From: Pempheris klunzingeri
Taxonomy: Eukaryota > Chordata > Actinopteri > Acropomatiformes > Pempheridae
Direction: 5' to 3'
Assembly: GCF_042242105.1 (NCBI RefSeq)
Contig: NC_092027.1
Span: 17,157,221-17,221,220, forward strand
DNA: 64,000 bases
The position numbers and the translations under genes are program-made. The notes beneath the pieces are model-generated. The model had not been told where the DNA came from, ran no database searches, and worked only from the letters and a program-made list of their open reading frames with translations. Below are positions 1-64,000 of the stretch, in pieces. Position 1 is the first letter of the stretch. The number at the start of each line of letters is the position of its first letter.

Positions 1-449
1 CATTCAACGTCACTACCTTTGCCATCATGTACTGACGTGACTTCAATGCTCTGGCTAAATTTAATAAAGTCTTAAAGTTTCTGGGCAATTTAATGTGTGC
101 AAATGGTAGTCATGGTACTTACAATACCAGTTAAATGCTGGAATAGTTCCCACATTGCTGTTTTGCTTGATGAACTATGTGTTACTATATTTGAGCGTTC
201 TTGTGTGTGTAGTCCAGAAAAAGCCCTTGGTATTTTACGTGGCTGACTCCTCTCTTCTTAGAATAAAGATTCACACAAAAACAAATGCGAACAGCCACAC
301 ACACACACACACACACACACACGCAGGGAGAGAAATGCCACGTTGATGGAGATCCCTGTCATCATGGAAGAGCACAGTGGCCACAATAACCAACTGTACT
401 CTACAACAACAAACTGACAGTAATTGCATGTGAAATATGTGTGTGTTAC
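1..449 (-). other. fhod3 intron 4, 5' part
   Basis: This is intron sequence after exon 4, with donor gtaaca at 449-444. It holds a CA dinucleotide tract at 296-322. I see no further exon in it. Confidence 0.7.
296..322. repeat. (CA)n microsatellite
   Basis: About 13 uninterrupted CA units lie in fhod3 intron 4. Confidence 0.95.
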
Positions 450-517
450 CTGAAAGATTTGCTTTAGAGAGAACAGTGCCCTTCTCAAGTCCCGTCCATT
501 GGAGTTATACAGTCTTT
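450..517 (-). CDS. fhod3: fhod3 coding exon 4
   Basis: This 68-nt exon follows a pyrimidine-rich acceptor (ctctcttcag). It completes a split GAA codon and encodes RLYNSNGRDLRRALFSLKQ then IFQ, with donor gtaaca. This is the FHOD KLYNSSGRDLRR...KQIFQ segment. The next expected exon (family sequence beginning DDKDLVHEF) is not found in 1-449, so it lies outside the window. Confidence 0.92.
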
Positions 518-3500
518 CTGAAGAGAGAGAGAGACACACAAAGACGTGGTTATTTGACAAACAGTACCAAGGCTTGGTAGAGTGACCCAAACAGAGAATG
601 TTTCCACCTGACTTGACGCAACCTTTTTTGACACAGTCTGTTTGCATTGTTTATTCCCACGTGCACCTTTCATCTCTCCCCAGTGTTTCATGACTAGATT
701 GATAAAACTCGTAAAGCGAAATGAGTCTCAGCTGTGCAAAGGTTGCCCAATAAGTTTGATGTGTGAGATGGAACGCTGGGAGTCGATGGAACCAGTCACA
801 CCACACGGCTCTGATCACCTGGGACATCAGACACTTTCACCGTGTCCTCACTCGATGAGCAACACGTGCATGATCTCTCACACACACACACACACACACA
901 CACACGTTGCAGTGGTGATTAGAGCTGTATAGGAATGTTAATGAGCTGCTGGCAGGGCTTCAGCGGTGAGGTATTCAGGTCACGACTCGGAAAGCACTCA
1001 GAACTGACGGCTGCGAGCTCTTGTACCACCACAATGATATTTAGCCTTATTATTTCTATCCTTGAACACAAAGAGATCGTCAAAATACAGCTATGCCATT
1101 ACAGGCCTTTAAAATGTAAAATGTAACCCTAAAATAACCCTTTTCTATATCTGGGGTTTGTTTATTTTAGTTCGTCTGGTACTCCATCTTTATAATGCTT
1201 TATCATATTCTATAGCATGTCTTCCCTTAATAATTACCATACTTATACTTGTACTATATTTGATCTGAAATTGGCATTTTTGTCCAAAAATTATCGTGTT
1301 GCTTAAGAACCACAAGTTCTGATTTCTTGTTAAGACTATGTAATAAAGTTACTAAGTATTACTAAGTGCTGTTGTTTTAGTACATTTTATAATACTTCAC
1401 ATCATTCCTTTTCATTTGTCCAGCCCTGTATGTATTTGTGTATTACACAGTGCTTGTATTTACATGCACATACCAGTGGAATGATCAAAATATTGTTCCT
1501 GTAAGTGCTCTTCTTTGGGCTAAAAGTCTGTTTAGCTGAGTGTCCACACTGTCCATTTGTGAGTTTAGAGAGTTGTTTCAGGTTCGGAAACTGCATGTGT
1601 AAATCCTGAGGTTATATGTTGATGATAAATCCCTGAGCCCAACAGGAGGAGGGGGGGAAGGTTGAAAGCGTTTGTAGGTAAGGGCCTGCCGTCTGGAGCT
1701 CAGTGGTAACCGACGTTAAGCTAGACAAGGCTAACCCAAGGCCAGGGTCAAAATCATTATCATTCCGCACACAGACGAAGAATTACAGGCCTGTCTGTCT
1801 CTCCATCTGCAGGACCCTCACTGTGAGATCAGCATTCGTGAAATACATCTGTGATAGTCTACAGCAGAGATAACCACATCATCCAAATCATAAGTGCCAA
1901 GAGGCATCTGGCACTAATGCGCATAAATCTGTGGGAAAAAGTGACTACAAAACTCACCCAAAAGCAAAGAACATTTTAGGAAGGAAAGAGAGGAAAAAAC
2001 ATTTATACATGCGCATTAAGGAGGTGAACTAAGAGGAGAGGAGAGGAGAGGAGAGGAGAGGAGAGGAGAGGAGAGGAGAGGAGAGGAGAGGAGAGGAGAG
2101 GAGAGGAAAGGAAAGGAAAGGACAGGAAAGGAAACAGGCTTCATGCCAGTGTCTGATTTAAGGACAGAAGGCCAAGTGCTTCTGGGTAATCAAAGCAAGA
2201 AAGCCGAAGATGTGGAATTCCCCTTCCACTACATACATATATGTCTGTGCCATGTCCTTTGAGTAAAAGGTTGACTGAGCTACTGTCGTCCGCCTGACTG
2301 AACAGAGTTTAAACTGAGGGCCTGGCAGTTGTAGAGGAACAAGCACAGTGTTTGATTGTGTCGAACCCCACTTGACATTTATTGTGACCTGCGGCACAGA
2401 GGAGAGTCTGTCCTGTGTGACTGTCATCAGGAGGGTCAACGTTATTGTCTTTAAACGGAGGAGAACACAGACAGGCGGCAGGTGCAGCGACCTGCGTTTC
2501 ACTCGCCACATCACAACAAACTCCAAACTGTGGCTCGGCTATAACTCCTCTTTTCAAACAGCCGGTTTGGTGTGACCACCTTGTCCACATTTCTTCAGGT
2601 TTCCCTGGAAATCAAGTGGTCACTTAATGACGCGGGGAACACTCCGTCTGGCCCTCGAGCGTCAGCGGTTCACTCAGTCGGTCACGTGTAATGTTCATGT
2701 TCTTCATCAGGCCGTGAGTGGGGCTGTCAAGGTAACCTTTCCAAAACCTCTGCTGTCCATCAGGAGCATGTCAGCAGCAGCGATAAGCCATAAACTTGGC
2801 TTGATTCATTCTGGTGTAACGCTAGTGATGTGAAAAGGTGAGCACGCTGCATTATAATTAGCCGCAGTTCACGAGGAGAACACACACAGAAATAAATGTT
2901 TAGAAAGTATATCTTTAGTATTCTGGATGTCAGTTGGACTGAACGTACATAACTGATTCATTATCCCAGCTGGATACAGATCATGTATAATACATATGTA
3001 TGTTGTATATTATACATAATGTATTTGAATGATCTTCTCTCACAGATTTTCTTGAATCAAACATCTTCATTTTCTTGATTCTAAAACACAGAGAATTCCT
3101 CACTTGTTTGGTAAAGTTGTTGAGTTTATTAAGATGCTTTCTGCAGTGCACAGTTTCATCAACGGTGTCACAGTCATGCCAACATTAACATCGTCATGGC
3201 AATAGCCTGTAGTCACCTGACAGTCGCTAACAAAGTCTTGTCAACATAATTACACTTCTGCTCCAGAGTAAACGGAGTTTGACATCCTAAATAATCAAAG
3301 GGCCATTTTCCCATTGGCACAAAGGGCTCCAGCTGTCTTAACACTGCATGTCAAGAGTGATGGTGCATTCAAGCTGGAAATAGTTTAAACAAATCTCTCG
3401 CACCTTCAACCTCTGGGCCAAACAGCCTGGTCTAACTACACTGCTTCAGGGCCTGCATCTCTTTAGAGGGAGATGATATGTAGGGAGAAATAACAGTAAA

Positions 3501-3767
3501 ACACAAAATAGGAAGATAATGCATCTTAATCAGATGCCCTCCACTGGTCTTAGAGATGGAGCAGTGGATGTGGGGATACTTGAAGAGAAAGGAGGGGAAA
3601 AATAGCAAAAAAGGATCGTTTTTGAAGGGAGGATTTGCCTGTCCACGTGTCTTTTACTGGTCATTCTCCTTTTTTCCTGGCCTTAGATTTTATTATTGTC
3701 ACCAGAAAAGCTGAAACGCTCACTGGGATGTGTCATTGTGGCTTGTGCACGTACACGTGCTTGTGTG

Positions 3768-3810
<43 letters not shown>

Positions 3811-6800
3811 CGTACGTGCGTGCATGTGTGTGATCCGGGCATGCGCCCGTGTGCGAGCCAGTGCCTGTGTTTGTTGAGTGCAGACAGACTTATAAAGGAG
3901 AGACAGAAAAGCACATTTCATTTATAGGTTCGCTTGGAGTTTTACTGTTTTGTTTTGGAGGACTCGCAGTTCTTGTCCACACCGTTTCACCATGACCTCA
4001 CATGCACTGCAACATGTCAGCCTTAACGAGTCATTTAGCCCCATGTGCCGTCTTAAAGTTTTCATTTCCTCAAAGCAAGGGGGGGGGGGATCCGCCAGCA
4101 TAATTTTCTGTTTTAATCTAATGTGATTAAAACTGTTGACTCAAAATAAAACCTTTAAACTGTACACCAAGTGTCTGTGCTCCATAACTTAAGAGCCTCT
4201 CTCAGTATGTCGGGCTAACACTGGCGTCTAGTTACTGTGGGAGCGTGGTTTACACCCTCATAGGGTTTATCACATCCTAAACACCATAAGTGAGGACATG
4301 AATACATGTCATCATGTCTATTGTGTATCATCTAATAATTGTAATGTTATAGCTTTCTTTGAATGTTTAAACACACATAATTCTTCTGCTTAATAATGGG
4401 TTAAAATTCCTGTTTAAGTGACTTCAATAGAAATATGCTTTTTTTTGTCACAATATACCAGAAACCTGCAGTGGAAGAACCTGTATGTGCATTGGCACAC
4501 GTGTGCATGTGTCTGTGTGTGTGGGAGTGTCCTCTGCAGTGAAACAGGGATTCCCCCGCTGCTGAGTCTGTCTGCTAAGTCGCTCAGGAGTGGTCAGATC
4601 CCTCCTTCCCCTCCTGCCATAATGAGATTAGCGCTGTGACCCTTCAGCTTTGACTAATCCCTCAACATTTACTGCACCATCTACACATTTCCAAACAGAA
4701 AAACACACAGGCCAGCTCAAGCTACACGACACCTAATCCACTGCAATTATACTCAAAACCGCACTGTATTTTGTTCTGCTGTCGGAACACATCAAATGCA
4801 AAATCGGAGCGTCCCGATTTGACTGATGTCTAATTCTGCTCAGTTGGCCTTCACAAAAGGCAGCAACAATCTACTACAACTATGCTTAATCCTCAGATTT
4901 AATAATCAGCCAGCTCAGCAGATGTTTCTTAAAGGCCACCTGGATAAAGACACGTTGGCGTGGGGGTGAAATTCTGCAGGCTGACAAGCAAACAAAATGT
5001 CCAAGAGAAAAGTCAGAGAATTATGACAATCTCCATCATATGAGTATCTCATATGGGCATTTATAAGCACTATCAGTCCCTGTTGGTGACTCCTCTGTCT
5101 CTTAACTCACTGTGGTGGTTTTACGGCCTGCAGCTTTTCTGATTTTGTTCACCCTCCCCACCCTCAAAGCCACGAAAACCCACTTTACGCTACCGGCCCA
5201 GCACAAAACAGTAAGCAGACAATGAGTGGACAAAGTGGAGCATTTAGCTGCTACAGCCTGAAACTGTATTTCCCCTCAGGAGTTGGTGACAGTGAATGGG
5301 GCTAAAAGTGACAGAATATTGGACTTACATTCATGAGATAAACAGTAACATGGCTCCAAATAAACGCTAGTGTTTCTCCGTATCTGTTAAATGTCCAAAT
5401 AGGCGACTGTTTGCTTACAGCGAAGTTCTCCATATCAACTACAAAGGTCATGATATTTCCACTGTTCCCAAATGTTCAAAAAACAACTTGTTACAGGTTT
5501 AAATAAACAGACAACAGAAAAATAATGATAATTCATGACAGAAAGGAACAATAAAGTAGGCTATTGAAGCTACTGGAGGAGAATCCCAAGATGCAGTTCC
5601 TCTCATGACCACTACATGCTGGCTCTGAGTACAACTTCTTCGAGTGTGAAAAATTATTTTGGCACTACAAAAGATATCAACCCCAACACACATCACCAGC
5701 GTTACAGATAGAAAGGCGCAACCTCTCTATACACAGTGTAAACTAATGTATGTGCTTAGATCAGAGGGAATTATTTTAGGAAGACACATCTTTATTGGGT
5801 CGCGGGATATTTACAGATACGCACAAACTGAGGTCAACCAAGGGTAATATTTTTCAGGATGGTACAACTGTCTATGGGTCAGACGAGAGAGGGCAGGTCA
5901 CAGCTGGTGCTCCCGCATTTAAGCCCGGTTATAACCGCTGACTTGTGTTTCTGGAGGATTTCATAGCACCCCTCTAAAAAAGCCTCCACGCGGCTGTCTG
6001 GGCCAATCAGTCACTTGGCTTTCAAACTAGGTCCTCAGTGGGATCTAAAATAAGGAAGTGAGAGGAGCATGAGGTGTAATGGCACGCTGGAGAGCTTGAT
6101 TTAATCCCAGGAAGTCTTTGCCTCACGGTGCTGGTATCGCGCTAAATATAGGTGGGTGGGGTATCAAACATACAGTAACGATCCTAGATACTGGGTTCAG
6201 TCTCCGTTCAGGTCATGAAGTACACTGCCCCCGTAGCTTAATTAACTCAACAGGATGAGACAATGCCAGTCATTTCCATTGCAGTTTCACATGTGTTAAG
6301 AATTTCTTGGTAAGAAATCATTTGTCTTCAGGTGGTGATTGCAGACAAGGATTTTGACATCACTGATGGATTTGTTTTCACTTGTTTGAAGACAACTTAA
6401 TGCAAAATTAAATGACGCCTTCATATTTTTGTAATATTTCTTAGTAAGGGTTTGCATTTCAGATCAGTGCCCATGTGCAAAGGCACAGTTGGGTGGTATT
6501 TCCTCCATGTGTGCACATATGTGTGGAGTGTCATGTCCATTAATCTGTAGTTAAAGGGTAAATACCCATCAATCTGTCATACTGGAACATAGTTTGGACA
6601 ATAATGCACGATTTCAGTCTCATGTCAAGTGAAGTGAAAAGGAAAAGTTGGCAGGCAGCAAAGGCCAGACTGTGGAGGACAACTCGGTTATTTTGCGACT
6701 GTCTATTTTTTGTCTGTTGGTCTTGGCCTACAGTGCAAGTACTGGAGACTGCTGATGGTACAGATGACGAGAGAGGCCCCATGAGCTCAGTGTGTGTGTG

Positions 6801-8937
6801 TGTGTTTGTGTGCGTGTTTGAGAGACAGAGGAAAAGAGAGAAAGCAGGGGAGAGTGAGACCTCCAAGGTTTCACTGTGGGATTCATGAGACAGGCAGAGA
6901 TTACACTAGGCTCAGCAGTGACACACACATACCCACACAGTCATGTACACATATACTCAGGCAGCTACAGTACAACAACAGTGGGATAAATGCAAACTTA
7001 CTGTGAATGGAAACACTTGGGAGTGAATGAAAACAAGCCTTTATATGAATGTCATAAATCCACCCCTGTGGGAACAAATGGCTGCTATATTTTATAGTTA
7101 ACATGCTGATCCACAGTGCATACAGCATACTGATATACACACTATCATACACACATACTCACACACACACAAACACACACACACACACAGACAGTAAAAC
7201 ATCTTCAGACTGTAACCTTGAACCCCGATGAAGGACATCAGCTGTGAAAGAAACTCCAGAGCAGATGTCTTCAGGAAGGAAACACGTGCAAACACATAAA
7301 AATACACACCCACACACACACACACACACACACAAATATAGTATGTCCCCACACACTCCAAGACCAGAACGTGCCCTGTGCCCTTCATATGCCCCTGGCG
7401 CCTCTGAATTAGTCCACAAACACACACAAACACACACATACAGGAATAGTTACCCACAACATAAACACAAATACATGCAGCTTTTCTTACAGGCACCCTG
7501 TGTTACCACGGCGATGACAGGACTGAGCCTTCAGTAGTGCTCTATTGTATCACACACACACCCACTGCCCACCGTACTTCCCACTCTGTATCCACAGGGT
7601 AGTGACAACTCATTATATACTCAATATTTCAACATATTGTACAATGTTACACTGTATAAGTTCAAAATGACTCATGTAGCTCATTCCTATTAGATTGTTT
7701 TCTTCCATTATTTCAGTGTAACTTGTGGAAAACAGGCCTAAAGCTTTCTATAATTAAAGCCTCCATGATAATCCGTCGTGTTATTGTAACAGCTAGTATT
7801 TCTCTAAACTAAGGCCACGTTTTCCTTTAATGCTGCAGATTTCTGTTGCAAAACCTGTCCAACATGGGCTGGAAGAAAAGCGCCCTGTCCAGTAAAGAAC
7901 ACTTCCAGCAAACCGAAGCATATTTGCTTTCTTGACAAGAGACAGATGATAGCACCGTCATGTCGTGATCATCTTTCTTTATGGAAACACTTTTAAATTC
8001 CTTTTACTCAGGTTTTGTCCACCTGTCGCATGCAACTAACATTATTTCACAGAGTTGCTCTGCAATTGCATTCTTGATGATGCATTTCTATAAAGTGCGA
8101 CCTTGTTTTTCTGCAGCGTGTGACCAGACACAAAGGCTGATTATGGGAAATATTGTGGTGTTGTAATCCCACATACAAGTATGCACGTGTGAAACAAGCA
8201 TCCAGTGTTTTCCGTCACTCTGTCCTCACTCTTTGTCATTCTGTCTCACGCGCTCACTCTCTCTCTCTTCCTCTCTCACGCTTGCTGTGTCATGTCTTTG
8301 TTAACTGGCAGGATTCACTGGGCATGTGCAGCGACGGACAAGCAGAGAGATGAAATAAAACGAGAGCTGTGCAGGCCTGCAGCTATACGGAAGTGTTGTC
8401 CCTTACAATCAGCACTGACAACAACACTCTGTAATAATGCAGAAAAGTAAAATGATGTTTGAATGTCTAAGTTGTTTTTTATTGGCTTTGAAAATGCACT
8501 TTGACAGTGTTTCCGAATGAACTGGCTGGATTGCATTTATACAAAAAGGGAGCTTGACAAATATGAGAGAGGAAGACGGACATAAAAGAGAGAAAAGACA
8601 GACAGACACAACACCCAAAGACAGCAGAGTAAGACTGACAGCAGCCTGAGCGAGTAAACAGAGAGGACATTGGAGGATATGTGCTGCTTGCTGAGTAGAT
8701 TAGCTGAGTGAAATCTCGCTCTGACTCATACCACACTCTCCTGTTACTATACTCTGTTACTATACTATACTCCCTTGCTTGTGTGTGTGCGTGTGTGTGC
8801 GCGCTTATTTCCGTGTCTGAGTCTAATACAGCAGGCATGATGACATATGACAAAAACTACTGTATAAGGGAGGGAAGAGACCGTATCAGCTCCACTTTTT
8901 TGACACTATATTCTCTCTGTTGTATAGATAACAGCGG

Positions 8938-8969
<32 letters not shown>

Positions 8970-11900
8970 ATGGCAAATTAACCTGCAGGTCTAATAATGG
9001 AGACAATGTCTGCTGTCTAACGCTGCGTTTGTGTATGATGGACTTATACAGGAGCATGATTTGCACTGATTATGACATAGAAAAGTTTTTTAAAAGCACT
9101 GGGGTAAGAAGCAGAGCTAACTTTGTGTGGTCCTGCCAAACGATTCTCTCAATTAAGCTGCCAAAGCAGCATTAGTAGAAAACAGTAGAAGTGTAACATC
9201 TAGTCAAAACCTTCTCTCTGTCTTCACTCTCCTCACCTGTAAGCCAGCAGATCTATGACATAACTTTAGTAGCTGTGGGCCAAACGCTGCTGCTCTGTCT
9301 GGCAGGTGCATTTCCTCCTTGCTTTGTTTTTCCCTTGTGTATCCTTCCCTAAGTGATTTACCATTTCCCTGGAAATCATCCCTCTCCCCGTCTCTCTCCA
9401 CACATCCCCTAAACCCATCATCTCTCAAACCCCACGGCTGGATAAGATGCCAAGCCCGCAGAATCTCCACCGTGTGTTCTGAATGTTTAGCTTGTGGTAA
9501 TTGTAATGTTTTATTGCATTATGTAATAGTTTCAAAATGAATAAAACAGACCAGCCAGAGCTCTGTGCAGGCACACTCGGTTGCATATATGAACAAGCCC
9601 AGACATAACACTCAGACCCACACACACACACTGGTAGTGATATATTTGTTACTTCCAGTAAGTGCACCGAGGGACAGCAGAGCAAACCCCAAACAGCAGC
9701 ACAACAGTTGGGCTGCTCATGTTTGTCAGCGTAACTAGAGCCCAGGGAAAACCCTGCCACATCCACAGACTGCACAGCACTGTAATGCACAGACAGGACC
9801 CACCACACCACAGCAACTGATCACAATGGAGATGTAGCTCTAACTGGATTACACAGCGAAAAACAATAAAAGCTGTAAATAATCACATTGTAGATTTACT
9901 GCATGATGTGTAAAATAGTGAAGCTTGACAGCTACATGATAATACATGATAACAGCTGAGCATAAACAGCACAATATCCATCCATTTATTATTTCTAGAA
10001 AACATAACTTTGTGCAGAGCGGCGTACCTTTCTCAAACATGATCTACTACTAAACTGCAAGACAGCAAGTTATATACAATTAGAGTCTGGGGACAGTTGG
10101 GTTGTGTTGAGTGCTACTGCAGTCGGACTAGAATAAACAGCTGCAGGATAGATGTGCGTTACAGGCTTTTCTACAGCAGCTACTGCTGTAAAGTTATTCC
10201 ACCACTTCCACTGCTCTACACCTCCATCCCTAATGTCCCATCAGCCCATCTCTTCCTCTCCCACAGCAGTAACTAAGGCATGACTCATGTGGGTGCGATG
10301 CTGAGTCTCTCCTCTGGGTTTTAGCTGCTGGTGAGGGTAGAGGGGAAACTATTTGAGTGATTTTCTCATAACTTCTTTCTCTGTGTGAAACACAGATGAA
10401 AAGAGAGTCCCTGTATTCTGAATGCATAACTGCTGATTTTAGGCAATGGAGAGATAGTGAAAACACAAGACGGACACAAATATAAACACATTTGCAAGGA
10501 AGATATGGTTATGCGCAGATAAAACAGATTGAGTGACAGGTCTATACTTGTCAAAGACCATGCAAACAATTCCTAAGCATGGCAAAATATCCCTGTTGAC
10601 TCACACACATGCACACGGAGAGATCATAAGGCACAGCTTCTTGAGCCAAAGCCACAGGTGTGTATGAGCACAAAGAGTCACGAACAGTATGTGAAGCTGT
10701 GCAGAGTAAATATAGATTTAGAGAGCAGGGCGGACAGGCCAGGAGAGGACAGAGGGGTGAGGGGTTAAAACGCCAGAAGTGGAGGATGTTTGAAACTAGT
10801 TTGGAGGATAAATGGGGACAAATGGACAATGTGTTGCTAAGCAGAGTAATAGAGGATGAAGGGAAATGGTGCCAGACTGAAAAGTAGTCAAAGCATGTCG
10901 GTTAAGGTTAGCACAGATACGAGAGGGCAGCATGTCAGCAAAACCATATAATGTGTCTGGAGTTTTATGACCGCACGGCCACAGATGTCCGATGCCGCTG
11001 CCCCCTCCCAGCTTACCCATTACCAAACATTATCTCCCTGTCACACCATGCCATTACCAGGCCTTATCTCTCACAGCGGGGGGCCACCAACACAGTAAAT
11101 CGCTGTTAGAACCAGCTGTAGTCGCCTCTTTCTGCAGCATCTCGAGACCAGACTGCTGTCACTACCACTGCACCCCCATCGCTAAGGCAACACTGAATAG
11201 TGACTACTTCTTTATCACCAGAGACCACCATGTCAGTGAGCTCATATTTACAGGGAGATTTTGATTTGTGTAACTCTCACTGATGCCATCAAATCCTCAA
11301 AACATCTCTTCACAGTGTATAAATACAGCTACCATAAACCCTTGTTTTTGTATTGTGGCCCATTATTACTTTTTTATCCGATCAAAGCAGGATGAAAACA
11401 TGCAAGTAGAACTGAAGTGTGGGAAATAAAGGTGGTGTGAGGATAGGCGGATTGTGAATCCTGTGCTGAAAGGTAAAGTTCAGGATACTCAGGCAGAGAC
11501 AGAGACAGACAGATGCGACGCAGTTCTGGTTTCGACAAGCTGCGAATTTGTTATGTAACAGCGCAACCAGAGAAAATCAAAGCGAGTCAACCTTCACTCC
11601 ACCTCAACCTCCGGCCTCCGCCTCCCCTTTACAGTACTGTGGGGGGTGATTAGAGACGGATAATTGGGGCGCAGAAATCCAACAGTATAGACGCCAACAT
11701 TTTTTGAAAAAGGGCTAAATTCCAGAACTGAGTGCCAAGGGATTGAACGGGCTCCAAAACACATGCAAGGTCTTTTGTTCTGCACTCCGGCTCTTTTGTT
11801 TCACCTGCTGTACCGCTCATTACAGCGAGCTTTACCTGTCAGCTAGCATACTGTCTCTATATTTGATCACTTAAACTGTATTTAATTACCACATGTCCTG

Positions 11901-14900
11901 TCACTTCAGGAGAGGCTGGGAAATGAGAGCTCATGGGAAACAAAAGCTTTGGGAGTCTGCAAACGTTCTGGTTAGAAATGTGCAGTTTAACCATGTTAAA
12001 ATGAGTAAATTACAGTTTGTACTGAGACATTGCAGCTTTCGATGAGGTTTCATTACTAATTGCCTTGAATTTATTCATCTGTCTATAAATGTCTGCTGTC
12101 TTCTGTACTGCTTTTTTTTTATTACGTGTGGAGGAAATAAGCCAGGGTAACAGCTACTGAGGATCATAAAAAACCAACCAACAAGAAAGTATAAATATGT
12201 ATACTGTGGCTATAATCAATATTTTTATATCAACAATACATCATATGACTAGACATCACCTGACTGCAGCTCCCCTCAGCTCTACAGGGCTTTATAGCAA
12301 CTTGAAGCTAGCTGAATGATTTTTCATCCCGCAACATTTGGGTAACTCTCACAACTTCAACTGCCAAAGCAGGCAGCCTACTGCACGCTGCCGGCCTGGC
12401 ACCAGGAGTCAGCCAAAGTTAGCAACCATCTGGTAAAAGATAGTGGAGCATTTAGTTGCAAAAGTTTTGTCGTGGTTAAGAAATGGTCAAACACATCACC
12501 AGAGTCCACCAGAGAGCACTGACAAGTTTATTTTACGACGGTACTGTAGGTGGCTGTGGAAACAAATGCTTGCTCACTGCAGTTCTTCTAAAAAATTTTA
12601 CAACAAAAGACTTTTCCCTCACTACCTATCAACATTATTCCTTCCAAATCTCCTTTATCTTCCTCAGAAAACCCATTTTTCTGTCCCTCCTGTTTCCTGT
12701 AACTCTCTCACATTTATTGAACAGAGGTTCCGTACTGTGCCATTCGCATGTTTCCGTGCTGTCAACACTTTCTAAAGATAGCACCTCCACTTCACCCCCA
12801 CCCCTGAACCACCTCTCCACCCGTCAGCTACGGTCCACAACAACTTTGCTGCGACGAAGACGGCTAAAATTAACCCTTAAACAAGGGGCTCTGATTGGCA
12901 CTCTGACGGGGACTGCAGCCCGACTGAGGGAAGAGGAGGGAGTGTGAGAGAGAGGGATGTAGACGAGAGACAAAAGAACAAATGAAAAAGAGAGATATAA
13001 GAGTAGACGTGGAAAAATGATGACACTCAGGCCAAACTTTGTTCAGCCTAAAGCTGAGGACAATCAGGACACCAGCCCTGCCTAAAAAATGATAAATTCC
13101 TGTAAAATTGACCCCAATCTCCCGGTGGGATCATGCAGTGAGTGCTGAGAAGGGTTGGATCATTAAAGTGCCACAAAGGTCTCTCCAGTGCACACACACA
13201 CTGCCTGCAGACTAGTGCTTATACCAGCAGACAAAGTCAGAGTGCTTTGCTGACCATGCCGATGTGTCCTCCTTTTAATACACGACAGAAAAACTCATTA
13301 ACTCACACAAATTATTACACCCATGCTCACACATACAGAGCATCCTTAATCCCAAATTGGCGAACCTGAATTCAAGAATTCCGACGTACCTGTTTTTAAC
13401 CTGGTTTTAAGCTTGTACAAATGGCAATAAACTCTATTCTGAATGTAATTTGATCTTTCCGTTAGCTGCGGAGGGTGGGGTTTCTCGTCGTTAAACTCAT
13501 TCTTCCAACCTCACAGCCTTGAAAGAAGATCAATGTACGACCGAGGAAGGCCTCAAACCCTAAGATCTCCCTAACATTTGACCTTAATACAATCAAATCC
13601 TGATCCTCGTCAATCAAAACTGAAAGCTGATGAAGCCAGTAAGATTAGGAAGGTCGGTAAGGAATTGATCCTTTCCTGCAGTTCAATCACACAAACCATA
13701 TAATTTTCATGTGGCTTGGTCAGCAATCCTTGCACTTAGTTCAACTTTTTTTACTGTACTGACTCACTATTGGTCTACTAATTGTGAGGCACAGATACCT
13801 TATTCCACAAGCAGTTTGTATCTTTGATTGTGACAGACTTTTCGCTTAGTTAATAGTGTGCTGACCACTACTCAGGCGATTTGAAGGTCAAGGCCTCGAA
13901 GGATTAGAGAGCGTTAAACGGGTAGATGAGTGGAAAGCTGAAGCGACTCATTGAAGCAACTCTGAGAGGGGGGAGGAAAATGGTCAGTGGATCTCTAAAG
14001 ATCTGAACAGAGCGCTCCGAGTCACTCACGCTATGTGATTATATGTGTGTTTAATGCAGCAGAATTACAAAGTGCCACTCCAGGATATCAACTCCAGGAT
14101 GACTCTGGTCGCTGCCCAGCAGCATCTGTGCCATGCTGAGTGAAATCTGGACTGTGGTCATTATAGTCAGCAAACTCTATCATCAAGCCTTGGCACTGGG
14201 AGAAAATTCAAGTTCCACTCGTGCCCTTCAAAAGGAAATGTATCTCTTATGGTGATGATGCAGCCTTTTCTTAATAAAAAGTTCTGTTTAAGTAAGAGGT
14301 TGTTTTTCAAATTATGCTGTAAAAAACAAGCAAATATAGCCCAGCGTTGGTTTTCTTCAACCAAAGATGAGCCATGGGAGGAACTCTCATGGGGGCTGCA
14401 TGTGTGTGTGTGTGTTACTTGTGCACAAGCATGAGAGAAAGCATTTTGCAGCATATTACAAAAAAATATTTATTTTTCTGTGCGGTGTGTGCACGTTTTC
14501 ACTCCTTAACGGTATTAGTGCCATCCTGGTGACCTTTCACCTCATCGTGTTCTCAACCAATCCGAGGCACCGATCCTGTGATCCAGAATTAGCACTGCTA
14601 TCACCGGCATGGAGAATGTTGACAAAGCAGACGAGCCATGGAGGAAAGGAGTGAGGAGCGCAGACGCAGAGGAAAGAGAGGAAGAGGAAGAGAGGAGTGA
14701 GGTGATTTTAATGGATACTAAGAGACTGTGCTGCTGGCAGAGAACGGCCGGTAAAGACCCTCATGAGACACAGAAGACAAAAAGAAATAGGAGCACATCA
14801 CTTGTTGTTTGACTGGGCTGTTGGCCAGCTTACATTAAAGTAAGAAGACCACAGACACCAAAATCATCTATGTGTTCTTAGTGGACTCTAGATCACTTTT

Positions 14901-16332
14901 AGATCATTAAAATAGACCTGCTGTATATTATGTGGTAAGCCAGATAAATAATAGCAGCTGCTAGCAGCTACGTGAAGCTGGACTCAGGCACAGCAATGTT
15001 TTGAGCCAATGATCATCATAGTTTAGCATGTTAGAATGCAAACATGTGCTGATTAGTGCTAAACACAATCTAAGACTGATGGGAATGTCATTTGTTCTGT
15101 TGAAGAGACTAAAGAGACAATTTTGACTTTGCACGTGAATGTTTGCACAAAATTTCATGGCAATCCATCCAGTAGTTGCTATGTTATGTTGGAATAGCAA
15201 ATGAATGTCAGTGTCAGTTTATCACCCTCTCACCTCCATCCATTCATCTCCTATCATCCTAACATTGTCTCCTTCCCTCCCTTCCCTTTCCACATAACAT
15301 CTTTTTCTTTAGTCTCACTCCTCAATGATATTCACACCTCCCTTCCCCCTGTTTCCTCCTCCCTCCTCCTCTTCACCTCTTCAAACTGAGAGGGCATCAC
15401 ACTGTGAAAACTTTGCCAGCAGCAGAGGGGGAAAAAAAACTGCGCTTCACATTGCTACTGTGACAACACTTACAGCCACATACACATTAAGAGCTTCCAC
15501 TCCCTTTTCTCTCTTTAAACCATGTAAAAACTCCCACTTCAGGTGTTCAATGTGATTACAATACTGACATGATCACAATACCACGTTGACTTTGGAGAAC
15601 TTTCACTCAACAGTCGAACCTGTTTCTAAGTGGGAGGTCTCAGGTCTGACCCAAGCATGCACCACATGTAAACCCCTGGACAGCCATCTGAACATGTAGT
15701 ACAGTGTGTTCTTACTGACTCTGTGTGTGTGTGTGTGTGTCCAAGGTGAAACTCATGTTAAACACATATATAAACATGTCGTGCAGCGCTCACCGATGCA
15801 GGAGTGAACACGGACAGTCAGCTGGGTCCGTAGAATAACACTGTGCTTTTTCCCTCTGGACCTGACAAGGACAGAAGCAGACAGCGTTATTACTGATTCA
15901 TAAATATCTTTATGAGAGCAGCAGAGTACATAGCCTTGACTTGTTCCTGCACAATACAGCCAAACTGAATTAACTTGTTTCACGTACTTTCTAGAATCAA
16001 GAGGAATAAAGAATATCCTGAAACAAGTGAAACGACGTAGGAGAAGCGCAGTTATCTCACCAGTCTCACCAATGATGTTGTTACTTGTGTCTAGAAGAAT
16101 TAGATTTTAGGAAAAAAAAAACATTTGGAAGCACTTGTTATGATGGAGCCTTTTTTTTTTTTTATAATGCAGAGGCAGTTGGCATGACAGGAATGGCGCA
16201 GGCAAACAGTGGCCTGCATCAGATTTGTGCCCCCATACTGATACATATCTGAGCCTTGAGGACAGACAGCAGAACTGCAGGAGCAGACACAACACACACA
16301 TACGCACCTCCACATACCACCGTGCCATCATG

Positions 16333-16399
<67 letters not shown>

Positions 16400-19300
16400 C
16401 TGCGCAGCATATTTCCAGTGGGAAAACAAAACGAGCACACCCAAACATAAAAGGTGGAGTATGATGGTATTTTGAGAGCAGCTCAAACTCTCTCCTATAG
16501 CCGTAACTGTTATCCTGCAATCTACAGGAGCTAATCGCTGACTTCCATCACTAGCATGCTAATAGCACCCAATCCAAGCAGGGAAAGCACTGCCCTGATA
16601 ACACACACCGCTGCAAAACACCTATTGCGCATAACATGCAGTAAGGATAACGCACACCCAAACAAGAGACCAGCTGGCCTCTTATCCTGCTGTTAAGCTG
16701 CGTTATCAGCTTTACTTAGAAATGGAGCAAAATGTTAACACAAGCTGTTGAGATGCTGATAGAACTGTTTTTCTTGCAAATTCAATTTTTTTTACTGTAA
16801 GTGTCTGATAATCTGTGTTATGACAGTCAAATCAGAGAGTCAGGGAGAGTGAGGCCACTCTGAGAACAGCAGAGGGGAAATTAGACTCAACAAAGAGCCA
16901 CTCGACGTGAGAGTATAAAAGAAGGTTCGACAAGTATCATTATTCACTGGGAGGATAAAAAAGGATGTTGTAAGTGAAACATGCTAGTGAAATAGATAAC
17001 AAGCTGGCATTGGTATAAAATTATGTATGTCTTAAAAATGCTGTGCTTCTACAGAATTAATCACATTTTCATGTTTTAATTACCATATCACTATATCAGT
17101 TTATTTTAGATAACACATCTAAAACAGCTGAAATGCCTTGGAGGGACTCTGGCTGCTCTGCATCATCATCTACAGCAGTTTCCTTCAAATTTTTTCTCTT
17201 CACATGTTTTCAATGGAGGCATACTGTGAGCTGCCCGCGTCACCAGAGGTCCTGTTTACTGTCAGCTGTGGTGAGAAGTGTCCTGCCGCAGCTGGATTCA
17301 CACATTTTTGATCTGTGGGAACGTATATTCTGGGTGAGGATCGCTTAGATCTACGCTTCCCAACACTTTCTCAGTGAAAGGGTAATTTTCAGTTTCCCAG
17401 TTCTACCCTGTCACTAAAAAGTAGGAAAAATAAGCCTTACTTACAAAATCTGAAAATATATTCATATATTTTGAACAGATTTGAACAGGCCATTCATGTA
17501 GACATATGTGACAAACAGCTGTAAATACAGTACAGAACCATAACTGATGAACAGACACATGCCTGAGATATTGAGTGTGATTAGTTTATTCATTTTTGAC
17601 ACTACATAAATAGTGTTGTTCCAACAGAGGGAGGACGGGACAGGCTCAGTCAGAAAACATCCATCCTCAACCTTTGTGATGTTTTGCCAAGAAAGGGTCA
17701 AACACAATGTGTGATTCATTTGCCGCAGTGAGTACGATACGACCTTGGCAGGAGCCACGTTCAACTGGATGACAGACGGGCCTGTCCAATCCAACCAGTT
17801 CCCCAAGATGTCAGCCACTTCAGCAACACACACCCGCCTTTATTTACCTGTCCATCATCTGTCACATGGCTTATCAGACACACACACACACAGGGACAAA
17901 AAGATAAATGTACACATGGAAACAAGCGCACATACAAACAGACACAGAGAACAACCCGGCTCTGTGGGTCTGCCACCGGGTATCACGCAGCGTCCCCGAG
18001 TCTCCAAACAGATCAACATACCACGACTCTCCACAAGCACACACCATCACTCACACTCACACATACAGCCAGTTAACAGCTGCCACCTCATTGTGCTTCT
18101 CAGCGCTCGGTGCGACAATGTTTTGTCGCCCATGTTGGGAGCAACAGCTGAGAACAAAGCTTCATTTCTGGAGCTGTGACTCACATCAGCAGCATTGAGC
18201 ACTAATCTTTGACAACCTCCTAATTCACCACTGATTATGTTCCTGTGCATTAGATGAATGTAGATAATATTTGCCTGTTTGTCATGTAATTAATCAGCAA
18301 AAGTAGCCACACCTGGTCAGCAAAGAAGCAATGACTCATTGTTACACCACAGTTATCTTGGTAACTTGTTTGTTGGCTTATGTGGTTTGCTAATTCAACT
18401 TGCTGGATAGTTTTCAATGCATAAGTTAGGAAAAAAGAAGCTGTTAGGGTTAGTTAACTGTGCCAACTAGCTAGATGTGCAGCTTGTTACAGCACCAACA
18501 AGAAGAAAACTGTAACTTTACCTAACACTATTGCTCATTTATTTTCAGTAACTTACAGTATAACCCTTCGGTCGTGACGTGCATCTTTTTCAATTGGTTC
18601 CCCTGTCGAATCTTAGTTGTAGCTTACGTGTTTTTTTTCCCGCAAAAGTCTCTACACCTTAGCTGAAATAACACTATAAGAATGAGTATAGTTTAATGAA
18701 ATGAAAGATAACCATCAGGGGAAAGGTGCAGCCAGGTGTTCAAAATCACATGTGATCGGATTGTTATCATGTCAGACAGATGCGGGATCAGCTCAGCACT
18801 AACATGTGGTAACGTATGATGAATAATCAGGCATATCATTGCACTACATGGAAAAAAAAATCCTAAAGCATAATGAATTGTGCATCTTCTTAGAATTGTT
18901 GATTATACGAATAGCTTAATTATCATAATTTCGGTATACCTGACAACGCTGAGGTGTAATTTCACACCGTGGGGCTATTGTTAAGGCCACAATCTAGTGA
19001 CTGAATTGATCATAAGTCAAAGTGTGTTGAGATCTCGATGGCTTACCACCTCTGCCATCTAAATCTATGAGGCAATTCCTGAATCCTAGTAGCAGATTTC
19101 CATTTTGCTTTTCTCTTGCTGACCCAAAGAGAGACATCAGCAGGCATCAACAGTTCTGTAAAAAAAAGTGATCATGCCGTTTCATCTAAAGGTTTGTGGA
19201 CTGTGAAATATTGTCTCAAAGAGGATCACAACATCAGTTATTGTAAAAACACAGTGAGAGACGAGCTGTAGCTGTGGAAGGGAGGGCACATCTGTCCCGC

Positions 19301-22300
19301 TTTCCAGAGCGCTTCATACTTTCCGTGAACTTGTGCTTCCAAGAAATCCATATCCAGCAGATTGTGATTCCTCCCATTTTATAAGAATGGAGGAACTTAG
19401 AAAATACATGTGTGTGTGTGTGTGTGTGTGAGTGAGAGAGAGACAGACAGAGAGAGAGAGGGCGAGGCAACTGGTCACTTTTTCTCAAATGGTGAGAGAT
19501 GTTTTGACAGTGAAGAGTGAGAGAGTACAGTGTAAGTCTGACTGTTTCAAAGGGAATGAATGTGAATCAGTCTTACCCTGTCTCATCCTGCTGAAAGCCC
19601 TCCAGCTCGTCCCTTTGCTCAGCCAGAGAGGACTCCAGATCCAGATAGGTGCCATTGTGGGAGAGCTGCAGTGTGCAGTCATCAAGCTATGGAAAAGAAT
19701 GACAACATGTTATGAAAACAAAGGTCTGAATGAATTAAATGGGCCTGAAGTAAGATATTGGATTGGATTTAACTCAATTTTGCGAACTTATAAAGCAAAA
19801 ATGGCTACCAACTTCAAATTGGTATTTATACCTAAATTAGGGATGGAAAATATGATTGAGCGCTTGGACATAGGGTACAGGGTGGCATGTGAAATATCCC
19901 TGGCCAGGCTGTGTGAACGTACTTGAACCACCCACAGGAATGACATCGGTCTCTGGGCGAACTACTTTTTATTACCGCCTCACTATGTCTCTGCGCGTGT
20001 TTCACACCCTTTCTTTTAAAGCAATTTGAGCCTGTAAAATAAAGCCAGTTTACGGGGGGAAAGGATTTGAAAACGAGTGTGTACAGTGAGCCATGTGCGG
20101 TGTGGCTCTGCTTTCGGCATAACAAAGCTGTTAAGGGAATTAACAAGTAAGAGACGCAGCTATAAAGGCTGCAGAACATGAAACCAAAACCAGAGGGAAA
20201 CACAGAGAGAGAAAGAGACATTTTAGTGCATTTAAATACCAGCTGTGAGAAAAATGGCACTGAAATATTATTTTTATTGTGTTCATTATGAAGTTACATC
20301 ACATTTAAGTTTCTGTATGTTTGTGAGGCACCGATAACAGTCATTCCCACATACATAATTCTTGTCTTCTTGATTGTTTTTCACTTCTTGAGAACAGACC
20401 AATCGTGCGGCCATGACATCTGCGATGGCATGACCTAAGGTAGCGCTGCAGAGCGGCCTACGTCAGAATTGACCCAATGCTGTGTAATGAGAAACCCTGC
20501 TGGGTTTGAGACCAGGTGCACAGTAATATATCTGCACACCGCTGGCATTGAAGTTTATGAGTACAGTCACAAGTTGATAGCAGGTGCAGCTACAACTCAT
20601 AAAAACTGGCAAACATCATTGCGTTATTGTTCCAGTCAGCCATGAGTTTTGCCACCAATTGCTAAAGCTGTCAATGTATGAATGGCTGATTGAGATCGGA
20701 GTCATGAGGTGAGTTAGCATTTAGCACCTCTATGTTATCTCCCAACCGTGTCTGGTGTGCTGCCAGACGCTCCCTGGCCGACTGGTCGAGCTGCATGACG
20801 ACACTCCCTGACCAGCAGAGACCGCAGATCACAAGACCTGCTGCTGCTCCCTGTCTCTCCCTCCTTCTCACTCGGAAACAGAGAGACGGACTGTCGGATG
20901 GACTCACAGCATAAATATAACCTTGCTATATTTACTCTGCTCTGAGGCAGCATGCACACAGGAGCTCAAGGGTGGGTGTGTCCGCAGGGACTGGAGTTTC
21001 AATGAGGGGGTGGGGTACGGCACTGCCATGGCCAAAGTGTTACAAAAGGAGAAGCTGACTGTCATCCATGCTGCAGTGAATGACCTCCTGAGCTGTGGGA
21101 CAGGTCGTCCAGGGGATTGATGTTTCGATCTATGGCTCCTCCAGTCTGTACGTCGAAGAGTCCTTGTGCAAGATACTGAAGGCCTAATTGTGTGCATGTG
21201 TGTGTGTATGAGTATTAGATTAGATCCTAATGATCCTTGCACGGCAGCCTCTGTCATCAGTGTGTGAATGGCGCATCGTTTAAAAGCTTTGAGTGATCAG
21301 AAGACGAGGAGGGCGCTATCTAAATGCAGTCCACTTATTAAGCTGAGCTAGAAAGCATGAATTCTTTACGCAGTCCCAAGCAAGGAATAATGCACCATAA
21401 ACAAAGAGGTGACTTTGTGTTCTGCTGCTCCAGTTTCGCCTCACCCCCCCACGCACACACATAACAACATTAATCCATCTGTGCCAAATAGCTAATCCGG
21501 AAAGCAAAACACACAGTTACCAGACACATCCCTAATTGAAATTTTAGTCTGTAGACCATCATTATATTCCACTGTGATACAGCCTGGACAGAAGAGATGA
21601 GAAAGAGGAGGAAGATGCAAAATGAGCTTGAAGGAAAAGGAAAAGATAGTAAGTGAACTTTGAGTGGACTTTTTCCTTTACTATGCTAAATACTAATTCT
21701 AACACAACAACATGCTCCCAGTGACATTTCCAACATGCTGATGTTTACTACATGTGATATTTACCATGATCACTATCTTAGTTTAGCATGTTAGCATGCA
21801 TGTATTCACTACCTAGCACTGAATGCAGATTACAGCAGATTGTGATGGGAATGTCAATCATTTTGTGGATATTTGCTCATAAACCAAAGTGGACAGAGGT
21901 CAACCTTGTGGCGGCGCTAGAGGAAAAGTCGGGGATCTCCCATGTCAAAGGGATTCATTTTCTGGGATCCATGAATGTCAATGCAACATTTTGGGCCTAT
22001 ACATCTGATGTTTGTTCAGATATCTCAGTCTGGACCAAAGTAGTAAACAGACCGACTGAGACCGAGCTTCACTGCTTGTGTGGCTAAAAATGATGCCGAT
22101 ATTTTAGGGGTCATCTTTGTAGTCTAAACCCAATTTCACCAGCTGTTGAGCACCAATTGTTGGTCACACTTGCCGTGCCAATGCGGCATGTGAGATTTGG
22201 CAAATCTCAATTTGAGGTTTGACTAAGTGGAGGGGGAGTAGAGACAGGGGTGGGGTTAATCATGTCCTGCCCCACTGCCCTGCTTTTTATGTAGGAGCAA

Positions 22301-25216
22301 GACAAAAGCATTTCTTGTGCCTAATCAGCGTTTATTCATTGGGCATTTTTATCTTTATTCCACTTAAACCTTTCAGTATGTCTTGTCCTTGAGTCCCACC
22401 ACCACCACCTCCGGCTCTTTTGCTGCTCCGCTTTATCTACACATGTTGCTCAATCATACAAATACTGCTTGGACAGCGAGAAGTGAGCCCCCGGCCAGTC
22501 TGTAACACAATCTCACCCTCCGAAGGGTGTCTCTTTCCTAAAACACTTGGTTTGGGTAACAGTAGTAATAACATAACAAAACACATCATGCTGGACGGAG
22601 CCGGCAGAGAGGTGGCTCCAGAAGGAACCGCAAGCTCTTCACACTCAAGGCTCCGGGACGGGCCAGGGAAACACTTAGTGACTAGTATACTTTACACTCA
22701 TTTAATCAAAATCTCCCAGAAGAGCAAAGCAGAGAGGAAGGAGGAAAAAAAAAAAAAAGGGGGGAGCAGGGGGAGTAATTACTTCCACGTTAAAACAACA
22801 CCAAGCCTGCTGGCGATCACGGTGGGTCGACAGTTAACAGTTGCCCTTACGTAACTTAGAAGACGGGTTTTTAAGAAGTTTTTTTGTGTCAAAATCAGAG
22901 CCACGGAGGATCAGGGTTTTTTGAAGAGCGCAGAGGAGGGTGTGTTCTCCACGGCTGTTAAATCTCCCAGTGTTGCTTTAATGGGAAGCCTTTGGTAATG
23001 AAATAAAAGTTGAGCTGTGAAGTCTGGGCTTTGTTGTTTTAGTAGGGGGGGAATGGGAGTTTTTTCTCTGCAAAGCTGTAGCTGTTTGACTGATGGCGAG
23101 GCTCCTGCATTGAGCTGAACATCCATGGATCATTTTTTTTTGGGGGGGGGGGGGGTAGCCTTTCACAGTGCTTAATTTGACTCACCGATCTGTACATTTT
23201 AACATCTGTAATATTCAAATGTTCGACTTTGATGAGATCGTTTTAGGTTCATTGCTAGAGGAGGAGAGTGAGGATGAAAAGGAGGTTTCTTTGTTTAGCA
23301 GTTTGGATAAAATGACACATCCCATGAACGCAAACCAGTGATACACTGATTTAGCCCTGGCAAGTTAGCCTAACCCGTATGTGTGTGTTTGTGTTTGAGT
23401 GTACAAACTGGTGCATGGTCAGAGAGGTGGAAGAGGAGATGGAGGAAGAGGTCAGGAAAACCACGGCACCCAAACTGAGGAGAACAAAGTGTCGCAGGGA
23501 TCCAGGCCCCGGCCACAGGAATTCTGGGACAAGTGACCTATACTTTACATGCAGCCCAGCCAGCCGTGCACAGAGCTCCACCATCACAACATAATAATAC
23601 AGTAGGCTGTTCTCAGAGAGGAGCGCACAGGCCTGAGACAAAAAGAGACAAAGACTGAGAAACAGCTCAGGAAATTGCCAACCTCTTGCTAGCTTTGACA
23701 TTTTCCAGTAATGGAATAACATTCAAGCCTCTTAAACACCAACTTTTAGATCCGGACGGTCTGACGGGCAAATTTGCAACAGCTCACTTTCATCCCTATA
23801 ATCTAGGCGCGATATCCAGTTGCCATTGCGCGCAGACTTCCTCCTGATGTGAACAAAATTGCAAACACGAACGCAGGCTGTGCCATCTGCCTGGGCATAG
23901 GTTGTAATCATAAGCTTTTCTGTGCTGCGGGCCGTTTTTCATTTGTTTTGTGGCTTTTAAAGATGGGGCAGCAAAAGATCCATTTGGTCTGGAAAACCAC
24001 TCTGCTGTTGAACGCTGGTTTGCTGTCAGGGTTGTGTGCCAGCAGTGGAGCTCTCTTTCTTTCTCTCCGTCTCACTTTTGCATACAATTCAAGTTTTCGG
24101 CTGGCATTACACGACATGCTTTTAAAAAATAAAATGCTCTTAATAAATAAAAGGGGAAAAAACAAGGTAACATCCGTTCGTATGGCCTCTGTGGGTGTGT
24201 TTGTGTGACTCAACCTTGTCAGTAAGGAATGTGTGGCTGTTTTATTTTTGATGTTTTTGGGGGTTGCTTTTAACACCGAAATCCACTGAGAATCAGGCAC
24301 TTTCTCTTTTTCACACACCCGTCGTAATCTGAAGCTAAATTTGATCATCTGTGATTCAGCCACTTTGCTGAACAGCATGACTGTCACTTGCAGATGAATG
24401 AGGCAACTCAGGATATATCCAGTTGCACTAATGCCTTTGCACACCTGTCACTGTGACACACTGAGCAGGGTCCAAAATATATACAGCAGTAAGACAGGAT
24501 TACTTTGAGGAAGGGATCTATGTATTGCTTTTGGTATTTTGTGTGTATGTTTTCTTATTTCTAGCTCGGATCAACAGAGAGGTCAAAGGTCCAGCATCTT
24601 TCTCAGTGGCACTTCAGCAGACCAAATGCGTGCTGATATGGGATTAAATCAGGATATTTAGTCTAAAACAAGTGTAGTCCGCGTTTAATGTTGCTGTGGG
24701 CTTTGAGGCAAACATTCAGTCCTCAGGCTGGAGAGCCAATCACTTGTGCTTGCATGTGTTCTCAAAATAGCCTCTGAATGGTGGGTATGGAAGTTTATTT
24801 GCAGTCAGCTTGAAGTGAAAAACAGCAGTCCTAAAGGTCGCAAAATAACCTCATGTGGCCCTGGTTTACACCTGTGTAGACACAAGAGTGTGTTTGAATC
24901 TAAACGTGAACAATCTTACTCAGATCATTAGATGTCCTTGACTTTACATTGCTTTATAGTGGGATATGTCACTACAGAATTCCTACCATCGCTCTATATC
25001 ACATATATTCCACAAGGCTACATAGGTTTGGTTGTTTTGCTGTAAGCCTACCTTGTGTGGAGCTTTGAGGAGCCGGTGGACTCCTGCTAACTGGTTGATG
25101 AGTGGGATATCCTCCCTGAAGGTGTACAGCGGCGGTCTGGTTGGTTCTGGGAAATTGGTGCTGTTGAACGGATCGGTGTCATCTAAAAACTGAACCCTGC
25201 AGACAAACGTGGCCAT
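450..25216 (-). CDS. fhod3: FHOD3-type formin, N-terminal coding exons 1-4 (gene continues past position 1)
   Basis: Four exons on the minus strand join in frame: 25216-25052, 19686-19577, 15861-15794, 517-450. Their GT-AG junctions have phases 0, 2, 1 and 0. Together they give about 137 N-terminal residues that I recognise as FHOD3: the start reads MATFVCRVQFLDDTDPFNST, followed by a LAGVHRLLKAPHK stretch, DDCTLQLSHNG, RGKKHSVILRTQL and GRDLRRALFSLKQIFQ. FHOD1 differs at several of these positions, so FHOD3 is preferred. The family are actin-nucleating Diaphanous-related formins. FHOD3 acts in sarcomere and actin-filament assembly, and this segment is the GTPase-binding domain leading into the armadillo-like FH3 region. 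The FH1, FH2 and autoregulatory domains must lie beyond the window. The gene is divergent from the transporter array. In human FHOD3 and SLC6A19 are on different chromosomes. The start at 25216 is the first in-frame ATG and has a strong ACCATGG context. Confidence 0.9.
879..905. repeat. (CA)n microsatellite
   Basis: An uninterrupted CA tract of about 13 units. Confidence 0.93.
2033..2131. repeat. GGAGA pentanucleotide satellite with GGAAA-variant tail
   Basis: About 75 bp of near-perfect five-base purine units (GGAGA), then a run of GGAAA/GGACA variants to about 2131. One strand is pure purine for about 100 bases. Confidence 0.95.
3771..3808. repeat. (TG)n microsatellite
   Basis: An uninterrupted TG tract of about 19 units, flanked by imperfect TG/CG-rich sequence to about 3880. 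Confidence 0.93.
7150..7340. repeat. CA-rich region with two CA microsatellites
   Basis: Two CA tracts (about 7153-7190 and 7305-7335) are separated by ordinary sequence. The neighbourhood to about 7445 is CA-rich. Confidence 0.85.
8943..8970. repeat. (GA)n microsatellite
   Basis: A GA dinucleotide run of about 12 units. Confidence 0.88.
14980..15195 (+). repeat. dispersed teleost repeat, family A copy 1
   Basis: The segment contains TAGTTTAGCATGTTAGAATG, then a GATGGGAATGTCAT block, and ends with AAAATTTCATGGCAATCCATC. The same blocks in the same order recur at 21690-22085 and 40935-41275, and inverted at about 45030-45440. It is therefore an interspersed repeat. I cannot name the family. 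Confidence 0.65.
15722..15740. repeat. (TG)n microsatellite
   Basis: A short TG tract immediately downstream of fhod3 exon 3, within intron 3 in gene orientation. Confidence 0.85.
15794..15861 (-). CDS. fhod3: fhod3 coding exon 3
   Basis: This 68-nt exon encodes SRGKKHSVILRTQLTVRVHS then CI. It has acceptor ttgtcag and donor gtgagc. A second AG six bases downstream would start the exon at 15855, also in frame, and would drop two residues (about G-S-R to G). Both choices keep the GKKHS...RTQL core that marks the FHOD family. Confidence 0.9.
16335..16397. repeat. (CA)n microsatellite, longest in window
   Basis: About 31 perfect CA units without interruption. Confidence 0.96.
19409..19460. repeat. 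(TG)n-(GA)n compound microsatellite
   Basis: A TG tract (19409-19430) runs into a GAGA/GACA-rich stretch. It lies about 120 bp from fhod3 exon 2. Confidence 0.88.
19577..19686 (-). CDS. fhod3: fhod3 coding exon 2
   Basis: This 110-nt exon (36 codons plus 2 nt) lies between acceptor ccatag and donor gtaaga. It encodes LDDCTLQLSHNGTYLDLE followed by SSLAEQRDELEGFQQDET, which closely matches the second segment of FHOD3. Phase 0 in and phase 2 out agree with exons 1 and 3. The correct reading frame is short, which makes the exon easy to miss. Confidence 0.92.
21130..21345 (+). mobile_element. 3' tail of a teleost retroposon
   Basis: The segment has the arrangement common at the 3' end of a widespread fish repeat: a CCTTGTGCAAGATACTGA block, then GTGTGTGAATGGCG, and finally GGCGCTATCTAAATGCAGTCC. 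Only the tail is present. The family assignment rests on recalled general resemblance. Confidence 0.5.
21690..22085 (+). repeat. dispersed teleost repeat, family A copy 2
   Basis: It shares TAGTTTAGCATGTTAGCATG and GATGGGAATGTCA with the copy at 14980. It continues through a CTGGACCAAAGTAGT block and ends with GTGTGGCTAAAAATG. This is the longest copy of the family in the window. Confidence 0.65.
25052..25216 (-). CDS. fhod3: fhod3 coding exon 1 (start codon)
   Basis: This 165-nt exon holds 55 complete codons from ATG (25216-25214) to AAG, followed by the donor gtaggc. The peptide carries the FHOD3 signature LDDTDPFNSTNFPEP and ends KAPHK, the point where the FHOD3 protein continues with LDDCTLQ. 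No ATG lies upstream in this frame. Two out-of-frame ATGs sit 7 and 11 nt upstream and overlap the start. Confidence 0.93.
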
Positions 25217-25227
25217 GGTGCATCCAT
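25179..25227 (-). promoter_or_regulatory. Two overlapping upstream ORFs at the fhod3 start
   Basis: On the minus strand, ATGs at 25227 and 25223 precede the FHOD3 ATG (25216) by 11 and 7 nt, in the two other frames. Each opens a 14-residue frame that overlaps the real start and stops at 25183 and 25179. If transcripts begin upstream of them, they could reduce translation of fhod3. The main ATG has the strongest context (ACCATGG). Confidence 0.45.
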
Positions 25228-25386
25228 GCAAGTGGCTCCTCTGAGGGGGAAGCCCGGTTTGACTAGAAGCGAGAGCTGTGCCGGCGTCGGCTCTGCTCGC
25301 TGAGCGCTCCTCTCCTGGTAACGACAACAAACCCGGGTCGCCAAGTGCGCCCTGCGCGCAGCCTGTCCTCCCGCAGGACGGGGGGA

Positions 25387-25430
25387 GAGCAGCAGCAGCA
25401 GGAGGAGGAGGAGGAGGAGGAGGAGGAGGG
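25387..25430. repeat. (AGC)n-(GGA)n trinucleotide tract
   Basis: Four to five AGC units pass into about ten GGA units. On the fhod3 sense strand this is a TCC/GCT tract in the probable 5' UTR. Confidence 0.92.
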
Positions 25431-25618
25431 GAGCTGGAAGCCGAAAAGATGGCACAAGAAGCCGGTCAGTATCTTGCCAGTCCTCCTCGCTGTGCTGTGT
25501 TGATGTTATTCTCGGAGAGGCAGGTGGCCAGAGATGAAGCTCCAGCTCGCTGCCCGAGAGTGAAGGATCAGCGCAGCTTGGGACAGCCGGTCGGCTGTCT
25601 GTCTGAGTCCCAGTAAAT

Positions 25619-25640
25619 CCCCCCCCCCCCCCCCCCCCCC
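25619..25640. repeat. 22-base C homopolymer
   Basis: Twenty-two consecutive C on the plus strand, that is a G run on the fhod3 sense strand. It could form a quadruplex and is prone to length error. Confidence 0.9.
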
Positions 25641-25690
25641 ATATCTATTTTCCCCTCTGCCTCATCTCTCCCTCCTCCCCCTCCGCTCTG

Positions 25691-28550
25691 TGCCCGGCTT
25701 AGCAGTGGCTTCCTATATGAAAACGAACTACATAGATGATGTGAAAATTTACTTACGAATATTAACATAAAAAATGTAATATCATGACCTAATGTTGCCT
25801 TATAATGATATATTCACGTCAACCATAAGCTCAATAGCCCATTAAGTGATCAGAAAGTCATAATTAAACTATATTAATAAGGCTGTGCTGGCACTGAGAC
25901 GATACCTGCTTTTATTGAGTATTTTTGGGCTAATAAAAATAGACTACTAATACAATGTGGTGAAGGATTATGTAAAAGGCATAAGTTTGGTGTAAGCTTC
26001 TTAAAAAAAGAGTACAACACAGTCCAGATAAGCAATAAATATGGAAAATAAGAGTTTTGCTGCAAGTTAAAGTGCAATCTTGATCAATGACGACCTCTTG
26101 TGGTCATAAGATGTACATGCAGGTAGTGCTGTATTTCTGTCAGGTCCATAATTTGGAATATCTGTTTGGCTGCAGCTGCAACAGGTTAATGGTGACATCT
26201 GCTGTAATATAATCATACACCAGAACTCAATTTTGAACACAGTGCCGTATCTATAGTACGTGGGAACAATGAGAGGAGTGAGAGCTCATTAAATCCTCCT
26301 TTACTCTGAGTGTTTTATGGGACTGACACTAATCAGGGATGGCCGTTCGATCCCCAGCACCTCCTGTCCACATGTCAGAGCGTCCCTGATGGATGGTTAG
26401 GTCAGTGCCTGGTAGAGGCTTGATGCCATCGGTCTGTCAATGAGATTGCCTCTTCGTTATCACCGGAGGGCAGAAAGCCACTTCTTTCAACACTGACAAA
26501 ACCAGAGAAAAACACTTCTACATATTTACCAGAAGCACTGTCAGAAGTGTGCATCGTAAATTAACGACTGGCTGTAAAATATAGAATAAAGTACAAGGCT
26601 GTCTTCACACACACACACCCTCTTATCTCTAGCTCTATATAGCCAGGCATGGAAGAGGTACTCAGATCTTGTACTTCAGTAAAAGTAGCAATAACACAGT
26701 GTAGAGGTATATATGAGTCATGCATTTACATTCTTACTTCAGTAAAAGTAAAAAAGTGCTGGCATCAAAATATACTTAAAGCACCAAAAGTAAGAATACT
26801 CAGAACTTCACAATAGCATATATTAAATCACTGGTTTCTGATTATTTATGCATTAATGTGTGCATCACTTTGCTGTTGAGGCTGTACTCGATTCTGATGG
26901 CTACACAATATAAATTCAATATCAATTCATGTATCTAAAATGAGTAACCATAGCAACAGGGATGCAGTCAAACCCTCTGCTAACAATTTCTTGCAACATG
27001 TTAATAATATAATGAGCTAAATCTGCAATACTACAGATAACTGAAGTAATTAAATAAATATGTTGTGTAAGTATGCAGTGAAGCAGAAGTACAAAGTAGC
27101 AAAAAATGGAAATACTCAGGTAAAGTACAAGTACCTCAAAGATGTACTTAAGTTCAGTACTTGAGGAAATGTATTTGCCACCACTGTCTGTACCTTCACC
27201 GGCGTGGTTAGGAGTCACCAGCTCTTGCTCCTCTGATAATACCTCACCATAAATGTTAAGTGTGATGTCAATAATATATAATGTGGTTGAGTTAGTACAT
27301 TTAATACCTGCCAGGCATTAGGGGACTTAGAAAATGCTGTAAAACTGCACATTGAATGTTCACCATCACTTGACGTCATGTAACATGACTGTAAATAAAT
27401 GTCTGTAAATGAAAACTCTACATTGGATCATAATTTCTCAGTACTACTTTGTCTGGTCTGTGTGGTACACATTATAATAGTTTAGAATAGTAGTCCTGAG
27501 ATGTAAATAAAATGCAAGTTTTGACGTCGTTCTGCTCAGGATAACTTCTTTGGTTAGGTGCGCGTATCTTTGTTAAAGACACAGGATTCTGTTGCGAGCT
27601 GAAAATGTAAAACCTTAATAAACAGGTGTAGAGCAAACACACATCATTCAAAATGGCACTATAAAACCATGATGCATCATTGTGAGCCAAGAGTACTATG
27701 AGCACTTACAGTGATCTGGGTTAAATATTAGCTCAAATAAGTGAATGGGCAACGCTGTATAAAACTGTCTGTTTTACTTCAAGGGACAACTGACACATTA
27801 AACCTTTGCACATCTTTGATTCTCCATTTAGTCGTGTTTTTTACCAATATGACAGGAGTTAAGAAAGAGTAACTACAAAGCAAACTGGCTTTGGGAATAG
27901 ATTACAGGTGTTTTTGCAGCTTCCTTGAGCTTTACCTCTTGACTGTGAGAGGTGAGAGATAAATAAGATAACTGTTATAGGATAAACTAAAGGTGACGAA
28001 CCAGCTGACATATGAAGCTAGGAAACCTCAGGACACTACTGAAATAAGCTGAAAACCTTATTTCAGGCTTAAAATCGTGTGAATGCGATGCCCCAACAGT
28101 CTCTGTGCCGCTCATGTCAAGGTTAAGCACGAGCTCGCTTTGCTACTGAGAGCTTCAGTGACACGATTTACAAACTTGGACCCTGAAGAATTCGATAAGA
28201 TTTTTCATTAGGATCATGATTTGATTCAGCTTGTTCACATCATACACTGCTTTAGATCTCTGCTATCTCAAAAGCTCTGATAGCAGAGTGAACTTTCAGC
28301 CCTGAGCCTGCTCCACCTGCTGGGTCATGCATGATAATGAGGACAATTATAACTCCTATGCTGTTTGTGTGTTTGTTTCCACAAAGGGTTTCACCTGGCA
28401 GTAAAAGTAGTCCTTCTTTCATGCTGTGAGGCAGAAATTACAGGCCATTTAATGTCAAACCTAATGTTCCGATGATCACACCTGATTACGGTCAGAAACA
28501 CAGACATCTCTTGTATCGTTCCAATTATCTAAGTTTACGCTGCTGCATCC
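25691..28550. other. Intergenic spacer, first part
   Basis: AT-rich spacer between fhod3 and the decayed exon at 28557. Apart from the hAT-like palindromic element at 26644-27186, I see no gene, RNA or regulatory motif I can support. Confidence 0.5.
26644..27186. mobile_element. Nonautonomous hAT-like DNA transposon
   Basis: The left end reads CAGGCATGGAAGAGGTACTC and the right end GCCACCACTG. Flanking subterminal blocks rich in AGTAAAAGTA and GTACTTAAGT are partly inverted copies of each other. This architecture is typical of a common teleost hAT-type element. I could not see an intact 8-bp target duplication, so it is old or its ends are slightly misplaced. Confidence 0.5.
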
Positions 28551-28556
28551 CCAGGT

Positions 28557-28690
28557 GCTTTTATGATCCCTTCTCTTATCCTGTTGTCCCTGCAGAGCAT
28601 GACACTGATGCACCAGCAGTTTGCCATCGGCCAATGCCTTAGAAGGAGCAGGGTTTGGGCTGCAATTAACCCCTACATGACAGGAGCGTG
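28557..28690 (+). pseudogene. Decayed SLC6A19-type exon 2
   Basis: After ccccag the sequence reads as a degenerate copy of transporter exon 2: GAFMIPSLILL, then FAIGQCLRR and AAINPYMTG. In the live copies the same positions read [20 protein letters not shown] and RSINPYLTG. Conserved glycine and glutamate codons are lost (the VLEG and LEF motifs are broken) and the donor after the final GGAG is CGTGTG. The exon is therefore dead, and I could not find exon 1 upstream. It lies on the same strand as the array, 2.7 kb upstream of copy 1. Confidence 0.8.
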
Positions 28691-31391
28691 TGATTTTTTT
28701 TAAAGTCAAATATGGAAGTTGCTTTTTTGAAATCTGCTTTTGTGATCTTGAATTAAGATGCTGGATACACTTTTCTTAGTTAGGAGTTAGGAAACTTGTC
28801 TTGGGTAGAAATCCTCATGTTCACTTTGCTCCATTAAAACCTATTTGGGTCTGGCAGGTTAAATTGTAAATGGACTGCACTGATCCTAATCCTAACCTTC
28901 CTAATCTTGGCACAATTCATACACTGTGTTTATTTTCCTCAGCTTTGTGTCCTTGTTTCTGTGTAAGTACATAAGAACAATGGAAATAAACAGAGTCAAA
29001 TTGTATGTGTTCACATACTTGGCAAATAAAGAGCTTTGAGGTGTAAGGGCTGCTGTGCAAGGTAACAGAGGGTAACTAACGAATGCATTCGCATGCACAC
29101 ACACGCCAGAGTGCAACTTCAGGGGCTTGGTGTTCAAGACTTTGGTGTTTTCCCTGCTCATTTACACACACACACACTCATGGTCACGCACCGATGGCAC
29201 AGTTTTGGGCACACTAAACACATCCTGACTCCAGCTGTTTAACACACAGGCTTAAAATGAATCTCTTCATCTCACTCTCGAAGAGAAGGCGAATAAGTGT
29301 GTACATCCCAAAATGTTTAAAACTTTAATCAAGTTTCAATGGTTGTTTGGGATTTTAGGAGTTGTGTTCCTCTCATCATCTTTTCTCTGGTATCCACTGG
29401 TGACAGCTCCCTCTGTTCATTATCGCCTTCTTTGAGATGATTAGTACATAGTGGTTAAGACAACTTGGACAGAGATTGCTAGCCCAATTTTGCCATTAAT
29501 AATCCCTGGACTCATGTTGTTACAGTGTTTTTGCATGAATGTATCTGCCGTGTTGATTGCAGCTTTTATAAATCAAGTTGTATACAATCTAATATTACAG
29601 CATAACTAAAGTGCTGAGCCTTCTTTGACAGGATTAAGGTGACCGTGGTAGCAAAGTGTTGCTCATTTATACACCCAGCTGTTACAGAATAACATTATCA
29701 TTCGTTTGGAGTTGTTATTCAGGCCACCTGGAGACTTAAAGTCCAACATTCACTCTCTTTTGGCTGTTTTTGGTCTGAGGGAAACATCCTGCTCTTCAGC
29801 TGCTAAATGCTTCAACATGTTCCCCAGCTTGTTGCTATCTGTGAGAGTGGTAAGAGTGAAGCAAAACAGTTAAGTCGTGGGCCCAACAGCTAATCAATGA
29901 CCTTAAACTTGCTATAAAACTCAGAGAAAAGCAGATTAGAGTCGCAGATTAGAGTGGTCATTCTCTGTAGCTTCATCCCAAGGAGCGATCCTTTCCACGT
30001 CACGCATTTAGTGTTCACATGGTTATAAACTGTAGCTGCTTTATCTATGTGCTCCACTGTCACATGACCATTTAGGGTAAAGAAGCATATAAACCCGTAA
30101 TCAAATTCCTGAATTTTATTCTGAAGGGTAGAAGTTACACTGGCCCCAAATAACAGAGACTCCAGAGAAAAGACAAATACGTTTCATTAAATCTAGTGTG
30201 TATTTGTAGCTTGTATGGACAGTTATGTAGTACCTCAACGTTTAATCCAGGAACAAAGTTAAGCAAAACTCATATTTTATGATATATATATACACACTGT
30301 ATCTATTCATTTCAAAATGCTAAATAAACACCGATCAATGTCGTGGATCCTGATTTCTTACAGCTGACTTGACTCCACATGCTTACAGGACCACTGCTTT
30401 GTGATGGTTGAACTTAATGTGTCTTTACAAGGTGTTAAGTATTTTGGACCAATAGCAGTGATGCGCACACTGCAGATGCGCACAGATTTATCACTCTAAG
30501 CACATCCTGAAAATAACCCCAGACATGTCACTATACAACACACTGTAAATGCTGATACTCGTCTTTCTTTGGTTAATAATTGCATTAAGCAGGAACACTG
30601 ATAACGTGTATAAGCTCTCTGAATTGCTCAACAATTACACAGCAGAAAACAAAAAGTCAAGATACAAAAAAAGAAAAGAAAGATCACTTCCTTTTGTCTG
30701 TGATTTTTCATTCAGGTAATTCCTCAAAACATTAACATCAACCAAAGCACGGTTCAACATTTGATTGTCAGGTTTGACAGAACATGGATAATTGCAATAA
30801 AACAATTTAGTTTCTCAAGGATGGGAAAAGGCGGGGTCTGATATTTAAGATAAGCTATAATGGGAAAAGTGTTGCCCCTGACTGTAGAGTGTTTCTGTTA
30901 ATAAATGGACACAAAAACTGTAGTTATTGTCACATTTGAATGCTTCAGCTATGCTTGTGTGCACTTTTAAAAGGAATGATATACTAAGTAAACCACCGAC
31001 AGAACGCTCCTCTAAATGTTTCTGATGTATCAGTAAAAGCCATCTTGTGGGGGAAACGTTTTGACAATGGTGATGCATTAACCATTATCAAAGAGGTTGT
31101 GCCTCAAACTTGCTGACATTACATAATACAACACAGACTGCAATGAGCTACTGATAACCACGGTCTAGGTGCCATAGGTCAAAAGAAATACCTCGGTGCC
31201 CCTTCCCAGGACACACAGTAAGGGTAGAGGACTCTGAGAAGGACAGTGCACAGAGCAGACTGCATGAGAAAGGACACGGCCCCACGAAGGTTCTCAGGAA
31301 AGTAGCAAAACAAACAACTAAGCTACCAAAGGGAGACTCAACGGCTACATTTTACAATTTCTGTGTCCAGTGAAGTTCACAAGAAGCCAGC
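28691..31391. other. Intergenic spacer, second part, upstream of copy 1
   Basis: It contains the possible exon 10 relic at 29356-29450. The rest is AT-rich with no gene I can support. The copy 1 promoter presumably lies in the last few hundred bases. The TATA-plus-block arrangement of copies 3 and 4 is not visible there. Confidence 0.45.
29356..29450 (+). pseudogene. Probable decayed SLC6A19-type exon 10
   Basis: Following an AG, one frame reads PLFIIAFFEMI directly before an S-T-stop. The live copies have [11 protein letters not shown] or [11 protein letters not shown] at this place in exon 10. The first part of the exon is shortened and frameshifted. It lies on the same strand and in the right order after the exon 2 relic at 28557, which supports a single dead gene with its middle deleted. 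The identity rests on about 11 residues. Confidence 0.5.
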
Positions 31392-34300
31392 ATGAAGCTG
31401 AAGATACCAAACCCAGGGCTGGATGACCGGATCCCCTCTCATGGGGACCTGGAGAGGATGGAGAAGGAAGAGGCCGGGGACAGGCCAAAATGGGACAACA
31501 AAGCCCAGTATCTGCTCACCTGTGTGGGCTTCTGTGTGGGACTTGGCAACGTCTGGAGGTTCCCTTACCTGTGCCAAAGCCATGGAGGAGGTAAGCCGGG
31601 ATGAGATTGGGTGTTATCTGTTCAAGCTCTTTAGCAACACATTCAGCGTATTCTTTTTAAGTGCTTCAAATGCTTACAGGCTGCAGAGATGTAGTATTTG
31701 TAGCAGTTCAGATCGGTTTTCTCTTGAGATAATTTTGCTCCCAAGTGAGGTAAAAAAAAAATGCTAGATATACCTGTTTCTCTTAAAAGTTTAAAAATCA
31801 GTCAGTGAATCAGTGAAATTGGTTCACATTGAAACCTTTAGCTGCTAAAAGTTAATGTACCTCCAGGAGCCTTTATGATCCCGTTCCTTATCCTGCTGGT
31901 CTTGGAGGGAATCCCACTGCTGCACCTGGAATTTGCCATCGGTCAGCGCCTGAGGAAGGGCAGCGTGGGCGTGTGGAGATCAATCAATCCGTACCTGACG
32001 GGAGTTGGTAGGTAAAAAAAAAATGCAAGTTACTTTATTGTTTTAAGGAAATAAAATCATCAAAGAATTATACTCTGGTTTATGACCAGATACCTCTTGT
32101 TTAAAAAACCATTACCACGAGACTAATCGTTTCATTTTGTTGCAGGTATTGCGTCCCTGTTTGTCTCGTTTTTGGTGGGCATGTACTACAACACCATCAT
32201 GGCCTGGATTATGTGGTATCTCTTCAACTCCTTTCAGAACCCTCTGCCTTGGAGTCAATGCCCTCTCAATGCTAACAGAACAGGTATCCCTTCTTCCATC
32301 AAGAAAACAATCTGACAGAGAAAAAACACTCATCTGCTGTACACTCATCTGCTATAAAATCTGTGATAACATTTCTTTCCAAGGTTGCTGACATCTTGTT
32401 CTTAACTATATGATCCTAAGTTTACCGGTCGCTATCTCTTCATCTGTCTATCAGGTCTGGTAGAGGAGTGTGCTCGGAGCAGCACTGTCGACTACTTCTG
32501 GTACAGAGAGACTCTGAACACCTCCACAGCCATCGATGAGTCTGGAGGTATGCAGTGGTGGATGGTGCTATCCCTGATAGCTGCCTGGACTGTGCTCTAT
32601 GTTTGCTGCATCCGCGGAATCGAGACCTCTGGAAAGGTCTGAAAGTCACATTACATCTGTATAATCTAAGTAATATCTGCTTTGGAGTACATGTTCGGTC
32701 AAATGCACAGGTACATCACACAGGCGCGACTCATTTCGCCGTTTCTCATTTCCCAGGCTGTCTACATCACCTCCACTCTGCCATACCTGGTCCTCACCAT
32801 CTTCCTCATCAGAGGCCTGACGCTGAAAGGCTCTTTAGCTGGAATTAAGTTCCTTTTCACACCAGATGTAAGCACTGATGCAGCACATCAACCGACATGT
32901 CATATTAAATCAATATTACGCAGACATTTTAAAGCCTTTTTGCTGTCTAACCAAGAATCAGACCTATATCACTCTCACATCTGTCCATTAGATCAGCAAT
33001 GGAAGGGATTAAACAAGGGAAAACAGTGTTTTGGTTTTATAGGAGTTCATGTGTTACTTCCTGAAGTGTTGTCGTCACCGTGAGGTTCACGGTAAGGGTA
33101 TATCAATCAACATTAGTTAATGCAGTAATAAGCTTTAACAGTTAATTAATTAACAGTTACTTAAGAGCTAACTAATTATCTACTGATTGACTAATGGCAT
33201 TCACAGAAACTATGGTATTAACTAATACGTATTCAATAGTTTATAAAGATTGTATTACCATGGTTAATAAAATAAGAAGAATTAAGTAACGTTAACTAAC
33301 TAATATACCTAGTCATCATTTACTTGTGGTTTTCATGCTAAATAAGGTATCAAAACTGCGGGTTTATAAAGATGTTACTAACATTGCTTAATACAGTAAT
33401 AAGCATTAACTAACAGTTCATTGGTACAATAATAAGCATTAAGTAATGGTAACAAATGTCTCTTGTTAACATTTATTGATACTGCCTTCCTCTAACTCTA
33501 ACTTATTAAGGTTGAGATTAGTGGACTCACTCCACTCCTTCATGCGGAGGTTTGCTCATCCCTTTATTATCGTAGTGTTTACAATCCTTCACTTCCAGCC
33601 TCACCCGTGAATTATTGTGCATGCCACACTGTGTGAGCATTACTACCACAGTTATATTGTTAAATTGACAGCATGTATCCCTTAGGTCACACTTCATAAA
33701 TGCTTAATAGTGCTGTACAAGCATCACTTAACCATAATTAACCATATATTATTGCTCTTTGTGACTGTTGTAAATTTGAAACAATCAGCAAATCAGTTCA
33801 TCACGACAACCATCTGTTAACGACATGATTCATTCCACATTTAAAAGGATGGAGACTTCAAGCCAACTGTGTAAAAAAAAATGTGATTCTTTCATTTTGG
33901 AAACAATTTTAGTGGTCTTTAAAGGGGATGATTTCACAGCTGTATGAAAATAACGACAAAAACGTATATTTCGTTTTTTCTAATGGTTGCAGGACTTTTA
34001 TTCAACTTAGGCTCTCCATAAGTGGAATATGGAGCTAACAGGGGGTGCAGGCACACCCTCTTACAAGCATTTACAATATTAGTTAGCACCTTAATTAACA
34101 TGTAATCCCTTAAATGTTAAGGGACATCTGTTAACAGTTACGTAATGCTTATTATTGTATTAATTAAGTGTTAGTTAATGCTTATAACTGCATTAACTAA
34201 TGTTACTTGATATACCCTTACTCTAAAATGATGATATTTTCACGCTGCGGGTTTGTTTTTACAGATTTAACAAACCGGAGGTGCATGTAGGGAGATTATG

Positions 34301-36939
34301 GTGCCTGCAGACAGCTCCTGATTTTTCTTTTTTCCACATTCCCATTCCTAATGCTAAGTTAAGATAAGCAGCTGCTGTTTAGCTAATGCCAAACTATTTC
34401 TAGTAGTTAAGATAAGCACAGATAATCCCTATGGCTGCAAACGGAAAATTGAGAAATCAAATGTGAGTAATATTCTGATAAGAATTTAGCTAAATCATTT
34501 TAGCTTATGTAAACTGGCACTCGCTTTATCACCCACTTACATATACAACAGCTCATATTTTTTGAACTCCTGGTTTAATGTGTGTCCTTGAAGATTCAGA
34601 AAACTATAATCCTGGTGGACACCTTCACACATTAATTATTAACAATGGCTGAAACAGTTGGGGCTGGAGTGTACTGTCATGTGCACTGTAATTTGCATAG
34701 GAATCTCAGCTCAGTTTCTACTACTTACTACTTACTTTCCACACAATCTAATTTCTATACTCTCGTAGGTGAATGAGTTATTAAATCCACAGACCTGGTT
34801 GGATGCTGGTGCTCAAGTTTTCTACTCATTTTCCTTGGCTTTTGGAGGCCTCATCTCTTTCTCCAGTTACAACTCTGTTCAGTAAGTAACTGCCTTAACT
34901 GCACAGTCATACAATGAACCTGCTTTTGAACAAAGGTCCTCACTTGATCGGAATTTCCTCGTAGCAACAACTGTGAGCAGGACGCCGTCCTCATCTCCAT
35001 CATCAATGGCTGCACCTCAGTGTACTCAGCGACAGTCATCTATTCCATCATCGGCTTCAGGGCCACGCAAAAATTTGACGACTGCATGGATATGTGAGTT
35101 TCAAATCACACAAAAGAAAGCCTTAAGAAATAATGTTCTCAGGATACAAATACATGCGTGCTTTTCGCAGGAACATCATGAAGCTGATAAATGCCTTCAA
35201 CTATCCTGAAAACAACATCACAGAAAGCAACTACCATGAGACTTTGACCTACCTCAACCAGACAGATCCAGATATCATTGGTGGATTAAATCTACAGATC
35301 TGTGACATGCACAATTTCCTCAGTCAGGTAACATTTGAATATTTGACCACTTTTGCTGATTAATCCATTATCTGCAAATTTGTCCGTTTCCAGTCTCACT
35401 GAAATGACTTAGCAGAAGGCCTGTGGTTGAAATGTTTGCTGCCACTCCTTCAGGGTGTAGAGGGAACAGGCCTGGCCTTCATTGTGTTCACAGAAGCCAT
35501 CATCAAGATGCCCGTTTCTCCTCTCTGGGCCGTCCTCTTCTTCATCATGCTCTTCTGCCTCGGCCTCTCCACTATGTTCGGCAACATCGAGGGAGTGGTG
35601 GTTCCTTTGCAGGACCTTAAAGTGCTGCCCAAAACTTGGCCCAAGGAAATTTTCTGCGGTAACTCCTAGCAAGTATAAAATACCATCTCACATCGGGATT
35701 GGTCCTGGGAGATGTGTGTAACCACTTTTTTTCGTGTCGTGTTTTTTCAGGTCTGACTTGCCTAATATCTTTCGCTTTGGGGCTCATATTTTCCCTGCGC
35801 TCTGGAAACTACTGGCTGGCTCTTTTTGACAACTTCGCCGGCTCTATCCCCCTTCTGGTCATTGGATTCTGCGAGATGTTCTCTGTTATCTACATATATG
35901 GCATAGATAGGTGAGTCTATCCAGGAATCTCAAAGGCAGTAGTGTTAAGCCAGACCAATGAGAAACAAACAGAAAAACATTTCACTTAGTCACTGGATTA
36001 CAGTGTGTCAGAGGTGAGAGCAGATAATACCCATTTCTTGAGTCACTAGTTTAGTTGAAACATAGCAGGAAGTAACAGAGCGTTGTGTTCTGACCTTGAA
36101 ACAGAGATAGACTGTCAGTTATCATAGGAGAGATAATGACGCGTTGTCTTGTGATGTAGCATGACTTTGATGAGGAATGTGGAAAAATGTGCATTTTTTT
36201 TTCCCTCAGAATTTCAAAAATATTGTTATTGGAAGCACTAAAACATTACTTGTAAGTTATAAAATGTGTCCAGAGTGCAAAATATTGCAATGTTTTTTTT
36301 AGCTGACACAAGGTTAGACTAATATGACAAAGTGGAGTGTTCAGTGGTCCACACAAGCTGCTTTATTTGATGTATCTAATAAAAGCACAAGGTCGGCTTT
36401 TATGGAGCCTCTCAAACACACTGAGCTGACGTTATGACTCCCTCTTATTGCTTCCAAACAGGTTTAACAAGGACATTGAGTTTATGATCGGCCACAAGCC
36501 CAATATTTTCTGGCAGGTGACATGGAGGGTGGTTAGTCCACTCATTATGGTCTTCATCTTGATTTTCTACTTCGTAACCCAAGTCACCAAGAGTCTCACC
36601 TATTTGGTCTGGGACCAGGAGTCGGTAAGTATGCTCATCTAAGCCTGAATACTTTTTTAGATGATGTCTTAAGGAGAAATTCACTGAATGCTTTCTCTTC
36701 TCATGAATGATGGTTTTAAAACACACCTTTGTCATATCTGGTCGTAGCCGGAATTCCCCCAACTCCATCCGAGTCCTTTTCCCTCCTGGATCTACATCAT
36801 CATCTTCCTCCTGGCCGGAGTTCCAAGTTTAGCCATCCCAGTGTTCGCCCTCCTCAAATTCATTCAGAGAAAAGCCTGCAAGCAGAGGGACTCCGATGAC
36901 TCCGATGACGACACAGTATCTCTGCCAAAATACAAATGA
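31392..36939 (+). CDS. slc6a19: SLC6A19-type neutral amino acid transporter (B0AT1), array copy 1
   Basis: Twelve exons: 31392-31590, 31867-32007, 32146-32283, 32455-32636, 32757-32867, 34769-34881, 34965-35093, 35171-35327, 35454-35658, 35751-35910, 36462-36624, 36748-36939. The joined frame is open for 629 residues (human B0AT1 has 634). B0AT1 carries neutral amino acids with Na+ across the apical membrane of gut and kidney epithelium, with collectrin or ACE2 as partner. The N-terminus has [12 protein letters not shown] and [11 protein letters not shown]1 has [15 protein letters not shown]2 has two N-glycosylation sequons (N-R-T, N-T-S), and exon 4 ends IRGIETSGK. Na1 residues N53, S277, N309 and Na2 residues S429, T430 are all present. 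The tail is acidic (DSDDSDDD) and ends LPKYK. This is the most orthodox copy. Intron 5 (1.9 kb) carries a palindromic transposon. ATTAAA (37186) and AATAAA (37476) are candidate poly(A) signals. Confidence 0.95.
33092..34221. mobile_element. 1.13-kb palindromic nonautonomous DNA transposon in copy 1 intron 5
   Basis: The left end begins GTAAGGGTATATCAATCAAC and the right end is its inverted copy, ending GATATACCCTTAC. About 39 of the first 42 bases pair. Inside are many TTAACTAA/AATAAGCATTAA units, also in inverted array. No transposase frame and no clear target duplication are visible. It accounts for most of the unusually long intron 5. Confidence 0.8.
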
Positions 36940-39636
36940 GCGACAAAATGAAGTTTTAAGTGTTTACTTTGAATGTTTAATGACAAAATGAACACGAAAG
37001 CGTCTGCCTTTTTTCTTCCTCATGCGCTGGATAATGGTAGAAGAGCATGCTAGCAATTATTGACTTTTATTTGTGTAGTACTAAATTATTTTCTGTAAAA
37101 TAATGTAAAGTAATTGTTATTGCTTTTCATACTATTGTAATATTAGTTTTCTGCTGTGTCACGTTTCACATGTAACATATTGTGCATTAAAGGGACAGTT
37201 TGGGCTTTTGTGAAATGCGCTTTTTCACTGTTTTGTAGTGAATTAGACAAGAAGATTGATACCAGCCGTCTGTGTCTGAGCCACAGCCAGCAGCTAGTTA
37301 GCGTACATTCATATTTAGCATGCAGATATAATAAACTTTATTTATACAGCATTCGCAAAAGTTACAAAGTGCTTTACGTGTTATGAGAGTCATATCAATG
37401 CCATCTCACTTTCTGTTTCCAAAAATGTCTAACTTGTCTTTTAATATTATGTGTCCAGCATGTCTAGTATAAAAAAATAAAGTTTTACTTTAATATTTTG
37501 TAAATAATCTTCTACAGAGGAGTTAATTCTTGTTTAAACTTTCAACATGTTGTTTTTTTAAGATTTTTGGCATATTGTTGAGGGGTGTATTTCACGTTTT
37601 AATGCTTTATGTATATTACAGCACTGCACTCACACTGTCGTAAACTGTCAGGTTATGATCTGTTAATAATTCACTCACCAGTTCAGACTTGAAAGCCAAA
37701 CTAAGTGGTTTGAAGAAATAAATGCTGCTAAGTAATAGTGGTCATGTGGAATGTCTTCACGATATTCTTCAGGCACATCTAAGGATTTTGCCTGGCAACA
37801 CTTGTAACAATGCAAAAATTCGAATTTCTTTTACTGAGCCAACAAAATGTCTGTTTCTGTTCCCTGCCTTTGAATAAATCTCTTTAAAATAAAACACTTT
37901 GATAACAAATTGCTACAGCTGATGGTAATTATGTGATAAACCTGAAGGACGCCCCTTGTAGACCTTTAACAGCTGGCTCTGCAACAAATATCCATGCCAC
38001 AAATATGGCATAAAACCAGCACCATAACAATAAAACAACTGAAATGTTTCCACCTGAACATCATGCATCATGCCTTCGGTGGACACTTAATAATAAGGAG
38101 CATTGTGTTAAAGACTGAACAGCTTGAGCGCCTCTTGACCATTTACACACTCGATTACTTGTGTGTTTCTGATCTTCCGCCAGGTGTTTTTACTATACCA
38201 GCTTACAGTGCTTATAGATGAGATTGAGAGTATAGCAAGAGAAGTGGGATCAGGATTTATATTAACGAAATAATTCAGTGTAACCAAATTAAAATTCCTG
38301 GAGATATGTTGGAGTTAACATCACACTCTCTCCTGAAATGTCCTTTGTTGTAATGTAATGTCCTTTGATAGATCAAGTCGTCTTTGACAATTTATCTTGT
38401 GCTTTAAAGAGTGATGTTAAAGAAATGCTCTTAAAGAAATGGAGGTTTGACTCATAATTGGCCGTTATGAGCCACTGTTATACCACGAATGACGTGATAT
38501 AAATTAACAATCTGATAAGAAGTGATAAAAAGTGCAACAATAACAAAATCTTCTGGATCAAATGTTGATAAATACGGCAGATCATATAAAAGATCAGATC
38601 ATGATTGCAAGAGAGTCGCAAGAAAGTTGCCAAAGGTCTGGTTTGGAAATGTAAATTAGAGGGAAGAAAATCTATTCATATATTCCAAAGAAAGTCTTGA
38701 AAATGAAATAAGGCAAACCAACTGGAATAATACAACTTAAGGTAAAAACTGTGAGCACGCTTATGATGACCTTATGGAGAATAAGCAAGTCATGCCCAGG
38801 GAGCATAATAGAAAACAGATTTTACCTTTGGCTGAATCACATCCTGAAAGACATTTAATGGATAAAAAAATCTATAAAATCATGTTTAACTACTGATACG
38901 ATTAATATATAAGCAGGGTTTAGATGGCACACAGGCCTCCACTTCTCTGTGTCATCCTCACACATCTTCAGCAATATATTTTCATACCTTTCTCACCCTT
39001 AATAATTCAAACATTGACTAAAGTTATGAACCTGCACCCGTTGACCCTGTTTAACCCCTGTATTTAATAGTCCTACAATGAAACTCAGGAAGGCCAAAGC
39101 AACTTGTTGTTTTTAAAGTTTCTGAACTAATTGTATACTAGTTGGTATAAAAGGAGGATTTTTACCATCCTGTTAAATTTTCAACTTGTATTTGTAAGGC
39201 ATTAGTTGAGTGTTGGTGTTAGTGGTAGATACATCTGCGACAGTACATCTCTTCTCTGTGTGTGAGATTAATGTTCTATAAAATAAAGGTAATAAACTAA
39301 ACTAATAACCTAAGCAGTGCGTATGGTCTGTTCCTACCTCTGTGTGACACGGTGTAATCCACCTATTAATTAATTCCTTTTTTTTTATTGCTTTTTAAGA
39401 TATAAATCATTTGCACACTATATGTAAAATGTACTGTCAGTGTTTAATTATTCAAATGAACTTGTGACTAAATGTGCACAAAAGGACGAAAGTACACAGT
39501 GCGCTCTTGCTAATCTGTGGACTGGAACAGATACAGTAAAAGATCATAAACCAGTTTCAGCAGTGCTCCCATGACATTCTCACAGACTGACCGGAATGCC
39601 TAACCACAGACATACTTCTCTGGCTCAGTGGTTGCT
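36940..39636. other. Spacer between copies 1 and 2
   Basis: It holds the copy 1 3' UTR and its candidate poly(A) signals. A short stretch near 37325-37375 (TTTATACAGCATTCG...TACAAAGTGCTTTA) resembles the end of a fish retroposon. AT-rich sequence follows, then the copy 2 promoter region. No extra SLC6 exon was found here. Confidence 0.5.
39509..39560 (+). promoter_or_regulatory. Conserved upstream block of copy 2
   Basis: GCTAATCTGTGGACTGGAAC followed by AGATACAGTAAAAGATCATAAAC lies about 100-125 bp before the copy 2 ATG. It is conserved with copies 3 and 4 at the same distance. The TATAAA present about 30 bp further upstream in those copies reads GCACAAAAGG here, so copy 2 seems to lack a canonical TATA box. 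Confidence 0.55.
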
Positions 39637-42600
39637 ATGAGGCTGGTACTCCCTAACCCAGGACTGGATCTCCGGATCCCTAATCATGAGGACCTGGAAA
39701 GGATGCAGAAGGAGGACGAGGAGGATGGGAATAGGCCCAAGTGGGACAACAAAGCCCAGTACATCCTAACCTGTGTGGGCTTCTGTATCGGGCTTGGTAA
39801 CGTGTGGCGATTCCCTTACTTGTGTCAAAGTCATGGAGGAGGTAGGTAAGCTTAGACACAGAGGGTAAATGGATATCTGTGGTGTATTATGATGTTAAAG
39901 CAAATTAAACAGTGGCGGAGGTACTCAGGAGTGGATTTACTGCAATCTTGTGTGAATTTATGGCATTTTATGGTCTTTAATTATCTTCTCTGAAGGACAT
40001 TTTGCAGCGCAGAATTAGTATGGATCTCTGAGGGGCGGCACAAAGCCAAAGCTATTGCCAAATACCTGAAGTGTGAACTTAACCATTTTACTTGAAATAA
40101 AATCACTAGTCCTTTTTACCTAAGGCTAAAATCAAGAAAAATACATGACTCATTCATGGCAAAATGAGAGTGGTTTAAAATCACCATCGAGATACATCAA
40201 TGATTCTCAAGAGTATGCGCTCCTCTGAAGTAATGTCTAACCTCTGGCATGACAGACGTATGAGCTACAGACAGGGAGTCAGCTTTGTATCAGCTAAGAA
40301 AACTAATAGTATTAATAGTATTAATAGTATTTATAGTACAGACAGATTTCCGAGATCTGCATGTTTCCAATAGTACAATCTGTCTGTGACTTGTTAACTA
40401 GAGTGTTCAGTTCACACTGTCCACGTCATCAGCCACAGTAATGGAACAATACAGACGTAAACAAAACAGCACCAATGTTAGATTTTAGTCTGCGGCAAGT
40501 GATCTGAAATTGCATTTTCATGTGTTATGTATGAAGAGAAACCTCAATGTCAGCTGCGATTGGCCTCAGTTCCCCCGTGATCCTTGAGGATAAGCGTTAT
40601 AGACATTGGATGGATGGATATTATTATCTGTGAATAGGTCATAAACCTTGCCTATCACAGCATTGCACAGCAAATCTGTAATCTTTACAGGAAATGCGTA
40701 CTGTAGTCAATATCTAACCGTTATTAATTGCTGTTATCAGCAATTTATTTTCTTCATAAACATTTTATATACTTGCTATATTTCCACCCCACAAACATCC
40801 TCACACACCATATGGTGTTATCATCATCTGTATGACCCGTTTTGTCCAAAATATACTAGCATAGTGATAAGTCCCATCAATCAAAGTAATGCCTCCTCAA
40901 GGCAACTACAACTTAATCTGCATAGAGCAAGTAATTATATGATGATGTTTAGCAGGTACAATGTTCACCATGTTAAATGTAGTTTAGCAACTTTTACAAT
41001 CAGCTTCTGAATGTCATTAGTTTTGTTGGTATTTGGCCATTAACTAAAGTACCGCACAAAATAACATTTCAACCTGATGAAGGTAAAAAGTCCTGCTGAA
41101 AAGTCAGGAGGATCTCCACAGTTAGCAGGATCCACCCTCTTGGCACTGCTTATGTCCGTACAAAATTTCATGGCGATCAATTGAATTGTTGTAGGTATAA
41201 ATTTTTGTCTGGACTAAAGTCTCAAATGGCAGACCAGCAATACTGGCCCTAGAGCCTCTGGCATTAGTAAAAAGTACTGGGATTACCACGACCCTAATAA
41301 AAAGAGGAAACCCAAGTTGCTTTAAAGAGAAAGTGCAACATAGCGAACCACTTGCCCATGGTAACTGGCAATAATATTAACAACATTTAAGTCCACAGCA
41401 CCTTTTTATGTCATGGCACTTCTTATACAGGATTCAGATATTTATGTCAATCTCTCAGCAGCTTATCACATACATTTTTCAGGTGCATTTTTGATTCCCT
41501 ACCTGATCCTGCTGGTACTAGAAGGAATGCCTCTCCTGCTGCTGGAGTTTGCCATCGGCCAGCGTCTCAGGATGGGCAGCGTGGGAGTGTGGAGGGCCAT
41601 CAACCCTTATCTCACTGGCATTGGTGAGTAAAATGAGTAACAAAAAAAAAAACAGATCCACTGGCATCACAACAACACATACATAATGAGTGATTATCTG
41701 GCTTCCTATATGATTCTGTCCTCCTCAGGTATAGCCTCTATGCTGGTGTCCTTTTTGGTTGGACTGTACTACAACACCATAATAGCCTGGATCATGTGGT
41801 ATCTCTTCAACTCCTTTCAAAATCCACTGCCTTGGGCCCAATGTCCCCTCGATGACAATGGGACAGGTAAGGAGAACACACACATTTTCAGCCCACAACA
41901 CACCAAAGCAACCCAACAGCATCATTATTTATGCATATTCATTGCCCCTCCAGGATTTGTACCTGAGTGTCAACGGAGCTCCACTGTAGATTACTTCTTT
42001 TACAGAGTGACCCTGAATAGTTCGGCCTCCATAGCCGACTCTGGAGGAATCCACTGGCCCATAGTAGTCTGCCTGCTAGCTGCCTGGACAGTTATCGCTA
42101 TCTGCTGCATAAGGGGCATCAACACGACAGGAAAGGTTTGTTGAACCTTCAGTCAACTGAGTGTTTGCTACACATCGTTTCTGTTGCCATGTCTGTCAAG
42201 CTCTTGTCTGGCCAGGGTTCGAGTTATGTAGGAGCCGATGAGCAGACCACTCAGGCTCCTATCAAAGCAGCACAATCATACATCTGTGTGCCTGTCTGTC
42301 TCTATGTGTCTGCCCTGTGTTGACTGGCAACCCCGCCTCTCGCCCAAAGTCAGCTGGGATTGGCTGCAACCCTGACGGATAAGTGGTATAGACAATGGAT
42401 GGATGGATGTATACCTGACTATATACAGTATTTACGCTATACTTAGATATATATCTGACAATGATGATGATATGTACGTATTAAAAACTGATCTGTAGTG
42501 ACTCCCTGAGGGTAGTACTTAAACCAGGTTGTGTCCTGGGTGTGATGGGTCTGCAGTGATGTTTCCTGCACGTTCCCTGAATCTGTACAAGTATAAGTCC

Positions 42601-45600
42601 TGGATAGAGAGCAGATTGGCTCCAATTATTTTCTCTGCAGTCTCGACAATCTGTCGTTTGGCGGCCGATCCAAACCAGACAGTGATAAGAATGCGAAGAC
42701 TAGCTTGAATGATTGCAGAGTAGAGCCAGAGCGTCTGAGGCAGGTGAAATTCTTGAGCTGGACGTCCTCATCGGGGACTTTTTTCAACGATTGAATGAAT
42801 GTTTGATGTCTATTTTAAGCCCGGGGAGACTTTGGATCCCAGAAACCTGAAGGTGTTCAAGCCAGACACAGAAGAGATGGGGGGCAGTGTTAGCAGGGCT
42901 CCTCCTGAGGTCCGCTGTCATCTCTACAGTTTTGAGCTCCAGGTTGTTATGACTGCACCAGAGGGCCGGCTGTTTATTGGGTGTAGAGGGAGAAGAGCAG
43001 TGGAGAGAGCACATATCCTCAGGAGGCACAACAGCTGATGTGATGCCCTTCAGGTGGACCAACACCAGTCTCTCACCAGAGGATTTTATGACCACAGATG
43101 TGAGGGCGACGGGCCTGTAGTTATTTAACTCTGAGATAGAGGGTTTCAGGATGGTTGTTGAATGTTTGAAGCCAAGGTGGGATTCACACAGCTCCAGTGA
43201 TCTGTTGAAGACCTGTGTGATGATGGGAGCCAGCTGGTCTGCACAGGCTTTCAGACAGGAGGTTGACACGCCTCCTTTCTGATCTTGTGCCTCTGAAAGG
43301 TGCTGATGTCATGCAGGCCTCTCAACACTGATGCAGGGCCATTGGCTACTCTGATCTCCTTTGATAGCATTAGAATTTAGAATTCATGCTATCATGGAAA
43401 TTTCTGAAAAATAAAGTTTGCTGCAAGGAGTTCTTTGTGCGCCTTTATTTCTTGCAAGAAGGAACAACTGTAACAGAGTGGTCATGCAGTCTGACAGTCT
43501 GATGCATTACAATGCTGAAGACATGGAGTAATGAATGCATTGCTCTGTAGTGCTAATGAGCCCCAGTGTCAGTATGATATGGAAAAGTCATACTTTTTAT
43601 GTAACAGGAGGTTCAGTTTTTAGGGTGAGGACTAACCAGCAGTGTCTGATGAACATAAGCGCCATCTTGGGTGAAGTATCCGGAGGGTAAACTTATCCAA
43701 ATCAAACAAAGCAGGATAGAGTCTCTGATGTTACCCTACACTGGTATTGTAGCATCCAGGATCATTTCCCTTTTGTTACATGTACTCTAAGAAAATACTG
43801 TAGTATGAAATGGCCCACTCTTGCCACACACCAGTGTTTATGGCTTATAGCAGGTAAACACACTGTCAAATCTATTCCTCACAGTGAGCTTGTATTTTCA
43901 CAGAGGGTAAAAAGAAGAACCCACAATCCAAACTCTTGAGGTACAGAGTATCGCTCTTTCTGCAGCCCCATGCACTCCACTTTTAACATTTGAAGAAGTC
44001 CAAAGCTTGACAGATGGGCCTCTGTGCCTCGTTACAGCTGCCACGATATGATTATACAATTGATGTTTGGGGGAGGGATTTAGCAAATAGTTGATTATGA
44101 TACATTTATAAAAAAAAAAAAAAATTCAAAAATTAATGTCCACTATCAATTCCATTTTTTCTTGTCATGACCTCAGGCAGTGTACGTCACAGCTATTCTG
44201 CCTTACATAGTACTGGCCATCTTCCTGATCCGAGGACTGACTCTTAAAGGCGCCCTGAGCGGAATAAAGTTCCTCTTCACGCCACAAGTATGTTTCAAAT
44301 CTCGACACAAAACAGTTGTTTCTCATAGCTCAAAGATCACAACGTATGCCTCTCTTTTGCAGGTAGCAGAGTTGATTAAACCAACAACTTGGCTGGATGC
44401 AGGTGCCCAGGTCTTTTACTCCTTTGGTTTGGCGTGGGGAGGCCTCATCTCCTTCTCAAGCTACAACCCTGTTCAGTAAGTGTTGGTGGTGCTTCTTAAT
44501 TTGTAAAAAAAAAAAAAAAAAAAAAAAGGACAGTAGCCATTTTCAGACTGAAAGCCAAAATGTGTATTTGTTTTCCCAAGCAACAACTGCATGCAAGATG
44601 CTGTGATCCTGTCAGTGGTAACTGGCTTGACCTCAGTCTATGCTGCCACAGTCACCTACTCCATCATTGGCTTCAGGGCCACAGAGAAATACGACAACTG
44701 CATGATCAAGTAAGTACAGTTAATTTCAAGTTAAGTGGACGTTTTGTTCATTTTTCAATTATGACAAATTGGCAATTAAAAGAAATGCTGATTTTCTATC
44801 TAACTCAAACTCCTCAATTTTTATGGCCTCAGTGCATATGTCTCAGAGGTTTTTCAAATCTATCTACATAAACACATCCCCCCCTGGGGATTATTAAAGT
44901 AATTCTGATTCTGATTCTGATAACTTATTGGGTTACTGGCTGCTGTTATCATTCACATTAGGAGGGTATTTACTACAGAAAGTCTTTTAGCCAGGCTTGC
45001 AGAATGGCTCTAGGGATGGTAGTGCTGGTTGAGCAGCCACTTTGGCACAGACTGAGATATGTCAGTAACTATGGATTTTTATAAAATTTGGTACAAGTAT
45101 TCACTGATTCCAGATGACTATGATCCTTGTGATCCCTGACTTTTCCTCTAGGCTGTGAAATGTCTCAACAACTATTAGATGGATTTCTGTGGCATTTGCT
45201 ACAGTCTTTCCTACTCTCCACAGGATAATTATATGATCTCGGTGTGACATGTGTACAGTATAATTTTGTTTATGACCTGCAAAACAAATGACACTTCCAT
45301 CGGCTGCAGCTGACTCTGTGTTCATTGCTAATTAGCAAATGTTTGCTAGCATGTTGAATCTGGTAAATGTTTCCAGCTAAACATCTGCATGCCAACATTG
45401 TCATTGTGAGGATGCTGATGTTAGCATTTAGTTCTAAGCGCTGCTATGCATAAGTGCAGCCTCACAGAAACATGTAAATTTGAGTCATCCAGAGTTTTTA
45501 ATCTGAGGCACATTTTCTCCTCAGTAACATCATGGCATTATCAAATGCATTTGACCTTCCTGAAGACAGCATCACTGTGGACAACTATGAGGCAGCCTAT

Positions 45601-46950
45601 AATCATTACAACAGCTCCCATCCAGATACTGTTCTTGGACTGGACATCAAACTGTGTAGCATGCACACACTGCTCAGTGAGGTGACTCTTGATGAATTTC
45701 TCACATTCCACGTTGTAATTGGTTTGTGCTCCTACCTGGATTGTGACTAATGTGTGTGTTTGTCCAGGGAGTAGAGGGAACAGGTCTGGCCTTCATTGTG
45801 TTCACAGAAGCTATCACCAAGATGCCTGGTTCTCCAGCCTGGTCTGTCCTCTTTTTCATCATGCTTCTCTGCTTGGGACTCTCAACCCTGTTTGGCAACA
45901 TTGAGGGAGTGGTGGTCCCACTGAAAGACCTCCGTGTATTTCCTAAAAAATGGCCCCATGAAGCACTGACAGGTAACTTGACAACTAATTCCTCAGTTTT
46001 TCATCTGCCAAGGAAGTTTGTAATTTTAACACAAGTTGCTTATTTTTGTTCATGTGTGTTTCAGGAATAACATGTTTTGTTGCCTTCATCATCACGCTCC
46101 TGTTTGCGCAGCATTCAGGGATTTATTGGGTAACTCTCTTTGACAACTTTGCTGGATCTGTTCCCCTTTTGACCACTGGGTTGTTTGAGATGATAGCCGT
46201 TGTTTACATCTACGGCATAGACAGGTTAGTGCTTATTCAGTCCATTTTAGCAACAACTTGTCCGTCTGCGCTCTACATTTTGATATTTGCTGCAGAATGA
46301 TAATACAGTATCAGCAGCATCATGATGTGCGCCAGTCCAGTGTAGGAAGACTTCATACATATTCCAAAACTAATTCACATCCTCTTGTGCGCAGGTTCAA
46401 TGAGGACTTGAAGTTCATGATCGGACGTAAGCCCTCCTTATTTTGGCAGCTTTCATGGAGGTTCATCAGTCCTCTCATTGTTCTGGTTATCTTAGTTTTC
46501 TACCTGGTGACACAAGCGCAAGAAGAGCTCACCTATTTGGTGTGGGATCCCAACTCAGTAAGCACACAAGCTCTATAATCAGCTAATATATCATCCTAGA
46601 CATCCTGACTTTATGTTACCTTTTCTCTGTTGTTTGCCCATTGGGAAAAATACACAAATTACATAGCATACGAAATATTTTTAGGTAGATGTTGTTCCTC
46701 TGTTGTGCAGCATATAGTTAGTAACTCATTATAGTAGTTATCATCTTAAGGTTTGGACAGTTGTTGCATATCAAATGCACTAATCTTACAGTTTTGCCAC
46801 TTACAGGAGAAGTTCCCTTCTCTGGCATCAGTAACGTACCCTTCATGGATCAACGGGATCATCTTTCTTTTGGCCGGAGTTCCCAGTCTGGCGGTGCCTC
46901 TTTATGCATTATGTAGGCTGGTCTTTGTTTGCTGCAAAAAAAAAAAGTGA
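39637..46950 (+). CDS. slc6a19: SLC6A19-type neutral amino acid transporter, array copy 2
   Basis: Twelve exons: 39637-39841, 41483-41623, 41729-41866, 41954-42135, 44177-44287, 44363-44475, 44581-44709, 45525-45681, 45768-45972, 46065-46224, 46395-46557, 46807-46950. The frame is open for 615 residues with the same intron phases as copy 1. It starts [20 protein letters not shown] and is two residues longer than the others before [11 protein letters not shown]1 has [18 protein letters not shown]. Na1-equivalent residues are N55, S279 and T311 (Asn in copy 1). The Na2 pair is S431-T432. Sequons in EL2 are N-G-T and N-S-S. The protein ends CCKKKK, encoded by an 11-A run, which shortens the tail relative to copy 1. 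Intron 1 (1.6 kb) and intron 4 (2.0 kb) carry retroposon debris. AATAAA at 47118 is a good poly(A) signal. A function as a B0AT-type transporter is inferred from family membership. Substrate range is unknown. Confidence 0.94.
40303..40338. repeat. TTAATAGTA tandem repeat
   Basis: About four tandem units of nine bases (AATAGTATT) in copy 2 intron 1. Confidence 0.8.
40550..40622 (+). mobile_element. Retroposon 3' tail in copy 2 intron 1
   Basis: GATTGGCCTCAGT...GAGGATAAGCGTTATAGACA ends in TTGGATGGATGGAT. This is the recognisable tail of a widespread fish non-LTR retroposon. A second, similar tail lies in intron 4 of the same gene at 42345. Confidence 0.6.
40935..41275 (+). repeat. dispersed teleost repeat, family A copy 3
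   Basis: It shares the TTTACCATG-like, TAGTTTAGCA, CAAAATTTCATGGCGATCAA and CTGGACTAAAGT blocks, in order, with the copies at 14980 and 21690. It lies in copy 2 intron 1. Confidence 0.55.
42345..42408 (+). mobile_element. Retroposon 3' tail in copy 2 intron 4
   Basis: AGCTGGGATTGGCTGCAACC, then GATAAGTGGTATAGACA and ATGGATGGATGG. This is the same tail type as at 40550, in the same orientation. Confidence 0.65.
42490..43310 (-). mobile_element. Antisense fragment of a non-LTR (LINE) retrotransposon in copy 2 intron 4
   Basis: Read on the minus strand, the segment gives pieces of a LINE reverse transcriptase: [20 protein letters not shown], then [13 protein letters not shown] and [10 protein letters not shown]. 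Nearer the 3' end come [10 protein letters not shown] and the segment around ITADPSHPG. Central RT parts, including the YADD region, are missing and the frame is broken. It is a dead, internally deleted copy of the L2/jockey-like type and is antisense to the host gene. Confidence 0.8.
44503..44527. repeat. 25-base A homopolymer
   Basis: An uninterrupted A run in copy 2 intron 6, between exons only 105 bp apart. Length is likely unreliable. Confidence 0.85.
44870..44923 (+). mobile_element. L2-type LINE 3' end in copy 2 intron 7
   Basis: CCCCCCCTGGGGATTATTAAAGTA followed by three ATTCTG units is the typical 3' terminus of teleost L2-type LINEs or SINEs sharing their tail. No coding part is attached. 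Confidence 0.6.
45030..45440 (-). repeat. dispersed teleost repeat, family A copy 4 (inverted)
   Basis: CCACTTTGGCACAGACTGAG and TCTCAACAACTATTAGATGG are reverse-complement forms of the blocks seen in the other family A copies. It occupies most of copy 2 intron 7. Confidence 0.5.
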
Positions 46951-49264
46951 TCCAGTGAAAAAAAGAGCCACATTTCCCAAAAATGTTTTCTATTCAAATT
47001 ACAATACTTTGGGTTCTTCTTGGGTGCTGCAAAAATGCTAATATGGCTGTAATGGACCACAAAAGCATACTGTTTCCCAGCCATCCAGATTTTATATCCG
47101 TTTATTCTTGACATTGAAATAAATTTTGTCTGTGTGAAATGTAACTTGGACTATATAACTTTACTACACATAACTAATGAAATTTATAGCAAATATCTAC
47201 CACTGTCACTGCCAATGTATATCAAAAGATAAATAATATGCAAATATTAACTTTTCTTGATTGAAAATGAGCAAAATGTGAGCATTGTCTGCATCTGGGT
47301 TCTGAAAGCTTGAATTATGTACAACTTGGAAAACTTGCATAAAGAATGAGAAATTACACCAGCATTTAGATTTGTAGTCTAATAACAGATATAGTAGCCT
47401 TCTTTGTGGTATGTTCAAGAGCAACTTTTTAACCACTGACACAATGACACAAGGTATTTCATCCGTTGGCCTTTAACAGAAGCAGCTCCTTGACATCAGT
47501 TTGGTGCATCTGGGATGTAATCATACAGTATACTAAATGTTTGAACAAAATGAAGATGTTAAGCAGCAATTTGGCCAAGAGAGGGAGACCTCACACTGAC
47601 AGGTCAGAGTAGTAGAAACTGAAAGTACTGAAATGGACAGCAGAGTATGACATCATTGTTTACGGTGCTTTCACTGTTAGAATATTAACTGAGCTACTAC
47701 TGGAATATTAAATCCCTTATTCAAGTACTCATCCAACAACGATATACAGTGGTCTATTGTAGTTCATTCAATAAAATTGATAATATAAACAAACTGACAA
47801 GGATTGATCAGCAAGTCCATGTATTGATGTCTTATATTATGACCGAACCCTTCTGATTTAAAGGTGTGGCTTGTATGGGGAATCAATAAAACACTTAATG
47901 GTATTGTACAATGGAATAACAGGTAGGTACAAGGGGCGACAGCAAGAGGTTAGGGAATAACACCTTTATGTTGAAGAGGGAGAGAAATAAACTATTATGT
48001 ATGTATTTTAGAAAATGACTGAGTACTTATTTTAATAACTATAAGGTACAGGTATATTGTTAGTGGGAACTGTGATAAAACAGTATGACAAAGTTTGCTT
48101 TGGGTAACTACATTTTAAGATGATTTTAAATATGGAGAACCTGATTATAATTGTCATGTGCATTATCATTTTTGCTGGGGATCAAGTTATATGTATGCTT
48201 ATAAAATGGTGGGATAATAGAAGGTAACAGTAATGAAGTGACCTGATTCATATCCAAGATCTTGCTTTAAGGGGGAAGTACTAACTACCATGCCACTGTT
48301 TACAGTGTATATGTTTAATGTTTGATAAAACTGTACAACGATCTTCCACAGCTTTTTCTAAAATGATGGAAAGATACAAGGTAACAATAGGAAGTGGAAA
48401 TAAGAGCATAAAGCATTAAGGTTTAACAATGAATCATTTCAACAAAGAAAAAGAAAAATATATAAGGTAATATAATAAAACTAGCAATAAAAGCAAAAAA
48501 TAAGAAATTATAGCACAAAGTGATAGATACAGCAATCACACACTGGATAAAGCTAGACTAAAAAAGTTGTGTTTTAAGTTTTCTTTTAAAGATGCCCATG
48601 TTCTCTGCCATCCTCAGGTCCTGCGGCCATTCCACAGCTTGAGGCCATGGTGCCTAATGGGGTCTTAGACTGCACCCCTAGAGTAAACCAGAGACAGCTA
48701 CCGGACGACCAAAGAGGTCGAGCGGGTACATATCTAAAATCGATGTGAGATATGTAGTAGCGACTGGGAACAAGACCATTTAGAGATTTGTAGATCAATA
48801 AACGAATCTTAAAGTCTCTTCTGGCAGCCAAACAGGTAGTGCAGAGATTATAAAACAGGTCTAATGAGTTGGAGTTGATCTACGGCTTTTTGGTAAACCA
48901 CAAAGAACAGCATTAAAATATTCCAGCCTAGTAGTAATGAAAGCATGCACAAGTGTCTCACTATCAGGTGAGAGACAAACTAACACACTTTCACAACGTT
49001 TTTTAAGTGGTCGAAGGCAGATTTGGTCACACTCTTGATGTGGGCATTGAAAGTTAAATTAGATTTCGGGATGACATCCATGTTTTTAACCTGGTGCCTT
49101 GGACTGAATGCCGGTGACTTCAATTTGGAGGTTAGCTTTTCTATCTGTGCCTTTTCTCTGACAACTAGTACTTCCGTTTTGTTCTGGTGAGGCTCAAGAA
49201 AGTTTATAGTAATTTTACAATAAGTATGTTTAATGTTTGATTATATTGACTAACCTAATAGTGG
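46951..49264. other. Spacer between copies 2 and 3
   Basis: The first 850 bp is the copy 2 3' flank and is homologous to the flank of copy 3 (for example AAGAGAGGGAGACCTCACAC at 47577 and at about 54858). AT-rich sequence follows, then the dispersed repeat at 48580-49210, then the copy 3 promoter. No further SLC6 exon was seen. Confidence 0.6.
48580..49210 (-). repeat. Dispersed teleost repeat (unassigned family)
   Basis: It resembles a common interspersed fish sequence. Blocks such as ATTTAGAGATTTGTAGATCA, TTAAAGTCTCTTCTGGCAGC and ATTCCAGCCTAGTAGTAATG are typical. One minus-strand frame (48586-48831) begins AARRDFKIRLLIYKSLNGLV, which is LINE-like but does not continue convincingly. I cannot decide the family. 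Confidence 0.45.
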
Positions 49265-49345
49265 TATAAAAAAAGAGAAGGGCAAAGTGTGCAATGGCTA
49301 ATCTGTGGATTGCATCAGATAAAGTGAAAGATATGAACTTGTTTC
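49265..49345 (+). promoter_or_regulatory. TATA box and conserved upstream block of copy 3
   Basis: TATAAA at 49265-49270 lies 163 bp before the ATG. It is followed by GGCTAATCTGTGGATTGCAT and AGATAAAGTGAAAGAT. Copy 4 has the same arrangement at almost the same spacing. AGATAA fits a GATA-factor site, which would suit an intestinal gene. That reading is inference. Confidence 0.6.
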
Positions 49346-49427
49346 GGCGATGCCGAGTGCATACACTTGGTGTTCACACTGGCCTTTGGGAAGGATATTG
49401 TAACATCTCTGATGCAGTGGGGTCGCC

Positions 49428-52400
49428 ATGAGACTGGTTCTTCCTAACCCAGGACTGGAACTAAGGATCCCTTACTATGAGGATCTGGAGAGGATGGAGA
49501 AGGAGGAGGCCGGGGACAGGCCCAAGTGGGACAACAAAGCCCAGTACATTCTAACCTGTATGGGCTTTTGCATTGGGATAGGCACTGTGTGGCGATTCCC
49601 GTACATGTGTCAAACCCATGGAGGAGGTAAAATCAGATTCAAATGGTAATGGGACATTCAGTGATTAAGCTGTCTGTGGACTGCCAATCCATGAATTATT
49701 GCATTAACCACAATTGTCATGATTTGTGGCTACTATAACAAGCAAGCCTTCATGCAATCTCACCAGCTTGTTAGCTCTAGTGTTTTGTTAGTGATAAATA
49801 CCACTTATTTGAACTACAATATTGTTTGTACTGCATTGTTGCCAGAAGTTACCGAAATAGGTTAAAGAATAAGATTAAGTAAAAGTACAAGAAAAAAAGT
49901 ATAGAACTAAGAATTTAGGTAGTGCTATTGCCTGAATGCATGTTGCAGTGGAGCCCTGCAAGAGTGTTCGATGGAGCCTGCCAGTGGTCATATGTCACAG
50001 AAAAACAATGGCTTGGAAATCTGGAGCCCTGTGGGACACTTTACAGTCCAGACTAGACATTACATATTCAATATCTTATCTAGTTTAACCTGCTATATTT
50101 GGAGGCCTATGATTCTCATAAGTGCAATCTTACAGATGCTACTGATCATTCGTGTTCTAGGTGCATTTTTGATTCCCTACCTGATCCTGCTGGTACTAGA
50201 AGGAATGCCTCTCCTGCTGCTGGAGTTTGCCATCGGCCAGCGTCTCAGGATGGGCAGCGTGGGAGTGTGGAGGGCAATCAACCCTTATCTCACTGGCATT
50301 GGTGAGTAAAATAGATTCTAGCCAATTTTCTCCAAACTAGAGGCTAAACGAGACTCTTAGCTCCAGAGACACATAAAACTGTTAATGAATATTTGGCTTC
50401 CTGTACATGTGACTCTGTCCTCCTCAGGTATAGCCTCTATGCTGGTGTCCTTATTGATTGGACTGTACTACAACACCTTAATAGCCTGGATCATATGGTA
50501 TCTCTTCAACTCCTTTCAAGATCCACTGCCTTGGACCCAATGTCCCCTCAATGACAATGGGACAGGTATTTGAAAATACACACTGAGACTCAAGCAGCCA
50601 AACTTGACACATGACTAAAACATTTGACTGATTCTTGCCCCTCCAGGATTTATACCTGAGTGTCAACGGAGCTCCACTGTAGATTACTATTTTTACAGAG
50701 TGAGTCTAGATAGTTCGGCCTCCATAGCCGACTCTGGAGGAATGCACTGGCCCATAGTAGTCTGCCTGCTAGCTGCCTGGACAGTCATCTGTATCTGCTA
50801 CATACGGGGGATCAGCACCTCAGGCAAGGTTTGTTGAACCTTAAGTCAAACAATGTGCATTCCTTAATCACCACAATTATTATATAATTTGCTTGTCTTG
50901 TCATGACTTCAGGCAGTGTACGTCACAGTCATTCTGCCTTACGTAGTGCTGACCATCTTTCTGATCCGAGCATTGACTCTTGAAGGTGCCGTGACTGGAA
51001 TAAAGTACCTCTTCACACCAGATGTATGTTTCTAATCTCTATCTTAAAAAAACATTACAAATTCCACAAAACAAAACCAAGAGACATTACACGGTACGCC
51101 TTTCTTGCAGGTTGATGAGTTGACAAAACCAACGACTTGGCTGGATGCAGGTTCCCAGGTCTTTTTTGGCTTTGGTTTGGCGTGGGGAGGCCTCATCTCC
51201 TTCTCAAGCTACAACCCTGTTCAGTATGACACATTTAGAAACCCTGTTGTGTTTTATAACCACACACTGGTTCTACACATATTTAGGCCATTTCAATGAA
51301 AAAAGGTTGAATCCATTCTCAGACATGATTCGTCCTGAATCTTTCACATTTTTTTCTTTTCTCAAGCAACAACTGCATGCAAGATGCTGTGATCCTGTCG
51401 GCCATAACTAGCTTAACCTCAATCTACACTGCCATAGTCACCTACTCCTTTGTTGGCTTCAGAGCCACAGAGAAATATGACGACTGTATCAGCGAGTGAG
51501 TAGTAACAGAATGTGGCTTTCAATATTATTTGGAACACAGTCCTATTCTATTCTATTTAGTATTTTAGAGAGTATTACGGCTATGCCTGCATGGACAAAG
51601 CAATCATTCCTGAAATTATTTAGCTGTGTTCATATGTCGAATTTATAGGTTCAAAAATAGTAATTGCGTTTGTAATGTTGGGTTTGTAATGTTAAGTAGA
51701 GTTACTAATCAATGTCTTAATTTGTTCATAGTAACATCATGACATTATCAAATGCATTTGACCTTCCTGAAGACAGCATCACTGTGGACAACTATGAGGC
51801 AGCCTATAATCATTACAACAACTCCCATCCAGATACTGTTCTTGGACTGGACATCAAACTGTGTAGCATGCACACACTGCTCAGTGAGGTGACTCTTGAT
51901 GAATTTCTCACATTCCACGTAACGTGTAATTGGTTTGTGCTCCTACCTGGATTGTGACTAATGTGTGTGTTTGTCCAGGGAGTAGAGGGAACAGGTCTGG
52001 CCTTCATTGTGTTTACAGAAGCTATCACCAAGATGCCTGGTTCTCCATTCTGGTCTGTCCTCTTTTTCATCATGCTTCTCTGCTTGGGACTCTCAAGCTT
52101 GTTTGGCAACATTGAGGGAGTGGTGGTCCCACTGAAAGACTTGAATATGTTACCTAAAAAATGGCCCCAAGAAGCAGTTACTGGTATTCTGCTTTTTTAA
52201 GTTAAAACAATCAGCAAATTAGCTTTGCAACCCTTGGTGAATTGGTTGCCTTATTTTTGTGCATGTGTGTTTCAGGAGTAACATGTTTTGTTGCCTTCAT
52301 CATCTCCCTCCTGTTTGCGCAGCACTCAGGGATGTATTGGGTAACTCTCTTTGACAACTTTGCTGGGTCTGTTCCACTTCTGATCATTGGATTGTTGGAG

Positions 52401-53339
52401 ATGATAGCTGTTATTTACATCTACGGTATAGACAGGTTAGTACATAAAATGTATATATTTGCTTAACATTTATTATACTGTATTATACTGTATACTGTAT
52501 TATACTGTACACCCTACTGCAAAATTACCATATTAGCAGCAGCACATCTGCACTCAGTTCTAAAACGAATGAAGGATAATCTACTGATTGTGTTAAATAG
52601 GCATCAAACTAACTTGTTACACCTGTGTCTGTGTCGCTCATTACGTCAATCCCACAAATAATTATTATCTGACTCAGTTATTACCTACATTTCCCTTCTG
52701 CTGTATGGACTGTTTACTATTTTGTGTTTTTCAGGTCATTGTTGTGGTTTTTTGGCCTGCAACTTCCCTGTTCATTGATTACTTTCATTATATTGTATCT
52801 ATTTTATTATAACCCTGTGACTGTTACTTTCAGCTAGGTTCCCTCTTGTGTGCAGGTTCAATGAGGACTTGAAGTTCATGCTGGGACGTAAGCCCTCCCT
52901 CTTTTGGCAGGTTTCATGGTTCATCAGTCCTCTTGTCACCCTGATTATCTTAGTTTTCTACCTGGTGACACAAGCGCAAGAAGAGCTCACTTATTTGGTG
53001 TGGGATCCCAACTCAGTAAGCAAATAGCTCTGTGATCAGCAAATATTTGAATTTATGTTGTCCTTTTCTCCAATGTTCCTTCATTGCAAAGTACACAAAT
53101 TACAAGGCATGATAAATATTTTAGGTTAATGTTGTTCGGACAGTTGTTGCATACTAAATGCTCTTATCATACAGTTTTGCCACTTACAGGAGAGGTTCCC
53201 TTCTTTGGCATCAATACCGTACCCTTCATGGATCAACGGGATCATCTTTCTTTTGGCCGGAGTTCCAAGTTTGGCGGTGCCTCTGTATGCATTATGTAGG
53301 CTGGTCTTTGTTTGCTGCAAAACAAAAAGTATTCAGTGA
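49428..53339 (+). CDS. slc6a19: SLC6A19-type neutral amino acid transporter, array copy 3 (divergent ion-site residues)
   Basis: Twelve exons: 49428-49626, 50161-50301, 50428-50565, 50647-50828, 50913-51023, 51111-51223, 51367-51495, 51732-51888, 51979-52183, 52276-52435, 52856-53015, 53190-53339. The frame is open for 614 residues and all introns keep GT-AG. TM1 reads [18 protein letters not shown], so the near-invariant Asn is Thr53. TM6 reads [12 protein letters not shown] with Gly277 where copies 1 and 2 have Ser. TM7 has Thr309. By family alignment these three positions coordinate Na1, and 277 also coordinates Cl-. The Na2 pair S429-S430 is intact. Exon 11 lacks one codon, so the conserved WRxxSP motif becomes WFISP. 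The C-terminus is [13 protein letters not shown]. The open frame argues for a functional but altered protein; a young pseudogene is the alternative. Copy 2's AATAAA reads AATATT here, and a repeat interrupts the 3' flank. Confidence 0.93.
52471..52510. repeat. TATTATACTG tandem repeat
   Basis: Short tandem TATTATACTG/TATACTG units in copy 3 intron 10. Copy 4 has a single unit at the same place. Confidence 0.75.
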
Positions 53340-53439
53340 AAAAATGAGCTGTGGTTTGCCTATTTATACCCATGTACATGTCCTTAAAGCGTAATTCTGA
53401 TGTTATATTGATGCACTCCAGTAAAGCACATTCTGCTCA

Positions 53440-53985
53440 TGTTTTCTGTAAATTCATTAGTGCTGTATCTCGATCAGTCAATTAATTCATAACACATGCT
53501 ATCTCAAGACACTTTTCATGTAAAGCAGGTCCAGACCATACTCTTCGATTAAGAGAGACTTAACGATTAAAAAATTCAGAATTGGGTATTCAAGAATCCT
53601 CACATTAGCAAGCGCTAAGCGACAATGGCAAACAAACGTCTCTTTAACAGGAAGAAACCTCAGGCAGAACCCAGCTCTGAGGTGGGCAGCATTCTGACAG
53701 GGCCATGTTGGATGTAAGAGAGAGAAAAAGAGAGGCAGCGATGCAGGAAAACAATAATAACATTAACAACTATAGGAAAAATAATACACATATAACTTAA
53801 AATGAGTAATATTGCTAAAAGAGATAATGCCCAGTAATATTAATAGAAATGGTGGGAGTCATGCAGGCCCAGAGTGGGAGGCAGTGGTAGTGATCCATGG
53901 AAGCCCGAAAAACTGCAGCTAGTTGTACTGTGACCACGATCCACAAGATCTACATACTGTACTTAGTGACAAGACACCATATTGT
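53440..53985. mobile_element. Dispersed repeat inserted in the copy 3 3' flank
   Basis: Phrases such as AACAGGAAGAAACCTCAGGC, then AGAACCCAGCTCTGAGGTGG, and ACTTTTCATGTAAAGCAGG belong to a very common teleost interspersed repeat. Copy 2's flank lacks this block: homology resumes at about 53990 (CATCCAG...), where copy 2 is at 47085. The insertion therefore post-dates the duplication. Confidence 0.6.
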
Positions 53986-55099
53986 CTTCCATCCATCCAG
54001 GCTTCACTCCTTTTTAATCTTTGCCTTTGAAATATTTTTTGTCTCTGTGAAGTATGGTTTTGCCAATATAACTTTCACAAATGGCTAATTAAATGTATGG
54101 CAAATATTTACCATATGTACCAGCAGACACCTAAGCTCCAGCGGTGTGTTGGTCTTCTTCAAACAAGTGAAAGTCAATAAAACTCTGGGTTAACACAAGT
54201 TGTGATGTCATGTGATTTCAATCATGTCCAATCATAGATTAGGATGGCAATCATCTGTGCAATAACAAAGATTACGTCCAGGCTTTTAATCTTCTAATGC
54301 ATTATTTTTGTTGAAAGGCAAAGTAAATTCAATAACTTGGGGGTGACTGCTTTTCGGATTCAACAAGTCTCTGGACTCTCCTGGAAAGATGAACACCATT
54401 CTTCCAAAAGATATTCCCTCATTTGGTGTTTCTTTTCAGTGTCCCACATGTTGGAAATAATTAGGAATTATAGATTATCTGAGACAATTTGGCACTTGAA
54501 GTACTGATATGTCTACCATTTCTTTTATGGGTGTAATATCTGCATTTGCTGATTTGGTTTGATTAGAACACATTCTGAGGATTTCGAAGTGGTACTGGCT
54601 GTGGATATAATCTATTGGATTCATATTGCAATATGTTCCAGAGGTCTGAAATGCAAAAATGTTCCAACAAATAATAATTTTACTAATGTAGATGTGGTAT
54701 TTTCAAGAGCAACTTTTAACCAAAGACACAATGACATGAGGCATTGCATCAGTTGGTTTTGACAGCAGTAGCTGATATCAGTTTTGTGCGTCTGGGATGT
54801 AATCATATTGTATGATAAATGTTTAAACAACCAGACAATGTAAAGCAGCAATTTAGACAAGAGAGGGAGACCTCACACTGACAGATCATAGTGGTAGTCA
54901 GGTTAGGTGAACTAGTTGCAACAAGGCACAACAAACTGAAAGCAACAATAGGGACAGCGGAGTGTTCGACAGTAATGTTTATAGTGCTTTTTATAGTGTA
55001 ATAACTGAACTACTACTGGAATAACAAAGTCCTTATTCAAGCACTCGTCCAACTGCTGTATATAGTTATCTCTTGTATTACAGTTAATCAATCTAACTA

Positions 55100-56275
55100 A
55101 ACTCTTTCAAGAATGTATTGGCACAATTGGCCCCAGCATTCTTTCAATTATCAATAGCTCCCTGGAAACCAGTCATGTTCCCCAATCTTTCACACATGCA
55201 GTAGTTCAGCCAAAAAAAACAGTGGATCATTCCATCCTCGTTCACAGGTTAAACCAATGGGCGACACATCCAACACATCTTTCAGTGTCTCTATCAGCAA
55301 CTCATCTTCTCCTCTGTCTCAATGTCATGTGGTGTTCCCCTTAGTTCAATACTTGGTCCGATCCTTTTCTCAATTTACTTGCTTCCGTTGGCCACATCAT
55401 TCAAAAGCACATTTCTTTTTGCTGTTATGCAGATGACCCACAGATCTACCTCCCCCTAGAGCCCAGTAACTACAACAAACTAACTGACCATACTAACTAA
55501 ATCTAAATCTAAAAGACATCAAATCCTGGATGGCTGTAAACTCTCTCAAGCTCAATGACAGTAAAACTCAAGTTATTTTATATGGGCCACAACATTTAAC
55601 CAACATCTTTTCTCCTTATCTTGGCCGAGTCATAATCTACTCAGGATTAAAGTTTGATGAATTAATCAATCAGGTAGTAAAAATAATCTTCATGAAGCTC
55701 CATATCATCTCCATAGACCAATTTTCTGTACTTCTGACCTTGAGAAAGTCTTGATTACTGCCACTAATAATATTTTGGTATCACTCACATTCCATGTTTA
55801 TCCCATTCCGACCTGGTTCAAAATGCAGCAGCAGGAGTTTTGATAAGGTCAACAAAAAGAGATCACATTACTCCTATTCTCGCCTCCCAACACTGGATAC
55901 CTGTAATACTGTAAAACTCCTGTCCCCATATCACACCGTCAGAGACCTGAGGCCCTTGGACCAAAGAGATGAGATCCAGGACTAAGTGTTGTGGGTCTTC
56001 TCTATCACTGCTGCAAAATTATAGAACTCTCTTCCTCCCTCCATCAATTTCTCTCCCACTATTGACTTATCTTCAAGAGTTGTCTTAAAACACACCTCCA
56101 CTCTCTAGCTTTAAACTGTACCTAACCTAGCTCTGTGTTACTATTACTATTATTATCATAGATATTTATCATCACTCGTATTTTTTTCTCTCCTATTGTG
56201 TTTGTTTTTCTGTAAAGCACTTTGGATCAACTGTGCTGTGCTTAAAGTGCTAAATAAATAAAGCTGATTTGATTT
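55100..56275 (+). mobile_element. LINE (non-LTR) retrotransposon remnant downstream of copy 3
   Basis: Plus-strand pieces of a reverse transcriptase occur in order. They are ILSIINSSLETSHVPQSF near 55140, a broken GVP/SIL-GPILFSIY region near 55330, CYADDPQIYLPLEPSNYN near 55430 (the YADD catalytic motif), KSWMAVNSLKLNDSKTQVIL near 55525, and a C-terminal HTVRDLRPLDQRDE near 55930. The element ends in GTAAAGCACTTTGG and AATAAATAAAGCTG. Several frameshifts and stops make it dead. Flanking sequence matches the uninterrupted copy 2 flank, so the insertion is younger than the tandem duplication. Confidence 0.8.
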
Positions 56276-57699
56276 GAAACTGCTAATACTATTTTGCCAT
56301 TATAGTAACAGACATGAGCTAAAGCTAATATGGATTGATCAGCAGTCTTGAATAATACTGTGATATGTAATAAATGACACATTAACTTATAATAAGTAAC
56401 TTAAATAATATCTAAAAACTAAGTTTTATTGAAGTATGTTCCAGCCAGCTGAACTTTGTCCATTGATCATTTAGTGCCCCTTTAATGATTCACAAAAATA
56501 ATGATAAACACAAGAGAAACCTGCCCATGACCTGTCCATGTGCTCAAGTGTTTCACAGTGACTAAATCCATTTTGAAAAAATTGGTACGGCCTAGTTTTA
56601 GACTTGCAATAAAATTATGTGGCCTAACCACATCAGTGGTTCCATCAGTCAGTAAATACATGTGGCAGGATACATTGAAATTAGCTAGAGTCAGAGAATC
56701 CTCAGTTTGTCTGTTTTTTTGAACAGCATGCAAGTCTGATTCCAGCCAAAGTAATGGCTGTCAACCTTTACACACATCACAACAATGCATTGTAGGTGTT
56801 GCAGAAAGGTGACTTACTGCAGTATAAGTCTGGAGTATGCAGGCTGTAATTCAAAGCATTAATTTTCAAGGGAAGCAAGGGAATAGATGTCAGTTTAAAA
56901 GATAATTTTGCAAGCCAAGAAAGCCACAGTTTGTTGTAAAGATAGTAAAGTACCATTTAGTTTTGTGTGAATTCGCTCAGTGAACTACATGCTTGTTTCT
57001 GACAATATACGGCACCTGCCAGCCAGCTAGGTAAATTTAGGTATTCTCCACGCACAAAGGTAATGTTATCTTGCCTGATTTGATTTATCCAGCAACCCCC
57101 TGGTCCTTTAATCAGCTGGGAAACATAAGAATGATTACGACCCCTTGCTGGTCATACATCCCAAAATAAACCACACAAACATTGCGACTTTTGCGGCACT
57201 AGATAGTTCAACCATACATGCAACATTTGGGTTTCCGGTCTTTCTAATTATGTATTTTCAAAGTGTAGTGCAAGTGTAGCAGCTTTCTTGACTTGCAAAA
57301 TAATGTTTTAAATTGAAAAACATCATATGTGTAATTCATTAAGTTTAATCATTCAATTCAAAATACATCAAAAAATGTTTTGCCTCTCACTGTTTCTGAA
57401 ATAAGGTCCCATGGTGGTCCCCCGGAAGGAGAGGCACTTCGCTTCTCTATTTGCCCAGACTGACAGCAAACTCTTGCATGCAACAGACAATCATTCTCCG
57501 TGAGTCACATCAGCCTGAGAAAATTAAGTGCTACCTCAAGTTTTGACTTATTCACCAAGGTCGAGGGAAGAGCGTGTTTTCAAGCGGACATCTCAATGTT
57601 AAAACAGATGTCAAAGTGTTAACATTGAGTAGATTCATGCACAATACATTCACACATTAACTATTGGCCAGGACAACTGTAAGTTGTCTCTACTGTCTC

Positions 57700-57955
57700 G
57701 TTGCTGGCAGATGCACAGGTTTTCTTTCCTTGAGGTCTCATCTTGTTATCTGGGCACAACTCTACTTAGTGAGTAACAGCCTCAGCGGTACAATCAGTGG
57801 CAGTTCAGCGAACCCTCTGTTTGACAATAATCATAATATTCTTGGAGCAACAAATGTGAGCAGGACTCACAACGTCATGATTAATGACAGCACCTAGGTG
57901 TACTCTGCCCCCAATATCAGCCTCAAGGCAACACAACAGAATGCCACACAACAAT
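57700..57955 (+). pseudogene. Decayed SLC6A19-type exons 6 and 7
   Basis: Exon 6 relic (about 57700-57768) ends at a CAACTCTACTTAGTGAGTAA junction that parallels the copy 1 end AACTCTGTTCAGTAAGTAAC. Exon 7 relic (57848-57955) begins CAACAAATGTGAGCAGGACT, against CAACAACTGTGAGCAGGACG in copy 1, and ends AT before gtaag. It has lost about 21 nt and has in-frame stops. The short intron between them also aligns with copy 1 intron 6. It resembles copy 1, not its immediate neighbours (which read TGCATGCAAGAT), so it is a remnant of a different copy. Confidence 0.8.
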
Positions 57956-58089
57956 GTAAGGTGAAAGGTGGGATGCTCCCTGGACCAGTGGATTCAAACC
58001 AGAATATTCTTGGTGTGAGGGGACAGTGCTAACTATCTTGGCTGTTTTTCTATGTTTAATATTTTATAATACTGGGTGATTGATAGTGG

Positions 58090-58170
58090 TATAAAAACAG
58101 AATTGCAGCGTGTGCACTGGCTAATCTGTGGATTGCACCAGATAAAGTGAAAGATCATAAACTTGTTTCA
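58090..58170 (+). promoter_or_regulatory. TATA box and conserved upstream block of copy 4
   Basis: TATAAAAA at 58090 lies 162 bp before the ATG. It is followed by GGCTAATCTGTGGATTGCAC and AGATAAAGTGAAAGATCATA. The block is nearly the same as in copy 3 and similar in copy 2, so the promoter was duplicated with each unit. Confidence 0.6.
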
Positions 58171-58251
58171 ACATTGCAGAGTGCATAAGCTAAGCGCTCA
58201 CTCTGGCCTCCAGGAACCATAGTGTAACATCTCTGCTGCAGTGGGGTCACC

Positions 58252-61200
58252 ATGAGATTGGTTCTTCCTAACCCAGGTCTGGACCTCAGGATCCCATCCT
58301 ATGAGGATCTGGAGAGGATGGAGAAGGAGGAGGCCGGGGACAGGCCCAAGTGGGACAACAAAGCCCAGTACATTTTAACCTGCGTGGGCTTTTGCATTGG
58401 GATAGGCAATGTGTGGCGATTCCCTTACTTGTGTCAAGCTCATGGAGGAGGTAAGCTTAGATCAAAAAGGCAAAAGGATTTAAGATTAGGCTGCCTGCCA
58501 ATTCTTTAATTATTGTTTGATGAATTATAGTGTGGGTGAGATAAGCAGGATGACCATATACCTTTTTTTGGTGTTTTTCTATCTTTCAAATATGATTTTC
58601 CTGGACATATGTGTAGTGTGTAGTGGTGCATTAAACATAAAAAGGCCATTGTTGATAAATAATCTGAATTGTGAACTAGGGCTGTCACAATATCACAATT
58701 CACTAAATTGTACTAAAAATAATCCACAATAATGATTATGATTTCGATATCTATAAAACCAAAAAAAAGGAAAAAAATAATAATGCTATCACTCAAACTC
58801 GTTTTTGGCAACAGAATTACACTCTAAATGCAAGTGTAGGGAGGTGGAAAATAAGTCTGTATCCATAAATGTACAAAAGCGGAATAACACTTTCAAACAA
58901 CTGTACAACAATTTTCATTTCTAAATATCAGGATTATTGTCAATACAGATATATATCACGACTCCCCTACTGTGCACCTCTCACTTTAAATATGGTCTGT
59001 CCTTGCATATATTTGCATTTCTTTTTAAGTGTAAGTCATTACACATTTGCAATACTGTAGAATTAGCACATTATCTAAGGATAACCCCAGAGTTGAGTCT
59101 GGGGATTGTTTTAACTAGATCTTCAGGTGCTTATGCCAAGTTCACATCACAGATGGTAGAACTGGGAAAATGTCCATGTGTGTGACTTGAGAGCAATCAC
59201 GTCATAAGCCACAGACAGTTGTAGGATTACACAGATTGCTTTGTGAAAGTTAAAAATACTGCACAAGACAGAATATAACACTATATCAATTAAATGTTTT
59301 TATTACCTTGAATCGTGGACTTTGGTTTTACTTTTTGTAATTACAACTGGATATTCCCATGAATGCCATTTACACATTGGAAACTGTAAGTGCAGTAAGT
59401 ACAACAGAAATATATTGCAAGAGCATAGCCGTAGTGCCCCAACTGGCACAATAGGTGGCTAGCCTTCAACAAGCTAGGATTCAAGCTATCTTGCTAGCTT
59501 GTTGGCTTGTGTTTGGTCACCATAAATACCAGAATCATCACAGTAGTAGTATTAATAAACTTTGCACTCAAATTACCAAGCGAAAGTCTTAGGAAGGTGT
59601 GAAGAAATCCTGTGAAGATAAATGATTTCAAAAATATAAGATTTAATTGTTTATTTTTATTGATTTACAAAATGCACAGTGAGTGAACAGAAGAAAATTC
59701 TAAATCAAATCAATATTTGGTGTGACCACCTTTTGCCTTCAAAACACCATCAACTCTTCTAGGTACACTTAGGATATAGTCTATATTCAGGTGTACAATT
59801 AACCAATGAAACCAAACAGGTGCTTCAGCCCGGGTATTCCTCGATGACTTAGTATGCCTAGAAGTAGCTAAAGAATCCAGTGGCTGTTTTCAACACTTGC
59901 ATGCCTTTCCTTCCCCGCTTTCCGCTATCTTTCCTCCCCGTTGGAGGTCAGATGAGTTTCTTTGAAGATTACCCATTCAAGGAAAATCTTATCTACCATT
60001 AGTATTAGTCACCTCAAGGTTAAAATACTGCAATTCATTGAACCTAGATGCTGGCCACTCCTCTTTGTCTCGCCTGTGGCTGGTGCAGAATACTGCAGCA
60101 AGACTTCTAACTCATAGCAGAAAAAGTGATACTGATACTAACAGTCCTGCACTAGTTACCGGTCAAAATCAGGATTGAGTTTAAAGAAGCTCCCCTGTAC
60201 ATTTCTCAGAACTTCTCTGCCCCTATTCCAACTCTAGGCCTAAGATCCTTAGAACATTAGTTTCTGACTGATCCTTTGAAATAGCCTTCCACTTTCAATC
60301 AAATGTCCATTGACACAAAATTCAAGACGTACATGTTTTCAATGGCTTTTGGCTGTTCTTACTGGTTCTAATTAGTATTTTACATTTTTTTATGCTTTTA
60401 CAAATTGGTCTTTCAAGTTAAATTCTGTTTCTGTTTTACATCTGTGCACAAATTGCCTTGATAAAGCCTTATGCTGCCACATGCTACCTTGTCTTGCCTC
60501 TCCCTTGACTTGACTCTCCTTGGATATTATATGATAAGAAATTTGTTGAATAATTGGTTGCTTTGAAAATTTTACCTTACCTTTTACACCAAATTTTGAC
60601 TACGGATTGGTTTGAAACTGTTGACAACTACATGAACCCCATGGCCATGTGGCACGGAGCTCTGAGTCTGCCATAAGTCTCTTTTTAATGGGTTTAGGGA
60701 CTTTATGCACGTAGAGGTTCAGTACAGATGTAGAAGTAAATGACCCTACCAACTCCACCTACCAACTACCAGCAGTGGGAAAACACAGCAGAGGAAGAAA
60801 GGCGGACAGAGCAGAGTGGGAGGGGTTGTCACAAGGACTATTAATATTATTATCCATTCTTCACAGATGAGGCTTCACATTATGTTCAAAACCCAAGCTT
60901 TATCAGCTTGCCAAAATATTTTTATATTTGGTATGCTGAGAAGACCTATGATTGTCATGGATGCAACAGTATAAATTTTAAATTGTCCTACTGATCATTC
61001 GTGTTCTAGGTGCATTTTTGATTCCCTACCTGATCCTGCTGGTACTAGAAGGAATGCCTCTCCTGCTGCTGGAGTTTGCCATCGGCCAGCGTCTCAGGAT
61101 GGGCAGCGTGGGAGTGTGGAGGGCAATCAACCCTTATCTCACTGGCATTGGTGAGTAAAATGGATTCTAGGCCATTTTCTCCAAACTAGAGGCTAAACGA

Positions 61201-64000
61201 GACTCTTAGCTCCAGAGACACATTAAACTGTTAATGAATATTTGGCTTCCTGTACATGTGACTCTGTCCTCCTCAGGTATAGCCTCTATGCTGGTGTCCT
61301 TATTGATTGGGCTGTACTACAACACCTTAATAGCCTGGATCATGTGGTATCTCTTTAACTCCTTTCAAGATCCACTGCCTTGGACCCAATGTCCCCTCAA
61401 TGACAATGGGACAGGTATTTGAAAATACACACTGAGACTCAAGCAGCCAAACTTGACACATGACTAAAACATTTGACTGATTCTTGCCCCTCCAGGATTT
61501 ATACCTGAGTGTCAACGGAGCTCCACTGTAGATTACTATTTTTACAGAGTGACTTTAGATAGTTCGGCTTCCATAGCCGAGTCTGGAGGAATGCACTGGC
61601 CCATAGTAGTCTGCCTGCTAGCTGCCTGGACAGTCATCTGTATCTGCTACATACGGGGGATCGGCACCTCAGGCAAGGTTTGTTACAAACAATAAAAAAC
61701 AATATAATATAATAAAAATAATCTAATAAAATTATATCATGTTTTTCTTTCCTTGTCATGACCTCAGGCAGTGTACGTCACAGCTATTCTGCCTTACATA
61801 GTGCTGGCCATCTTCCTGATCCGAGGACTGACTCTTAAAGGTGCCATGACTGGAATAAAGTACCTCTTCACACCACAAGTATGTTTCTAATCTCTATCGT
61901 GAAAAAATCCAATCCTATATTTCAAGTAACAAAGACACATCACACTGTATGGCTCTCTCTTGCAGGTTGATGAATTGACAAAACCAACGACTTGGCTGGA
62001 TGCAGGTGCCCAGGTCTTTTATGCCTTTAGCTTAGCATGGGGAGGCCTCATCTCCTTCTCAAGCTACAACCCTGTTCAGTAAGACACATTTAGAAACCCT
62101 GTTGTGTTTTATAACCACACCGATTTGTCAATGAAAAAAGGTTGAATCCATTCTCAGACATGATTCGTCCTGAATCTTTCACCACTTTTTTCTTTTTTCA
62201 AGCAACAACTGCATGCAAGATGCTGTGATCCTGTCGGCCATAACAGGCTTAACCTCAATCTATGCTGCCACAGTCACCTACACTATCATTGGCTTTAGGG
62301 CCACAGAGAAATATGACATCTGTATCAGCAAGTAAGTAGTAACAGAATGTGGCTTTCAATATTTTTAGAAAACAATAATCCCAAAAGTATTAAAGAGTAT
62401 AAGTATTAAATTAAAGTATTAAAGAAAAATAGATTAAAACAAATGTCTAATGCTGCTGAGTTGCTAAGATTTTGTTTACATCAGTGTTGTCTCTAGAATC
62501 CAGCAACTATAATATACTGTATTTTATATTTTTAATCATGATAACTTGGGAAAGTAAATACTGATTTTCCATCCATTATCCAAATTCTTACCTCATGAGT
62601 CAAAAAGCATTGACAGCACATTTTCTCCTCAGTAACATCATGACATTATCAAATGCATTTGACCTTCCTGAAGACAGCATCACTGTGGACAACTATGAGG
62701 CAGCCTATAATCATTACAACAGCTCCCATCCAGATACTGTTCTTGGACTGGACATCAAACTGTGTAGCATGCACACACTGCTCAGTGAGGTGACTCTTGA
62801 TGAATTTCTCACATTCCACGTTGTAATTGGTTTGTGCTCCTACCTGGATTGTGACTAATGTGTGTGTTTGTCCAGGGAGTAGAGGGAACAGGTCTGGCCT
62901 TCATTGTGTTTACAGAAGCTATCACCAAGATGCCTGGTTCTCCAGCCTGGTCTGTCCTCTTTTTCATCATGCTTCTCTGCTTGGGACTCTCAACCCTGTT
63001 TGGCAACATTGAGGGAGTGGTGGTCCCACTGAAAGACTTAAATCTGTTACCTAAAAAATGGCCCCAAGAAGCAGTTACTGGTATTCTGTTTTTTTAGTTA
63101 AAACAATCAGCAAATTAGCTTTGCAACCCTTGGTGAATTGGTTGCCTTATTTTTGTGCATGTGTGTTTCAGGAGTAACATGTTTTGTTGCCTTCATCATC
63201 TCCCTCCTGTTTGCGCAGCACTCAGGGATGTATTGGGTAACTCTCTTTGACAACTTTGCTGGGTCTGTTCCACTTCTGATCATTGGATTGTTTGAGATGA
63301 TAGCTGTTGTTTACATCTATGGCATAGACAGGTTAGTACATAAAATGTATATATTTGCTTAACATTTATTATACTGTACACCTTACTGCAAAATTACCAT
63401 ATTAGCAGCAGCACATCTGCACTCAGTTCTAAAAAGAAGAATGTATATCCTGCTGTACTGTAATCAGGATTTTTATATTTACGATGGGAAAAAAAACGAT
63501 GTGTAATGCTATAAGTGTCACTCTTTTTGAAAAAAACATACATAATTATGACTCTCTATGACTCTCTCATATCTATTTTATCAACCTATATGTTCGTTCT
63601 TCTATGTGCTGCTGCAATCTTGGCCAGGGTGCCCTTGTAAAATAGAGTGTTCCTCTCAGTAAGTACATTATGATTGAATTAAACTCCTCTTGTGTGGCAG
63701 GTTCAATGAGGACTTGAAGTTCATGATCAAACGTAAGCCCTGCCTATTTTGGCAGCTTTCGTGGAGGTTCATCAGTCCTCTAATCATCCTGGTTATCTTA
63801 GTTTTCTACCTGGTGACACAAACGCAAGAAGAGCTCATCTATTTAGTCTGGGATCCCAACTCTGTAAGCACACAGATAGTCGCCTTTTTCTAATCATGCC
63901 TCAATACAAAATATACATTTACATTTGTGATGTGACATTGTGACATTTGTATGGTAAATGCTGTTAATAGGACAACATGTAATGATTTTGTGTTTTACAG
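58252..64000 (+). CDS. slc6a19: SLC6A19-type neutral amino acid transporter, array copy 4 (last exon outside window)
   Basis: Exons 1-11: 58252-58450, 61010-61150, 61277-61414, 61496-61677, 61768-61878, 61966-62078, 62203-62331, 62633-62789, 62876-63080, 63172-63331, 63701-63863. They are open for 566 codons. The window ends on the acceptor AG (63999-64000) of intron 11, so exon 12 should start at 64001. The N-terminus is [20 protein letters not shown] and TM1 has [18 protein letters not shown] with Asn53. TM6 reads [12 protein letters not shown] with Ala277 where copies 1 and 2 have Ser. TM7 has Thr309. The Na2 pair is S429-T430. Exon 11 keeps SWRFISP but has MIKRKP where copies 1-3 have a Gly before the Arg/His-Lys-Pro. 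Intron 1 (2.6 kb) is enlarged by Tc1-like and LINE remnants. Introns 2, 3 and 9 are nearly identical to copy 3, and intron 8 is identical to copy 2. The role is inferred as for the other copies. Confidence 0.93.
58675..58990. repeat. Possible dispersed repeat in copy 4 intron 1
   Basis: It begins GGGCTGTCACAATATCACAA and runs through A-rich sequence. This opening phrase is common in fish interspersed repeats. Its limits and family are uncertain. Confidence 0.3.
59576..59830 (-). mobile_element. Tc1-like transposon relic, internally deleted
   Basis: On the minus strand the sequence 59770-59715 reads [16 protein letters not shown]-stop, the C-terminus of a Tc1-like transposase. It is followed by the typical end sequence (plus strand GCGAAAGTCTTAGGAAGGTG near 59580). 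On the other side ATTAACCAATGAAACCAAAC (near 59798) is the opposite subterminal region. Nearly all the transposase is therefore deleted, leaving about 250 bp. Confidence 0.75.
60010..60380 (+). mobile_element. LINE 3' fragment in copy 4 intron 1
   Basis: The plus strand reads [20 protein letters not shown] near 60073, then broken pieces resembling YISELL and LRSLDQ. This is the C-terminal part of a fish LINE ORF2. Stops and frameshifts are present and the 5' part is missing. Confidence 0.65.

Follow-up and report, generated by a model that had tools for sequence, protein, structure and literature searches.

Tandem slc6a19a genes in a fish genome with a putatively remodelled joint centre for Na1, chloride and substrate

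The 64,000-nt stretch of DNA analysed here (the window; C16:17157221-17221220 of a 646-megabase genome in 439 contigs) carries four tandem slc6a19 (B0AT1-type) genes on the + strand, all with intact frames and splicing, which we refer to as copies 1-4 (Table 1). According to the gene models, each copy has an open frame distributed over 12 exons that are joined at GT/AG sites; in copy 4, exon 12 lies outside the window, beginning at the base that directly follows it, and the full protein of this copy has 610 aa. The domain PF00209 (Sodium:neurotransmitter symporter, SNF domain) is present in all four copies, and among solved structures, human B0AT1 (SLC6A19) is the top match for part of copy 2 and for the whole of copy 3, the latter carrying a one-residue in-frame deletion near TM11. 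Intact frames, intact splice sites and the dN/dS values given below rule out that all copies are pseudogenes. A search of the window against Rfam returned no match at the gathering threshold. Upstream of copy 1, we observed a diverged slc6a19 exon 2-like fragment (28554-28685, + strand, 61% identity to copy 1) and a possible exon 10-like stretch with stops (29344-29445), which is a much weaker match (E 0.056); the two are likely a relic of a further slc6a19 copy. Also upstream of the array, the - strand encodes at about 24983-25465 the N-terminal part of an FHOD-type formin (Pfam Formin_GBD_N), with FHOD1 as the closest solved structure.

Table 1. Genes and ion- or substrate-site codons of the slc6a19 array (window positions; triads are the TM1/TM6/TM7 Na1 residues)
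Feature	Position	Strand	State
Copy 1, slc6a19-like	31392..36939	+	12 exons, 629 aa; triad N/S/N, Cl- site Phe, TM6 Ser...Phe (B0AT1-like)
Copy 2, slc6a19-like	39637..46950	+	12 exons, 615 aa; triad N/S/T, Cl- site Tyr, TM6 Gly...Trp
Copy 3, slc6a19-like	49428..53339	+	12 exons, 614 aa; triad T/G/T, Cl- site Tyr, TM6 Gly...Trp
Copy 4, slc6a19-like	58252..64000	+	exons 1-11 inside window; triad N/A/T, Cl- site Tyr, TM6 Ser...Trp
TM7 Na1 codon, copy 1	35005..35007	+	AAT Asn
TM7 Na1 codon, copy 2	44621..44623	+	ACT Thr
TM7 Na1 codon, copy 3	51407..51409	+	ACT Thr
TM7 Na1 codon, copy 4	62243..62245	+	ACA Thr
TM1 Na1 codon, copy 3	49584..49586	+	ACT Thr
TM1 Na1 codon, copies 1/2/4	starts 31548 / 39799 / 58408	+	Asn
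TM6 Na1/Cl- codon, copy 3	51168..51170	+	GGC Gly
TM6 Na1/Cl- codon, copy 4	62023..62025	+	GCC Ala
TM6 Na1/Cl- codon, copies 1/2	starts 34826 / 44420	+	Ser
TM2 chloride-site codon, copy 2	41500..41502	+	TAC Tyr
TM2 chloride-site codon, copies 3/4	starts 50178 / 61027	+	Tyr
TM2 chloride-site codon, copy 1	start 31884	+	Phe
TM6 substrate-pocket codon, copy 2	44435..44437	+	TGG Trp
TM6 substrate-pocket codon, copies 3/4	starts 51183 / 62038	+	Trp
TM6 substrate-pocket codon, copy 1	start 34841	+	Phe
TM6 substrate-amine codon, copy 2	44426..44428	+	GGT Gly
TM6 substrate-amine codon, copy 3	start 51174	+	Gly
TM6 substrate-amine codon, copies 1/4	starts 34832 / 62029	+	Ser

Downstream of copy 4 on C16 lies an slc6a18 gene, and C8 carries a single slc6a19b followed by another slc6a18; slc6a19b and both slc6a18 genes have Asn at the TM7 Na1 position. 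In slc6a19b (locus L142, C8:13913816-13917980), exon 1 is followed by an apparent GC donor (GGAG/GCAAGT, with the slash at the junction), and a GT junction was looked for in vain. A 10-row tree sets the six slc6a19 rows apart from the slc6a18 and slc6a20 rows (99/98) and places copies 2-4 within the slc6a19 clade on a long stem (0.36). That copies 2-4 might themselves be slc6a18 genes can be dismissed, since the slc6a18 genes sit elsewhere and form a clade of their own. Copies 1-4 may form one group (62/88), but other groupings, among them one in which copies 2-4 split off ahead of copy 1, slc6a19b and human SLC6A19, are equally compatible with the data (AU p 0.11-0.53).

The first-pass annotation of this DNA had proposed that the Na1 asparagine of TM7 is kept in copy 1 and replaced by Thr in copies 2-4, and the codons bear this out, with the one of copy 2 lying two bases to the left of the 44623..44625 given there. 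The triads that it had listed for the four copies are likewise all as it described them, and the TM8 Na2 pair is kept throughout (S-T, S-T, S-S and S-T in copies 1-4). The TM7 position corresponds to LeuT N286, SIT1 N283 and B0AT1 N310, and Asn283 of SIT1 is listed as an ion ligand in PMC10491607. That these residues do sit at the Na1 position is indicated by the alignment of copy 3 with human B0AT1 (8wby), which places Thr opposite the TM7 Asn and is gap-free from the start through TM10, ruling out a misassigned register.

The alterations are not confined to Na1: the same copies also differ at the chloride site (Tyr), in the TM6 pocket (Trp) and at the Ser/Gly position of TM6. At the chloride-site position (SERT Y121), copies 2-4 share Tyr with the slc6a18 and slc6a20 rows, Phe being the state of human B0AT1, copy 1 and slc6a19b. 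The combination of Na1 Asn/Ser/Asn with chloride-site Phe, by which we mean the states of the human protein and no rule for the family, is therefore present in copy 1 and slc6a19b and absent from copies 2-4. The jellyfish SLC6 paper PMC6590891 points out that one of four chloride residues is missing from each of the human carriers SLC6A15, A17 and A19, which are independent of Cl-. The statement in PMC8310414 that the chloride-site Asn is mostly Asp in B0AT1/B0AT2 orthologues finds no support in human B0AT1 or in the loci read here. In SIT1, chloride is described as held by Asn27, Tyr47, Gln247, Ser251 and Ser287; two of these, Asn27 and Ser251, contribute to the chloride site and at the same time lie next to substrate and Na1 (PMC11217458). 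Na1, chloride and substrate thus share residues, and it is for this reason that we treat the changes in copies 2-4 as a putative remodelling of one joint centre.

In the substrate pocket, the TM6 residue that is Trp in copies 2-4 corresponds to LeuT F259, and the substrate-amine residue lies three positions earlier. As reported in PMC8602798, GlyT2 W482 and GlyT1 W376 restrict the pocket, the replacement W482F lets in Ala and Leu, and sarcosine transport is decided by Ser or Gly at GlyT2 S479; proline transport is tied to Gly at the same TM6 position in PMC11217458. A TM6 Trp does not force glycine selectivity, because SLC6A14 has it, yet is described as having a broad substrate range (PMC9599917). 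A TM3 Val-to-Ile change was considered as a glycine-type signature and rejected, since slc6a19b has Ile too.

How unusual these states are can be judged from 38 loci with TM6/TM7 exons of other SLC6 genes in the same genome, among the matches listed. At TM7, 35 of these 38 carry Asn, two are unread and one is gapped; at the TM6 position of LeuT T254, 33 have Ser and five, which from the look of the sequence we take to be SLC6A15/17-like genes, have Ala; and Trp occupies the position of LeuT F259 in three. TM1 was always Asn in the 11 stretches read of the 20 scanned in this genome. The Ala of copy 4 therefore has precedents among other SLC6 loci of the same genome (the five just mentioned, among the matches listed), which argues against regarding it as a loss, as had been done initially. 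In prokaryotic genome contigs, a search with the fish alignment confirmed no relative. A DNA pattern that left the TM1 codon free gave at least 127 matches, 16 of them too short, and the 111 reading frames kept are pattern-selected homologues, with family membership defined by the pattern alone. Among the matches listed, these frames have Asn at TM1 throughout (111/111), Thr (59), Ser (49), Met (2) or Cys (1) at TM6, and Asp (105), Asn (5) or Val (1) at TM7, which makes Asn a minority state at the LeuT N286 position in this sample (loci L001-L119). Neither TM7 Thr nor TM1 Thr nor TM6 Gly was seen outside the array among the matches listed, be it in the SLC6 loci of this genome or in the prokaryotic sample. 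In the literature on fish slc6a19 and on natural Na1 variants, judged by title and the start of the abstract and with most subscription papers outside its scope, we found no description of TM7 Thr in fish slc6a19, which is no proof of absence.

The predominance of Asp in the prokaryotic sample would fit one further explanation, namely that the Na1/Cl- centre of copies 2-4 might have switched its ion selectivity so as to accept K+ or to give Cl- a changed role, by analogy with KAAT1/CAATCH1, for which PMC8310414 reports Asp at the TM7 position and acceptance of K+. The chloride-site Tyr of copies 2-4 would agree with such a switch, but Thr is neutral and Asp is not, and the copies lack the other KAAT1-specific residues of TM1. 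In addition, the LeuT paper PMC10945697 gives the KAAT1 residue as Asn338, so that the two sources conflict on this residue. We consider a switch of this kind very improbable.

Between copy 1 and copies 2-4, dN/dS is 0.14-0.15 at a dS near 1.5, meaning that these comparisons are saturated, and among copies 2-4 it amounts to 0.21-0.40. Copy-specific values, which count changes in one of copies 2-4 against the two others without an outgroup, so that the copy 2 figure takes in the common branch of copies 3 and 4, which omit exon 12 of copy 4, and all three of which gene conversion can distort, are about 0.28 for copy 2 (p 3e-8 versus neutral), about 0.77 for copy 3 (p=0.55) and about 0.11 for copy 4 (p 1.5e-7). 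Copies 2 and 4 are thus shown to be under purifying selection, and copy 3, the most altered one, is under relaxed constraint that is indistinguishable from neutrality and may be losing function or changing fast. It could be argued from this that redundant copies simply drifted at the binding centre after duplication, in relaxed constraint or early decay. The T/G/T triad of copy 3, its deletion near TM11, its near-neutral dN/dS and the higher values among copies 2-4 than between these and copy 1 would all fit; copies 2 and 4, however, carry the TM7 Thr under clear constraint, and none of the four copies has a broken frame or splice site. As an account of copies 2-4, such drift appears unlikely to us.

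Change at first-shell residues was compared with that in the rest of the protein. Nine of 23 depart, in one or more of copies 2-4, from the residue that human B0AT1 and copy 1 have in common, compared with 87 of 540 elsewhere (p=0.0086), and 9/23 versus 47/259 when the comparison is made within TM segments (p=0.021). These p values and those that follow are nominal and uncorrected, since the test was framed with the data already in view, and the residue list and TM limits are in part provisional. Between human B0AT1 and copy 1, differences affect 2/23 first-shell residues and 151/540 elsewhere. Positions that vary among copies 2-4 are enriched in the first shell as well (7/23 versus 74/540, p=0.035), but fixed differences taken separately are not significantly so (4/23 versus 43/540, p=0.12).

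The divergence among copies 2-4 is distributed as a mosaic. Exon 2, which includes the chloride-site Tyr, belongs to the homogenised exons (0 or 1 synonymous differences per pair), as does exon 8, with none. Exons 6 and 7 have dS values of 0.17-0.42, and the divergent exons extend beyond those of TM5-TM7: exon 1, along with exons 5-7, is divergent and is in fact the most divergent of all (0.22-0.89), exon 11 reaches 0.18-0.26, and exons 4 and 10 reach 0.21-0.27 in pairs with copy 2. The introns, compared without introns 1 and 4 on account of their length and with alignments of more than 40% difference being rough, follow a related pattern, intron 8 being nearly or fully identical among copies 2-4, like exons 2 and 8, and introns 7 and 10 being divergent. 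In every pair, introns 5-6, when pooled, are more diverged than introns 8-9 (p 1.9e-6 to 1.4e-8), but the pair of copies 3 and 4 owes this excess to intron 5 (20/63), intron 6 being close (6/102). Such a mosaic fits patchy gene conversion or exchange between copies 2-4. Conversion that spared the binding-site exons only is ruled out, because other exons are divergent as well; it is possible that selection kept the binding-site exons apart.

Taken together, we favour, at roughly even odds (probability about 0.5), the reading that copies 2-4 constitute a tandem slc6a19a sub-array with a remodelled joint Na1/Cl-/substrate centre. The unusual Na1 change, combined with those in the chloride site and the substrate pocket, suggests new transport properties in these copies, as far as residue states can tell. 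With the Na2 site intact, they would remain Na+-driven amino-acid carriers; the TM6 Trp would narrow the pocket in favour of small substrates such as glycine and alanine, to which sarcosine or proline may perhaps be added for copies 2 and 3 with their TM6 Gly; the combination of Thr and the chloride-site Tyr would leave Na1 altered, probably weaker, rather than absent; and ion affinity as well as Cl- dependence would be expected to differ from those of copy 1.

The first-pass annotation had instead suggested that the array may be a natural series of graded Na1 loss; on this view, copies 2-4 would depend on Na2 only and take up one Na+ with each substrate. Part of this stands: the Na1 position, the triads and the conserved Na2 residues are as described, and the review PMC4127817 does state one Na+ per substrate for B0AT1, and likewise for B0AT2 (SLC6A15). 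Furthermore, weakening at this position is documented in LeuT, where N286Q (Gln, not Thr) shifts the Na+ EC50 from 7.7 to 54.6 mM (about 7-fold), reduces the affinity for leucine by a factor of about 200 and gave no observed transport of alanine (PMC10945697). What does not stand is the restriction to Na1, since the changes reach chloride and substrate residues. Thr, moreover, is still an oxygen ligand, so that loss of Na1 does not follow from its presence, and some Na1 ligands are backbone oxygens, as in the LeuT structure. The TM6 Ala of copy 4 recurs, as noted, in other SLC6 loci among the matches listed, and with copy 3 relaxed and copy 4 strongly constrained, the order of the triads does not have to reflect a gradation of function. 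We therefore regard graded Na1 loss as improbable, about on a par with drift.

Mutants of related carriers bear on how the putatively remodelled centre of copies 2-4 would behave. As reported in PMC10945697, LeuT N27Q reduces leucine affinity about as much as N286Q and shows no measurable transport into K+-containing vesicles (nor, like N286Q, any measured alanine transport), and T254S is tolerated; in SIT1, Ala replacements at substrate- and ion-site residues, save Q247A, markedly lower currents (PMC10491607). Given these impaired mutants, transport by copies 2-4 could be severely compromised. N27Q, by contrast, improves apparent Na+ affinity about 3-fold (PMC10945697), and sequence therefore does not tell in which direction an effect would go. 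A more far-reaching reading, which we consider less likely than not, is that copies 2 and 4 are functional SLC6 carriers whose Thr-containing Na1 site, chloride-site Tyr and glycine-type pocket co-evolved. Tandem duplication would then have been followed by a joint switch of ion coupling and substrate choice, with gene conversion keeping other parts alike, for instance the exon of the loop after TM7, a loop that presumably faces ACE2.

The need of a B0AT1-type carrier for Na1, and the linkage between Na1, chloride and substrate, have usually been probed with laboratory mutants, several of which are transport-dead. The array offers natural variants next to an unaltered copy in one genome, and selection apparently acts on two of these variants, which makes the question testable by expressing four related proteins. 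It is also of interest for the diversification of amino-acid uptake in the fish gut.

Among known systems, the closest is human SLC6A19/B0AT1 itself (e.g. 6m17, 8wby), which falls in the same clade (99/98) and shares 61-64% identity with copies 2-4 and 69% with copy 1. Compared with the human protein, copies 2-4 have Thr for Asn310, Tyr for Phe74 and Trp for Phe283; in addition, copies 2 and 3 have Gly for Ser280, copy 3 has Thr for Asn54 and Gly for Ser278, and copy 4 has Ala for Ser278, whereas the Na2 side chains are kept. The human gene, too, is described as having 12 exons (PMC4127817). In its arrangement, the locus resembles that of zebrafish, for which PMC8015242 describes tandem slc6a19a duplicates (slc6a19a.1 and slc6a19a.2), one slc6a19b on the duplicated chromosome and slc6a18 adjoining slc6a19, here represented on C16 and C8; the fish studied here, however, has four tandem copies against the two of zebrafish.

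In residue states, the glycine transporters provide the nearest parallel, GlyT1 (SLC6A9) having the TM6 Gly...Trp of copies 2 and 3 and GlyT2 (SLC6A5) the Ser...Trp of copy 4. Both GlyTs also have the chloride-site Tyr found in copies 2-4; unlike these, they keep the TM7 Asn. Copies 2-4 are nevertheless closer to SLC6A19 than to the GlyTs, falling in the slc6a19 clade of a tree that has no GlyT row; for copy 3, the match to B0AT1 reaches 909 bits and that to GlyT2 381. The pocket Trp of copies 2-4 is common to the GlyTs and SLC6A14 (PMC9599917). SIT1 (SLC6A20), with its chloride-site Tyr and a TM6 Gly tied to proline transport, is similar to copies 2 and 3, but keeps the TM7 Asn and has Tyr21 at a TM1 position that is Phe in the copies. 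Finally, the insect nutrient carriers KAAT1/CAATCH1 are reported to have a natural change at the LeuT N286 position (PMC8310414), as do copies 2-4; theirs is to Asp and that of the copies to Thr, with no acidic residue, and the Ala, Thr and Ser reported for their TM1 correspond to Gly, Phe and Cys in the copies.
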